Shown here: positions 1 through 64,000 of the stretch, piece by piece
How positions within the stretch are numbered: the first letter of the stretch is position 1
Layout of the letters: each line of letters opens with the position of its first letter
NCBI GenBank assembly: GCA_025403435.1
Contig: JAJQZP010000259.1
Location: 992,001 to 1,056,000 of the forward strand
Origin: Artocarpus heterophyllus
Lineage: Eukaryota; Streptophyta; Magnoliopsida; Rosales; Moraceae
DNA: 64,000 nucleotides
Direction: 5' to 3'
Program-made: the position numbers and the translations under genes
Notes under the pieces: generated by a model
Seen by the model: only the letters and a program-made list of their open reading frames with translations
The model's database searches: none
What the model was told of the DNA's origin: nothing

Positions 1-17
1 GACACTTGGCAGCTCTC

Positions 18-179
18 GATCGGTAGGCCGATCTGGGTGATCGGCCTGCCGGTCTTGAAGGTTTGGCCTGCCGGCAGAGCACCCTAATTTTTGCCTCACT
101 GTTGGCCTGCCGGACCACACGTCTGGCCTGCCGATCTGTGACCATCGGCCTGTCGAACTGTGACGTCCGGCATGCCGAC
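18..179. repeat. Phased dyad array in leader of element A (7 units)
   Basis: Seven imperfect copies of the dyad TTCGGC-NN-GCCGAA. Reading by eye, the dyad centres fall at about 25/26, 46/47, 68/69, 107/108, 128/129, 150/151 and 172/173, giving spacings of 21, 22, 39, 21, 22 and 22 bp. The same spacing series recurs in the leader of the intact element at 28790-28972, which has one extra unit upstream of the matching register. The central dinucleotide is AG, CT or AT. Confidence 0.75.
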
Positions 180-660
180 CGAGCAGGAAAAATTATTCCA
201 AAAAATACATCTGTAATGCAATTTATCAATTTTATTTTCAACAATTCAAAAACATAAAAATTAGATACTCAGGAAATACTTGAGGGTGCCATCATTATTC
301 TTCTAGATCCGTCTTCTCTGAATAATTATTTAATTACAAAAAATTCTTACAAAATTAAATAACAATTCCTAGACGGAGATGATAGTCCGCTATCTAATTA
401 CATGAAAAACCTAGATACATATTCTAACCTCTAAGGAACCATAACCGGTATTAATTAATTAATAAATAATTAAACAATAATTTAATCAACCATAATTAAT
501 TAATAAACATTCACCACATAATCCATGACAACATATATATTATATAGAAACCTAGAGTGCCATCTCTCTATAAAATTCAATTCAAGCATAGGAGAGATAG
601 AGATCACAAAATTTATGCATATAACATGATCAGAAACTCGTAAATTTATGTAAAAATCAT

Positions 661-673
661 GGCTCTGATACCA
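661..673 (-). other. Primer-binding site (initiator tRNA-Met type), element A
   Basis: The minus strand reads TGGTATCAGAGCC, the complement of the 3' end of plant initiator methionine tRNA. It lies two bases from the end of the LTR, as expected for reverse-transcription priming, and fixes the element orientation as leftward. Confidence 0.85.
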
Positions 674-675
674 AT

Positions 676-2697
676 TGTTGGAAACACGATGCACAGCGAA
701 ATTTTGAAAATTTTCATCAGAGTAATTTCCAAAACATAAGTTTGACATGTTATATGTATAAATTAAACAGATATTACTAACCTTTGTGTGAAGAACTTCT
801 GCAGCCTGTGAAGAGAAGTAATGTTCCAGAAGAGCCTCAACCAACTGGTATTCTTTGCTATTCTCTATCTACAACCGGAGTGAGGGTGGGATCACACGTA
901 CAGCTCTTCCACCGGTGACTCTCCTTCCAACCAAGAGAGAGAACCCAAAGCTAGTGTTTGTGATTTGTGAACAAAAACTCTCAGGGTGTTTTCAGATGCT
1001 CACTAGAAGAGTATCACTCTTAATCTCTCAATTGATCTAAGTAAATCATGAGACTCACTCCCTTTTTATAGCCATTGGTCCTGGGGTCAGTCCTTATCAG
1101 ATTAGGTCTCAAAAACTCGAAACAGAATCAAGTTCGGATCAATATCTGATAAGATCTGTATAAAAATGTGTAATCTTATCTCCCGCTAATCGACAGGCCA
1201 AACATCCTAATCGGCCAGCCGAACAGGCCCATTCGACAGGTCGACCACCTCATTTGCCAGGTCGAACTCCCAAGAAAAAATCTCCACGAATCTTTTATTT
1301 TCCACCCGAGATTCTAAAGGATAAAGTCTCAATTTTGATTCAAATAACCCAATAGAGAAGTTATCCGATCAAAACAAGCTTTATCAAGATAATCTCTAAG
1401 AAAATAAATCAATTCACAATAATTCTACAAGTTTATCTTGATCTAATTTATCCAAAATTAAATCAACCAATAAATAGACAAGAATTATCCTTTCCAATAA
1501 TTCAACAAGTTTATCTTAAATTAATTTTATTACAAAATTAATTTAACCAATAAACAGACATGAATTATTTGATTCTTACAAATTTTAAACCAATCCGATA
1601 AATCCGACATAAGTCATCAATTATTGGAAAAGCATGCCGTGTCGTTACAGGATTTTGTGAGCTAGCAAATGGGACCAAAATGGACCTATAAAGTTCAAGC
1701 TCATGATAATTATGAAAACCAATGTCCCAGATATACATTTCACAATTATCAACTCCAACGCTACTCCACTAAAAGCTTGGAGCTGCACTCTCGAACTTTA
1801 TAGAATTACAAAGCTCGTGTAGCTAAGTCTCCATGACATATCAAAGTGTATCATATCCCCATATGATAATCCATAATTGGCTTAAGGACAAGTTCTGTCT
1901 TACCTTCTCGATTATTTTTATCTTACGTTCCATTATCTCACCATTAGAAAACTTACCATCCAAAGATAGTATCAGTTACACCTATGTATCCAAATGGTTG
2001 AGCGCTCCAGTTTTCCAATTACAGGACAACGCATATAAGAGGATATCATTACTCCTAAAGAGGAGCTATAGATGCCATATCTATGAATAACAAGTCTACG
2101 CCATCAAGAGTCATGCCTCCATTGTACCGGCATGTGTACCACTATTGAGATGTGGGAGTCAGCCATTGGCACATCAAAAGACACAAGTTGAGACAAGGGC
2201 CCACTATTCATCACAGGATTAAGATACAATACAAGTGATTGTCTAAAGTGAATCGATTTGCCGAGACAGAATTATTAATCCAAATCAATTCACTTTATGT
2301 CCCGATTGAACACATTGTCACCTATGACAAAGCGCCAATGTTTCTATTCACGGAGTCCAACTCTGATGGTCAAGACAAACCATCTCCCAAAAGGGGTATA
2401 GACAACATAACAATCTTTACATGAATAAAGCGCCTAACTTTATTCCCTCGATTGCGGATCATATGTTTTAGACCGTCACCTTAAGAATCGTGTCTTCTAC
2501 ATAATCAGTCCATCATATGCCCAATTCTTATGGTTTAGACTGACAGTATCAGACTTCTGTTTGCTTATCATACATTCAACAAATATGAATGTAAAGAGGA
2601 CAAGATTTGGTATATATAAATGAATAAATTCTTTATTGATAAAAATGTCTCCAAAAACGTATTACATTTTTACTCCTTAGGGCATACATGTCTAACA
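676..2697 (-). repeat. 5' LTR of copia element A
   Basis: About 2.02 kb bounded by TG and CA on the plus strand (TGTTGG at the left, TCTAACA at the right), collinear with the 2036-bp LTRs of the intact element at 21820-31514. A TATA-like box in element sense lies near 1062-1071. The right edge cuts directly into an RNase H coding remnant, so the element inserted into older copia element B. The partner LTR is outside the window, so its age cannot be measured here. Confidence 0.85.
1189..1266. repeat. Degenerate phased dyad array in LTR of element A
   Basis: Four decayed dyads with centres at about 1195/96, 1216/17, 1238/39 and 1259/60 (spacings 21, 22 and 21 bp), about 120-195 bp upstream of the TATA-like box in element sense. 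In the third unit both arms differ from consensus in a complementary way (GGC to GAC and GCC to GTC), so the inner dyad symmetry is kept. Confidence 0.65.
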
Positions 2698-5600
2698 CTC
2701 CTAGCAATCTGAGAGAAAGAGATAGCTACAAAATTATCACAAAAGGGATTTAGCAGTTTAGAGATAGAGTCAACTACTCCCAATGTTGAAAGAAAATTTT
2801 GTAGCCATATTGCATGACTAGTAGCCTCATAACACGTCACATACTCTGCCTTCATGGTTGAGGAATCCGTGAGTCTCTGTTTGATACACTTTCGCAAAAT
2901 AGCTCCTTCTACTATCAAAAATATATCTAGAAGTGGATCTCTTATCATCCATGTAGCCTTGATAATCAATGTCATAAAAGGCAACTATGTCAAGAGTTTT
3001 GGGATGCCAATATGTCAAACATATGATCCTGGGTACCTTGAAAGTATCTCATGACTTTCTTAGCTGATTTCCAATAGCTTAGTCTAGGATCACTCAAGTA
3101 CCTACCCAACATACCCACAACAAATGCAATGACAGGGTGTGTACATAATTGAGCTTACATTAGATTACTAGCAACCGACACATTTGGTACGACTTTCATC
3201 TAATCTCTCTCATCATCATTTTTTTGGATATTGGGCCTTAGAGAGCTTGTCATCCTTAATGATTGGTGCCTTACTAGGAGAACAAGAGTGCATATTGAAG
3301 CTTTTTAGAACATGATCGATGTAGGTACTTTGAGACAATCTAAGTATACCATCGGCCCTGCCTTGAAGGATATAAATACCCAGAACATAAAAGGCTTCGT
3401 CAAGGTCCTTCATATCAAAATGGCCTAACAACATTTGCTTTGTCTTAAGTAACAATTTATTATATATATGCATTGATCAATAACATTCTCCTTGAAACCA
3501 TCAATGATGATTATCTTATTAGATTTTAAATATCACTATCTTGATACCTGTTTCAGTCCATTAATGGAGTTATTAAGCTTACAAACTAATTGTTCATGAC
3601 TAGAAGCTTCAAAACCAATAGGCGAAGACATGTAAACATCCTCATACAAGTCTCTATTGAAAAATGAAAGTTGAAAAATGTAGTTCTTACATCCAATTAA
3701 TAAACCTTTAGATCAAATTGAGCTATAATCGCCATGAAAAACATGAATAAGTCTTTAGTGGATACAGGCAAAAAGGTTATCTTATAATCAACGCCTTCTC
3801 TCTGACTGAATCCCTTGGTTACATGTCTTACTTTGATTCTTTTCACTTTTCCTTTAGAATCACGCTTGGTCTTATATATCCGTTTGCACTCAATGGGCTT
3901 ACAACCTCGTGGCAATTCAACCAAATCCCATACATCATTCATGGCTTCTATCCAAAAGAAAATTAGAATCGCTACTCATCCAATCTTTCATGGCATCTAT
4001 ACAAAGGAAAATGAAAGTTGTTAATGGTTTCCTGGTAAGTGATTAGATTAAAGGTATCACTAATATCAAACTCATATTCCCAACTATAAATATGTTAATC
4101 CTCAAAAATTGTAGGTTTACGAACCGTCGGTGACCTCCTCAAATGAACATCACCACCATCTGTATTTGGCATCTCTTGTGATGCCTGATCTATAGGTTCG
4201 TCATGAGTAATGACTTGTTCCCCATCAATTGTTGGACCAACCACCGGAGTATCAAAAATAGGTGTAGGAATAATGACACATTCTTCCATAAATACAATCT
4301 CTCTTGGCCCTCGACCATAACAAATATCATCCTTAAGATTGACAACTTTGTCTACTCATTCACTCTAGTGGTGTGATTTGGACAATAAAATCTTTAACCT
4401 CTTGATCCAATACAATAGCCAACAAAGAAACCACTAATGGTTTTTGGATCAAGTTTCTTAGATTGCAGATTATAGGGTCTCACTTCAGTTTTACAACCTC
4501 AAATATGAAAATGCCACAAGCTTGGCCTCTTACTAGACCTTAACTTATAAAGTGTCTTTGAACTTGATTCAAACTGTAAGCTATCTTTAAGGCCTCGCCC
4601 CATGAAAAAATCTAAAATCCGACAATGTAGAATGAATCAACATACATCGCACCATATCAAGAAGTGTATGATTTCTTCTTTCCATAATCCCATTCTATTT
4701 AGGAGTTCCTAGCATTGTATATCTAGCATCAATGCCACATTCTTGCAAAAACCTAGCAAAAGGACCAAGATTTTGACCAGTATCATCATATCTCCCATAA
4801 TACTCAACACCCCTATTGTAGTTAACAACTTTGATTTTCTTTTCTGTTTGGAGTTAAACCTTAGATTTCAATGCCTTGAAAGCTTCCAATGAGTCAGAAT
4901 TTTCACGAATAAGCTCAACATGACCATAGCAGGAAAAGTCATCAATGTCATGGAGAAATAAACAGTCCATATATATTAGCATTGATCAACTCTAATGTAT
5001 CAATACATCTATTAGATTTACTTTTTCTAACCTTGGCAGTCAGCTTTCAATGCAATCAATGCATGTAGTGAAGTTGAAAAAATCAATCTCATGAAAAGTA
5101 CCATCTCTTACCAATCTTTCCACCCTCTGTCTAGATATTTGATTGAAGCATCTACTCCACAATATAGAAGATTTCTTATAAGATCTAGGATGCTTGGAAC
5201 CCACAAGAGTATGAAGAGAAGAATTAACATTATTATGGGCATCATTCAAGATAAGCTTATATAAATTACCACATAAAGTTGCATTTCCAACCAATATAGA
5301 GTCGCTATACAAGTAAACTTTTCTATTTCCTCCTAATTAAGGGTATGTATGGGATATCTCATAACTCCAAAAATGTCCTATAGTTAGTTGTAACCTGACT
5401 ATCCCTAAAAGGTCAACTTTAACTCTTGTACTATCTCTCATATACATGTATTGCTCCACACTAGTTAGCTTCCTTTTGCTTGTAATGAATTAGTCACATG
5501 AATTGTAGCACCTATGTCTAACCACCAAGAATTTGAGAGTGCATCGATAATATTTGATTCAAGACAAACTTGCACCAAACTATTACCTTTTTTCTCTAAC

Positions 5601-6420
5601 CAAGCTTTATATGTATGACAATCTTTATGTCCAAAGATGTGGCAGAACTCACATTTCCCATTGAAACGATCCTTCTTGGCACTAAAGGAAGATGGAGCAA
5701 CATTCCACCCACTTGGCTTGGCACTTGTACCTTTTTTCTTGTTGCACTTGTTGCCAGTAGAGTTCTTTAGGGAAAACTTCCTTTTTTGCTCCTGACCTAT
5801 TGATCTTTACCACAAACATGCTTCTAGCTCTTCCATTCTTGATATCATCCTCTTCCTTAGCAAGAATTATTGTAATCTCATCCACAGTCCATTATTCTTT
5901 CTAAGTATTGTAGCTCGACATAATCAATTCAAACTAAGATCGAAGACTTCTCATAACAAACCAAACCATATAGTCCTAACCAAGAACAATATCGATCTCC
6001 CTGTGCATCTAATAGCAAGACATGATATTGTCAATATGGTTTCTGATTTCACTAATACCATCATAAAATGTGGAGTGGAGAATGTTCAAGTTCTCATTTT
6101 TCTCGTTCTTTTAGAATGTAGAGTGGTTCCCTTCAATAGCATCCAGAAACTCTATAGTTATTTTCACTTTATGAATGCTATCAAGATAGAAGCTTCCATA
6201 TGATACCTCATAATCATCATACAATATCTGTCTTAATGATTCTAATAATCACAAACTTTCCAAGCATCTGTAGAACTCTTAGCAGTAGGTTTAGGAGGTG
6301 TAGCCTCCCTTAAGAACAAATCTAATTTCATAATAGCCAGATTAATTTTGAGAGATGCAATCTACTGTTTATAGTTTGTCCCACTCAATATCAATATGAC
6401 AAAGATATTAGGATTGCTCA
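2698..6420 (-). pseudogene. Decayed Ty1/copia gag-pol (element B)
   Basis: Fragments in copia order run leftward. A gag-like N-terminus lies near 6200-6400 (tract KLDLFLREATPPKPT). A stretch with acidic and basic residues spans 5682-5885. A gag-pre-integrase remnant lies at 5040-5312 (VERLVRDGTFHEIDF and a CIDC zinc ligand pair). Integrase-like sequence occupies 4300-5000. The start of reverse transcriptase lies at 3697-3942 (VWDLVELPRGCKPIECK), a later RT block at 3216-3473 (HFDMKDLDEAFYVLGI), and RNase H at 2700-2984 (DSSTMKAEYV, CDN). Many frameshifts and stops separate them. RNase H ends abruptly where the LTR of element A begins. Its own LTRs are not evident. Confidence 0.75.
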
Positions 6421-6968
6421 AGAATGAAGAAAACAAAATGGGCAATCACATGAGGCATGTAGAAACAAGAACATGCTTTTAGCCTATTTCTTACCAATGG
6501 TCTTAAAACGTAAATAATCATTGTGTGCTAGAGTCTTTTGAGCATGTGTAGGAATCCTTTATAGGTAGGGGTAATTTATCAAGCATAATAACTAAATGCA
6601 TTAATCCCACTATCGATAGGATAATAAAGACCATACAATACATTATGCTCATTAAAATCCCTTCAACAATCTAAGTATCCTAAAAAGTAATAAAGTTATC
6701 AATGGGATCATTTTATCACCCATATGCATCTTTGTATAATTTGGTTTAATTAAGGGAGAGAGAAATAATTTGACATTACAACACAATATGACATGTTCGA
6801 ATTCATGACAGGCAAGTGCATAAACATTTATTATTGTCATTATCATAATTTATCAAGCCGCATTAATTCATCAAATCATATCATAATTCATGGCATTTAA
6901 ATATCAAACCAAGCATCCATAAGCAAGCCCAAGAAAATAAATTGTTTAATTCTTGTAAGAATGACTCA
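6421..6968. other. AT-rich interval, no gene seen
   Basis: Between the gag start of element B and the gag remnant of element C. It could contain the leader of element B, but I see no LTR edge, primer-binding site or convincing ORF. A 64-codon ORF at 6652-6846 matches nothing I recognise. Confidence 0.4.
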
Positions 6969-7450
6969 GCATCAATGTCAGCTCCATGAGTTTGAGCCTT
7001 AGTGAGTAACCCATGACCAACATCATATGCTCTTTCATAGGCATCCCTAGTTTTTGCTTGTAGTTGAAAAGCTTTTGAAGAGCTCCTTGCCTCTTCGTCA
7101 AGGCTTGGCCTCCAAACATGTCTTCAAGATTATCCTTGATCTACCGAGCAGTTTCATGATCTTCATGTTGAGCCTGTAGTATGTTGTTCATGCTAGCCAT
7201 GATATAGCAGCGATTATTAGTGGATTCATAGCAGCGAGCCTGATCATTAGCACCCTTCTAGCAATTATACGCTTAGCTTCGTTCATTAATGGATTCATCG
7301 GTAGGCGCAAGAGGACACAGTGTGGTTAGCACAAATTTTAGTTTCTCAAAGAATAGGACGATATTCAGGTACTGTTTCCAATCATTATAATTCTCGCTAG
7401 TTAAAGTGTTTTTATCAAGTATCAAAGATAAAGCATTTTAAGATATTTTG
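6969..7450 (-). pseudogene. gag N-terminal remnant of copia element C
   Basis: Aligns closely with the gag start of the intact element (27367-27822). Recognisable stretches correspond to its blocks on the right-hand coding side, including the segment encoding [12 protein letters not shown]. The initiator codon position has mutated and stops are frequent. The remnant ends at its left edge with no pol, so the rest was deleted or displaced. Confidence 0.75.
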
Positions 7451-8870
7451 ATCTACAATAAAGATTCATATATCAAGTATAAGCAAACATTCAATAACAC
7501 TTTAGTAACATAACATAAATAAATAAGCATACAATGTGTTTATGTGTCAAAACCTTAAAAAAATCACAACCTTACAGCAATAATTTCTAACTTAGAAGTC
7601 AACAAATTGCCTAGGGGAGACTTGCCAAAATTAATTAGAAACACGGATCTCCCTTGATTAGTATATACCGTCTAAGACCCGTCTGATCTAGCATATATTA
7701 ATAATCGCTTTTTTGGCCATTAACTTATGAACAGATTTTGTACAGGAGGTTCATAATAAAATTAATCTTGACTATTTAATCATTGTTTTAACTACTTTAT
7801 CCATGGTTTATAATTGACACCTAGGGGTGAACAACGATAAAACATGCTAAAGCAACTTATCCTCTCGGGGATCTAACTCGATACACGATACATTACTTCC
7901 TAAGGGTCGAAACCATCATTTGTTATTAATGGACCAACGATGGATGCCTTAGGTCCTCTCTTCAAAAACCTTCTCAGATTTAATACTTTAGAAATCAAGA
8001 TTTTATGTTAACATGTATGAACAATTTTTAATGAGTAGCACTCCCTATTCTACATGACATGTTATCAACATACATGGCAAAACATATTATAATGAAAACA
8101 AGCAATGCAACAAGCAAATATACAAGTAATATAATAAATAACCATAATATAATGGCTGCATCCTAGAGAAAAAAATATATATTACAAAAGTTAGCCGAAA
8201 TATTTTATCGATTCTTCATCTTGTATCTTCTAGTAGTATTCTTCTTCAGGTAATGTCTGTCTTCAATTTCAATCTCATATAGATCAAATTTTCTTTGCTG
8301 GTTATCATAAAATTTCATTTGTTTTTTCATGAAATTGTTTCATAAAAGAAAAACCCCACAAAATAGAAAACAGCTTTGTGTAGCCTCGTGGTCAACTGCA
8401 CCGTCGTAGTTTAGACCTTAGGACCTCTCTTCATTTTTTTGTAGCTTTGATTTTTAATAACAATTCAAAAAATGCACAAAAATTTTATAAACATAGAAAA
8501 TAAATAGTCCAACAATCAATTCCATTTTCTAGATTTGTCTTCTCTTTAAATAATTATTTTAATGCAAACATATAAACAAAAATTAAAATAACAAATCTTA
8601 GATGGTGATGATAGACCACCATCTAATTACATGAAAAATCTAAATACACATTCTAACCTTTAAGGAACTATAACTAATAAAATTAATTAATTAATATAAT
8701 AGTTAACTTAATAAATATTCACCATATAATCTCATGACAACATATAATTATATAGAAACCCTAGAGTACCTTTTCTTTAAAAAAATATAATTCAAGTATA
8801 GGAAATATTAAAATCACATAATTTAGATACATAGCATGATCACAAACTCGTAAAAGCTTCATAAAACTTT
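7451..8870 (-). mobile_element. Leader of copia element C
   Basis: Collinear with the intact element's leader at about 27830-29460, for example the repeated phrase CTAGGGG near 7612 and 7823. It is non-coding and ends in a mutated primer-binding site. It has no clear dyad array comparable to 28790-28972. Confidence 0.65.
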
Positions 8871-8883
8871 GGCTCTAATATCA
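8871..8883 (-). other. Mutated primer-binding site, element C
   Basis: Matches the initiator tRNA-Met primer-binding site with two or three substitutions, directly beside the LTR start at 8886. Confidence 0.55.
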
Positions 8884-8885
8884 TT

Positions 8886-10077
8886 TGTTAGAAAACGAGT
8901 ATGTAGACAATTTTTAAAAAAATTTAGTTAAAATGTTTTTCTAAAACAAGTTAGACATAGTATATATATAAATTAATAAACGAGCTTTTGTACCTCATTG
9001 TAGACCAGAAAACTATAAGAATTGCAGTGAGAGAAATCTACCAAAAGAACTTCAATCAACTAATCTTCCTTGTTATTCTTTTTCCACGATCGGAATTAAG
9101 GTGGTTGCATGTCATTCAATTTATCCTCAGGTGACCTCTCCTTCCAACTACTTGAGAAAACCAAGTGCTAAGGTTCGAGATGTTAAACAATAGCTCTATG
9201 GGAGTTTTAGAGCCTTCCCTGCAAAATTCTCTTCTCTAAATTTCTTAAGTGATCTAAGGAACAATAAAAAATTATTCCCTTTATATAAAGGCCAGATTGG
9301 GGCTAGTCCTTATTAAATTTGCCCTCGACATTCAAATCAGACTCAAAATTCAACAAAAAATATGTTCACATGTTTTGCTGAAAAAACAGGAGCCATCGAC
9401 CGCACATCATGGCCAAGTTGGCAGATGCATTTTCTTGCTTCTCAAACTTATCTGATTTATCCGATTTGAACTGGTTGGATAAATCCTATCTTATTTGACC
9501 TAGTTATCCTTTACAGAGCCTCAGTTTTAATTCAAATAACTCAATAGAGAAGTTATCTAATTAAAATAATCATATACGGATAATCTCATACAAATAAAAT
9601 TTATTTCAAATAACTCAACACGTTTGTCTTGAATCAATTTAACCAATAAATTAATATGAATTATGAAATCCAATTTATCAAATTTTAGCCAATCTAATAA
9701 ATAACATAAGTTATCAACTATTGGATAAACATGCCATATTTTTAAAGGAAATATTATGAGCTAGTAAATGAGACCTAATAAACATATATGATCAAGCTCT
9801 TATAATTATAAAATAACATATCCCTGACATATATTATTTATAATTATTGCTTTGAGCTACACTCTTAAACTATATATAAAATTATGAAACTACAATAAGT
9901 TTATTGTCCATGATATATCATAATGTGTAACATCCCCATATACATTTATAATCAGCTTAAGGATAAATTACGTTTTACTTTCTGGATTATTTTATTTTAT
10001 GTTCCATTATCTCACCATTGGAAACTTACTATTCATAACTAATAACGAATAGTATACCATTTGGTTACACATATATG
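8886..10077 (-). repeat. LTR of copia element C, first part (interrupted)
   Basis: A diverged copy of the copia LTR that aligns up to the tract matching 23137 of the intact element's LTR, then stops at about 10077 where unrelated AT-rich DNA begins. The remainder is found at 13619-13893. About 475 bp of LTR between the two parts is missing, so the interruption involved a deletion as well as an insertion. Confidence 0.65.
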
Positions 10078-10555
10078 CAACGCCTGTCGTTTTCATCTAC
10101 GAACACTTATGTTAATTTAATGTTAGAATATAATATTTTAAGTGTTATTATTATTTATGTTAAGTAAATTAACTTTTTGTTTAGTAATGTCATAGGTGAT
10201 AGCCACAAGGAATCAATGTGCTTGGAATGTTTATGTAAAAAATAATGATAAGCTTAACGTTTTTTTTAAAAAGTTTCAACTTGCTCTAAATTTATAATCT
10301 CTATATTGCTTTAGAGTTATGTATGTACTAGAGTTATATTCATAATGATGACATGAATTTTATTACTTATTTTCTTATTTTTATAACATTTATGATGTCA
10401 TGATAATTATGTGTATAACATTTTTATTATGGCGTTAAGAAACTTGATAATATAAAGTGTCCAAGAGCATAATGTGCAAATTAATATTTTTTTGGGGTTA
10501 TGAGAGTAAATATTATTATTGTGTATAAATAATTATGTATTTAATTATATATTGT

Positions 10556-10614
10556 TACATTACATTATATTATATTATATTATATTATATTATATTATAT
10601 TACATTACATTATA
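10556..10614. repeat. TTATA/TATAT microsatellite
   Basis: About ten tandem copies of a 5-bp AT unit bounded on both sides by TTACA variants. Confidence 0.85.
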
Positions 10615-10769
10615 TACTCTTATGTAAACGCTCGTGAAATCAAACAAATAAAAAAGAAAAAAATAAATAAAATGACAATTGCCGTGGGAAAAGAAAAAGA
10701 AAAAAAAAAGAAAAAAAGGAAACCTAATTAGGTTGGGATTAGGGACACTCATCTAATCTCTTCTCTCTT

Positions 10770-10990
10770 ATAAACCTATAAATATATCTTTAAGCCATCA
10801 AAGCCTTCACTCTCTTAATTTCCAGCCAAAGATAATTCTCTCTCTCACCTCTCTCAAATTCATATTCATAGGCCTTCGCCATCACTCAAAATTTCTTTAA
10901 GAAGGCCTCCATCATCCCTCTAAATCTCAAAGCCAAGAATTCATTACTCTTATTTTCTTTCAAGCCAAAGTAGAAGGAATTCTTTTTCAA
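10770..10990 (+). promoter_or_regulatory. Promoter-like block: TATA box and CT-rich leader
   Basis: CTATAAATATA at about 10777-10788 is followed within 40-90 bp by pyrimidine-rich transcript-leader-like sequence (repeated CTCTCT runs, 10830-10860). This is the arrangement of a plant core promoter or of the U3/R boundary of a gypsy LTR. No long ORF follows. Confidence 0.4.
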
Positions 10991-13618
10991 GATTTTGTGT
11001 GCAAGTCTTCATATTTATTGAAGAAAACATAAGAATTTAAAGTATGGTTGAAAAGTTTTCATGGCTTTGAATTTTTATGATTGATATATATTGTTTTGTG
11101 ATGAACTTTGTTAGAAAATTGTTCTTTTATGTTATGAATGTGTATGCATGTATATTTGACTGAAAAATAAATTAGTTTGTTTATTACCTTGATTATAACA
11201 TTGTTATTTTATGGTTGAAAGTATTTATGTTTATATGATATCATGAAATTTCATGAAAATAATGTTTTTGTTATTACAGTGTGATATGAAAATTTTAGGG
11301 TTTTTAGTTAGTCGGTAAGGTTGCTAATAATATTTTAAAACCAAATGAATTTATTTTGTTGTGATTTTTGGATAGGATGTGTATTTATATGTCAAAAATG
11401 TCTAGAATTTTTTATAAATTTTCATTCAAATATTTTTAGGGTTATGAGCTTTCAATAAACATTGCTCACGAAATTTTATTTGCTAGTAAATTTATATTTG
11501 TATTTTGTAGAGTCTGTTTTAAAGGACAAAAAGAATCTTTTGATTTTGTAAAAGACTATAAATCATTATTGATATGTTCACTAAATGTTTGTAAATATTT
11601 AGCTTTATATCCTTATTATATTTTAAGATAAAATTCTTTTATTGTCAAGTACTCAATGATTATAAATGTTTACTTGATATATTCTATGTAATTTGTGAGA
11701 TAATAAGTTATATTTTTAAATGTGTTTTACATGATTTATTATTTTCTAACTTTTATTTTTATTTTAAGCATGTTACATAAAAATTTCAGAAGCATATCAT
11801 ATATATTTGATAGTATAAAAATATTTGAACAAAACATGTTCGTTGTTTAGCATGTTTGTTGTTAATATTAACTCTGAATTTGAACGAGTGTTTTGAATTT
11901 TTCTGAATTTATTTAAAGTTGAATTTTGGATATGTTATGATTTTATGTATCTATTATATGTAATAGTTTTTATAAATTATTTTACAGCATAAATAGTTTA
12001 ATACATAATTTTTAATTAGGATTATTCAGTTTTTAGGCTTTGCTGCTAGATTTTTGTAGTACTGATTATATGATTTGTTTAAATTCTCAAATGAAATTTT
12101 TATAGCAAAAGAAAAATTTGAAAGTTATATACATATATATATATATATATATTAACTTTATTCTTGCAATTTTCATGCACTAATTGAATATAGATTAAAA
12201 ATTAGCCGATTTACTTGAATGCTTTGAAAATTGGAAAAATGTATTTTCGATTAATATTTTCAAGAGAAGAAAATTTGAATGATGCTTGTTTATGTTAACT
12301 GTGTTATGGAATAATTCTTGCATTTTATTAATGCTTATAAGTTGAGATTAATTTCTTTAAGTGATTAAAGGTCAAGTTTTCTGTCTTTATATTTCTTGAC
12401 TCTAAGTGCATGTTTGTGACTTAAAGATGCTTTGTTTTGTTAAGAATGACGTATGATGATGTAATATCATATTAAACGAAATATGAACATGAATATTAAT
12501 TTCATATATTATATGAATGATTGATATGAACACTCCAAAAGGCAAGCACATTGAGAACCGCAGCAACGTCACCCGATCTAAGGTTTAATAAGCAAGCAAG
12601 TCAAGTAAGTACATTCTCACCTGCAACATGATAAACGTTTATGAAAAGGTTTTGAGAATATGTTTTATGATAATTTATAAGTTTGTTTTTACATAGTTTC
12701 TTCTCATGAAAACTCTTGTTACAATAAGAAGGTTTAACGGATGTTTCAATGACGAGGTATGTTAAAGATTTATCTATATATATGTATCACCTAATTAAGT
12801 ATTGCACACCCCATATTTATGTTTGTCTCGTAAGGTAGACTTGTACGTTTGGTTTGGGATTAGCTACCTCACTCCTCTTGTACAACTATGTTTATATTTA
12901 TGGTATAACGTTTGGGCCCCTAAAAATAAATTGAATAATATTTTAATATAGAAGTTTAAATGAAAAGATATGTTCTATGTAAACCTTTGCCTCGTGTACT
13001 ACTACAATTATGATTATGATGTTATATAATGGTTTTTATGAAATGTTGTATGTTGTGAGTTAGGAATGTGTATTTACTAGGCTTATGCTTACTTAGTTTA
13101 TGTCATGTTGCAAATAAGGATGAGATACTAGTTGACTAAGATGGAGGACAATGACAAACATGTGTGCAAGGAGTGTTGGATTAGAAACAAAGTCATGTCA
13201 TGAAAGGAATTAAACTCAAACAAAATTTAAAATATTATGTTTCGCATTTTTATTTGTTTTAGACTTAGTTATATTTGTGATATGTTCTTTTGAACTTATA
13301 TTTTATTAAATGTAATTTGCATTTTAGGTTTTTAGTTTCTTAGATTATTTATTAAAGAATACACTATATAGTTCATTTCTTTGTAATTAGCCTTAATTAG
13401 TTGTTTGATTAGAATTTAAGAGTGCTTGCATTATATGTGTGAGCTTGTCTTTGTTAAATATTTGTTTTTATAAACTAAATTTTCTACAAGTAATCGGTTT
13501 GCCGAATGCCATAGATGTTCTGTCAGGTTAATCGAGGAAGAAAAAGTTAATTCAACAAGTAGTTTTTTTTTAAAGAAAAAAATATATGCATGTGTTCTAG
13601 GGACATTTCTCTATACAT

Positions 13619-13893
13619 GTAGACCTTATCATTTAGGCTATCACCTTTAAGCTTCATGTCTTCTGCATAATCTGTCCATCATATGCAACTTCTATATAAT
13701 CTGTCCATCATATGCATAATCTTAAAGGTTTAACCTGATAGTCTTAGACTTTTGTTTGCTTATCACATATTTAACATAAATAAGCATAAAAAGGACAACA
13801 TTTGATATATGAAAATATATAATAAACTCTTTATTGATTAAATGTCTATAAAAACTATTATATTATTTTATCCTTAGGGCACCTAGTCTAACA
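13619..13893 (-). repeat. LTR of copia element C, distal part
   Basis: Resumes the copia LTR alignment (matches 50285-50500 and 61725-61965) and ends in TCTAACA. Together with 8886-10077 it makes one split LTR. An internal short tandem duplication of the CTGTCCATCATATGCA segment lies near 13671-13717. Confidence 0.65.
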
Positions 13894-15693
13894 TATTAAG
13901 ATAGGCTAAAAACGCTCAAATGGTCCAAAGATGACCTTAGTCCCACCCTTAATGATGTCTAGTTAGGATTTCACGTCGATGGGTAATCAAGTGAGGTCTA
14001 GCATTCTTGAGATCGTGAGGCTACTTATAATGCCTAAAACTTCTCTAATTGCGTAATTGGCTAAATGAGTAGGGCTTTTGTGCATTAAGAGTGAAGGATT
14101 AAAAATAACACAAACCGCAAAAAGATCAAGCACACAAACATCATTATGCAAGTTATATTCAAAGAGCCAAATTTGAATTAGTTCACAAGCTATAATCGGC
14201 CTTTGATACCATAAACATAACTCATTATTTACAAAACAACCTTTGTTTCTTCTCATCCTCAATTCTCTTATTCAAATATTTTTTTTTAAAAATAAGAAAT
14301 TAAACAAAATAAAACAAAGCATACCCAAAATAAGAAAAAAAAATAAAAATGGCCAATTAACTAAGAAAAACTTTACAAAAAATTTAAATAAAAAAGAAAA
14401 GAAAACAAAAAAATTTAAAATAAAAGTTAAAACGAACCAAAAGGCACAATTACATGTAAATCATAATGAAAATAAGATCAAACAAACAGGATATCAAACT
14501 AGTAGATGTCATAGCAGCAATCTCAGAATAGTAAAATCCCTCCCCCGAACTTAAGATAAACATTGTCACCAATGTTGTAGCTACAAATAAACAAGGAAAG
14601 GGAAACATCTATGAGTGGCGAGAAATGGAGTCGTCATTTATTCTTCTTCTTCATCTTCCTCTATTTTGGCTTCTTGTTATCGTAGTGGTGGTGGGTTGTA
14701 AAGATGGTGGAGGTCCTCAAGGAATGGTTGAACTTAGCAGGCGTTGAACATGTCATAACTAAAACTAATGCCGAACTACTAGAGCATGGTATTAATCACT
14801 TTGAAGCATCTTTGATAATGCGTTGCTTTCCCAACATCCTACTATCATTCCAAGTCAATTCGAGACCGCAGCTCTTGGATTTCTTGCTCATGCCGTTCTA
14901 AAGTGGCTTAAGCATCTTCTTATGTCATTTTTCCTTTTCCTTTTCTTTCCTTCTTTTGGCTATGAAGAGGTCACGCTGTCATCCCTCTTGAGTTCATTCT
15001 TTTTGATCCCGATAATAGTCTTGTTCTTGAGGGTTCTTTGACTTTACGATTTCTTGTCTATCGATGTTCACTCCCAGTTTAGCGACAAAATTAGTGATCA
15101 ATGATGGAGAAAGAAGCCCCACACTAAGGTTGGTTGTGGCATGACGAATGACCCTGTGAATCCAACTTCCTACATTAATCACCAAATGCATTTTGATTGC
15201 ATATAACAATAGGGCCTGCTCACAAGTGACCTTGGTGATATGCATGGTGGGGCTCAATTTAGCACAAACAAAGTGGTGCCAAATTTTCATCCTTCATTCC
15301 AACTCTTTCAAAAAAAATTATGTCTGAGTTCTGTTCACCGCTGACCATTTTGGTTGCCTCCCTCAACAAATTTCCTTATTAGCAATCTCATCGAGGTCAA
15401 CCAAGTTGTCAACCAATAGGGATTTGATAATGCCTATTAATTGTTGTGGAATTGAATTTGACTTGTTTACCTCTTACTATCACCACAAACTTGAAACATT
15501 CTTTGGCATTTGCATAAAACTCCTTTACCATTATCATTTTTGTTGATAATATTCATTAGTACTCAAATAAAAGCCTCGCTCCTTAATGCCCGCCCTTTTT
15601 AACACCAAATCTGTAAAGTAGTCTTGAACTTCTGTCGAGATGAATTTCGATTAATCAAATGGCCTAGACTTAGGGCTAAACTCTTGTTCGCAA
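13894..15693 (-). mobile_element. Remnant of an unclassified element carrying a PF20167-like gene
   Basis: Not similar to the neighbouring copia sequence. The right half holds a decayed PF20167-type protein fragment (separate entry). The left half contains an AT-rich poly-A-like stretch (14280-14420) and a 91-codon minus-strand ORF at 13987-14262 that I do not recognise. No terminal repeats seen. Confidence 0.4.
14994..15531 (-). pseudogene. Fragment of plant transposon-associated protein (PF20167 type)
   Basis: Two pieces in different frames, read leftward. The first, from ATG at 15531, reads VKEFYANAKECFKF, then VRGKQVKFNSTTINRHYQIP, and stops. The second, 14994-15290, continues with LSPTMHITKVTCEQALLLYA, then INVGSWIHRVI and LSPSLITNFVAKLGV. 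These match the hallmark blocks of the family named putative plant transposon protein (FYAN, VRG-K-V-F, IN, LLYAI, INVG, PSLIT). The family's biochemical role is unknown; it is usually found inside or beside plant retroelements. A frameshift and stop between the pieces show that it is dead. Confidence 0.65.
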
Positions 15694-15922
15694 TTGGTAT
15701 ATCAAAAGATACAAGTTACAAACATGGAGTTATGAACCACTTTAGGATTAAGATAACATAAAAATGTTTATCAAAGTATATTGATTTAAGTGAAACAAAA
15801 TTATTATCAAATTAGTTCAACTTTAGATCTAGTCCAGTGTATGATTACCACTAGGTCTAGTACACTACTATGTCTACTATGGACAAAGATAAACATTCTC
15901 TACATTCTTATCATGTGTAAAG
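15694..15922 (-). repeat. Short decayed copia LTR fragment
   Basis: 15694-15830 aligns with the LTR segment around 23333-23455 (the part beginning with the CATCAAAAGACACAAG-like phrase). 15831-15922 has no clear match. It is an isolated fragment lacking both LTR ends. Confidence 0.5.
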
Positions 15923-17799
15923 TGTTGGAAACAAAGTGCGCAGTGGAATTTTTCATCAGAGTAATTTCTAAAACACAAGTTTGACATGTTATATGCATAA
16001 ATTAGACAGATCTTACCAACCTCAGTGTGCCAAAGAACCTCCGCAACCTATGTAGAGAAGTAACGTTCCAGAAGAGCCTCAACCAACTGGTCTTCTTTGC
16101 TATTCTCTATCCACAACCGGAGTGAGTGTGGGCTCACACGTACAGCTCTTCCACCGGTGACTCTCCTTCCAACCAATAGAGAGAACCCAAAACTAGTGCT
16201 CGTGATTTGTGAACAAAAGCTCTTAGGGAGTTTTCAGATGCTCACTAGAAGAGTATCACTGTTAATCTCTCAAATTGATCTGAGTAAATCATGAGACTCG
16301 TTCCCTTTTTATAGCTATTGGTACTGGGGTCAGTCCATATCAGATTAGGTCGCAAAAACTCGAAACAGAATCAAGTTTGGATCAATATCTGATAAGATCC
16401 ATGTGAAAACGCGTAATCTTATCTCCCACTGATTGGCAGGCCGAACATTCTGATCGGTAGGCCAAACAGGCCAGTTCGGTAGGCTAAACTCCCGAGAAAA
16501 AATCTCCGCGAATCTTTTATTTTTCACCCGAGATTCTAAAGGATAAAGTCTCAGTTTTGATTCAAATAACCCAATAGAGAAGTTATCCGATCAAAACAAG
16601 CTTTATCAAGATAATCTCTAAGAAAATAAATCAATTCACAATAATTCTACAAGTTTATCTTGTTCCAATTTGTCCAAAATTAAAACAACCGATAAACAGA
16701 CAAGAATTATCTGATCGCAATAATTAACAAGTTTATCTTGAACTAATTTGTCCAAAATTAAAACAACCGATAAACAGACATGAATTATTTTATTCTTACA
16801 AATTTTAAACCAATCTGATAAATCCGACATAAGTCACCAAATATTAGAAAAGCACGCCGTGTCGTTACAGGACTTTGTGAGCTAGCAAAGGGGACCAAAA
16901 TGGACCTATAAAGTTCAAGCTCATGATAATTATGAAACCCAATATCCTAGATATATATTTCACAATTATCAACTCCAACGCTTCTCCACTAAAAGCTTGG
17001 AGCTGCACTCTTGAACTTTATAGAATTACGAAGCTCGTGTAGCAAAGTCTCCATGACATATCATAGTGTATCGCATCCCTATATGATCATCCATAATCAG
17101 CTTAAGGACAAGTTCTGTCTTACCTTCCAGATTATTTTTATCTTACGTTCCATTGTCTCACCATTAGAAAACTTACTATCCAAAGATAGTATACCATTCG
17201 GTTACACCTATGTATCCAAATGGTTGAGCGCTCTAGTTTTCTAATTACAGGACAACGCATATAAGAGGATATCATTACTCCTAAAGAGGAGCTATGGATT
17301 CCATATCTATGAATAACAAGTCTACGCTATCAAGAGTCATGCCTCCAGCGTACCGGTTTGCATACCACTATTGAGATGTGGGTGCCACCCTTTGGCACAT
17401 CAAAAGACACAAGTCGAGATAACGGGCCCATTATTCATCTCAGGATTAAGATACAATACAAATGACTGTCTAAAGTGAATCGATTTACCGAGATAGAATT
17501 ATTAGTCCAAATTAATTCACTTTTTGTCCCGATCCAACGCGTCGTCACCTATGACAACGTGCCAATGTTTCTATTCATGGAGTCCAACTCCGATGGTCAA
17601 GACAAACCATCTCCCAAAAGGGATATAGACAAAACAATTTTTACATGAATAAAGCGCCCAACTTTATTCCCTCGATTGCGGATCATATGTTTTAGACCTT
17701 CACCTTAAGAATCGTGTTTTTTGCATAATCAGTCCATCATATGCCCAATTCTTCAGGCGTAGACTGACAGTCTCAGACTACTATTTGCTTATCATACAT
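15923..17799 (-). repeat. Copia LTR, element F left copy (truncated at U3 end)
   Basis: Starts with TGTTGG and follows the family LTR almost to its U3 end, stopping about 126 bp short at CATACAT. It contains a TATA-like box near 16304-16313 and a dyad array. It joins directly to internal-region scraps through a shared GCACAC/CATGC microhomology. Confidence 0.8.
16432..16488. repeat. Dyad array in LTR F (3 units)
   Basis: Dyad centres at about 16438/39, 16459/60 and 16481/82 (spacings 21 and 22 bp). Arms have decayed from TTCGGC/GCCGAA by one or two bases each. Same position in the LTR as the arrays at 1189 and 29998. Confidence 0.65.
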
Positions 17800-17897
17800 G
17801 CACACTGTGACATGCCCGCCCTCAACGAAGTCCTTTATCACATGATGCTAGCCATGACATGCCCGCCCTCACCGTGACATGCCCGTCCTCAACGAAG
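17800..17897. other. Scrambled internal-region scraps between LTR pieces (F)
   Basis: Three partial copies of a segment containing TGACATGCCCG lie at 17805-17831, 17854-17871 and 17872-17898. The segment belongs to the 3' end of the RNase H coding region in the intact element (23990-24030). Between copies 1 and 2 sits an 11-bp GCTAGCCATGA piece that occurs in the gag coding region (near 27593). The last copy runs into LTR sequence at AAGTC, which both share. Each junction shows a few bases of microhomology. Confidence 0.75.
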
Positions 17898-18776
17898 TCT
17901 CCATGACATATCATAGTGTATCGTATCCCTATATGATCATCCATAATCGGCTTAAGGACAAGTTCTGTCTTACCTTCTCGATTATTTTTATCTTACGTTC
18001 CATTGTCTCACCATTAGAAAACTTGCCATCCAAAGATAATATACCATTCGGTTACACCTATGAATCCAAATGGTTGAGCGCTCTAGTTTTCCAATTACAG
18101 GACAACGCATATAAGAGGATATCATTACTCCTAAAGAGGAGCTATGGATTCCATATCTATTAATAACAAGTCTACGCTATCAAGAGTCATGCCTCCAGCG
18201 TACCGGTATGCATACCACTATTGAGATGTGGGTGTCACCCTTTGGCACATCAAAAGACACAAGTTGAGATAACGGGCCCACTATTCATCTCAAGATTAAG
18301 ATACAATACAAATGACTGCCTAAAGTGAATCGATTTGCTGAGATAGAATTATTAATCCAAATTAATTCACTTTATGTCCCGATCCAACACGTCGTCACCT
18401 ATGACAACGTGCCAATGTTTCTATTCACGGAGTCCAACTCCGATGGTCAAGACAAACCATCTCCCAAAAGGGATATAGACAACATAACAATTTTTACATG
18501 AATAAAGCGCCCAACTTTATTCCCTCGATTGCGCATCACATGTTTTAGACCGTCACCTTAAGAATCATATCTTCCGCATAATCAGTCCATCATATGCCTA
18601 ATTCTTAAGGCTTAGACTGACAGTCTCAGACTACTGTTTGCTTATCATACATTCAACAAATATAAATGTAAAGAGGACAAGATTTGGTATATATATAAAT
18701 GAATAAATTCTTTATTGATAAAAATGTCTCCAAAAACATATTACATTTTTACTCCTAAGGGCATACATGTCTAACA
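17898..18776 (-). repeat. Copia LTR, element F right copy (U3 part only)
   Basis: Second, partial copy of the LTR, beginning at the internal site matching 22976 of the intact left LTR and ending in TCTAACA. It lacks about 1.15 kb including promoter, R and U5. Flanks of the whole F structure are TAAAG (15918-15922) and TAATG (18777-18781), a possible target duplication with one mismatch. Confidence 0.75.
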
Positions 18777-19024
18777 TAATGTACTTAGCTTTATACATAG
18801 ACTATGGATTATATAATTTAAACTATTAATCTCTAAATCAGATATATCCGCGCATAAACTCCATATATACTTAATTCCAAGATTTGGTTCTAATAGTCAC
18901 GGATCATATAAAATCATTTATATGAAAGTAAAATCAGAACCATTAATAATCGCATTATTATTTATGTCACAAAAAATATAATAAATAAAATTAAAATATT
19001 AACTCCTTAGGGCACCAATTCTAA
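18777..19024 (-). repeat. LTR end fragment, copia element G (left)
   Basis: Aligns with 20800-21076 (shared TAGCTTTATACATAGACTA, then CCAAGATTTGGTTCTAATA, ending near CACCAATTCTA). The two fragments flank pol-like sequence and so look like the U3 parts of a pair of LTRs. Confidence 0.6.
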
Positions 19025-20790
19025 TAATCTTGTACTTGCTCTAAGCAAGTAAATGTTACATATTGCTTTCATAAAACCCTAGACTACCTAGGTCATAGTA
19101 AAAGCATGGCAAGGTCATCCTCAGAATCTAATTGGCAAAACCATGACATTGCCATTCTACAAAACTCTTAACAATATGATTCTTCCAATTAATATGTTTA
19201 TTCCTTTTAAGGTGTCTTGAATCCTCAGTATTGTCTAAGTCACAGTATTATCTTACTACAAAACTCTAGATATATACATACTAGGGTCTACCTTCAGACC
19301 TCTATGGAAATATCCTTAGCCACTAAATTTCTTAGGATGCCTAATTAGCAACCACATATTTGGCCTCCACAGTAGTTTCAACAATGATAGATTGTTTGAT
19401 ATTTCTCCCACTAAGGCTCTGCCTCCTAGAGTGAAACAGACCTCAAAGTTGCTTCCCTTAAATCCTTATTTAACTAAAAGTCAAAATCCATGTATCCTAA
19501 AGGTGTAAGGTTCTCTCAAGAATACACTAGTATATAATTCCATGTTATCCTAACATACTTAAGTTATATACTTGACTACCTACTGCTGTTTTGGTCCAAG
19601 ATTCAACTGGTATCAACTTACCATCCTAGCTGCATAATTAATATTCAGTCTGATGCAAAGAATAACATACATGAGACTCTTACTACTATAGCATTATGAA
19701 TTCTTTTTGTGTATTCTCTTATAGGTTAAGAACCTTTCTTAGCATCTTGTATTGAAAACCCTTCTAGAACTTTATCTTTGTATATGGTTTTAGGATAAAG
19801 CTATCAATTTATGTTCTTAATTTGTGAAACAGTTGAAATCCAAGAGCATAATTAGCTTCTTTCAAATCCTTTGAGCCAAACTATTTGGATAACCAAACTT
19901 TGACTAATGTTAATGCACTTACATCATTCCCAACAAGTAGAAAGTCATTGACATAAAGTACCTAAAAAACCATCTTTTCATCCTTAATGCGATTATAACA
20001 CATAGTTCATCAAGATTTTACTTGAACCCATATGATTTAACCTTTTGAAGAAATCTCATGTTCTAGGATTAGGAGGCTTGCTTTTCTCCATAAATTGACT
20101 TAGGGAACTTGTAGACCTAATGATATTGGCCCTTTGCTTTGAACCTGTATAGTTGTATCATATAGATACTCTCTTAAAGATTGCCATTCAGGAATGCAGT
20201 CTTGACATCCATTTTCCATAGTTTGTGGTCAAGATACCTAGTAATGGATGAGAGTACATGGATAGACCTTAGCATCACTAGAGGTGAGAAAGTTTCATTG
20301 TAGTTGATGTCCAGTTTTTACATTTATCCCTTTGTCACAAGTCTAGGTTTAAATGTTTCTACCTTCCAATTCACATCTCTTTTCTTCTTGTAGATCCTTA
20401 CACCAAAAACCTTAAACCATTCAAGTACAACAAGTTTATAGACTTGGTTTGAAGCCTTAGATTCTAATCCAATGTTAAAGGCCTTTCGCTAGATTTCTGC
20501 ATCAACATTTTCCATAGATTTGCCATATCAAGTGGATCACCGTCATGTTCAATGACATGAGTGTAAAGGGTTCGCATTAATACTTGTTGACTTACTAAAC
20601 AAGCCTTCCACTATGACAGAGCCCCCTAAGTTGTTGAATTTATCTAGGTTTCTCTTCCATGATTGAAATACCTTCGACATTAGTCCTTTATTTTTCTTTT
20701 CTTTTATTGAAAAATTCTATCTTTTATCCTTCTAGGATATCCTACAAACATGTAAACTTTTAGATGTGAATCTCTATTCCAGTCTTATCA
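19025..20790 (-). pseudogene. Decayed copia integrase end, RT and RNase H (element G)
   Basis: Runs in the same order as 23870-25790 of the intact element and aligns at DNA level in several blocks: RNase H (19330-19400), the middle of RT (19640-19990), the early RT block (20160-20300), and the extreme C-terminus of integrase (20725-20765). Frame is lost throughout. The protease, gag and most of integrase are absent; integrase sequence joins directly to LTR-like sequence at about 20790, so the element suffered a large internal deletion. Confidence 0.65.
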
Positions 20791-20799
20791 TATATAAAG

Positions 20800-21076
20800 T
20801 ACCTAGCTTTATACATAGACTACAGACTGTACAATTTAGACTATTAATCACCAAACAAATATGTCTGCATATAAATTCTATATATGCCTATTTCCAAGAT
20901 TTGGTTCTAATAATCAAAGATAGCATGTTTGTTAATCTAAAATTATTAATATAAAAATAATATGAGAACCATTCTTAATATTCAATTTAATCACACTATT
21001 ATTTATTTTTACCAAAAATATTCTAAATATAATTAACGTATTTATTTCTTAGGACACCAATTCTACTAGTTACCTA
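20800..21076 (-). repeat. LTR end fragment, copia element G (right)
   Basis: Partner of 18777-19024. Both contain only one end of an LTR, so the rest was lost in the deletion that also removed gag. Confidence 0.6.
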
Positions 21077-21397
21077 TAGAGGCCTACCAGCTTACAAGAG
21101 ATATTCCATTATGATAACATGGTAACACTTGAGCTAAGAAAGGAAATCATCATGTTGCAAATCACAATGATTCATCTTTTTAATGTAATACAATCAGAAA
21201 AGATCAAAAAGTCTAATGGATCTTTACTTATTAATATATTGTCCTAAATTTACCAAATATAAAAATAAAAAGAAAATAAAAACTAGGAGCAAAGAGATTT
21301 TAGACATAGCCTTCATACTTCTCATCAAAGAGATTCTAGACCTTAAACAAACAAAATAACAAAACCTTCTATGTGATTTTGGATCAGTACCAACCTA
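21077..21397. other. AT-rich interval, nothing recognised
   Basis: No ORF, repeat or terminal sequence that I can support. It separates element G from the CACTA-like sequence. Confidence 0.4.
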
Positions 21398-21431
21398 CAT
21401 TGCAACAAAATGCAACTTACGTGACTCTCAT

Positions 21432-21578
21432 TAGACAACGGTTTAGTGAGAAACCATCATCTAAAATTATGTAGCATTTATTGGCAATAAATGTCGCTTG
21501 CTGTAGACAACGATTTCTCAGAAACTATCATCTAATGATTAACTTTAGATGACGGTTTTATAGGAAACCATCATCCAA
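21432..21578. repeat. Three CACTA subterminal palindromes
   Basis: Imperfect hairpins at 21432-21463, 21504-21534 and 21545-21578. Each pairs a TAGAYRACGGTTT-like arm with an AAACCATCATCTA-like arm across a 5-8 base loop. In CACTA elements such repeats bind the TNPA-type protein. Confidence 0.6.
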
Positions 21579-21814
21579 TACATTTTATAATCTTGCCTCT
21601 TGAAAAATCAAACCTAACTCTCTTTAGTCTCCCCCTTTCTCACTCTCACTCTCTGTCATCGTCTCTCTGGCATCCCTTGTAGCCCCACTGCTAAGACCCA
21701 CTGTGAAGTCCCATCATGAAGTGCCACCACGAATACTCCGTTGCTAAGCTCCGTTGTCACCATGAACACCCGCTATTCACCACCCTCCGTTGCCACCACG
21801 AACACTCTAAGTCC

Positions 21815-21819
21815 AAAGG
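21815..21819. repeat. Target-site duplication AAAGG, left copy
   Basis: AAAGG immediately before the left LTR, identical to 31515-31519 immediately after the right LTR. Confidence 0.9.
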
Positions 21820-23855
21820 TGTTGGAAACAAAGTGCGCAGCGGAATTTTTAAAAATTTTTCATCAGAGTATTTTCCAAAACACAAGTTTGACATGTTATA
21901 TGTATAAATTAAACAGATCTTACTAACCTCAGTATGCCGAAGAACCTCCGCGACCTGTGTAGAGAAGTAACGTTCCAGAAGAGCCTCAACCAACTGGTCT
22001 TCTTTGCTATTCTCTATCCACAACCGGAGTGAGTGTGGGCTCACACGTACAGCTCTTCCACCGGTGACTCTCCTTCCAACCAATAGAGAGAACCCAAAGC
22101 TAGTGTTCGTGATTTGTGAACAAAAGCTCTCAGGGAGTTTTTAGATGCTCACTAGAAGAGTATCACTCTTAATCTCTCAAATTGATCTGAGTAAATCATT
22201 AGACTCACTCCCTTTTTATACCTATTGGTCCTTGGGGTCAGTCCATATCAGATTAGGTCTCAAAAATCGAAATTGAATCAAGTTCGGATCAATATCTGAT
22301 AAGATACGCGTGAAAAACGCGTAATCTTAGCTGTCGCGGTCGGCATGCCGAACTGTGAGATAGGCAGGCCGAACTGGCCAGTTCGGCAGGCCGAACACGT
22401 CATCCGGCATGCCGAACTGCCGAGAAAAAATCTCCGCGAATCTTTTATTTTCCACCCGAGATTCTAAAGGATAAAGTCTCAGTTTTGATTCAAATAGCCC
22501 AATAAAAAAGATATCTGATCAAAACAAACTTTATCAAGATAATCTCTAAGAAAATAAATCAATTCACAATAATTCTACAAGTTTATCTTGTTCTAATTGT
22601 CCAAAATTAAAACAACCGATAAACAGACAAGAATTATCCGAACGCCATAATTCAACAAGTTCATCTTGAACTAATTTCTTACATAATTAATTCAACCGAT
22701 AAACAGACATGAATTATTTGATTCTTATAAATTTTAAACCAATCTGATAAATCCGACATAAGTCACCAATTATTGGAAAAGCACGCCGTGTCGTTACAGG
22801 ATTTTGTGAGCTAGCAAAGGGGACCAAAATGGACCTATAAAGTTCAAGCTCATGATAACTATGAAACCCAATATCCCAGATATACATTTCACAATTATCA
22901 ACTCCAACGCTACTCCACTAAAAGCTTGGAGCTGCACTCTCGAACTTTATAGAATTACGAAGCTCGAGTAGCTAAGTCTCCATGACATATCATAGTGTAT
23001 CGCATCCCCATATGATCATCCATAATCGGCTTAAGGACAAGTTCTGTCTTACCTTCCCGATTATTTTTATCTTACGTTCCATTGTCTCACCATTAGAAAA
23101 CTTACCATCCAAAGATAGTATACCATTCGGTTACACCTATGTATCCAAATGGTTGAGCGCTCCAGTTTTCCAATTACAGGACAACGCATATAAGAGGATA
23201 TCATTACTCCTAAAGAGGAGCTATGGATTCCATATCTATGAATAACAAGTCTACGCTACCAAGAGTCATGCCTCCAACGTACCGGCATGCTTGCCACTAT
23301 AGAGATGTGGGAGTCACCCATTGGTACATCAAAAGACACAAGTCGAGACAACGGGCCCATTATTCATCTCATGATTAAGATACAATACAAATGATTGTCT
23401 AAAGTGAATCGATTTGACAAGACAGAATTATTAATCCAAATCAATTCACTTTATGTCCCGATCCAACACATCGTCACCTATGACAACGCGCCAATGTTTC
23501 TATTCACGGAGTCCAACTCCGATGGCTAAGACAAACCATCTCCCAAAAGGGATATAGACAACATAACAATCTTTACATGAATAAAGCGCCCAACTTTATT
23601 CCCTCGATTGCGGATCATATATTTTAGACCATCACCTTAAGAGTCGTGTCTACCGCATAATCATCCCATCATATGCCCAATTCTTAAGGTTTAGACTGAC
23701 AGTCTCAGACTACTGTTTGCTTATCATACATTCAACAAATATGAACGTAAAGAGGACAATATTTGGTATATATATAAATGAATAAATTCTTTATTGATAA
23801 AAATGTCTCCAAAAACGTATTACATTTTTACTCCTTAGAGCATACATGTCTAACA
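21820..23855 (-). repeat. 3' LTR of the intact copia element
   Basis: 2036 bp, TGTTGG to TAACA on the plus strand. It holds a TATA box (22212-22221 in plus coordinates, element sense minus), a CCAAT sequence just upstream, and a four-unit dyad array at about 22338-22418. Confidence 0.95.
22212..22221 (-). promoter_or_regulatory. TATA box in 3' LTR
   Basis: Minus strand reads GTATAAAAAG, with ACCAAT 3 bp upstream. It is conserved in every better-preserved LTR of the family in this window. Confidence 0.7.
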
Positions 23856-23866
23856 ATCTCCCACTT
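23856..23866 (-). other. Polypurine tract of the copia element
   Basis: Minus strand reads AAGTGGGAGAT immediately before the 3' LTR start TGTTAG. This is the usual plus-strand priming site of plant copia elements. Confidence 0.8.
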
Positions 23867-23869
23867 GCA

Positions 23870-25675
23870 CTAAGTGAGTAAATACTGCAAATTTCGCATC
23901 CCCATAGCTTCCACATGCCTTTCGAAGACTCTCCCAGAAAGTGTCTTCGTAAATGGATCAGCTAAATTGTCCTCTGACGCGATCTTGCACACCGTGACAT
24001 GCCCGCTCTCAACGAAGTCCTTTATCACATGATACTTCCGATCAATATGCTTACTCTTCTTGTGAAATCTTGGTTCCTTAGCATTAGCTACCGCCGCACT
24101 GTTATCACAGTACAGTGATACCGCTTTATCCACACCAGGAACTACCTCAAGATCCCCAAGGAACTTGCGGAGCCACACTGCTTCTTTCGAAGCATCACTA
24201 GCCGCCACATACTCGGCCTCCATCGTTGAATCCTGAGTGCAATCTTGCTTCGCACTTCTCCAACTGATGGCACCGCCACCTAGAGTAAACACAAACCCTG
24301 AAGTCGATTTCCTAGAATCCAGGCAGGATTGAAAATCCGAATCAGTGTATCCTAGAGGAGTTAAATCCTCACCCGAATACACAAGCATATACTCACGAGT
24401 CCTTCTCAGGTACTTGAAAATATGCTTTACCGCAACCCAATGGTTTGGTCCTGGATCCGCCTGAAATCGACTCACAATCCCGACCGCATAGCTAATATCT
24501 GGTCGAGTGCAAAGCATGGCATACATGAGACTACCTACTGCCGAAGCATAAGGCACCTTCTTCATGTATTCTCTTTCTTCATAAGACTTTGGAGAGTCTT
24601 TCTTAGAAAGAGTAATTCCAGACCTAGATGGTTGCCCACCTTTCTTGGAATCCTGCATTGCAAACCTCCTGAGAATTTTATCTATGTAGCTGGCCTGTGA
24701 CAAAGCTATCATTTTGTTCTTCCTATCCCGAAAGATCTGGATACCGAGAACAAAATTAGCCTCACCCAAGTCCTTCATGTCAAACTGCTTGGTCAACCAT
24801 AATTTGACCGATGACAACGCCCCAACGTCATTGCCAATTAGCAGAATGTCATCTACATAGAGTAGTAGAAAAACCACCTTCCCATTCTTAATGTGTTTGT
24901 AAACACATGGTTCATCCACATTTTGTGAGAACCCATAAGTCTTGATCACTTGATCAAATCTTATGTTCCAAGAACGAGAAGCCTGCTTAAGTCCATAAAT
25001 AGACTTTAGCAACTTACAAACCTTACCCTCTTGACCCGTGACCTTGAACCCGTCTGGTTGTTCCATATAAATGGACTCATCAAGATAGCCATTCAGAAAA
25101 GCCGTCTTGACATCCATCTGCCAAATCTCGTAGTCGAGAGCGGCAGCTATGGACAAGAGAATCCGGATGGACTTAAGCATGGCTACAGGCGAAAAGGTTT
25201 CCTCATAATCGATTCCTTCCTTTTGCGTATAACCCTTAGCTACCAGTCTAGCCTTAAAGGTTTCGACCTTTCCATCCACTCCTCTTTTCCTCTTGTAGAT
25301 CCACTTACACCCTATGGGTTTTACCCCTTCGGGAAGATCCACAAGCTCCCAGACCCGATTAGTCTCCATAGACTTCATCTCAATGTTCATGGCCTCTGTC
25401 CAGAGTCTTGAATCAACATCCTCCATAGCTTCTGCGTAAGTATAAGGATCCCTGTCATGTTCATCCGGTTCAGCCAAAAAGACCTCCCCATTGAACATAT
25501 ACCTTTCGGGTTGACGCCCGATCCTCCCACTACGCCGAAGCCCCTGAGGTTGTTGTTCAGGTTTGTTTGGTTTTTCTACACCGATCGGAATGGTTTCGTT
25601 CGGAACCTCTGGAGTAAACGGATTACCCCTCAACTCCTCAAGCACCACTTTGCTTTGAGGTTTAAAGTCGTTCAT
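23870..25675 (-). CDS. pol: Copia RT-RNase H ORF (C-terminal half of Pol)
   Basis: A 601-residue ORF with the Ty1/copia reverse transcriptase and RNase H. RT begins near residue 105 ([20 protein letters not shown]), carries [10 protein letters not shown] at 187-196 (catalytic D188) and YVDD at 273-276 (D275, D276). RNase H follows with YTDSD (D445), STMEAEY (E486) and CDN (D524), then [13 protein letters not shown] near 541-553. All catalytic acidic residues are present. Proteins of this kind copy element RNA into DNA inside virus-like particles. Its ATG overlaps the stop of the upstream ORF by four bases (ATGA); in related elements gag and pol are one continuous frame, so this start is probably created by a break, not a true initiation site. 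Confidence 0.9.
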
Positions 25676-27822
25676 GTAACTCTCCTCAAGGAAGTTGCAT
25701 TAGTTGAAACCACGACTTTATTTTCCTTTGGGTTATAAAAATAACCCCCTTTAGTCCCTTTTGGATATCCTACAAACACGCAAACTTCTGAACGTGCTTC
25801 CAACTTATTCGGATCCTTAAACAGGACATGAGCTGGACATCCCCATATGCGAATATGGTTTAAGGATGTCTTCCGTCTTGTCCACAACTCGTGAGGAGTT
25901 TTAGGGACCGATTTTGAAGGCACATTGTTCAAAAGATAACATGCGGTTTGTAGTGCATATCCCCAAAAGGATAAAGGCAATGATGAATAACTCATCATGG
26001 ACCGAATCATGTCCAACAAAGTCCTATTCCTTCTCTCTGCTACGCCATTCTGCTGCGGAGTACTCGGCGCAGTCAAATGGGATAAAATCCCATTCTCTAA
26101 CAAGTGTCCCAAGAACTCATCAGAAAGGTATTCCCCACCTCGATCAGATCGAAGTGCCTTTATGGGTCTACCCAATTGCTTTTCCACTTCAGCCCGAAAC
26201 TCCCTGAACTTATCATAAGTTTCGCTTTTGTGGTGCATTAGGTACACATACCCATATCTTGAGTAATCGTCAATAAAAGTAACGAAGTACTCATACCCTC
26301 CTCGTGCCCGGATGTTCATCGGTCCGCAAACATCACTATGCACAAGTTCTAGAACCCCTTCGGCCCTATTGCCCTTAGACCCGTATGGTCTTTTGGTCAT
26401 TTTACCCTCCAAACAAGACTCACATTGAGGTATAGATTCCACCTTTAAGTGACTTAAAGGTCCATCCCTTACCAACCTTTGAATCCTATTTAGGTTAATA
26501 TGGCCAAGGCGCAAATGCCAAAGATAAGTCTTATTAGAGTGAGAAGTTTTAAGTCTTTTTGAGTTATTATCATTTATCTCAGCATTAAGCAACAAGCCCA
26601 TCTTAGGTTTGATAAAATATAGATTATTTTGCATCCATCCAGAACAGATAAAAGATTTGTTTTTACGAATCACCACTTTTTCATTAAAAGATACCACGTA
26701 GGAGTCTTTAAATAAAGAAGATACAGAAATTAAATTCCTTTTAAATTTAGGAACATAAAAACAATCTCGCAAAATTAAACTCCTATAATTATCAAAATAA
26801 AGATGGACATCTCCCACTGCTTCCACTGAGACCAAGGATCCATCGCCCATCCGAAGCGTTAAGTCTTCACGAAGTAGACTTCTCGTTTCTTTGAATCCCT
26901 GCAGAGAAACACAAACATGATTAGTTGCACCAGAATCTATGACCCAAATGTCACTGGATTCCTCAACCAAACAAGTTTCTAAATATAGAAGATCACACCT
27001 ACCTCCCTTGGAAAGGAAGTCCTTGCAATGCTTCTTTATATGCCCGACCTTACCACAAAAGAAGCACTTAAGCTTCTTTGGGTTCTTCTTCTTCTTCTTC
27101 TTGCTCTTGGTAGCAATAGGAATAGAAGACTTCCCACTCTTGGCCCGTTGTTTCTTTCCATTCCCAGAGTTAGGATTGGAACCAGAAGCAGCTACCATAT
27201 TGGCCTCTCCACCAGCAGGAGACTCCCTGATCAGCAGTTCAAACTCTTGTAACTGTTTCATCAGTTCTGTCAAGGTCATATCCCGTCTATTACTTAGATT
27301 AAAAGTAGCTCTAAACGGAATAAATTCCTTAGACAGAGTCTCAAAGACCATAGTCATCTGAGTTTCAGCATCGATGTCGGCTCCATTGGTTTGAGCCTCA
27401 GCGAGGTAACCCATGACCAACATCATGTGCTCCTTTACAGATGTCCCCGGTCTCTGTCTACAGTTTAAGAGTTTCCGAAGCGCCCCTTGCCGCTTTGTTA
27501 TGGCCTGGCCTCCAAACATGTCCTCAAGATTATCCAAGATCTGCTTCGCAGTCTCATAATCCTGATGTTGAGCCTGCAGCACGTTATTCATGCTAGCCAT
27601 AACATAGCAGCGGGCCTGATCATTAGCATCTTTCCAGCGTTCGTACGCTTGGAATTGCTCATTACTTGAGTCTCCCGTAGGTTCGGGAGGACAAGGAGTT
27701 GTCAGAACATATTTCAGTTTCTCAAAGGAAAGGACGATGTCCAGGTTCCGTTTCCAATCATTATAGTTCTCACCGGTCAATTGGTTTTTGTCAAGTATCG
27801 ATGATAAAGCTTTTTTAGACAT
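25672..27822 (-). CDS. gag-pol: Copia Gag-protease-integrase ORF
   Basis: The open frame reaches 27894, but [20 protein letters not shown] at 27822 is the expected Gag start (716 residues), matched by gag remnants at 7450 and 52885. Domains by residue from that start: UBN2-type Gag, about 10-200; basic tract and CCHC zinc knuckle [14 protein letters not shown] at 253-266; aspartic protease DSGA at 296; gag-pre-integrase with zinc ligands H436, H441, C467, C470; integrase core with D497, D560 and E596 (the last two separated by 35 residues, as in D,D-35-E). It ends in missense residues and a stop just before the RT ORF. A one-base indel around 25691-25694 would explain the break. Otherwise it appears intact. 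Confidence 0.9.
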
Positions 27823-29463
27823 TTTCAATCTACAATAAAGAATCATATACCAAACATAAGCAAACATATATAATAATTTAGTAAGATAACACAATCATGT
27901 AAATTATACAAATGTGTTTATGTGTCAAAACCTTGAAAATATCACAACCTTACAACGATAATTCCCAACTCAGAATTCAACATGCTCCTAGGGGAGTCAT
28001 GCCAAATTCAATTAGGAACACGGATCCCCTCCTGATTAATATATGCCATCCAGGACCCGTATGATCCAGCATATACTAATAATCGTTTCTTTGGCCATTA
28101 ATTTTATTAACAGAGCTCCTAGGGGAGGTTAATAATAAAATTAACGTGAGTGTATAACCACCGTTTTAATATTTTATCCATGATTTATAATCACCACCTA
28201 GGGGTGTGCAATCATAAATCATACTAAAATACCTTATCCTTTCAGAGATCCAATCTGGTACATGATAGAAATCCCTTCCTAGGGGTTGGGACCATCATGT
28301 TCTTCCTATGGACCAACGATGGAGGCCTTAGGTTCTCTCTTCGAAAACCTTCTCCCACTCAATCTTTTGAAGTCAAGGTTTTATTTTAAAATTATGCATG
28401 AACAATTTTAATATGAGCGGCACTCCCTATTCTATATGACATGTTATCAATATACATGGTAAATCATATTATAATGCAGACAAGCAAAGCAATCAAGCAA
28501 AGCTACAAGCATAATAATAATAACCGTAATATTATGGTTCCACCCTAGAGAATAGAAAAAATAAGATTACAAGAGAATAATCGAGACATTTATCGATTCT
28601 TCATCCTTGAATCCTCAAGCTGTATCCTTCTTCATGTAATATCCATCTTCAAGTCCTCAATCCCGTATGAATCGAACACTTCATATTTCCGGTCATATCC
28701 AAATTTAATGTTTCTCAGAATCGTCCCAAAAATAAAATTAAAACTGCACTGAAAAAATCGCACCTTTTCTGGACACCTGGCAGCTCTCGGTCGGCAGGCC
28801 GATCTGGGTGATCGGTCTGCCGATCATGGTGGTTCGGCCTGCCAAACATGAAGGTTCGGCCTGCCGGCAGAGCACCAAAATTTCTGCCCCACTGTCGGCC
28901 TGCCGGACCGTATGTCCGGCCTGCCGATCTGTGACCTTCGGCCTGCCGAACTGTGAGGTCCGGCATGCCGACCGAGCAGAAAACCCTCAATCCAGAAAAT
29001 ACAATTTTAATGCAATTCATCAATTTTATTTTCAACAATTCAAAAACATAAAATTAGAGACTCAGGAAATACCTGGAGGCGCCATCATCTATCTTCAAGA
29101 TCCGACTTCTCGTTCCGTCTTCTCCGAATAATTATTTAATTACAAAATTCTTACAAATTAAATAATAATTCCTAGACGGAGATGATAGTCCGCCATCTAA
29201 TTACATGAAAAACCTAGATACACATTCTAACCTCTAAGGAACCATAACCGGTATTAATTAATTAATAAATAATTAAACAACAATTTAATCAACCATAATT
29301 AATTAATAAACATTCACCATATAATCCATGACAACATATATATTATATAGAAACCTAGAGTGCCATCTCTCTATAAAATTTAATTCAAGCATTGGAGAGA
29401 TTAAGATCACAAAATTTATGCATATAACATGATCACAAACTTGCAAATTTATGTAAAAACCTC
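27823..29463 (-). mobile_element. Leader (5' UTR) of the intact copia element
   Basis: About 1.6 kb between primer-binding site and gag with no long ORF in sense. It contains a dyad array at 28790-28972 and is shared, in more decayed form, with elements A, C and N. It would carry packaging and translation signals, none of which I can pinpoint. Confidence 0.75.
28790..28972. repeat. Phased dyad array in leader (8 units)
   Basis: Centres by eye at 28796/97, 28817/18, 28839/40, 28861/62, 28900/01, 28921/22, 28943/44 and 28965/66. Spacings are 21, 22, 22, 39, 21, 22 and 22 bp. The best unit is TTCGGCCTGCCGAA at 28937-28950. Arms are TTCGGC and GCCGAA with CT, AG or AT in the middle. The block is GC-rich and CpG-rich inside an AT-rich leader. 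Confidence 0.85.
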
Positions 29464-29476
29464 GGCTCTGATACCA
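29464..29476 (-). other. Primer-binding site (initiator tRNA-Met), intact element
   Basis: Minus strand TGGTATCAGAGCC, two bases from the 5' LTR edge at 29479. Confidence 0.92.
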
Positions 29477-29870
29477 ATTGTTGGAAACAAAGTACGCAGC
29501 GGAATTTTTAAAAATTTTTCATCAGAGTATTTTCCAAAACACAAGTTTGACATGTTATATGTATAAATTAAACAGATCTTACTAACCTCAGTATGCCGAA
29601 GAACCTCCGCGACCTGTGTAGAGAAGTAACGTTCCAGAAGAGCCTCAACCAACTGGTCTTCTTTGCTATTCTCTATCCACAACCGGAGTGAGTGTGGGCT
29701 CACACGTACAGCTCTTCCACCGGTGACTCTCCTTCCAACCAATAGAGAGAACCCAAAGCTAGTGTTCGTGATTTGTGAACAAAAGCTCTCAGGGAGTTTT
29801 TAGATGCTCACTAGAAGAGTATCACTCTTAATCTCTCAAATTGATCTGAGTAAATCATTAGACTCACTCC

Positions 29871-29880
29871 CTTTTTATAC
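29871..29880 (-). promoter_or_regulatory. TATA box in 5' LTR (element promoter)
   Basis: GTATAAAAAG on the minus strand with a CCAAT sequence just upstream. Transcription would run leftward into R/U5 and the leader. Confidence 0.75.
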
Positions 29881-29997
29881 CTATTGGTCCTTGGGGTCAG
29901 TCCATATCAGATTAGGTCTCAAAAATCGAAATTGAATCAAGTTCGGATCAATATCTGATAAGATACGCGTGAAAAACGCGTAATCTTAGCTGTCGCG

Positions 29998-30075
29998 GTC
30001 GGCATGCCGAACTGTGAGATAGGCAGGCCGAACTGGCCAGTTCGGCAGGCCGAACACGTCATCCGGCATGCCGAA
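29998..30075. promoter_or_regulatory. Phased dyad array upstream of the LTR TATA box (4 units)
   Basis: Dyads centred at 30004/05, 30025/26, 30047/48 and 30068/69, spacings 21, 22 and 21 bp. The third is a perfect TTCGGCAGGCCGAA (30041-30054). The array lies about 120-200 bp upstream of the TATA box in element sense, an enhancer position. Regulatory function is inferred from position and regularity only. Confidence 0.7.
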
Positions 30076-31514
30076 CTGCCGAGAAAAAATCTCCGCGAAT
30101 CTTTTATTTTCCACCCGAGATTCTAAAGGATAAAGTCTCAGTTTTGATTCAAATAGCCCAATAAAAAAGATATCTGATCAAAACAAACTTTATCAAGATA
30201 ATCTCTAAGAAAATAAATCAATTCACAATAATTCTACAAGTTTATCTTGTTCTAATTGTCCAAAATTAAAACAACCGATAAACAGACAAGAATTATCCGA
30301 ACGCCATAATTCAACAAGTTCATCTTGAACTAATTTCTTACATAATTAATTCAACCGATAAACAGACATGAATTATTTGATTCTTATAAATTTTAAACCA
30401 ATCTGATAAATCCGACATAAGTCACCAATTATTGGAAAAGCACGCCGTGTCGTTACAGGATTTTGTGAGCTAGCAAAGGGGACCAAAATGGACCTATAAA
30501 GTTCAAGCTCATGATAACTATGAAACCTAATATCCCAGATATACATTTCACAATTATCAACTCCAACGCTACTCCACTAAAAGCTTGGAGCTGCACTCTC
30601 GAACTTTATAGAATTACGAAGCTCGAGTAGCTAAGTCTCCATGACATATCATAGTGTATCGCATCCCCATATGATCATCCATAATCGGCTTAAGGACAAG
30701 TTCTGTCTTACCTTCCCGATTATTTTTATCTTACGTTCCATTGTCTCACCATTAGAAAACTTACCATCCAAAGATAGTATACCATTCGGTTACACCTATG
30801 TATCCAAATGGTTGAGCGCTCCAGTTTTCCAATTACAGGACAACGCATATAAGAGGATATCATTACTCCTAAAGAGGAGCTATGGATTCCATATCTATGA
30901 ATAACAAGTCTACGCTACCAAGAGTCATGCCTCCAACGTACCGGCATGCTTGCCACTATAGAGATGTGGGAGTCACCCATTGGTACATCAAAAGACACAA
31001 GTCGAGACAACGGGCCCATTATTCATCTCAGGATTAAGATACAATACAAATGATTGTCTAAAGTGAATCGATTTGACAAGACAGAATTATTAATCCAAAT
31101 CAATTCACTTTATGTCCCGATCCAACACATCGTCACCTATGACAACGCGCCAATGTTTCTATTCACGGAGTCCAACTCCGATGGCTAAGACAAACCATCT
31201 CCCAAAAGGGATATAGACAACATAACAATCTTTACATGAATAAAGCGCCCAACTTTATTCCCTCGATTGCGGATCATATATTTTAGACCATCACCTTAAG
31301 AGTCGTGTCTACCGCATAATCATCCCATCATATGCCCAATTCTTAAGGTTTAGACTGACAGTCTCAGACTACTGTTTGCTTATCATACATTCAACAAATA
31401 TGAACGTAAAGAGGACAATATTTGGTATATATATAAATGAATAAATTCTTTATTGATAAAAATGTCTCCAAAAACGTATTACATTTTTACTCCTTAGAGC
31501 ATACATGTCTAACA

Positions 31515-31519
31515 AAAGG
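31515..31519. repeat. Target-site duplication AAAGG, right copy
   Basis: Matches 21815-21819 exactly. Confidence 0.9.
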
Positions 31520-32521
31520 TATGTCCTTTTCCCCAATTTATATAACAAAGTCAACTCAAACAATCTTTATTGCTAATTGTTTGAATATTTTGTGCCTATT
31601 TTATTGGGAATATGAGATGAATTTGACAACGGTTATTTGCAAGACTTTGATGGTTTTCTATGGAATTGTTATCACTAGTATTTAGATTTTTCTTTAGTTT
31701 TTATATTTAGAATTTATGGATTGAAACATTGAAATTAGGAAATTGTTTCTATGTTAATTTAACCTTAGTTTTATTAGTGTGTTAGTTTTAGTTTAAATAT
31801 TATTAGTTTTAATATGTTATTTTTATTGTCATTATATTTTAGTTTCATATATATGTCGATTTTGGAAATTTAATGTTGCTTATTAATTATATGCTAGTTT
31901 TTGGGTTATTAGTTTTAATTAAATATTTATTTTAATTCTAATTATACGTTTGTTTTAATTATAAGTGTTCTTGTTTAAGAATATTTCAAAATATCAGCTA
32001 ATGAATTCATGGTTATGGAGGGGGAAATTATCGCACAAGACAATGGTTATGAGCTTGAAAAACAAGAGCCATTTATTCTGGATGTAGATAGAAAAAAAAA
32101 GGGGCAACTTTGATAAAGAAAACATCAAAGTTAAGCTTAAAAGGTATTAAAATAGAAGTCCTATTTGATGAAAAAGATCAAACTCTTATAAAAGAGGGGG
32201 ATGAGCTCTAAAGGTATATTGGAGTTTTAGTTGGAGAGCGCTTCCCAATAACAACAAAGAATTTGGAGAGAAAAGAAGAATAAGGACAATGTAAAGCGTG
32301 TTTGACAAGGTGTTTTTGCATCCTTCACCTTTCCCAACACCATGAAGAAGAAGTTGATGATAAGCACTACTAAGATGGCCAAAAACTTTAGGTACAACCT
32401 AAAGAAGGCTTTCATTGAACCCAATGAAGATGACCCCAATGTTTTTAAGCTCCCTACAAAAGTAGTTAAATTTATCCTTCTATTAGTTTAGACCAATAGA
32501 GGGATTTTCTGAGAGGGGTGT
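31520..32521 (+). mobile_element. CACTA transposon, continuation after the copia insertion
   Basis: Continues the CACTA sequence interrupted at 21819. The first bases after the duplication, TATGTCC, together with AAAG|G read like an exon end plus splice donor (AAAG|GTATGT). An AT-rich intron-like stretch follows, then the coding remnant from about 32009. It is cut at 32522 by a copia LTR. Confidence 0.5.
32009..32500 (+). pseudogene. CACTA TNP1-type protein remnant
   Basis: Broken coding sequence in the order expected for plant CACTA second-ORF proteins: an acidic start (MVMEGEIIAQDNGYELEK), then KIEVLFDEKDQTLIKEGDEL, then the block YIGVLVGERFPITTKN, then KMAKNFRYNLKKAF with an acidic NEDDPN tail. 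The signature G-V-L-V-R-x-x-x-P-I-T is recognisable. An A-run near 32090-32101 causes a frameshift and several stops follow, so it cannot be expressed intact. Confidence 0.55.
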
Positions 32522-33701
32522 TGTTGGAAAAACGAATACACAATGGAATTTAAAATTTTCTATTTAAAAGTTTTTTCCTAATAACAAGTTAGAATGCTAT
32601 GCATATACATTAATTAAAGATCTTACGTACCTATTTCAGACCTAAAACTACATTTCTAAATAGCGAAGATTTCTATCGGAATTGCTATAAGAGAACTGCT
32701 ACCGAAAGAGCCTCTATCAACTGGTCTTCTTTGCTATTCTCTTTTCCATGATTGGAACACGAGTGGGTAGACCTCGTTCCGTCTTTCCTCAGGCATACTT
32801 CCAACCACTTGAGAAAACCAAGAGCTAAGGTTTAGGATGCTAAACAATAGCCCTATGAGAGTTTCAGAGTTTTTCTTAATAGAATACTCTCTCTAAATTT
32901 CTCAAGTAATTTAAGAAATCTGAATTCCTCAAGTGATCTAAGAAATAATGGGAAAAACCAATCCTTTATATAGTGGTCGGACTGAGACACATTTTTATCA
33001 AATTAGGCTTCAAAAATTCGAGTTTGGTAAACACATTAAACATAGATAGCTGACTGCCAAGGTCCGGTCTACTGGCCTACTCTATGTCCAATCGACCAGA
33101 CTATCATGGTAGACACTCCCATGCATTTTTCCAACACCAGAGAGTTATCATGATTTACCCACACGAATCTAATGGATAAATCCTACTTTATTTGACCTGG
33201 GTATCTATTAAAAAACTTCAATTTTAGTTTAAATAACCCAATAGAGAAGTTATCTGATTAAAAAAATTCTAAATAGATAATTCCATATTTAGAAAAAATA
33301 TATATTTCAAATAATTCAACTTATTTATTTTAAATTAATTTTATAAATTAATTCAACTAATAAACTAACATGAATTGTTAAATCCAATTAATCAAATCTT
33401 AGTCAATCTTATGAATTAACATAAGTTACCAATTTGTCGAAAAGACATGCCATATCATTACAGAAAATTATATGAGTTAGCAAAAGGACCCGATAGACTT
33501 ATATAGATCGAGCTTCTATAATTATAAAATGACATGTCCCTGACACATACAATTTATAATTATCAACTCTGAAGCTACTCCACTAAAAGCTTTAACTTGC
33601 ACTCTCGAACTATATAATTACAAAACTCCTATAAGTTACACGTCCATGATATATCATAATACATAACATCGCCATAGGATATTTATTATTGGCTTAAGGA
33701 T
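32522..33701 (-). repeat. Copia LTR J, part 1 of 3
   Basis: Starts TGTTGGAAAAACG and aligns with the LTR at 58330-60289 (a family related to but distinct from the intact element). Broken at about 33701 by element K; the break removed roughly 50 bp of this LTR. In element sense this is the 3' part (R/U5 side). Confidence 0.7.
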
Positions 33702-35647
33702 AAAATTTGTAACTTGACCAATTGATAAAAATAAACATTCAAAAAGGCAAGTACTTTTCTAAATCAGAGTGTAAAATGAAATAAATATTTTTGTGGTTTT
33801 TATTTTATTGAATTCAAAATTTAAAGCATAAAATTAAAACGGTGAAGCTTTGAGAATCCCTTGTATGTTTTGCAATTGATATGAAATTTTAATTCTAATT
33901 AATAATTATCTAAAGCATTTGATTTATTATATATTTTCTCATTAATTGCAAGCACTTTTTACTAATTATATAGGTCAACCGAGAGCAACAATATAACAAG
34001 CCATAATGCAGCAAGGGTTTTTCTATAAAAAAAACTAGCAAAATAATCATCTCTCACTGATGATTTGGTACACTAATTATTAAAATTATAACCACTGTCA
34101 CTCAATCATAATTAACATAATTTTAAGATAGAAAAAATAATAACAAATCAAAATTTTTATATTTTTACGGAACAAATTATTGCGTTAATTTCGGCAGCGC
34201 CTCGACTTATTAATTGGTTTAAGAATACACTATGTCATCCTTGTCTACAATATATCAAGAATTACCAAGCATTTACTGTGCCAGTTCATGTCTATAATGC
34301 AGCAGAAACTCAACTTAATAAACGAGCATGACTTCAATGCATACAAGATCATCTCTCTGCCTCAACGACTCTCTACACTAATTTAAGCATTATTTTGTCT
34401 AAGAAGATACTGCTGAGTTTAACTCAACAGAAAGGAAAAAGAAAGGAAAAAAGGGCCAAAGGCCCGAAGGGATGCCCAAAGATGGGAGAAAGCAAGGCTA
34501 TTTATAGCCTTGAAAATTATTGTTTCTACTTTTTTTTAATTATTATTTTTATTATATTTTATTGTTCAATAATTTGATCATGTTGATCTGTTTTCTCCTT
34601 TTTTCCATGCTGAGATTCGTCCTTAGAGATGCAAATTTGAGTTTGAAATTTGTTGTTGCACGGCGATGATAAGCACTGAAATGGGATGATCTAACGCGTT
34701 CTTTTCGCCATCCAACGGTCAGTAGACAAGCTTTGAATTGGGCCAAGTGGGACCGGTAAGACTAGGATTAAAAACCATTTGATCAGTCATGGTAATTAGA
34801 TCCAACAGCTGGAAAAGAGGCTGCACATGGACACAACCGCACATAATTGGGCAGCACTCTAAGACACTCTTTGATGCTCGTGAGTCTTGTCTGTGCGTGT
34901 GGTGCACTCGCCAATCAGAGATCGACACAGCGGAGTCTTGGCTGACGTAAGGGCTGATGTGTTGACACGCGTCTCTTCCTCGGATGGCTGAGATTGATTT
35001 GGCAGATCATCCGATGGCCAAAAACTTGCCACGTGTCCTATTTAATTTAAATTTGAATTTTCTTTATCTTTTTGATGCATTTGATGTCCGATTTTATCCA
35101 TTTTGGTGTCGTTTTGCTCCGTTTTTCTCCAGATTTCAAATCTAAAAATCACAAACACACTAATATTAATTATTTTACAAACATAATATTTACAAAAATA
35201 TTAAAAATATTTATTTTACATTAAAATACACAAAAATAAATAAAAACTCCTAAAATTTTCAGTCTCTTACAGTTTAACACAAATATAATTTTTATGACTT
35301 GAAAATATTTTTAGAAATTACTAAAAATATAATAAGACATATTTACAAACTTAAAATACACTATCAAATACACTAAAACTCAAAATAAAATAACCACATT
35401 ACTTTTACGGTTTTGACTATTTACAAACTAGACATTTATTTAACACACCGAAATGACTCTAAAAATTACTAAAAATTCTATTAAACATAAAAACACACTA
35501 AAAACACATTTTTAAACATATTTACACACTAAGACACGAAAAAATTGTTTAATACAAAGTTGCTATTAATTAGAGGATTTAATGAGAAATAAAAGCATAA
35601 ATAAATGATTTAAGCCTTAGAAAATGTACACTTTTACAGTCTCATCA
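33702..35647 (-). repeat. 3' LTR of element K, left copy (truncated)
   Basis: Aligns with 38696-40823. Relative to that copy it lacks about 190 bp (present at about 39325-39510) and the outermost part next to the insertion edge. Ends CATCA. Confidence 0.75.
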
Positions 35648-35657
35648 CACCCCCTAA

Positions 35658-37141
35658 CTAGCTTATTGCTAGTTTCTAGCAATTAAAGCGATATAATTTT
35701 GAAATGATATATTGAATAATCATAAAATGGAAACCATTTAACTATAATTTGACTTATCTAACTAGATAGACTAACAAAACCAAAATTTTATTTGAACAAT
35801 TTATATGCTATTTAACAAAATGTATACAAACCAGACTTAGTGCAGAAAGGGATAATGAATAATTATGAAGTTTCAAAACTAAGAATAAAATTATTTTGAT
35901 ATTTTGCTTCAATTCACTCCTACAGGCAGCAACACTTCAAATTGTTGATTTGGAACAATTAAAGAGCAGAAACATAGAAATATTTACAGACTTTATAATT
36001 ATGGATAGTGCAATGCTTAGTTCCCTTAAGCTTTCTCCATAACCCATTTAACGAGCTTTGGGTTAGTAACTCCTAGACCAGTTGGTCTAAGGTACTAGGT
36101 GTTGAAGCACCCCTTAGAACTTACTTACTCGAGTTAAAGAGGCTACGAAACCAAACTTATCCAAATTTATTCATTAATTTATATAATTACACACTTTATT
36201 TATTTACAATTTCTTCTTTGTTTTTTCTTTTTTTTCTTTTTTTTATTTTTATTCTTTTTTTTTTGAAATATTGTTGCCTTCAGTTGTTCATCTTCACAAA
36301 ATAACAAAACTCAAATATTCATAACTTTAACTTACCACCACAATTAAACATTATAGTGTGCGTGTGAAAAAAATGGCTTACAAACACTTTGAAAATAAAC
36401 ACGTAAAAATGTTAAATAAAACTAAAGTTTTGAAAGTGTATAAAATTAGATAATCCAAAGAATAGAAACATAATATTACATTAATATGAAATTCAAAGAT
36501 CAAAACAAAATAATAACACATTAATTACTAAGAAACTAATATTTACAAAATATTTTTTTTAATTTTTTTTAAAATTTTATGACTCACACAAAAAAAAAAA
36601 CAAAATCTGGAGTGAAAATAAAAAGAATTATGGGCAAAAATCGAAAAATTTTAGCACAGCACAACTTTGAAGCACAACTCTAAAGTACAACGTTTAAGCA
36701 CAACTTTAGAGTACAACCCTCTCCCCCCAACCTAAAATATATATTATTCAAAATAAATAAAAGAATGGTGAAAGCAGCAAAAATATTACCTGAATCAGCA
36801 CAGCTATAGAGATGATTTGTGGTAAACTTAACAAACTAAAACTAAAAACTAACAAAGAAAAACAAAATTTTTTTGTTGAAATTTATTTGAAAATCCAAAC
36901 CAATTGCATTTACAAAATTAAACTTATTAGAATGCATCTCGAGAGAAAACAATTTAACTCCTTAACTCAGCCATTCTGAACAAATTTAATTAATAGCCTT
37001 CACTTTAAATTTTCAGAATAAATTTCATTTTTTTTTAAGAAAATCAACATAGCACACACCAACACAAAAGAATATATTACAAAGAATGGAATGTAAAGAT
37101 ATTACTTTGAAAGTGTTTTACCATCGCTTGATGCTCTGAAA
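35658..37141. other. Non-coding AT-rich interior of element K
   Basis: No ORF of note. Contains poly-T and poly-A runs and a short tandem array of an AGCACAACTTTAA-like unit at about 36655-36720. It occupies the place of pol. Confidence 0.6.
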
Positions 37142-38070
37142 TTAGCAAATCTTTCTTTCAGCTCCAGCTCCTGCTCCTAGTGGACAATCGTCAAAGAGCG
37201 GCTTTCTCCCATAGTAAGTGTCGAAAGACACCACATATGGGTCTTGTGTAAACATGCCCTCAAGATTGGCAAAATTCGAAACATTTAAACTCATGAAACT
37301 TAGACACATTTTATATTCTTGGTAGGTCCTTAAAAATGATGCTAGAGGCGGCGAAGGAGGTGGTGGCCACATAGGATCTTGGTTAAAATGGTCTTTGGTG
37401 AATTCTTGTGGCAACTGAGGTTGAGAATCTAAGACTAAGGGTGATGATTGTTCATGTTCTATAGCTAAGTCTTCATTCTCTTTCTTACATTCCTCTCCTA
37501 GAAGTTGTTTCTCAAAATAGGTGGGTTCTAAATATTCTTCTTCAATGATTGGGACAACTATTTCTTCCTTAACTAAAGAATCTTCTTCAAGTAACTCATG
37601 AGAATATTCAAGCCTTTCTAATTCTATTTTCGTCATGGTTTTCATATATTTCTCTAAAGTTTCTTCCAATGTTTCTAAGGTTTCTTCCAAATTCACTCTA
37701 TTTGGGTCACTATATGTCTCTTGTAATTCAAAATTTGACTCCAAAATTTCCGGTTGATTGTTAGGCCAATATTCTAAAAAATTTGAATTGTTCTCCCAAA
37801 TTAAATTGTTCCCAGAACTATTCGATCTCCAATAATCATATTCGGCCATATCTTCCAACATACAATAGGCTTCATCAACAGATAATAGGTAAAAAGTGGT
37901 GGTACCATCTCCTCTCTCTACCTAATTTTTAGTTTCAGGACTTAACCCATATATGAAAATTTCTAAAAGATAATCCTTAGAAAAACCATGGTGAGGATAC
38001 CTATCTAGCAAGTCTTTAAATCTCCACCAAGCACTATAAATGGTTCCAAGTGTTGTTGGGAAAAATTTGC
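37142..38070 (-). pseudogene. gag: gypsy Gag remnant of element K (Athila/Tat-like)
   Basis: Read leftward from about 38070: FFPTTLGTIYSAWWRFKDLL then RYPHHGFSKDYLLEIFIYGL, the typical core of plant Retrotrans_gag domains (AW-RFK-LL-PHHG). An in-frame TAG at 37922-37924 follows, then DEAYCMLEDMAEYDYW and a 239-residue open frame (37142-37861) rich in Glu and Leu, with a proline run PPPPSPP. No zinc knuckle is visible. The start is disrupted by T-rich sequence near 38100. Its role would be particle assembly; the stop makes it defective unless read through. Confidence 0.65.
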
Positions 38071-38582
38071 AATGAAATGTCGATGAATTTCCCAATACAT
38101 TTTTTAATTTTTTAATTTTTTACTTTTTTTAATTTTTTTTTTTTTAAGAAAAATTTTCAAGCTGAATAATGCTCAAATAATTGGATTCCCAGATTGTTGG
38201 GGGGCCACAGTGGACACGCTTAGAATTTTTAACTTTCTTACACAAGGGTGTTAGCCTTATGGTCGTAGGATCAAGTCCCAACGATGGGTCTTTTTGACAG
38301 AATCCAACAAATTTTACAATTACCCAAACTTGCAAAACAAAAGACAGAATGCAAAGCTTTTCTTTATCCGAAACGAATAAAGTAGTGAGTGAAGAGCATC
38401 CGTCCGTTTTTTTATTTTTTTTATTTTTTTATTCTTTTTTAAATTTTTTTTAAATATTTTAATTTTTTTATTTTTTTTATAATAAACACACAAATTAAAA
38501 ATGTAAATAATTAAAATAATATTTACAAAAGATAGGTATAGATTACTTACCTGTTTTCCCGTTTAATTCAATAATCTGACAG

Positions 38583-38594
38583 AGCAACGGCACC
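38583..38594 (-). other. Primer-binding site of element K
   Basis: Minus strand GGTGCCGTTGCT resembles the TGGCGCCGTTGCC site used by plant Athila/Tat elements, with one or two changes. Confidence 0.55.
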
Positions 38595-40823
38595 TTCCCA
38601 ACAACAGAGCCAGATTTTTAGTAACGCCCAAAATGTTTCTTTTTAAACGGCGGACGTTTGTAATATAGAAAAGTTGTCGTATCCACATGAAGGTGAAAAT
38701 TTGTAACTCGACAAATTGATAAAAATAAACGTTCAAAAAGGTAAGTACTTTTTCAAATCAGAGTGTAAAATAAAATAAATATTTTTGTAGTTTTTATTTT
38801 ATTTAATTCAAAATTTAAAGCATACAATTAAAACGGTGAAGCTTTGAGAATCCCTTGTATATTTTGCAATTGATATGAAATTTTAATTCTAATTAATAAT
38901 TATCTAAAGCATTTGATTTATTATATATTTTCTCATAAATTACAAACATTTTTTACTAATTATATAGGTCAACCGAGAGCGACAGTATAGCAAGCCATAA
39001 TGCAACAAGGGCCTATAAAAAAAACTAGCAAAATAATCATCTCTCATTGATGATATGGTACACTAATTATGAAAATTATAACCGCTGTCACTTAATCATA
39101 ATTAACATAATTTTAAGATAAAAAAAAATAATAAATCAAAATTTTTATATTTTTATGGAACAAATTATTGCGTTAATTTCGGCAGCACCTCGACTTATTA
39201 ATTGGTTCAAGAATACACTATGCCATCCTCTGTCTACAATAAATCAAGAATTACCAAGCATTTACTGTGCCAGTTCATGTCTATAATGCAGCAGAAACTC
39301 AACTTAATAAACGAGCATGACTTCAGTATTATTAATATTAATTATGCAACACAATTAAATTACATAAAGAAAGCATGACTGAATTTATGCAAGAATTAGG
39401 CAGCATAACAACATTAATAATAATTATTAAAAACATAAAGATATAATTTATTCCACAAAATATAAGCATTACAAAACAGATATAGAGTTAAAATCCATAC
39501 CAAAATACTATGCATACAAGATCATCTCTTTGCCTCATCAGACTCTCTACACTAATTTAAGCATTATTTTGTCTAAGAAGATACTGCTGAGTTTAACTCA
39601 ACAGAAAGGAAAAAGAAAGGAAAAAAGGGCCAAAGGCCTGAAGGGATGCCCAAAGACGAGAGAAAGCAAGGCTATTTATAGCCTTGAAAATTACTGTTGT
39701 TATTATTTTTTAATTATTTTTATTTTATTTTATTTTATTGTTCAATAATTGGATCATGTTGATCTGTTTTCTCCTTTTTTCCACACTGAGATTCGTCCTT
39801 GGAGATGCGAATTTGAGTTTAAAATTTGCTGTTGCAAGGCGATGATAAGCACTGAAACGGGATGATCTAACGCATTCTTTTCGCGATCCAACGGTCAGCA
39901 GACAAGCTTTGAATTGGGCCAAGTGGGACCGGTAAGACTAGGATTAAAAACCGTTCGATTAGTCAAGGTAATCAGATCCGACGGCTGGAAAAGAGGCTGC
40001 ACATGGACACGACCGCACATGATTGGGCAGCACTCTAAGACACTCTTTGACGCGCGTGAGTCTTGTTTGCGCATGTGGTGCACTCGCCAATTAGAGATCG
40101 ACACAACGGAGTCTTGGCTGATGTAAGGGCTGACGCGTTGACGCGTGTCTCTTCCTCGGACGGCTGAGATTGATTTGGCAGATCATCCAATGGCCAGAAA
40201 CTTGCCACATGTCCCATTTAATTTAAATTCGAATTTTCTTTATCTTTTTGATGCATTTGATGTCTGATTTTATCCGTTTTGGTGTCGTTTTGCTCCCTTT
40301 TTCCTCCAGATTTCAAATCTAAAAATCACAAACACACTAATATTAATAATTTTACAGACATAATATTTACAAAAATATTAAAAATATTTATTTTACATTA
40401 AAACAGACAAAAATAAATAAAAACTCTTAAAATTCCCAGTCTCTTACGGTTTGACACAGATATAATTTTTATGACTTAAAATATTTTTAGAAATTACTGA
40501 AAATATAATAAGACATATTGACAAACTTAAAACACACTATCAAACACACTAAAACTCAAAATAAAATAACCGCATTACTTTTACGGTTTTGACTATTTAC
40601 AGACTAGACATTTATTTAACACACCGAAATGACTCTAAAAATTACTAAAAATTCTATTAAACATAAAAACACACTAAAAACACATTTTTAAACATATTTA
40701 CACACTAAGACACAAAAACATTATTTAATACAAAGTTGCTATTAATTAGAGGATTTAATGAGAAATAAAAGCATAAATAAATTATTTAAGCCTTAGAAAA
40801 TGTGCACTTTTACAGTCTCATCA
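38595..40823 (-). repeat. 5' LTR of element K, right copy
   Basis: From the primer-binding site to CATCA before the host CTCAC. Only 38696-40823 can be aligned to the left copy; assignment of 38595-38695 to the LTR is inferred from the primer-binding site. Confidence 0.65.
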
Positions 40824-41266
40824 CTCACCATTAGAAAACTTACTATTCATAACTAATACGAAAAGTATACCATTCGATTACACATATGTATTGAAATGGT
40901 TGAACGCTCCAGCTTTCTAATTACAGGATAATGCCTATAAGAAAATATTATTAACTCTATAAAAGAGCTATGGATTCTATACCTCTGAATAATGAGTCTA
41001 CGTTATTCAAGAGTCATGTATCCAATGTACCGACATGCATACCTCTATATAATTCAAGATGTCACCCTTTAGTACATCAAGAGACATAAGTCAAATATAT
41101 GGGCTCATTAATTCATTTTAGTATTAAGGAGTAATACATATTATTGTCTAAATTGAATTGACTTAAACAAACTGAATTATTAATTAAGTCAATTTAACTT
41201 TTGTCCCCATCCAATATATTGTCATCTATGACCACGAAAAGTCATATCCTATTAGGGATGTAGACA
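40824..41266 (-). repeat. Copia LTR J, part 2 of 3
   Basis: Continues the LTR interrupted at 33701 (CTCACCATTAG onward) and ends in AGACA, the left target duplication of the chromovirus L. It aligns with 59510-59998. Confidence 0.7.
41262..41266. repeat. Target-site duplication AGACA, left copy
   Basis: Identical to 50243-50247. Confidence 0.88.
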
Positions 41267-42386
41267 TGTCACGCCCCGGAGTACGGGAGGTGACGTGGCG
41301 GATTGTTTAAATTAATTAAAAGGGAATTTAATTAAAATCTAGAGATTAAGAGTTTGAGTTAAATATAAAACATGAAAAATTAAATAATAAACATAGCGAA
41401 TATGGGTCTCGTAGATCCACAACTTATGCACACACATGGTACTGACAATATCATGAATACAATCACAGTCCAGGATACAAATAAAGTTAAGATTCTAACA
41501 TGCCTTGATTTAAATAATACAAATAAATTAGATAATCCTTCTATTGCTCCTGAGTTCGGTCCGAAGAATCCTCTCCAAACCTAAATGGGAAACCACCTAG
41601 AGGGGGGGGGGGGGGAATTTAGAACAAATAAAACGTGAGCAAAAGACTCAGTAGGACTATGTTTTACAAAATAATTTAATTTAAAGGAACATTTCATTAT
41701 TCAGGAATTATTTAAAAGAAACCTTAAATAAATAAATAGATAAATAAATAAACAATTTTAAGTAAAACCATTCTAACCCAGAATAGTTTACTTAGATAAC
41801 CAGAAATATCATTTTCTTTTTCCCAGACAAACCATAATATCACCACCGTAGTGACCCAGCTGAGTTTCGGGACCTGCCCCCAAGGTCGATCGCTACACGA
41901 CTCGTTCTCTGATATGGCATCATGCCTATGTGTTTATTATCATCATCATTCAAAACCCAATTACCAAGTGTTGTCATTTACATTCATTATGAAGTTTATT
42001 TCAAATCACGGTATATTAAAATATAACCGATAAATACATTTTTCAAACAACCGTTGGAGACACTTTAATAGAAATCCTTTTTAAAGCGAAATCATTTCAA
42101 AACCAGGCTAACAAAGAAATAGGATAGAAGTCCTACCTCAATATTCGTGCTAGTGCCCCACACCGTAATCCCGGTCCGCTATACGTTAGCTCTGCAGAAC
42201 CACGAACGATCCTAGATACAAACTAAGTCGATCAATATCTAGTTCGAGACATTCTATGTTACTAAACCATTTCATGATATCCTAGTGTGCCATTTGTATC
42301 ATTAAAATCATTCTATAAGGTTGGGATTTAAATCAGGGTTCAAAATAGTGAAAATGGGTAAAAATCACAAAAATTTTCATGCCTCG

Positions 42387-42486
42387 GTCGGCCTGCCGGA
42401 CTCCCTACCTCGGCCTGCCGGACTGAAGAACACCGGCCTGCCGATCCCTATTCCGGCCTACCGAACACGCAGTTTGGCCTGCCGAA
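42387..42486. repeat. Dyad array in 3' LTR of L (5 units)
   Basis: Centres at about 42393/94, 42415/16, 42438/39, 42458/59 and 42479/80 (spacings 22, 23, 20 and 21 bp). Same TTCGGC-CT-GCCGAA type as the copia arrays. Confidence 0.8.
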
Positions 42487-42959
42487 CTGGGAAAACCCAG
42501 AAATTCCAGCCACGGGTTTCGATTTCCCCAAAACCCAAATCTTGACTCTAACCTGTTTTTCTCAAATCCCAGGCATAGAAAACATTCATAGATGATAGAA
42601 AAACATATTTAGACACTTTAAAACTCATTTAAACAAGATTCAAACACAAATTCCGAAAATCCAAAAATAGGAAAAATTGAGGAAAAATGAAAAATCTTGA
42701 ATCCAATCCGTTTTTCTTCAATCTAAGCTTAGATTCTAGGTGTTCTAAATTCATTTAACTCAAATCCATGGTTTTCTAAGCTTAAACAAACCTAGATTTC
42801 AAAAATGCACAAAATTGAAAATTTTGTAAAAAGTTTAGAAATTTCAAATCTAACCTCGAATCGAAGCTTCAATCTGCGTTCTCGGTTGCTAAATCACGTT
42901 CCCGAGCTTCCTCCTTGCTAATCCGAAGCTTGGATTCGAATTTGGGATCAAAAATTTTG

Positions 42960-43028
42960 AGAGAGATAGAGAGAGAGAGAGTGTTGCTGAGAGATCAAGA
43001 GAGAGGGAGAGAGAGAGAGAGAGAGAGA
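42960..43028. repeat. GA microsatellite, 3' LTR of L
   Basis: Interrupted GAGA tract; the counterpart in the 5' LTR is at 49846-49923. In element sense it is a CT-rich stretch just downstream of a TATA-like CTATTTATT, so probably transcript leader. Confidence 0.8.
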
Positions 43029-43346
43029 AACCGGTGAGAGTGAGGAGAGGGGAGGGAAAAAGAAAATAAATAGAGAAAATCGGTGGGCAGTTTTACTGTG
43101 CAAAAATCATGTGCCGCCCATGGTTTTGTAAAACGGAGTATTTTTAATATTTTACAAATTGTTGTGTTTTAAAACTCAAAACATCTTTTTAAATCAATAA
43201 GAAATCATTTGGATTCAACAAATTAACAAAACAACCAAAAATTTAAAATCCAACTAAATAATCTAATTAATGTTAAAACATTAATCATGGCACACTAATT
43301 CATCATTTATATTACATTTACATTAAATAAATTTCGAGGCGTTACA

Positions 43347-43359
43347 ACTCTCCACCCCT
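43347..43359 (-). other. Polypurine tract of L
   Basis: Minus strand AGGGGTGGAGAGT beside the 3' LTR start TGTAACGCC. Confidence 0.75.
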
Positions 43360-43394
43360 AAAAGAAATTTCACCCTCGAAATTTACAACTCATT

Positions 43395-46300
43395 TCAAAA
43401 ACAAAACAAATGTGGATACAATTCTTGCATGCTCGACTCTAGTTCCCAAGTGGCTTCATCAATCCCATAATGCTGCCACACGACTTTTACAAACGGTATC
43501 TCACGACGACACAAACTAATCACTTTTCGATCGATAATCTAAATCAGCACTTCTCTGTACGTCGTATCCTCCTGAACCTGCACATCGCGAAACGAAACTA
43601 TCTTACCCTGCTCAGGTGGACACTTCCTAAGCATCGACACATGAAATACATCGTGAACATGAGAAAGTTCAGGCTGAAGATCAAGCCGATAAGCGACCAC
43701 ACCAACACGCTGAGTGATCTCGAACGGCCTAATATACCTCGGTGCGAGCTTCCCACTCACTCCGAACCGCATAGTTCCCTTACGAGGCGATACCCTCAAG
43801 AGAACGAAATCTCCAACCGCGAACTCTAAAGGTCTACGTCTCCTATCCGCGTAGCTCTTCTGCCGACTCTGAGCTGCTCTCAATCGATCTCAAATCACCG
43901 CGACTTTCTCGTTGCTATCATGAATCTCATCCGGTCCAAGAATAACCCTATCTTCTGGCTCGGCCCAACACACAGGTGACCGACACGGTCGCCCATACAA
44001 CGCCTTAAATGGTGCCATACCGATACTCGCCTGATAGCTATTGTTGTACGCGAACTCTGCCAAATGCAAACATTGCTTCCAGTTTCCACCGAAGTCCAAC
44101 ACACAAGCACGCAACATATCCTCGAGAACCTGAATAACCCGCTCAGACTACCCATCAGTCTGAGGATGAAACGCCGTACTAAAGTTCAAATCCGTACCTA
44201 AAGCCTCCTGAAAACTCCTCCAGTACTTAGCATTAAACCTGGTGTCTCGATCAGAGGTGATGGACAAAGGAACTCCATGCAACCTCACAATGTCCTGCAT
44301 ATACAACTCCCCGAGAACCTTCCTCGAACACGTCGACCTAAACGAAATGAAGTACACCGATTTTGTCAACCTGTCGACCACAACCCAAACTGCATCGTGC
44401 CGCTGCTCCGCCCTCGGCAAACCTGTGAGGAAATCCATCGTCACATGCTCTCATTTCCACCCTGGAATAGGAAGCGGCTGAAGCTGACCTATAGGCTTCT
44501 GATGCTTGGCTTTCACCTGAAGACACGTCGAACACTTGGCCACATACTCTCGAACATCTTTCTTCATGCCTCTCCACCAATACTGCCTCTTCAAATCACG
44601 ATACATCTTGGTGCTCCCTGGATGAATACCGAACTAAGACCTATGGGCTTCGTCTAGAATGGCTTTCGTCACCTCGGCGATAACTGAAACTGCAAGATGC
44701 TCCCAGAAGTACAACGATCCATCTACATGCATGCTCCATTCCTCAAACTGTTCCCCGTTCTGAATCCGCGACCAAATCCCCTGCAAATGCCGATCCTGCC
44801 ACTAACTTTGCTTCACCATCCGAACAAGAGCTGGAGTCGCTTCCACATGATACACCGAAACTCGATCACAATCTTCATGATACCGTAGCCGATACTCACT
44901 CACTGTCGCATCCCTGCTCCAGTCCTCAAAAACCAAACAAGCTAGAATCCCTGAAGACTTCCTGCAAAGCGCGTCCGCGACCACATTAGCCTTCCCGGGA
45001 TGATACTGCAACGCAAAATCATAATCCTCCATATGCTCGATCCATCTACGCTGCCTCAGATTAAGATCCCTCTGAGTGAACAAATATCTCAAACTCTTGT
45101 GATCAGAGAAGATCTGAAACGACGATCCATACAAGTAACACCTCCAAATCTTCAGCACGTAGATCACCGCCGCAAGCTCTAAATCATGAGTAGGATAATT
45201 TCGTTCATGAGGTCGTAGCTGTCTCGATCTATACGCAACTACACGTCCATGCTGCATCAACACACATCCAAGTCCGCGCCCTGAAGCATCCGCATAAACC
45301 TCATACGGCTCGCCACTGCTAGGAATAACTAACACTGGAGCTGAAGTCAACCGGTTCTTCAATTCCTGAAAAGCAAGCTCACAATCTTCATCCCATTCAA
45401 ACCTGACATTTTTCTTGATCAATCTCGTCAACGGAGCTACAATCTTTGAAAAATCTTTTACAAATTTCCTGTAATATCTAGCAAGACCCAAGAAGCTGCG
45501 AATCTCCGCTATATTCCTTAGTCGTTCCCACTCCAATATAGCTTCAATCTTGGACGGATCCACAGAAATACCATGCTCTGAGATAACATGACCCAGAAAC
45601 TTGACCTCAGTCAACCAAAACTCACACTTTTCCCTCTTAGCATACAACTGGTGCTCCCGCAGAGTCTGAAGCACGATCCAGAGATGCTGCTCATGCTCCT
45701 CCCAAGTCTTAGAATACACAAGAATGTCATCGATGAACACGATCACGAACTGATCCAAATACGGCCTAAATACCCTATTCATCAAATCCATAAAAGCTAC
45801 CGGAGCATTTGTCAACCCAAATGACATAACCAGGAACTCAAAGTGCCCATACCGTGTCTTGAAAGCTGTCTTAGGAATATCCTCTTCCTTGATCCTGAGC
45901 TGATGATAACCTGAGCGCAAATCAATCTTTGAGAAGTACCGCGAACCTCCCAACTGATCAAACAACTCATCAATCCTAAGCAAGGGATACTTGTTCTTCA
46001 CCATAACACGATTCAGCTGCCGATAATTCACACATAACCTGAGAGTCCTATCATGCTTCTTAGCAAACAAAACATGTGCTCCCCACAGAGATGTGCTATT
46101 CTGAATATATCCTTTATCAGCAAGCTCCTAAAGTTGCTTCCTCAATTCTTTCATTTATATCGGCGCCATCCGATAAGGTGCCATAGAAATCGGTGATGTC
46201 CTTAGAAACAACTTGATACCAAACTCAATTTCTCGATGCTGTGGTAATCCTGGCAACTCATCAGGGAAGACATTCTCAAACTCATCAATCACCGGAATCG

Positions 46301-47987
46301 CTAAACTGCCTCTCGAAACATAGGGCTCGCAATCTAGATTGGCAAGAAAAGCACAACAACCTAGATTCCTTCGCCTTCCTAGACACGACTTCATGAGACG
46401 CTCACTCATTAACCAATCACCACCACCCTGGTAAGTGATCATCGTCCCCCTATCAGACACTAGGGTCATTTTTCTAAGTTGGTAGTCCACGACTGCACTA
46501 TACCTGGACAACCAGTCCATCCCTAGAATTACATCATAGGAGCTCATGGGGAGTATAATCAAATCACTTTTCAAAATCTCATCCCCAATCTTTATTTTAC
46601 AGGATTTACACATACAATTTACACACACCCGCCCTAAGGGAGAAGTTATGACTAGGGGTTCATTAAACTTTTCTACCTCTAATCCTAAGGCATGTACAAA
46701 AGAACTCGAAATGAGAGAATGAGAGGCACCGGTATCGAATAAAACATGAGCTAAAGATCTAAAAATCAAGATCATACCATCGACAACCGTGTTACCAGTC
46801 TGAAAATCTGACCCTCCAGATGCCATTGCGTGAACCTGCACTGGCGCCTTTCCTTTTCCTCTACCGACATTGCTGGGTCCTGGATTACTCGGCCGATGCT
46901 GCTGAGATGGAGACAACTGCACACTACCTGTACTCGACACTCGATACTAAGGAACACTGCGCTGAAAATGTTGCGGCTACTGCCCCCGTGCCGGATATGA
47001 GAAATGCTGAGGAGAGAACTATAGATACTGCAACTGCGGGTACTGCGGAGGTGGAGGTAGGGTCTAAGGCTGAGGCTGAGACTGACGACTGGCATCCTCC
47101 CCGGTCTGAGTTCCAAGACGAGCACTCCTGATCGGGCAATTCCTCTTGATGTGTTCAGGCTGCTGACAGAAATGACAATGGAAGCTGTAGGGATTGCTGC
47201 ACCCACTGCCAGACGAACTGCTGCTACCACTAGTCGCACCGCCTTGCTTGCCTTTCCCCGGAGCTGGACGACTACTAGTGCTCTTCCTGCCACTTCTCTG
47301 TGGTCCTCCTGAAGCCTTGGCTCGGTCCTCACAGTACTGCACATAATCATTCTCCACGGATATCGTCGACAACACAAGCTCTCCAAAACTCCTAAGCCGT
47401 AGAGCAACCAACTGCTGTCGAATAGGAGCCTTGAGTCCTTCCTGAAACTTCATACATTTCTCACGCTCTGATGCCACCGCTGATGGAGCAAACCTAGCCA
47501 ACTTATTAAACTTTGCCTCATACTCCCTAACTGACAGATCACCTTGCTGCAACCTGTAGAACTCAGCTGCCTTCTGATCTCTATACCCCTGCAGAAAATA
47601 CCGATCATAGAACAGCTCCTCGAACCTGTCCCAATTGATATCACCACCGCGCTCTAGACGCTTAGCCTGTTTCCACCAAGTGTTAGCGCCACCCTCGAGC
47701 TTATACGCAGCAAATTCCACACGATACTCCTCAGGCACACCAAGAGTATCCAAATGCTTCAAGATCGAATCCAGCCAATACTCTGCTAACTGCGGATCCC
47801 CATTGCCATCAAAAGTCAAAATTGACGCCCGTCGGAATTCCTTAAAGTACGCATGCCGACTACCAACATCAGAATCTCCCGGTCTAGCCCTAGCTGCCAT
47901 CTGTCGGAAAGCCGCAAACATAGACCTCATCATGCTCTCATCGTTTCTGAACTCGACGTCAGCTGTCGAACGACGTCTAGGTGCCAT
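43395..47987 (-). pseudogene. gag-pol: gag-pol of chromovirus L, one frame with 12 nonsense codons
   Basis: From ATG at 47987 to TGA at 43395 the reading frame is unbroken by any indel (1530 codons). Gag (MAPRRRSTADVEF start) carries a CHFCQQPEHIKRNC zinc knuckle near 47160. Protease DTGAS is at codon 418. RT has [11 protein letters not shown] and FIDDILVYS around codon 752. RNase H has [13 protein letters not shown]. Integrase has CSTC zinc ligands, then D1185, D1246 and E1282 (35 between the last two), and a GPY-type C-terminus. A chromodomain (IPFVKVVWQHYGIDEATWEL) ends the protein. In-frame stops lie at 47064, 47019, 46977, 46947, 46155, 46128, 44802, 44634, 44451, 44148, 43890 and 43539. 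Nine are TAG. It cannot be translated through without suppression. Confidence 0.9.
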
Positions 47988-48077
47988 TCTCTCACTTCTG
48001 AAAACAAAATTTGGACTGTCAGAGGTATTTTATTGTCAAACCTATGTGTGCACAATTCCCAAGGTTCATAACCTTGA

Positions 48078-48089
48078 GCTCTAATACCA
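48078..48089 (-). other. Primer-binding site of L
   Basis: Minus strand TGGTATTAGAGC, the initiator tRNA-Met site with one C-to-T change, three bases from the 5' LTR. Confidence 0.8.
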
Positions 48090-49205
48090 TTCTGTCACGC
48101 CCCGGAGTACGGGAGGTGACGTGGCAGATTGTTTAAATTAATTAAAAGAGAATTTAATTAAAATCTAAAGATTAATAGTTTGAGTTAAATATAAAACATG
48201 AAAAATTAAATAATAAACATAGTGAATATGGGTCCCACAGACCCACAACTTATGCACACACATGGTACTGACAATATCATGAATACAATCACAGTCCAGG
48301 ATACAAATAAAGTTAAGATTCTTACATGCCTTGATTTAAATAATACAAATAAATTAGATAATCCTTTTATTGCTCCTGAGTTCAGTCCGAAGAATCATCT
48401 CCAAACCTAAATGGGAAACCACCTAGAGGGGGGAAAATTTAGAACAAATAAAACGTGAGCGAAAGGCTCAGTAGGACTATGTTTTACAAAATAATTTAAT
48501 TTAAAGGAACATTTCATTATTCAGGAATTATTTAAAAGAAACCTTAAATAAATAAATAAATAAATAAATAAACAATTTTAAGTAAAACCATTCTTACCCA
48601 GAATAGTTTACTTAGATAACCAGAAATATCATTTTCTTTTCCTAGGCAAACCATAATATCACCACCGTAGTGGCCCAGCTGGGTTTCGGGACCTGCCCCT
48701 AAGGTCGATCGCTACACGACCCGATCTCTGATATGGCATCATGCCTATGTGTTTATTATCATCATCATTCAAAGCCCAATTACCGAGTGTTGTCATTTAC
48801 ATTCATTATGAAGTTTATTTCAGATCACGGTATATTAAAATATAACCGATAAATACATTTTTCAAACAACCGTTGAAGACACTTTAATAGAAATCCTTTT
48901 TAAAGTGAAATCATTTCAAAACCGGGCTACCAAAGAAATAGGATAGAAGTCCTACCTCAATACTCGTGTCGGTGCCCCACACCGTAATCCCGGTCCACTA
49001 TACGTTAGCTCCGCGGAACCACAAACGATCCTAGATACAAACTAAGTCGATCAATATCTAGTTCGAGACATTTTATGTTACTAAACCATTTCATGATGTC
49101 CTAGTGTGCCATTTGTATCATTAAAATCATTCTATAAGGTTGGAATTTAAATCAGGGTTCAAAATAGTGAAAACAGGTAAAAATCACAAAAATTTTCATG
49201 CCTCG

Positions 49206-49373
49206 GTCGGCCTGCCGGACTCCCTGCCTTGGCCTGTCGAACTGCACAGTTTGGCCTGCCGAAAGCAAAGTTCAGTTGGCCGAACAATTTCCAGGTTCGG
49301 CCTGCCAGACTGAAGAACACCGGCCTGCCGATCCCTATTCTGGCCTACCGAACACGCAGTTCGGCCTGCCGAA
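49206..49373. repeat. Dyad array in 5' LTR of L (8 units)
   Basis: Centres at about 49212/13, 49234/35, 49256/57, 49277/78, 49302/03, 49325/26, 49345/46 and 49366/67 (spacings 22, 22, 21, 25, 23, 20 and 21 bp). The last is TTCGGCCTGCCGAA. It has three more units than the 3' LTR; the extra 66 bp equals three 22-bp repeats. Confidence 0.8.
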
Positions 49374-49845
49374 CTGGGAAAACCCAGAAATTCCAGCCAC
49401 GGGTTTCGATTTCCCCAAAACCCAAATCTTGATTCTAACTTGTTTTTCTCAAATCCCAGGCATAGAAAACATTCATAGATGATAGAAAAACATATTTAGA
49501 CACTTTAAAACTCATTTAAACAAGATTCAAACACAAAATCCCAAAAATCCGCAAATAGGAAAAATTGAGGAAAAATGAAAAATCTTGAATCCAATCCATT
49601 TTTCTTCAATCTAAGCTTAGATTCTAGGTGTTCTAAGTTCATTTAACTCAAATCCACGGTTTTCTAAGCTTAAACAAACCTAGATTTCAAAAATGCACAA
49701 AATTGAAAATTTTGTAAAAAGTTTAGAAATTTCAAATCTAACCTCGAATCAAAGCTTCAATCCACGTTCTCGGTTGCTAAATCACGTCCCCAAGCTTCCT
49801 CCTTGCTAACCCGAAGCTTGGATTTGAATTTGGGTTCAAAAATTT

Positions 49846-49882
49846 TGAGAGAGATAGAGAGAGAGTGTGTTGCCGAGAGATC

Positions 49883-49923
<41 letters not shown>
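49846..49923. repeat. GA microsatellite, 5' LTR of L
   Basis: GAGA tract, counterpart of 42960-43028. It generates open frames of repeated Arg-Glu or Ser-Leu that are not genes. Confidence 0.85.
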
Positions 49924-49929
<6 letters not shown>

Positions 49930-50242
49930 GTGAGAGTGAGGAGAGAGGAGGGAAAAAGGAAATAAATAGAGAAAATCGGTGGGCGGTTTTACTGTGCGAA
50001 AACCATGTGCCGCCCACGGTTTTGTAAAACGGAGTATTTTTAACATTTTACAAATTGTTGTGTTTGAAAACTCAAAACATCATTTTAAATCAATAAGAAA
50101 TCATTTGGATTCAACAAATTAACAAAACAACCAAAAATTTAAAATCCAACCAAATAATCTAATTAATGTTAAAACATTAATCATGGCACACTAGTTCATC
50201 ATTTATATTACATTTACATTAAATAAATTTCGGGGCGTTACA

Positions 50243-50508
50243 AGACAACATAACAATCTTAACATGAATAAAGTGTCCAACTTTATTCCCTCGACTGTGG
50301 ATCTTTTCATTTAAACTATCACATTTAAGATTCATGTCTTTTGCATAATTTATTCATCATATGCACAATCTTAAAGGTTTAGATTGACAGTCTTAGACTT
50401 TAGTTTACTTATCATACATTCAACAACAATGAACATAAAAGGGACATATTTGATATATGAAATAAATAATAAATTCTTTATTTATTAAATGTCTCCAAAA
50501 ACTTTTAT
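50243..50508 (-). repeat. Copia LTR J, part 3 of 3, with AGACA duplication
   Basis: Starts with the right copy of AGACA (50243-50247) and continues the LTR to AATGTCTCCAAAAACTTT. It lacks the last 40-50 bp including the TCTAACA end, where it joins element M. Confidence 0.7.
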
Positions 50509-51935
50509 GAAATTGACCTAGAGATACTGCCTTATGAGCTTGTTCTTCCAGAGGATGGTTACTTTTGTGGAGATAGAGTCCTAAGCACTCATCAGCACTG
50601 CCAATCATCTTCTTTAATTCCAAATCCTAAAATTCACAAAGATTATGGAAGTATTTAGTGACACACTTCTTATCTCGGGTGAGTTTACGGATTGACAATA
50701 AATTACAATCAAGATTTAGTACAAATAAGACTGATTGGGGGGATAAAGTATTAGAGATTGTAACCGATCCATAGCCTACAACCTTTGAAATGGATCCATC
50801 TGCAATCTTAACTGAGTGATTTGCTTTGTAAGGCAAAACTTAGTAATTGGAGATTTATCACCCGTCATATGATCTGAGGCACCTGAATCCACAATCCAAA
50901 TATTATTTCTTCCCCTAATGACATTTAAGGCTTTTGAGAAACTACCTTTCCACGTTAGTGATTCGATAGCAACAATAGAAAAGCTAGCAGATTGATTAAT
51001 CATCTTTTTGAGAAGTTTAAGTAGTTCTTTGCTGAAAAGAGACAGTTCAGTGGTATTGTTTTCATCAATGGAGGTTGCAGTGTTTCCTCAACTTTCATGA
51101 GATAGACTTGAGGGTTTCCAGTTAGCAGGTTTTCCATGAATCTTCCAACATGTCGCTTGAGTAAGGCCTTGTTTTCGATAGTGATCACTCTAAGGGCTAA
51201 TCCTTTAGCGGTATGAAGGTTTGTTAGGTGTCCCCATCATCACCTTTTTTCTGATTTCCTCTCTCCTTACTCCAAGAATGCTTCTCTTAGGCTTGGCAGT
51301 GGCTTTGTGCCCAAAATCCTACCATGAACTTCATCAAGATCCTTATTAAGTCCTATTAGGAACTAAAACAACTGGCTTTTCTTAATTATCTGCCTATATT
51401 GAATTCCATCATTTGGGCATTCCCAAATATTCCCCTCAAACATGTCTAACTGCTGCCAATAATGGGTTAGAGTATTGAAGTATTGAGTGACAGATGATTC
51501 ACCTTGTCGGACATCATAAAGAATGGTTTCCACACCAAAAAGCTCGACTATATTTTCATTATTGGAATATGTCTCCTTTGTAGCATCCCAAATTTCTTTT
51601 GCAGTGCTATATAGGATAAAGTTTTCCCCAATTTCATTGACCATAGAATTGATCAGCCAAGACATTACCATCCTATCCTCGGTTCTCCAGGTTCGATACT
51701 TGGAGTCTTCCTTGGCTGGTGCAATTGAAAGGCCTAAGAAATGGGAATCCTTCCCTTTTCTGTGAATAAACATGAGCCTTGATTGAGACCAACACAAAAA
51801 ATTGTGCCCATTTAGCTTGTGCTTCATGACTAGGAGAACCCCATTGTTTTCTGTCCCTCCATTATTTCAAGTCATAGGAATTTCCTGCTGAGTAGAGGTG
51901 ATTTCGAACTTGGAGCTTCCACGCTCGATTGCCAT
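50509..51935 (-). pseudogene. Truncated Ty1/copia gag-protease of element M
   Basis: Read leftward from ATG at 51935 (MAIERGSSKFEITSTQ): a stop after about 22 codons, then a Gag of the short-LTR copia kind at 51363-51827 (KLNGHNFLCWSQ, TWRTEDRMVMSWLINSM, YWQQLDMFEGN), a broken stretch, the aspartic protease WIVDSGASDHM in 50776-51003, and a pre-integrase piece (LGLYLHKSNHP). Integrase, RT and RNase H are missing; the left end joins copia LTR J. Different lineage from the intact element, judged by its Gag and short LTR. Confidence 0.75.
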
Positions 51936-52221
51936 GCCAGGTTCATGTCAAAGGATTAAAAAGAATGAATTAAGGGCTAAGAATTTTATGGAGAGTGAGA
52001 AATGAATTTAGACAAATGGCTCTAATTAGGGACACGTACAGACATGTTGGAGCTTACGATGGTGATGTATGGAGTTGTATAGATGCATGCAGATTTGTAC
52101 GGACAGGATGTGTAGGGAGCATATAGGCTTGTACAAATGACAATTTTTGGGTTTAGGTTTGTAAAAAAAAAATGCCCCAGGATTTTTTATTAGAGGCTAA
52201 AGAAGAATAGGGCTCTGGTAC

Positions 52222-52467
52222 TATAAAGAAATTTGTGAAGAAGAATATCTCTCTGATTATTCAAAATAGGTACAAGCCTATATATAAGAGGGCTGAGTAT
52301 TTTTGCCCTTAATTCTAGCATCTAATAGCTAACAAAATCACAGATGATTTTGGGAAACAAGCTACCTAATTTCATCAATCAACTAAATAATGAAAGTCAA
52401 CTAATTTACAGCTAGGAGAAATGTTATGCATTTAGGAGAAAATTAGAATGTAAGTCTAAATTTTCCA
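52222..52467 (-). repeat. Short 5' LTR of element M
   Basis: About 245 bp between a mutated initiator-Met primer-binding site (52211-52223) and the resumption of gag sequence of element N at 52468. In element sense it contains TATATATAGGC (about 52272-52282), a plausible TATA box. Edges are approximate. Confidence 0.5.
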
Positions 52468-52885
52468 TAGTAACCCATGACCAACATCATGTGGTCCTTC
52501 ATAGGTGTCCCTGATGTTTGTCTATGGTTAACAAGCTTTTGAAGAGCCCCTTGCTACTTTGTCAAGGTTTGGCCTCTAAATATGTCATCAAGATTATCCA
52601 TGATTTAATGTGTAGTCTCATGATCTTCTTGTTGTGCTTGTTGCACGTTATTCATGCTAGCCATGATATAGCAGCAGGTCGGATCATCAACATCCTTCTA
52701 GCGATCATAGGCTTAGATTTGTTCATTAGTGGATTTCTTAGTAGGTGTAGGAGGACACGGTATGGAAACACAAAGTTTAGTTTCTCAAAGGATAGGACTA
52801 AATTTAGGTTTTGTTTCCAATCATTATAGTTCTTGCTAGTTAAAGTATTTTTATCAAGTATCAAAGATAAAGCGTTTTTAGGCAT
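52468..52885 (-). pseudogene. gag N-terminus of copia element N
   Basis: From ATG at 52885 it reads MPKNALSLILDKNTLTSKNY, close to the Gag start of the intact element, then loses frame. It stops at the edge of element M, which inserted here. The rest of its gag-pol is not found in the window. Confidence 0.75.
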
Positions 52886-53361
52886 TTTGATGTACAATAA
52901 ACATTCATATACCAAACATAAGCAAACATCCAATAGCTATTTAGTAAGATGACACAAATAAGTAAGCATACAATACATTTTGTATCAGAACCTTCAAAAA
53001 TCGCAACCTTACAATGATAATTCCTAACTCATAATTCAACAAGCCGCCTAAGGGAGACTTGCCAAATTCAATTATAAACACGGATCCTCTCTGATTAATA
53101 TATACCATCTAAGACCTGTCTGATCTAGCATATACTAATAATCGCTTTCTTTAGTCATTAATTTTATTAACAGAGCTCTTAGGGAACTTTAATAACAAAA
53201 TTAATTTTAGTGTTTAACCATTGTTTCAGCAACTTTATCTATGGTTTATAATTGTCACCTAGGGGTGAACAACAATAAAACATACTAAAGTAAATTATCC
53301 TTTTAGAGATCTAACCTGGTACATGATGCATTCCTTCCTAGAGGTCGGAACCATCATTCGT
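52886..53361 (-). mobile_element. Leader of element N, first part
   Basis: Aligns with 27830-28300 of the intact leader. Interrupted after CATCATTCGT by an LTR in the opposite orientation; the leader resumes at about 57301. Confidence 0.65.
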
Positions 53362-53757
53362 TGGTTAGATATGGTGCCCTAAGAAGTAAATATTGTAATA
53401 TGCTTTTGGAGACATTTTATCAATAAAGAGTTTATTAATTTATTATTTATATACCAAATGTTGTCACCTTTATGTTCATTTATGTTGAATGTATGATAAG
53501 CAAACAAAAAGTCTGAGTGGTCAAAACCTTTAAAATCGTGCATATGATGGATAGATTATGTGAAAGACATGAATCTTAAAGGTGATGGTCTAAATGATAA
53601 GATCTGTAATCAAGGGAATAAAGTTAGGCGCTTTATTCATGCTAAGATTGTTATGTTATCTATATCCTTAATGAGAGATGGCTTGTCTTGGCTATCGTGG
53701 TGGGACTCTACGAGTAGAAACATTGGTACGTTGTCATAGATGACGATATGTTGGATC
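53362..53757 (+). repeat. Old LTR O (plus orientation), first part
   Basis: Begins TTAGATATGGTGCCCTAAG, matching the U3 start of copia LTRs in plus orientation, and runs to the GGATC before the younger solo LTR. It continues at 55768-57300. No internal region attached, so it looks like a solo LTR inserted in the leader of N; flanking duplication not convincing. Confidence 0.65.
53753..53757. repeat. Target-site duplication GGATC, left copy
   Basis: Identical to 55763-55767, flanking the solo LTR. Confidence 0.85.
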
Positions 53758-55187
53758 TGTTAGACATGTATGCTCTAAGGAGTAAAAATGTAATACGTTT
53801 TTGGAGACATTTTTATCAATAAAGAATTTATTCATTTATATATACCAAATATTGTCCTCTTTACGTTCATATTTGTTGAATGTATGATAAGCAAACAGTA
53901 GTCTGAGACTGTTAGTCTAAACCTTAAGAGTTGGGCATATGATGGGATGATTATGCGGTAGACACGACTCTTAAGGTGATGGTCTAAAATATATGATCCG
54001 CAATTGAGGGAATAAAGTTGGGCGCTTTATTCATGTAAAGATTGTTATGTTGTCTATATCCCTTTTGGGAGATGGTTTGTCTTGGCCATCGGAGTTGGAC
54101 TCCATGAATAGAAACATTGGTGCATTGTCATAGGTGACGATGTGTTGGATCGGGACATAAAGTGAATTGATTTGGATTAATAATTCTGTCTTGGCAAATC
54201 GATTCACTTTAGACAATCATTTGTATTGTATCTTAATCTTGAGATGAATAATAGGCCCGTTGTCTCGACTTGTGTCTTTTGATGTACCAATGGGTGACTC
54301 CCACATCTCTATAGTGGCATGCATGCCGGTACGTTGGAGGCATGACTCTTGGTAGCGTAGACTTGTTATTCATAGATATGGAATCCATAGCTCCTCTTTA
54401 GGAGTAATGATATCCTCTTATATGCGTTGTCCTGTAATTGGAAAACTGGAGCGCTCAACCATTTGGATACATAGGTGTAACCGAATGGTATACTATCATT
54501 AGATGGTAAGTTTTCTAATGGTGAGACAATGGAACGTAAGATAAAAATAATCGGGAAGGTAAGACAGAACTTGTCCTTAAGCCGATTATGGAAGATCATA
54601 TGGGGATGCGATACACTATGATATGTCATGGAGACTTAGCTACACGAGCTTCGTAATTCTATAAAGTTCGAGAGTGCAGCTCCAAGCTTTTAGTGGAGTA
54701 GCGTTGGAGTTGATAATTGTGAAATGTATATCTGGGATATTGGGTTTCATAATTATCATGAGCTTGAACTTTATAGGTCCATTTTGGTCCCCTTTGCTAG
54801 CTCACAAAATCCTGTAACGACACGGCGTGCTTTTCCAATAATTGGTGACTTATGTCGGATTTATCAGATTGGTTTAAAAGAATCAAATAATTCATGTCTG
54901 TTTATCGGTTGAATTAATTATGTAAGAAATTAGTTCAAGATGAACTTGTTGAATTATGGCGTTCGGATAATTCTTGTCTGTTTATCGGTTGTTTTAATTT
55001 TGGACAATTAGAACAAGATAAACTTGTAGAATTATTGTGAATTGATTTATTTTCTTAGAGATTATCTTGATAAAGTTTGTTTTGATTAGATATCTTTTCT
55101 ATTGGGCTATTTGAATCAAAACTGAGACTTTATCCTTTAGAATCTCGGGTGGAAAATAAAAGATTCGCGGAGATTTTTTCTCGGCAG

Positions 55188-55243
55188 TTCGGCCTGCCGA
55201 TTAGAAAGTTCGGCCTGCCTATCACACAGTTCGGCATGCCGAC
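55188..55243. repeat. Dyad array in solo LTR P (3 units)
   Basis: Centres at 55194/95, 55215/16 and 55236/37, spacing exactly 21 bp twice. One unit fewer than the LTRs at 21820 and 29479. Confidence 0.8.
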
Positions 55244-55360
55244 CGCGACAGTTAAGATTACGCGTTTTTCACGCGTATCTTATCAGATATTGATCCGAAC
55301 TTGATTCTGTTTCGATTTTTGAGACCTAATCTGATATGGACTGACCCCAAGGACCAATAG

Positions 55361-55370
55361 GTATAAAAAG
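55361..55370 (+). promoter_or_regulatory. TATA box in solo LTR P
   Basis: GTATAAAAAG with ACCAAT just upstream. A sense ORF (55499-55813) follows that runs through the LTR end into flanking DNA. Confidence 0.65.
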
Positions 55371-55762
55371 GGAGTGAGTCTAATGATTTACTCAGATCAA
55401 TTTGAGAGATTAAGAGTGATACTCTTCTAGTGAGCATCTGAAAACTCCCTGAGAGCTTTTGTTCACAAATCACGAACACTAGCTTTGGGTTCTCTCTATT
55501 GATTGGAAGGAGAGTCACCGGTGGAAGAGCTGTACGTGTGAGCCCACACTCACTCCGGTTGTGGATAGAGAATAGCAAAGAAGACCAGTTGGTTGAGGCT
55601 CTTCTGGAACGTTACTTCTCTACACAGGTCGCGGAGGTTCTTCGGCATACTGAGATTAGTAAGATCTGTTTAATTTATACGTATAACATGTCAAACTTGT
55701 GTTTTGGAAAATACTCTGATGAAAAATTTTTAAAAATTCCGCTGCGCACTTTGTTTCCAACA

Positions 55763-57300
55763 GGATCAGGACAAAAATTTGAATTGATTTGGTTATTAAT
55801 TATGTTTCTTTAAATCAATTCACTTTTAACAATCATATGTGTTGTGTCTTAATCTTGAAATGACAAATGGATCCATATTCTTGACTTATGTCTTTTGAGA
55901 TACTAAAGGGTGATATCCTGATTTGATGATGGTACGAATACCGATACATCAGAAATATGACTCTTGATTAACATAGACTCGTTATTCATAAATATGGAAT
56001 CCATAGCTTTTTCGTAGAGTTAATGATTATATGCATTATCCTGTATTTGAAAGACTGGAACACTTAACCATTTGGATGCATAAGTGTAACCAAATAGTAT
56101 ACTATTTATGAATAGTAAGTATTCCAATAGTGAGATAATGGAACATAAGAGAAAAATAATCATGATGGTAAAATAGTATTTATCCTTAAGCCCATTATGA
56201 ATATCTTTTAGGGATGTGACACATTATGATATGTCATGGACTGTTAGCGTATTGGAGCTTTGTAATTTTATATAGTTCAAGAGTGCAGCTCTATGCTTTT
56301 AGTAGAGTAGCATCAGAGTTGATAATTATAAAATATGTATCTAAGATATTGTATTTTATAATTATAGGAGCTTGAATTATATATATGTCGGGTCCCCTTT
56401 GCTAGCTCATAATAACTCCTATAATGATACGGTGTATTTTTTCTACATATTGGTGACTTATGTTTAATTATTAGATAAACATGTTGAATTATTTAATAAT
56501 TCATGTTAGTTTATCAGTGGAATTAATTTTGTAAATTAATTCAAGATAAACATGTTGAATTATTTGGATTATATTTTATTTTCTATGTGATTATTTGTAT
56601 ATGACTATTTTAATTTTAATTAGATAATTTCTTTATTGGATTATATAAATTAAAACTGAGGCTCTATCTAAGATTCTCAAGTGAAAATAAGATATTTTGA
56701 GGATTCCAGATTATTGCACAGTTGGCATGCTGATGGGAAAGTTTGGCAGGCTGATGGAGTAAGATAGTTAAGCCGATATCCTAGATCATCATGCCGAATA
56801 TGCAAAAATCAGTATTCATATTTTTTATGCGTTTTTCATCAAAAGTTAATCCAGACTCAAATTTTGAGATAATTTAATGAGGTTTAACCTCAAATTCGAG
56901 TACTATAAATGGGAGAGAGTTTTCTTTTTTATTTAAATTATTTAAGAAGTATAAAAAAATACTCTAGTGAGAGAAACTTTGAAACTCCCTGAGAGCTATT
57001 GTTCAATTTCAAGAACCTTAGCTCTTGCTTTTTCAAGTGGTTAGAAGGAGAGTCTCCAGAGGAAAAGTTATACAACGTGTGACTACCCACACTCCGATCA
57101 TGGATAAAGAATAACAAAGAAGACCGGTTGGTTGAGGCTCTTATGGAACGTTCTTCTCTTTATAGATTCTTGTTGCTTTTGGTATATAAAGAGGTATGTA
57201 AGATATGTCATTAATTCATGTTTTTAGCTTGTCAAACTTATGATTTGGAAAATACTTTGATTCAAAATTTTAAAATTCTGCTGTGTATTATTTTCTAAGA
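55763..57300 (+). repeat. Old LTR O, second part, with GGATC duplication
   Basis: Starts with the right GGATC copy (55763-55767) and resumes LTR O, ending near TTTTCTAAGA. Contains decayed dyads with centres near 56727/28, 56748/49 and 56791/92 (spacings 21 and 43 bp). Confidence 0.65.
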
Positions 57301-58314
57301 GTGTTACCTACAGACCAATGTGGAGGCCTAAGATGCTCTCTTTGAAAGCCTTCTCCCACTCAATATTTTAGAAATCAAGGTTTTTATGTTAACATGAATG
57401 AACAATTTTTAATGCGCGGCACTCCCTATTCTACATAACATCATATATGGCAAAACATATTATAAAGTAAACAAGTAACACAATTAGCAAATCTGCAAGC
57501 AATATAATAAATAACCGTAATATTATTGCTCCACCTTACAGAAAAGAAAAAAAATTACAAAAGTTAAATAGTGATATATATCAATTCTTCATCTTGTATC
57601 TTCTCATTGTATCCTTCTTAATGTGTGTCTAGCTGCAATTTAATCTCGTATAGATCAAAAATTATTCTCTATTATCATAAAAATTTCATTTGTTTTTTTT
57701 TTCAAATTGCCTCATAAAAGAAATCGATCGAAAAATAGCAAAAATCTGCCCCTTTACGCCGACTGGTCGATCGCTTATAACAGGGGTTGATTGACCAGCT
57801 CTGTCTGACAAACTGGCTGTGAAGCTAAGCTTGGTTGATCAGACTACCTAACAGGCAGTTGACCAGCCTATCATAGAACCATTACCTAAGAACAAATATA
57901 TCAGCAAGCATCTCCATCTCTTAGATTTGTCTTAAACAATTTTAATAGAAATTTACAACTAAAACCTATACCATTTCTAGCTTACAAAATTTCTAGAAAA
58001 AAAAATTAAATAACAAACTTAGACGGTGAGATAGACCGTCATCTAATTACATGAAAAACGTAGATACAAATTCTAACCTCTAAGGCACTATAACCAGCAA
58101 TAATTAATTAATTAAAATAATAATTAGATAAAAATTTAATTAATGACAATTAATTAATACACATTCACTATAAAATCTTATGACAACATATAAATATATA
58201 GAAACCATAAAGTGTCAACTATCTAAATATAGAATTCAAGCACAGGAGAGATTAAGATCATATAATTTCTGTACATAGCATGATCACAAACTCGTAAAAT
58301 CAACCTAAAACCAT
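57301..58314 (-). mobile_element. Leader of element N, second part
   Basis: Resumes the leader alignment (equivalent to 28310-29460 in the intact element). Between 57761 and 57870 it carries a spaced array of a different dyad, GGTYGA/TYRACC-like, with centres about 21-23 bp apart. Non-coding. Confidence 0.65.
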
Positions 58315-58327
58315 GGCTCTAATACCA
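58315..58327 (-). other. Primer-binding site, element N
   Basis: Minus strand TGGTATTAGAGCC, the initiator tRNA-Met type with one C-to-T change, two bases from the LTR. Confidence 0.8.
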
Positions 58328-58329
58328 AT

Positions 58330-60289
58330 TGTTGGAAAAACGAATAAGTTTAAAAAATTTTATTTAAAACCTTTTCCAAATAACAAGTTAGACATGTTAT
58401 AAATATAAAGTGATTCAAGATCTTATAGACCTCTTTTAGATCACAAACTATGTTTCTAAATAAGGAAGATTTCTGTCAACCACTATGAGAGAACTGCTAT
58501 TGGAAGAACCTTAACCAACTGGTCTTTTTTGTTATTCACTTTTCCAAGATCAAAATGCGAGTGGGCACACCTCGTTCAGTCTTTCCTCAGGCAACGCCTC
58601 TTTCTGACCACTTAAGAAAACTAAGAGCTAAGTTTCGAGATGTTGAATAATAGCCCTATGGAAGTTTCAAAGTTTCTCTTAATAGAATACTTTACGTAAA
58701 TTCCTCAAATAGTCTAAGAAACAATGGGATAAACTCCTCTTTTATATAGTGGCCGGATTGGGACTCATTTTTATCATATTAGGCTTCAAAAATTTGAGTT
58801 TAGATAAACTTTTGGAGTGAAAAAGCGTTAGATGTGGGTTGTTGACCTGGCAAGGTTTAGTCGACTGGACTGTTCTAGCAGATACTCCCACACATTTTTC
58901 TAGCTCCAGAGAGTTATTTTGATTCACTCATTTAAATCTAGAGGATAAATCCTACTTTATTTGACCTAGGTATCTATTATAGAACTTCAATTTTAATTAA
59001 AATAACCCAATGGAGAAGTTATTTGATCAAAACAATTCTAAATAGATAATTTCATATTCAAATAAAATATATATTTCAAGTAATTCAACTTGTTTATTTT
59101 GAATTTAATATGTAAAATTAATTCAACTAACAAACTAACATGAATTATTAAATCCAATTAATCAAATTTTAGCCAATCTTAAGAAAAACCATAAGTTACA
59201 AATTTGTCGGAAAGACATGCCGTATCATTACAGGAAATTATGTGAGCTAGCAAAGTAACCCAATAGACTTATATAAATAGAGCTCCTATAATTGTAAAAC
59301 ATGTACCCAACATGTACAATTTATAATTATCAACTCCAAAACTACTCCACTAAAAGCTTTGAGCTGCACTCACGAGCTATATATAATTATAGAACTCCAA
59401 TAAGTTAAACCATATCATAATGTGTAAGATCCCCATACGATATTCATAATCTATTTAAGGATAGATTTTTTTTTTTACCTTCCTTATTATTTTTATCTTA
59501 TGTTTTATTATCTCACCATTAGAAACTTACTATTCATAACTAATAAAAATAATATACCAGTCAGTTATATATATGTATCCAAATGGTTGAACACTTTTGC
59601 TTTTCAATTACAAAATAATGCCTATTAGAGAATATTATTAATTCTATAAAAGAGCTATGGATTATATGTCTATGAATAACAAGTCTACATCAACCAAAAG
59701 TCATGTCTCCAACATACTAACATGTGTACCTTCATATAATTCAAGATGTCATCCTTTGGTACGACAAAAAGAGATAAGTCAAGAATATAGGCCAATTGAT
59801 TCATTTCATGATTAAGAAGTAACACATGTGATTGTCTAAAGCGAATTGATTTAAACAAACAGAATTATTAATCAATTCAATTCAACTTTAGTCGCCATCC
59901 AATATATCATCACCTATAACAATATGCCAATGTTTTTACTTGCGGAGTCCAACTCTGATGACCAAGACAAGCTATCTCCAGTTAAGATGTAGACAACATA
60001 ACAATCTTAACATAAATAAAATGCCTAACTTTTTTTCCTTGACTATGAATCTTTTTATTTAGACTATCACCTTTGAGATTTATGTCTTCCGAATAATCCG
60101 TCCAACGCATGCACGAACTTAAAGGTTTAGACTGGCAGTCTTAGACTTTTATTTGCTTGTCACACATTCAATAAAAATGAACATAAGGAGAACAATATTT
60201 GATATGTAAATAATAAATAAACTCTTTGTTGATTAAATATCTCCAAAAACTTGTTACATCATTTAATCCTTAGAGCACCTAGTCTAACA
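58330..60289 (-). repeat. 5' LTR of copia element N
   Basis: 1960 bp, TGTTGGAAAAACG to TCTAACA. Best relative in the window is LTR J (32522 to 50508 in three parts), which may be the 3' LTR of the same old element; if so that element spans 32522-60289 with its insertions. Confidence 0.8.
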
Positions 60290-61965
60290 ACGTCTCCTTC
60301 CAACCACAAGATAAAATCAAAAGCTAAGGTTTAGGATGCTGAACAATAACCCTATAGTAGTTTCAGAGTTTATTTCTCTAGAATACTATCTCTAAATTTT
60401 TCTGGTGATTTAAACAATAATCGAAACAAGTGTCTTATTTATAGTGGCTGATAGGGAGTCAATTCTACTTATATAAGGCTTCTAAATTTGAAACTCGGTC
60501 ACAATCTGCATCAAAACTTATAACAGGATTTTGTACAACCGGTCTGCCGATCCTGACTAACAGCCTGGTGGTTGTACTTTTTGTAACTAAGTTATGCTCT
60601 ATCGGCCGGTCGAATGAAGGCATCGGCTTATTGGTCCACCTAGTTCTAGAAGTTTCTATATCTTATTCTGCATGAGAATCTTAAATAGAGCCTCAGTTTT
60701 AATTTAAATAAGCCAACAAAGAAGTTATTTGATTAAAATAGTCATATCCAAATAATCTCATATAAAATAAAACAAATATTCAAATAATTCAACATGTTTA
60801 TTTTAAATTAATTCAACTAATAAACTAACATAAATTATAAAATCCAATCAACTGAATTTGAATAATCTAAGAATTAACATAAGTCACCACTATGTAGAAA
60901 AAAAATGCCTTATCATTACAGGAAAATATTGTGAGTTAGCAAGGGAGACTTGATGGACATATATAGATTAAGATCCTATAATTATAAAATAAAATATCCC
61001 CAATATATATATTTTATAATTATCAACTCTAAAGCTATTCCACTAAAAGCTTTGAGCTACACTCTTGAACTATATAAAATTACAAAACTCCAATAAGTTT
61101 ATAGTCTATGCCATATCATAACGTGTAACAATCCCATAAGATATTCATAATCTGCTTAAGGATAAATTCTGTTTTGCTTTCCTAATTATTTTTATCTTAT
61201 GTTCAATTATCTTATCATTGGAATAATTATTCATAAATAGTATACCATTCGGTTACACTTATGTATCCAAATGGTTAAGCGCCTCAGTTTCCAATTACAA
61301 GATAATGCCTATACGAGATTATCATTAACTTTACAAAAGAGCTATGGGTTCTATATCTATGAATAATGAGCCTATATCTATCAAGAATCATATCTCCAAC
61401 ATACTGGTATGTATACCATCATCTAATTCAAGATGTGACCTTTTGCTATATCAAAAGACACAAGTCAAGAATGCGAGCCTATTAATTTATTTCAGGATTA
61501 AGATACAACACATATGATTATCTAAAGTGAATTAATTTAAATAAACAAAATTATTAATCAAATCAATTTATCTTTAGTCCTGATCAAATATATCATCACT
61601 TATAACAATAGACCAATGTTTCTACTCACAAAGTCCAACTCTGATGGCCAAGTGGTAGGGATGTCGACAACATAACAATATTAACATGAATAAAGTGCCC
61701 AACTTTACTCCCTCAATTGCAGACCTTATCATTTAAACTATCACATTTAAGATTCTTGTTTTCTGCATAATATGTCCATCATATGCATGATCTTAAAGAT
61801 TTAAAATGACAATCTTAGACTTTTGTTTGCTTATCATGTATTAAACATAAATGAACATAAAAAGGATAGCATTTGATATATGAAAATAAATAATAAACTC
61901 TTTATTGATTAAATGTCTACAAAAAACTATTACATCATTTAATCCTTAAGGCGCCTAGTCTAACA
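60290..61965 (-). repeat. Copia LTR fragment Q
   Basis: Partial LTR ending in TCTAACA; its R/U5 end is missing, having been cut at the edge of LTR N. Holds decayed dyads at about 60544/45, 60607/08 and 60628/29, whose separations (63 and 21 bp) are multiples of 21. Confidence 0.65.
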
Positions 61966-62545
61966 CCTATACTACTAGTAGTCTTTCCTACTCTGTTTAT
62001 ATTTTTTCATATCATTCCATGCTTATCAATATCCTTCACACGATATAATTCACATACTATTTAATTTTATGCTATATAATTTTCTACTACTTAACTTTAT
62101 GCAGAATAATCCTTACACTATATTATTCTAATAATGAATAATTTCTATACTGTATTATTTTATCAGTATAACTTTTCATATTTTCCATGCTGTATATTTC
62201 CTAAACTGCGTTTCCATTTCAAGATCCGTTGTAACATATTCTGCAAAAATTAAGCTTTCCAGATTATTTCTCCTTACTCATTGGCTAACTCTTATTTTCA
62301 TTTCATTCCTACTTTACTTAGGATTATGGCATGATATTCAATCTTTGAAAAATCCTATATTTAATCTTATTGAATTTGTCTCAAAAATTGGATTTAAATA
62401 ATAATCCTTGTGACATTAAAATTATTCCTTAAATTCTTAATAAATTTTTCAGCATAAATTTTAGCTCACAAAATTTGTATATATATTACTTAATATAATT
62501 ATTAATTATTTCATATTTAATACACTAGAAATTCTTGGGTGTCAC
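61966..62545. other. AT-rich interval, possibly a gypsy LTR end
   Basis: No ORF. The right end GGGTGTCACA would be TGTGACACCC on the minus strand, a common start of plant gypsy LTRs. No partner found, so this is weak. Confidence 0.3.
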
Positions 62546-63119
62546 AATAGTGTTGTTGTTCAAACTTACAGTCCATTTGGCACACGAGTCTAGAATAGTG
62601 TAGTTTTAAACTTTGTAGTTTAAATCGATAGTTTTAAACCTTTATGGTTTAAACGGTAGTTTTTAAACTAGCATTTGGAATACAAAGGTTTAAAATGAGA
62701 ATAAAATATCACATCAAAAAATTAATGTTTAGAAAACTATGATTTATGAAGGAAAACGAGAATAATAAGGGCCTTTACTATAGAGAATCATTCAAAACAC
62801 TTAGAATTAAGGGAAATCAAGTTCTTAAGACTAACAGTTCTATATAATTTAAACCATCCTTTTTTTATCAATTGCTTATTATGCATACCAAATGCCAATT
62901 CAACTACCGGCCCATAGGTTTAAAACGGCCAAAATTTAGGTACCAAACACCTCATTAATAGTTTGAATCCCTCTCCTAAACACTCTATAAATGTAAAGAC
63001 ACTTTTAGAGAAGAGTTGACTGAAGTTATATATATTATAAAATAATAGCGGTAAATATATCATTTTCTTTACTTCTTATTTATAACGCAATCTATGTCTA
63101 AAACACTATGATATTATTT
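62546..63119. other. AT-rich non-coding interval with weak inverted repeats
   Basis: No gene. TTTGGCAC near 62576 and GGTACCAAACACC near 62939-62951 could be ends of a degraded MITE, but the match is short. Confidence 0.3.
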
Positions 63120-63691
63120 GTGACGGTGTTTGGTACACTGTATTAAAGCACCATATTGTATAATAATACACTAATACAATGTTTTGTATGATCATTGTAT
63201 TATATAAGTTAATACAGACGGTAAATTAATATGATCTACGTTGTATTATAGGATACTACCCATTTTTGGTGTATTATAAATATTATTTTATACTAGGCCT
63301 ATGATTCTTATCGGAGTTAGATCTAACATGGAGTTGGGGTTAGGGTAACACAAAATTGGGCTGGAACTTGTAATTTTCTAAAATTTAAGAGTAACTTTAC
63401 ATTTTCTAAAATCAAATTTTAGCCCTTCAACTTTTCAAAAATAATATTTTGACCCTATATTTTTTAAAACTACATTTTGACCCCATATTTTTTTAAATTT
63501 ATATTCAACCCCTTAATTTTGATAAATTATATTTTGATCCCAAATTTTTAAAAAATTACATTTTAGCTCCTTATACAATATGTTATGCATCAAACACTGT
63601 ATTGTACTATGATAATATAGCACAATACAGTACAATACGATCCAATATACGTTATAAAATACAATACAATATGGTCTATAAACATAGTCAC
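63120..63691. mobile_element. MITE-like element with terminal inverted repeats
   Basis: Left end GTGACGGTGTTTGGTACACT and right end (reverse complement) GTGACTATGTTTATAGACC share GTGAC, TGTTT and, further in, CCATATTGTAT. The interior is AT-rich and non-coding. About 570 bp. I could not identify a target duplication, so the superfamily is unknown. Confidence 0.45.
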
Positions 63692-64000
63692 CATTCAAAT
63701 TTCTCTCTATTTTTTCTCTCATTCTTGCTAAATGGAGTACAAAGAGGATAATTGTAAGTAAAAATTAGAGGGCACCTTGCAATTTTGATACATCTTATAA
63801 TGTATATCACCTATGTTTTTTCACATTTTGTTGAGCAAGCAAATTTTTTTTAATTTGGCACTATGATTTGATCTAGCAAACTTAGTTTGAATGCAACATA
63901 GTAGTAAACCTAGGGTCTATTTCGTATCATTTTTGTTTTTAAATTTTTTAAAGTGAAAACAAAAATATTTTCTCTTGTGTTTATTTTTTATTTTTTTAAG
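63692..64000. other. AT-rich flank, nothing recognised
   Basis: No ORF, repeat or transposon end that I can support. Confidence 0.4.

Follow-up and report, generated by a model that had tools for sequence, protein, structure and literature searches.

We found that arrays of one short GC-rich palindromic dyad are carried both by a Ty1/copia element lacking the Sirevirus PPT and linker hallmarks, with its relatives, and by a Ty3/gypsy element of Artocarpus heterophyllus, within a single stretch of 64,000 nt (contig JAJQZP010000259.1), hereafter the window. Judged from the sequence, these would be, with a probability of roughly one half, fast-evolving cis-regulatory arrays of the RM-box type that occur outside Sireviruses and are read by a dimeric host factor. 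The first-pass annotation had proposed a portable cis-acting unit; a cis-acting array in unrelated elements is kept as the best reading, while the notions of a nameless feature and of a constant helical face were given up.

The dyad has the core CGGC-NN-GCCG and reads CAGTTCGGCNNGCCGAACTG in its fullest form. With at most 3 mismatches, 58 dyad matches were obtained in the window, whereas 100 dinucleotide shuffles gave 7.33 on average and never more than 17. Nine arrays hold 46 of these matches, the degenerate arrays of the diverged relatives H and J another 3, and the 9 scattered ones are close to the chance expectation. The nine arrays include family copies, the non-redundant set being three arrays with 20 units. 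Window-wide, CGG-N4-CCG occurs 29 times, with other gaps counted twice (N0), 4 times (N1), once (N6) and 9 times (N8), and never for N2, N3, N5 or N7. The GC content of the arrays is 0.60-0.64, against 0.34 for the window. The five arrays of the first-pass annotation were recovered where it had placed them, with the leader array of copy A starting at 19 instead of 18, and four more were located in copia LTRs, namely in copies A, B and E and in the 3' LTR of the complete element (Table 1). Searches of viral contigs gave no match, either for a two-dyad pattern or for the copia and gypsy reverse transcriptase peptide patterns.

Table 1 Retrotransposon features and dyad arrays located in the window
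Feature	Position	Strand	Remarks
Complete Ty1/copia element	21820..31514	-	TSD CCTTT; defined by self-BLAST, termini and Pfam
U3 dyad array, copia 5' LTR	29998..30075	-	4 units, spacing 21, 22, 21; TATA (29879) 119 bp from near edge
TATA box, copia 5' LTR	29872..29879	-	TATAAAAA
U3 array, copia 3' LTR	22339..22416	-	4 units; TATA at 22220
Copia leader array	28790..28972	-	8 units, as two blocks of 4
Leader array, copy A	19..179	-	7 units; array interrupted by window start
U3 array, copy A	1189..1266	-	4 diverged units, spacing 21, 22, 21
U3 array, copy B	16432..16488	-	3 units
U3 array, copy E	55188..55243	+	3 units; LTR on + strand; TATA at 55362
Degenerate array, diverged relative H	56721..56798	+	4 units, spacing 21, 22, 21; TATA 106 bp downstream
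Two dyads, diverged relative J	60538..60614	-	63 bp apart; TATA 95 bp downstream of near edge; scan P=0.022
Complete Ty3/gypsy element	41267..50242	-	TSD TGTCT; coding region in several frames
Dyad array, gypsy 5' LTR	49206..49373	-	8 units at intervals of 20-25 bp; AG centre in 7/8, element sense
Dyad array, gypsy 3' LTR	42387..42486	-	5 units

Both complete elements are flanked by 5 bp target duplications. The LTRs of the copia element (21820-23855 for the 3' and 29479-31514 for the 5') are 99.85% identical, and its Pfam domains are gag, integrase and RVT_2. The end of its reverse transcriptase ORF, at 23870, is followed by the start of the 3' LTR at 23855. The AGGGGGAG PPT is absent from the element, and AGTGGGAG was found at four scattered places of which one alone adjoins the 3' LTR, an arrangement described as the classic copia type in section 6 of PMC2829016. 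The junction matches the Sirevirus CA/ATTGG/TATCAGAGC, a semi-conserved motif present at the same junction in some classic elements too, according to PMC2829016. By the PPT and linker hallmarks the copia element is not a Sirevirus; the name TNT 1-94 appears on 1 of 120 listed homologues. In the gypsy element the LTRs (41267-43346 for the 3', 48093-50242 for the 5') are about 95% identical, with RVT_1, RVP_2, Integrase_H2C2 and Retrotrans_gag as Pfam domains. No Pfam chromodomain was matched in the pieces scanned, 43347-43538 lying outside them, and visual inspection of 43345-43560 showed a chromodomain-like stretch in one frame.

The first-pass annotation knew of no named feature type for such rows, but one has been named: Bousios et al. 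2010 (PMC2829016) describe 'RM boxes', palindromic CGG-CCG repeats of Sirevirus LTRs lying shortly upstream of the TATA box, given there as specific to Sireviruses (13 elements), as missing from the classic copia elements examined, and as a clue to Sirevirus success. Since similar rows are described in Sireviruses, the arrays seem to represent a control element of known type in new carriers. Palindromy, the CGG-CCG core, GC-richness and clustering in the LTR are common to both, as are the place upstream of TATA, here in copia only (119, 106 and 95 bp), and, with some Sireviruses, an additional cluster between the LTRs, in the internal region. The differences are that the internal cluster lies here in the copia 5' leader and there before env, that the arrays are carried by a copia element lacking the Sirevirus PPTs and linker and by a Ty3/gypsy element, with one sequence in both, and that each copia LTR has just 4 units. 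The RM criterion of at least 8 copies, as given in that paper, counts the linker together with the 3' LTR; the 3' LTR holds 4 units in copia and 5 in gypsy, and a further 8 lie in the copia leader and in the gypsy 5' LTR respectively, so that neither element reaches eight if the 3' LTR is counted by itself. A further criterion in the same text is that the cluster forms a CpG island; the CpG observed/expected ratio is 0.80-1.04 in our arrays and 0.85-0.99 in the flanks and whole LTRs, the arrays being shorter than 200 bp. Among the literature matches listed, mostly non-subscription and consulted in part (including PMC12016029, PMC3601003, PMC6911290, PMC10118128 and PMC5738225), none reported RM boxes in Ty3/gypsy or non-Sirevirus copia elements. 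The maize Sirevirus palindrome CACCGGACNNNGTCCGGTG (Bousios 2016, as cited in PMC10760457 and PMC5311732) occurs in variable LTR regulatory clusters with strong predicted structure and is also the most abundant motif in Helitron structured regions. Like it, our arrays are variable clusters of a CCG/CGG palindrome in an LTR regulatory region, with strong predicted structure, but the sequence is another one, and the sharing is between copia and Helitron there and between copia and Ty3/gypsy here.

The copia U3 arrays keep their position before TATA. The near edge was found 119 bp from the TATA box in 5/5 close copies, two of which are the LTRs of one element, and A, B, C and E have the TATA word TATAAAAA as well. 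In relative H, whose LTR is about 68-76% identical over the aligned parts only, the dyad scan gave 4 matches, reached in 0/500 shuffles. Relatives F and I have a TATA box and no dyad at the homologous place; relative G has two weak dyads (P=0.002), with 95 bp between their near edge and TATA, each matching only 7/10 positions, and was for this reason omitted from the count of carriers. With none in F and I and two weak ones in G, the full array is therefore dispensable within the family. In a k-mer test, a candidate array of another motif in relative I (leader CTGGTCAA) did not reach significance (P=0.15 and 0.33), nor did repeats in F, G, H or J, the arrays of H and J being defined by the dyad scan only. 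Confinement to one recombinant copy, which the first-pass annotation had named as grounds for reducing the sharing to a local exchange, is excluded for copia, where 7/10 aligned LTR copies (two of the ten from one element) carry whole or degenerate arrays at the homologous position; for gypsy, the window holds a single element, with its two LTRs. Repeated motifs upstream of TATA recall the U3 enhancer repeats of the Tnt1/Tto1 type and the heat-shock element of ONSEN, which are tied to stress responses; these are likewise repeated host-factor sites in a copia LTR, the sites here being putative. For the gypsy array, the sequence immediately downstream yielded no convincing TATA beyond a weak TTATAGAA at 49136, which leaves a promoter role for that array unplaced.

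The copia U3 array changes rapidly. A comparison of LTRs D and A shows differences at 25/78 sites of the array against 132/1941 of the remaining LTR (P=1e-10), and for D versus B the figures are 14/57 against 110/1820 (P=1e-5); the leader and gypsy arrays showed no hypervariability (P=0.06 and P=1). When CpG transitions were set aside, dyads had changed at 25/310 positions and spacers at 24/142 (P=0.008, in five comparisons that share sequences); three more independent comparisons gave P=0.09, and with every change counted the values were 0.058 (five) and 0.19 (three). Such turnover could be the mark of an epigenetic conflict, in which hairpins of the transcribed palindromes feed small RNAs and fast change of the array is an escape. 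Besides the U3 hypervariability, the strong folding of the arrays (see below) is in line with this, and in maize Sireviruses, for which small-RNA escape is discussed, the palindrome regions are highly variable hotspots of sRNA mapping (PMC5311732, PMC10760457). Conflict of this kind accounts for turnover and not for the arrays being kept, and is therefore more likely a consequence than a purpose; as the explanation of the arrays we hold it to be very improbable.

Unit centres are indeed mostly 21-22 bp apart, as first reported (13/17 spacings in the three non-redundant arrays, and 15/17 at 20-23 bp). The claim that every dyad faces one side of the helix was borne out for the copia arrays and failed for the 8-unit gypsy LTR array: for a period of 10.5 bp, phase coherence reaches 0.96 in the copia LTR, 0.84 in the leader and 0.82 in the 5-unit gypsy LTR, whereas the 8-unit array has R=0.13, with four units on one side and four roughly opposite, and is coherent (0.81) solely if the period is fitted, at 11.1 bp. 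The arrays thus do not in general keep to one helical face, and duplication of a 21-22 bp unit yields regular spacing without selection on phase. That copia and gypsy share no other non-coding similarity was weakened by a slight likeness between the leader and gypsy arrays at their ends (P=0.011 and 0.042 for anchored flank scores, uncorrected for the number of tests), suggestive of homology there, and by weakly alike unit order for leader-gypsy (P=0.034) and U3-gypsy (P=0.016; both uncorrected, the U3-gypsy arrays aligning better in inverted order). The ends of U3-gypsy and U3-leader gave P=0.06-0.12, and the unit order of U3-leader P=0.26. These resemblances, together with some spacers alike by eye, the hypervariable U3 array and unit numbers that vary between the LTRs of one gypsy element (5 vs 8) and among copia copies (3 vs 4), speak for a neutral minisatellite, a functionless GC-rich 21-22 bp repeat that slippage would expand and that recombination or template switching would carry from one element to another. 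We regard this as unlikely, given that relative H retains spacing and dyad form at its level of LTR divergence, that outside CpG dyads vary, weakly, less than spacers, and that neither the place before TATA nor the parallel with the RM boxes which Sireviruses of several plants carry (PMC2829016) is explained by it.

The palindromes might instead act in the genomic RNA, as dimerisation or packaging sites of the leader or through pairing of the leader (5') with U3 (3') that joins the RNA ends. The leader is transcribed together with its array, and in LTR elements generally the transcript should include U3 at its 3' end. Predicted folds were better than 200/200 shuffles, with z of -7.40 (leader), -4.15 (gypsy) and -5.19 (U3), but good folding is expected of any palindrome array. 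A perfect leader-U3 complement of 17 nt compares with 12 nt inside the leader, the centres mostly differing (AG in 6/8 leader units in element sense, CT or AT in U3); the longest complement is, however, inside U3 (20 nt), and leader-leader duplex energy exceeds that of leader-U3 (uncorrected for length). One unit of copy A is altered symmetrically in both arms (GTCGAC..GTCGAA), yet compensatory change did not exceed that of shuffled arms (20/46 units tested; copy A is outside this test and inner positions barely vary). Conserved dimerisation and packaging signals are mentioned for BARE in PMC3735527. With the retained distance between U3 array and TATA also speaking against it, a signal at the RNA level appears rather improbable to us.

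We favour the cis-regulatory reading, in which each dyad would be a pair of inverted half-sites bound at the DNA level by a dimeric host protein. Several dyads upstream of TATA may together enhance the activity of the LTR promoter, with the leader cluster, 907-1089 bp downstream of the U3 TATA, as its possible downstream counterpart. The array would gain and lose units and drift through slippage or recombination while dyad form and the spacing of about two turns are retained, and the common sequence of copia and gypsy may reflect the same host factor, possibly aided by exchange between elements. The TATA distance, the 21, 22, 21 spacing of H, the slower change of dyads than of spacers and the likeness to RM boxes are all consistent with such a function, as are the hypervariable copia U3 array and arms that show no covariation beyond their own preferences (20/46 units). 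Counting against it are the dispensability of the full array, the weak gypsy TATA, the downstream distance of the leader, the lack of hypervariability in leader and gypsy arrays and the missing LBD and GCC sites. A factor of the LBD or DREB/ERF type is a guess; the LBD site GCGGCG and the GCC box GCCGCC are absent from the three arrays, which contain the DRE core GCCGAC 3, 1 and 1 times. In the VANDAL/VANC system of anti-silencing, an element-encoded protein reads a short motif in DNA transposons. A short motif clustered in non-coding DNA of a mobile element is found here too, but the ORFs scanned held no domains beyond gag, protease, integrase and polymerase, in contrast to VANC.

That one plant has a single array sequence both in a copia element lacking the Sirevirus PPT and linker hallmarks and in a Ty3/gypsy element suggests that several retrotransposon lineages use a common host factor, and the question of what binds RM boxes becomes testable with a single bait. 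More tentatively, and at less than even odds, the palindromic array may be a cassette that crosses superfamilies, exchanged between copia and gypsy or independently selected in them, placed in U3 and in the copia leader and served by one host factor. If so, retrotransposons of one genome would have a common switch, and RM boxes would be a general device of plant LTRs and not a Sirevirus trait.

The window contained 58 matches to the palindromic dyad TTCGGCNNGCCGAA (up to three mismatches), compared with a mean of 7.33 in dinucleotide shuffles (n=100), none of which (0/100) reached 58. This count is far above chance, and the dyad coordinates of the first-pass annotation were borne out. Forty-six matches lay in nine rows of dyads, or arrays, three in degenerate arrays of the diverged copia LTR relatives H and J, and nine were scattered. 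CGG-N4-CCG occurred 29 times in the 64 kb and CGG-N8-CCG nine times, with no CGG/CCG pair at N2, N3, N5 or N7 spacing. The nine arrays are partly redundant, as copies of a single family are among them; setting these aside leaves three arrays with 20 units in total, four in the copia U3, eight in the copia 5' leader and eight in the gypsy LTR.

Retroelement features of the window
Feature	Position	Strand	Remarks
Complete Ty1/copia element	21820-31514	minus	target duplications CCTTT (5 bp); LTR identity 99.85%
Copia ORF, gag to integrase	25672-27894		Pfam
Copia ORF, reverse transcriptase	23870-25675		Pfam
Third LTR pair	33696-35648 and 38690-40824		about 94% identical; no dyad match (scan with up to 3 mismatches)
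Complete Ty3/gypsy element	41267-50242		target duplications TGTCT; LTR identity about 95%

The two copia ORFs meet at 25672-25675, between integrase and reverse transcriptase. Named homologues among the matches listed include Hibiscus, Acer, Citrus, Vitis, Cucumis and Malus; also among them, in public data the copia reverse transcriptases P0024 and P0103 go under the names Kitasatospora cathayae and Clostridioides difficile and are probably plant DNA within bacterial assemblies. Beside the LTRs of the complete element (C, 3', and D, 5'), the window holds the close copies A, B and E, a partial B' ending short of the array, five aligned diverged relatives (F-J) and smaller fragments. Four LTR copies carry a 78-80 bp tandem duplication upstream of the array (1417-1568, 16639-16788, 22569-22717, 30228-30376), and copy E a 394-bp tandem duplication at the LTR start (53364-54151), its two copies about 82% alike.

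In the copia U3, the array is found upstream of the TATA box TATAAAAA, and the edge nearer to it is 119 bp away in 5/5 close copies (A-E, with C and D both from a single element). At the homologous place, relative H has four degenerate dyads spaced 21, 22 and 21 bp as in D (0/500 shuffles had as many) and relative J two degenerate dyads 63 bp apart (P=0.022), at 106 bp and 95 bp from the TATA, respectively; F and I have no dyad there. In relative G (33067-33105), a pair of weak dyads separated by 24 bp (P=0.002), with a near edge 95 bp from the TATA, equal to J, may be a remnant array. Whole or degenerate arrays thus occupy one homologous place in 7/10 aligned LTR copies, or 8/10 counting G. 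The leader array was found in A and D; the F leader has no dyad, and the I leader two hits, each at 7 of 10 positions and without shuffle control. In A, D, F and I, where both places are readable, leader and U3 arrays are either both present or both absent. Relative I also shows, at 57700-57930, CTGGTCAA-like repeats where the leader array would be, not significant by k-mer shuffles.

Pfam searches on pieces of the gypsy element gave gag, protease, RVT_1, RNase H and the integrase zinc domain, and a chromodomain is likely, as judged by eye only. The array of this element lies about 0.87-1.04 kb into the LTR, and no convincing TATA was found nearby, only TTATAGAA at 49136. The element may sit inside a diverged copia-LTR relative, because pieces of such relatives flank both sides (40824-41232, 50243-50502).

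Thirteen of 17 spacings were of 21-22 bp. The proposal that every dyad faces the same side of the helix held for the copia U3, the copia leader and the 5-unit gypsy array of the 3' LTR (phase coherence at 10.5 bp of 0.96, 0.84 and 0.82) but failed for the 8-unit array of the 5' LTR, where coherence is 0.13 at that period and climbs to 0.81 only once the period is fitted (11.1 bp). A shared helical face is thus no general property of the arrays. Such phasing would also come free with duplication of a 21-22 bp unit. The two gypsy LTRs differ by three units. Between LTRs D and A, 25/78 array sites differ versus 132/1941 elsewhere in the LTR (P=1e-10), and between D and B 14/57 versus 110/1820 (P=1e-5), an excess seen neither in the leader array (18/161 versus 31/472, P=0.06) nor in the gypsy array (4/100 versus 79/1972, P=1). 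Without CpG transitions, dyads vary less than spacers (25/310 versus 24/142), with P=0.008 across five comparisons sharing sequence and P=0.09 across three that are more independent; when every change is included, the values are P=0.058 and 0.19, respectively.

The strongest rival to a DNA-level role is that the palindromes act in RNA. Folding z-scores were -7.40 (leader), -4.15 (gypsy) and -5.19 (U3), and a 17-nt complement links the copia leader and U3; however, folding is expected of any palindrome array, and arm covariation in the 20 non-redundant units was not above shuffled arms. One unit of copy A, outside this test, is altered symmetrically in both arms. The arrays may also be a neutral minisatellite.

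All array comparisons draw on the sequence of one 64-kb window and one gypsy element. The leader and gypsy arrays have slightly similar flanks (P=0.011 and 0.042; remaining flank pairs, P=0.06-0.12). Unit order shows weak likeness between leader and gypsy (P=0.034) and between U3 and gypsy (P=0.016, yet the inverted order aligns better), and none between U3 and leader (P=0.26). With such weak likeness of flanks and order, sequence exchange between elements and parallel selection are both possible.

The copia arrays resemble in form and place, and the gypsy arrays in form, the RM boxes of Sirevirus LTRs. As described in Bousios et al. 2010 (PMC2829016), these are palindromic, multicopy and upstream of the TATA, with a CGG-CCG core in all but one and additional clusters before env, and were present in 13 Sireviruses and not in the classic copia elements examined there. 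The copia element shares the primer-site junction with Sireviruses but has no AGGGGGAG PPT, a terminal AGTGGGAG and almost no linker; judged by the PPT and linker hallmarks, it does not appear to fit a Sirevirus. There is precedent for a palindrome common to different element types, because the maize Sirevirus palindrome is reported to be the leading motif in the structured regions of Helitrons as well (PMC10760457).

The CGGC half-sites resemble GCGGCG, the site of LBD proteins, whose dimerisation is reported to matter in telling palindromes apart (PMC10118128). GCGGCG is absent from the three arrays, and an LBD factor is thus a lead only. We favour, at roughly even odds (about 0.5), DNA-level cis-regulatory arrays, in which a dimeric host factor would recognise the rows of dyads.
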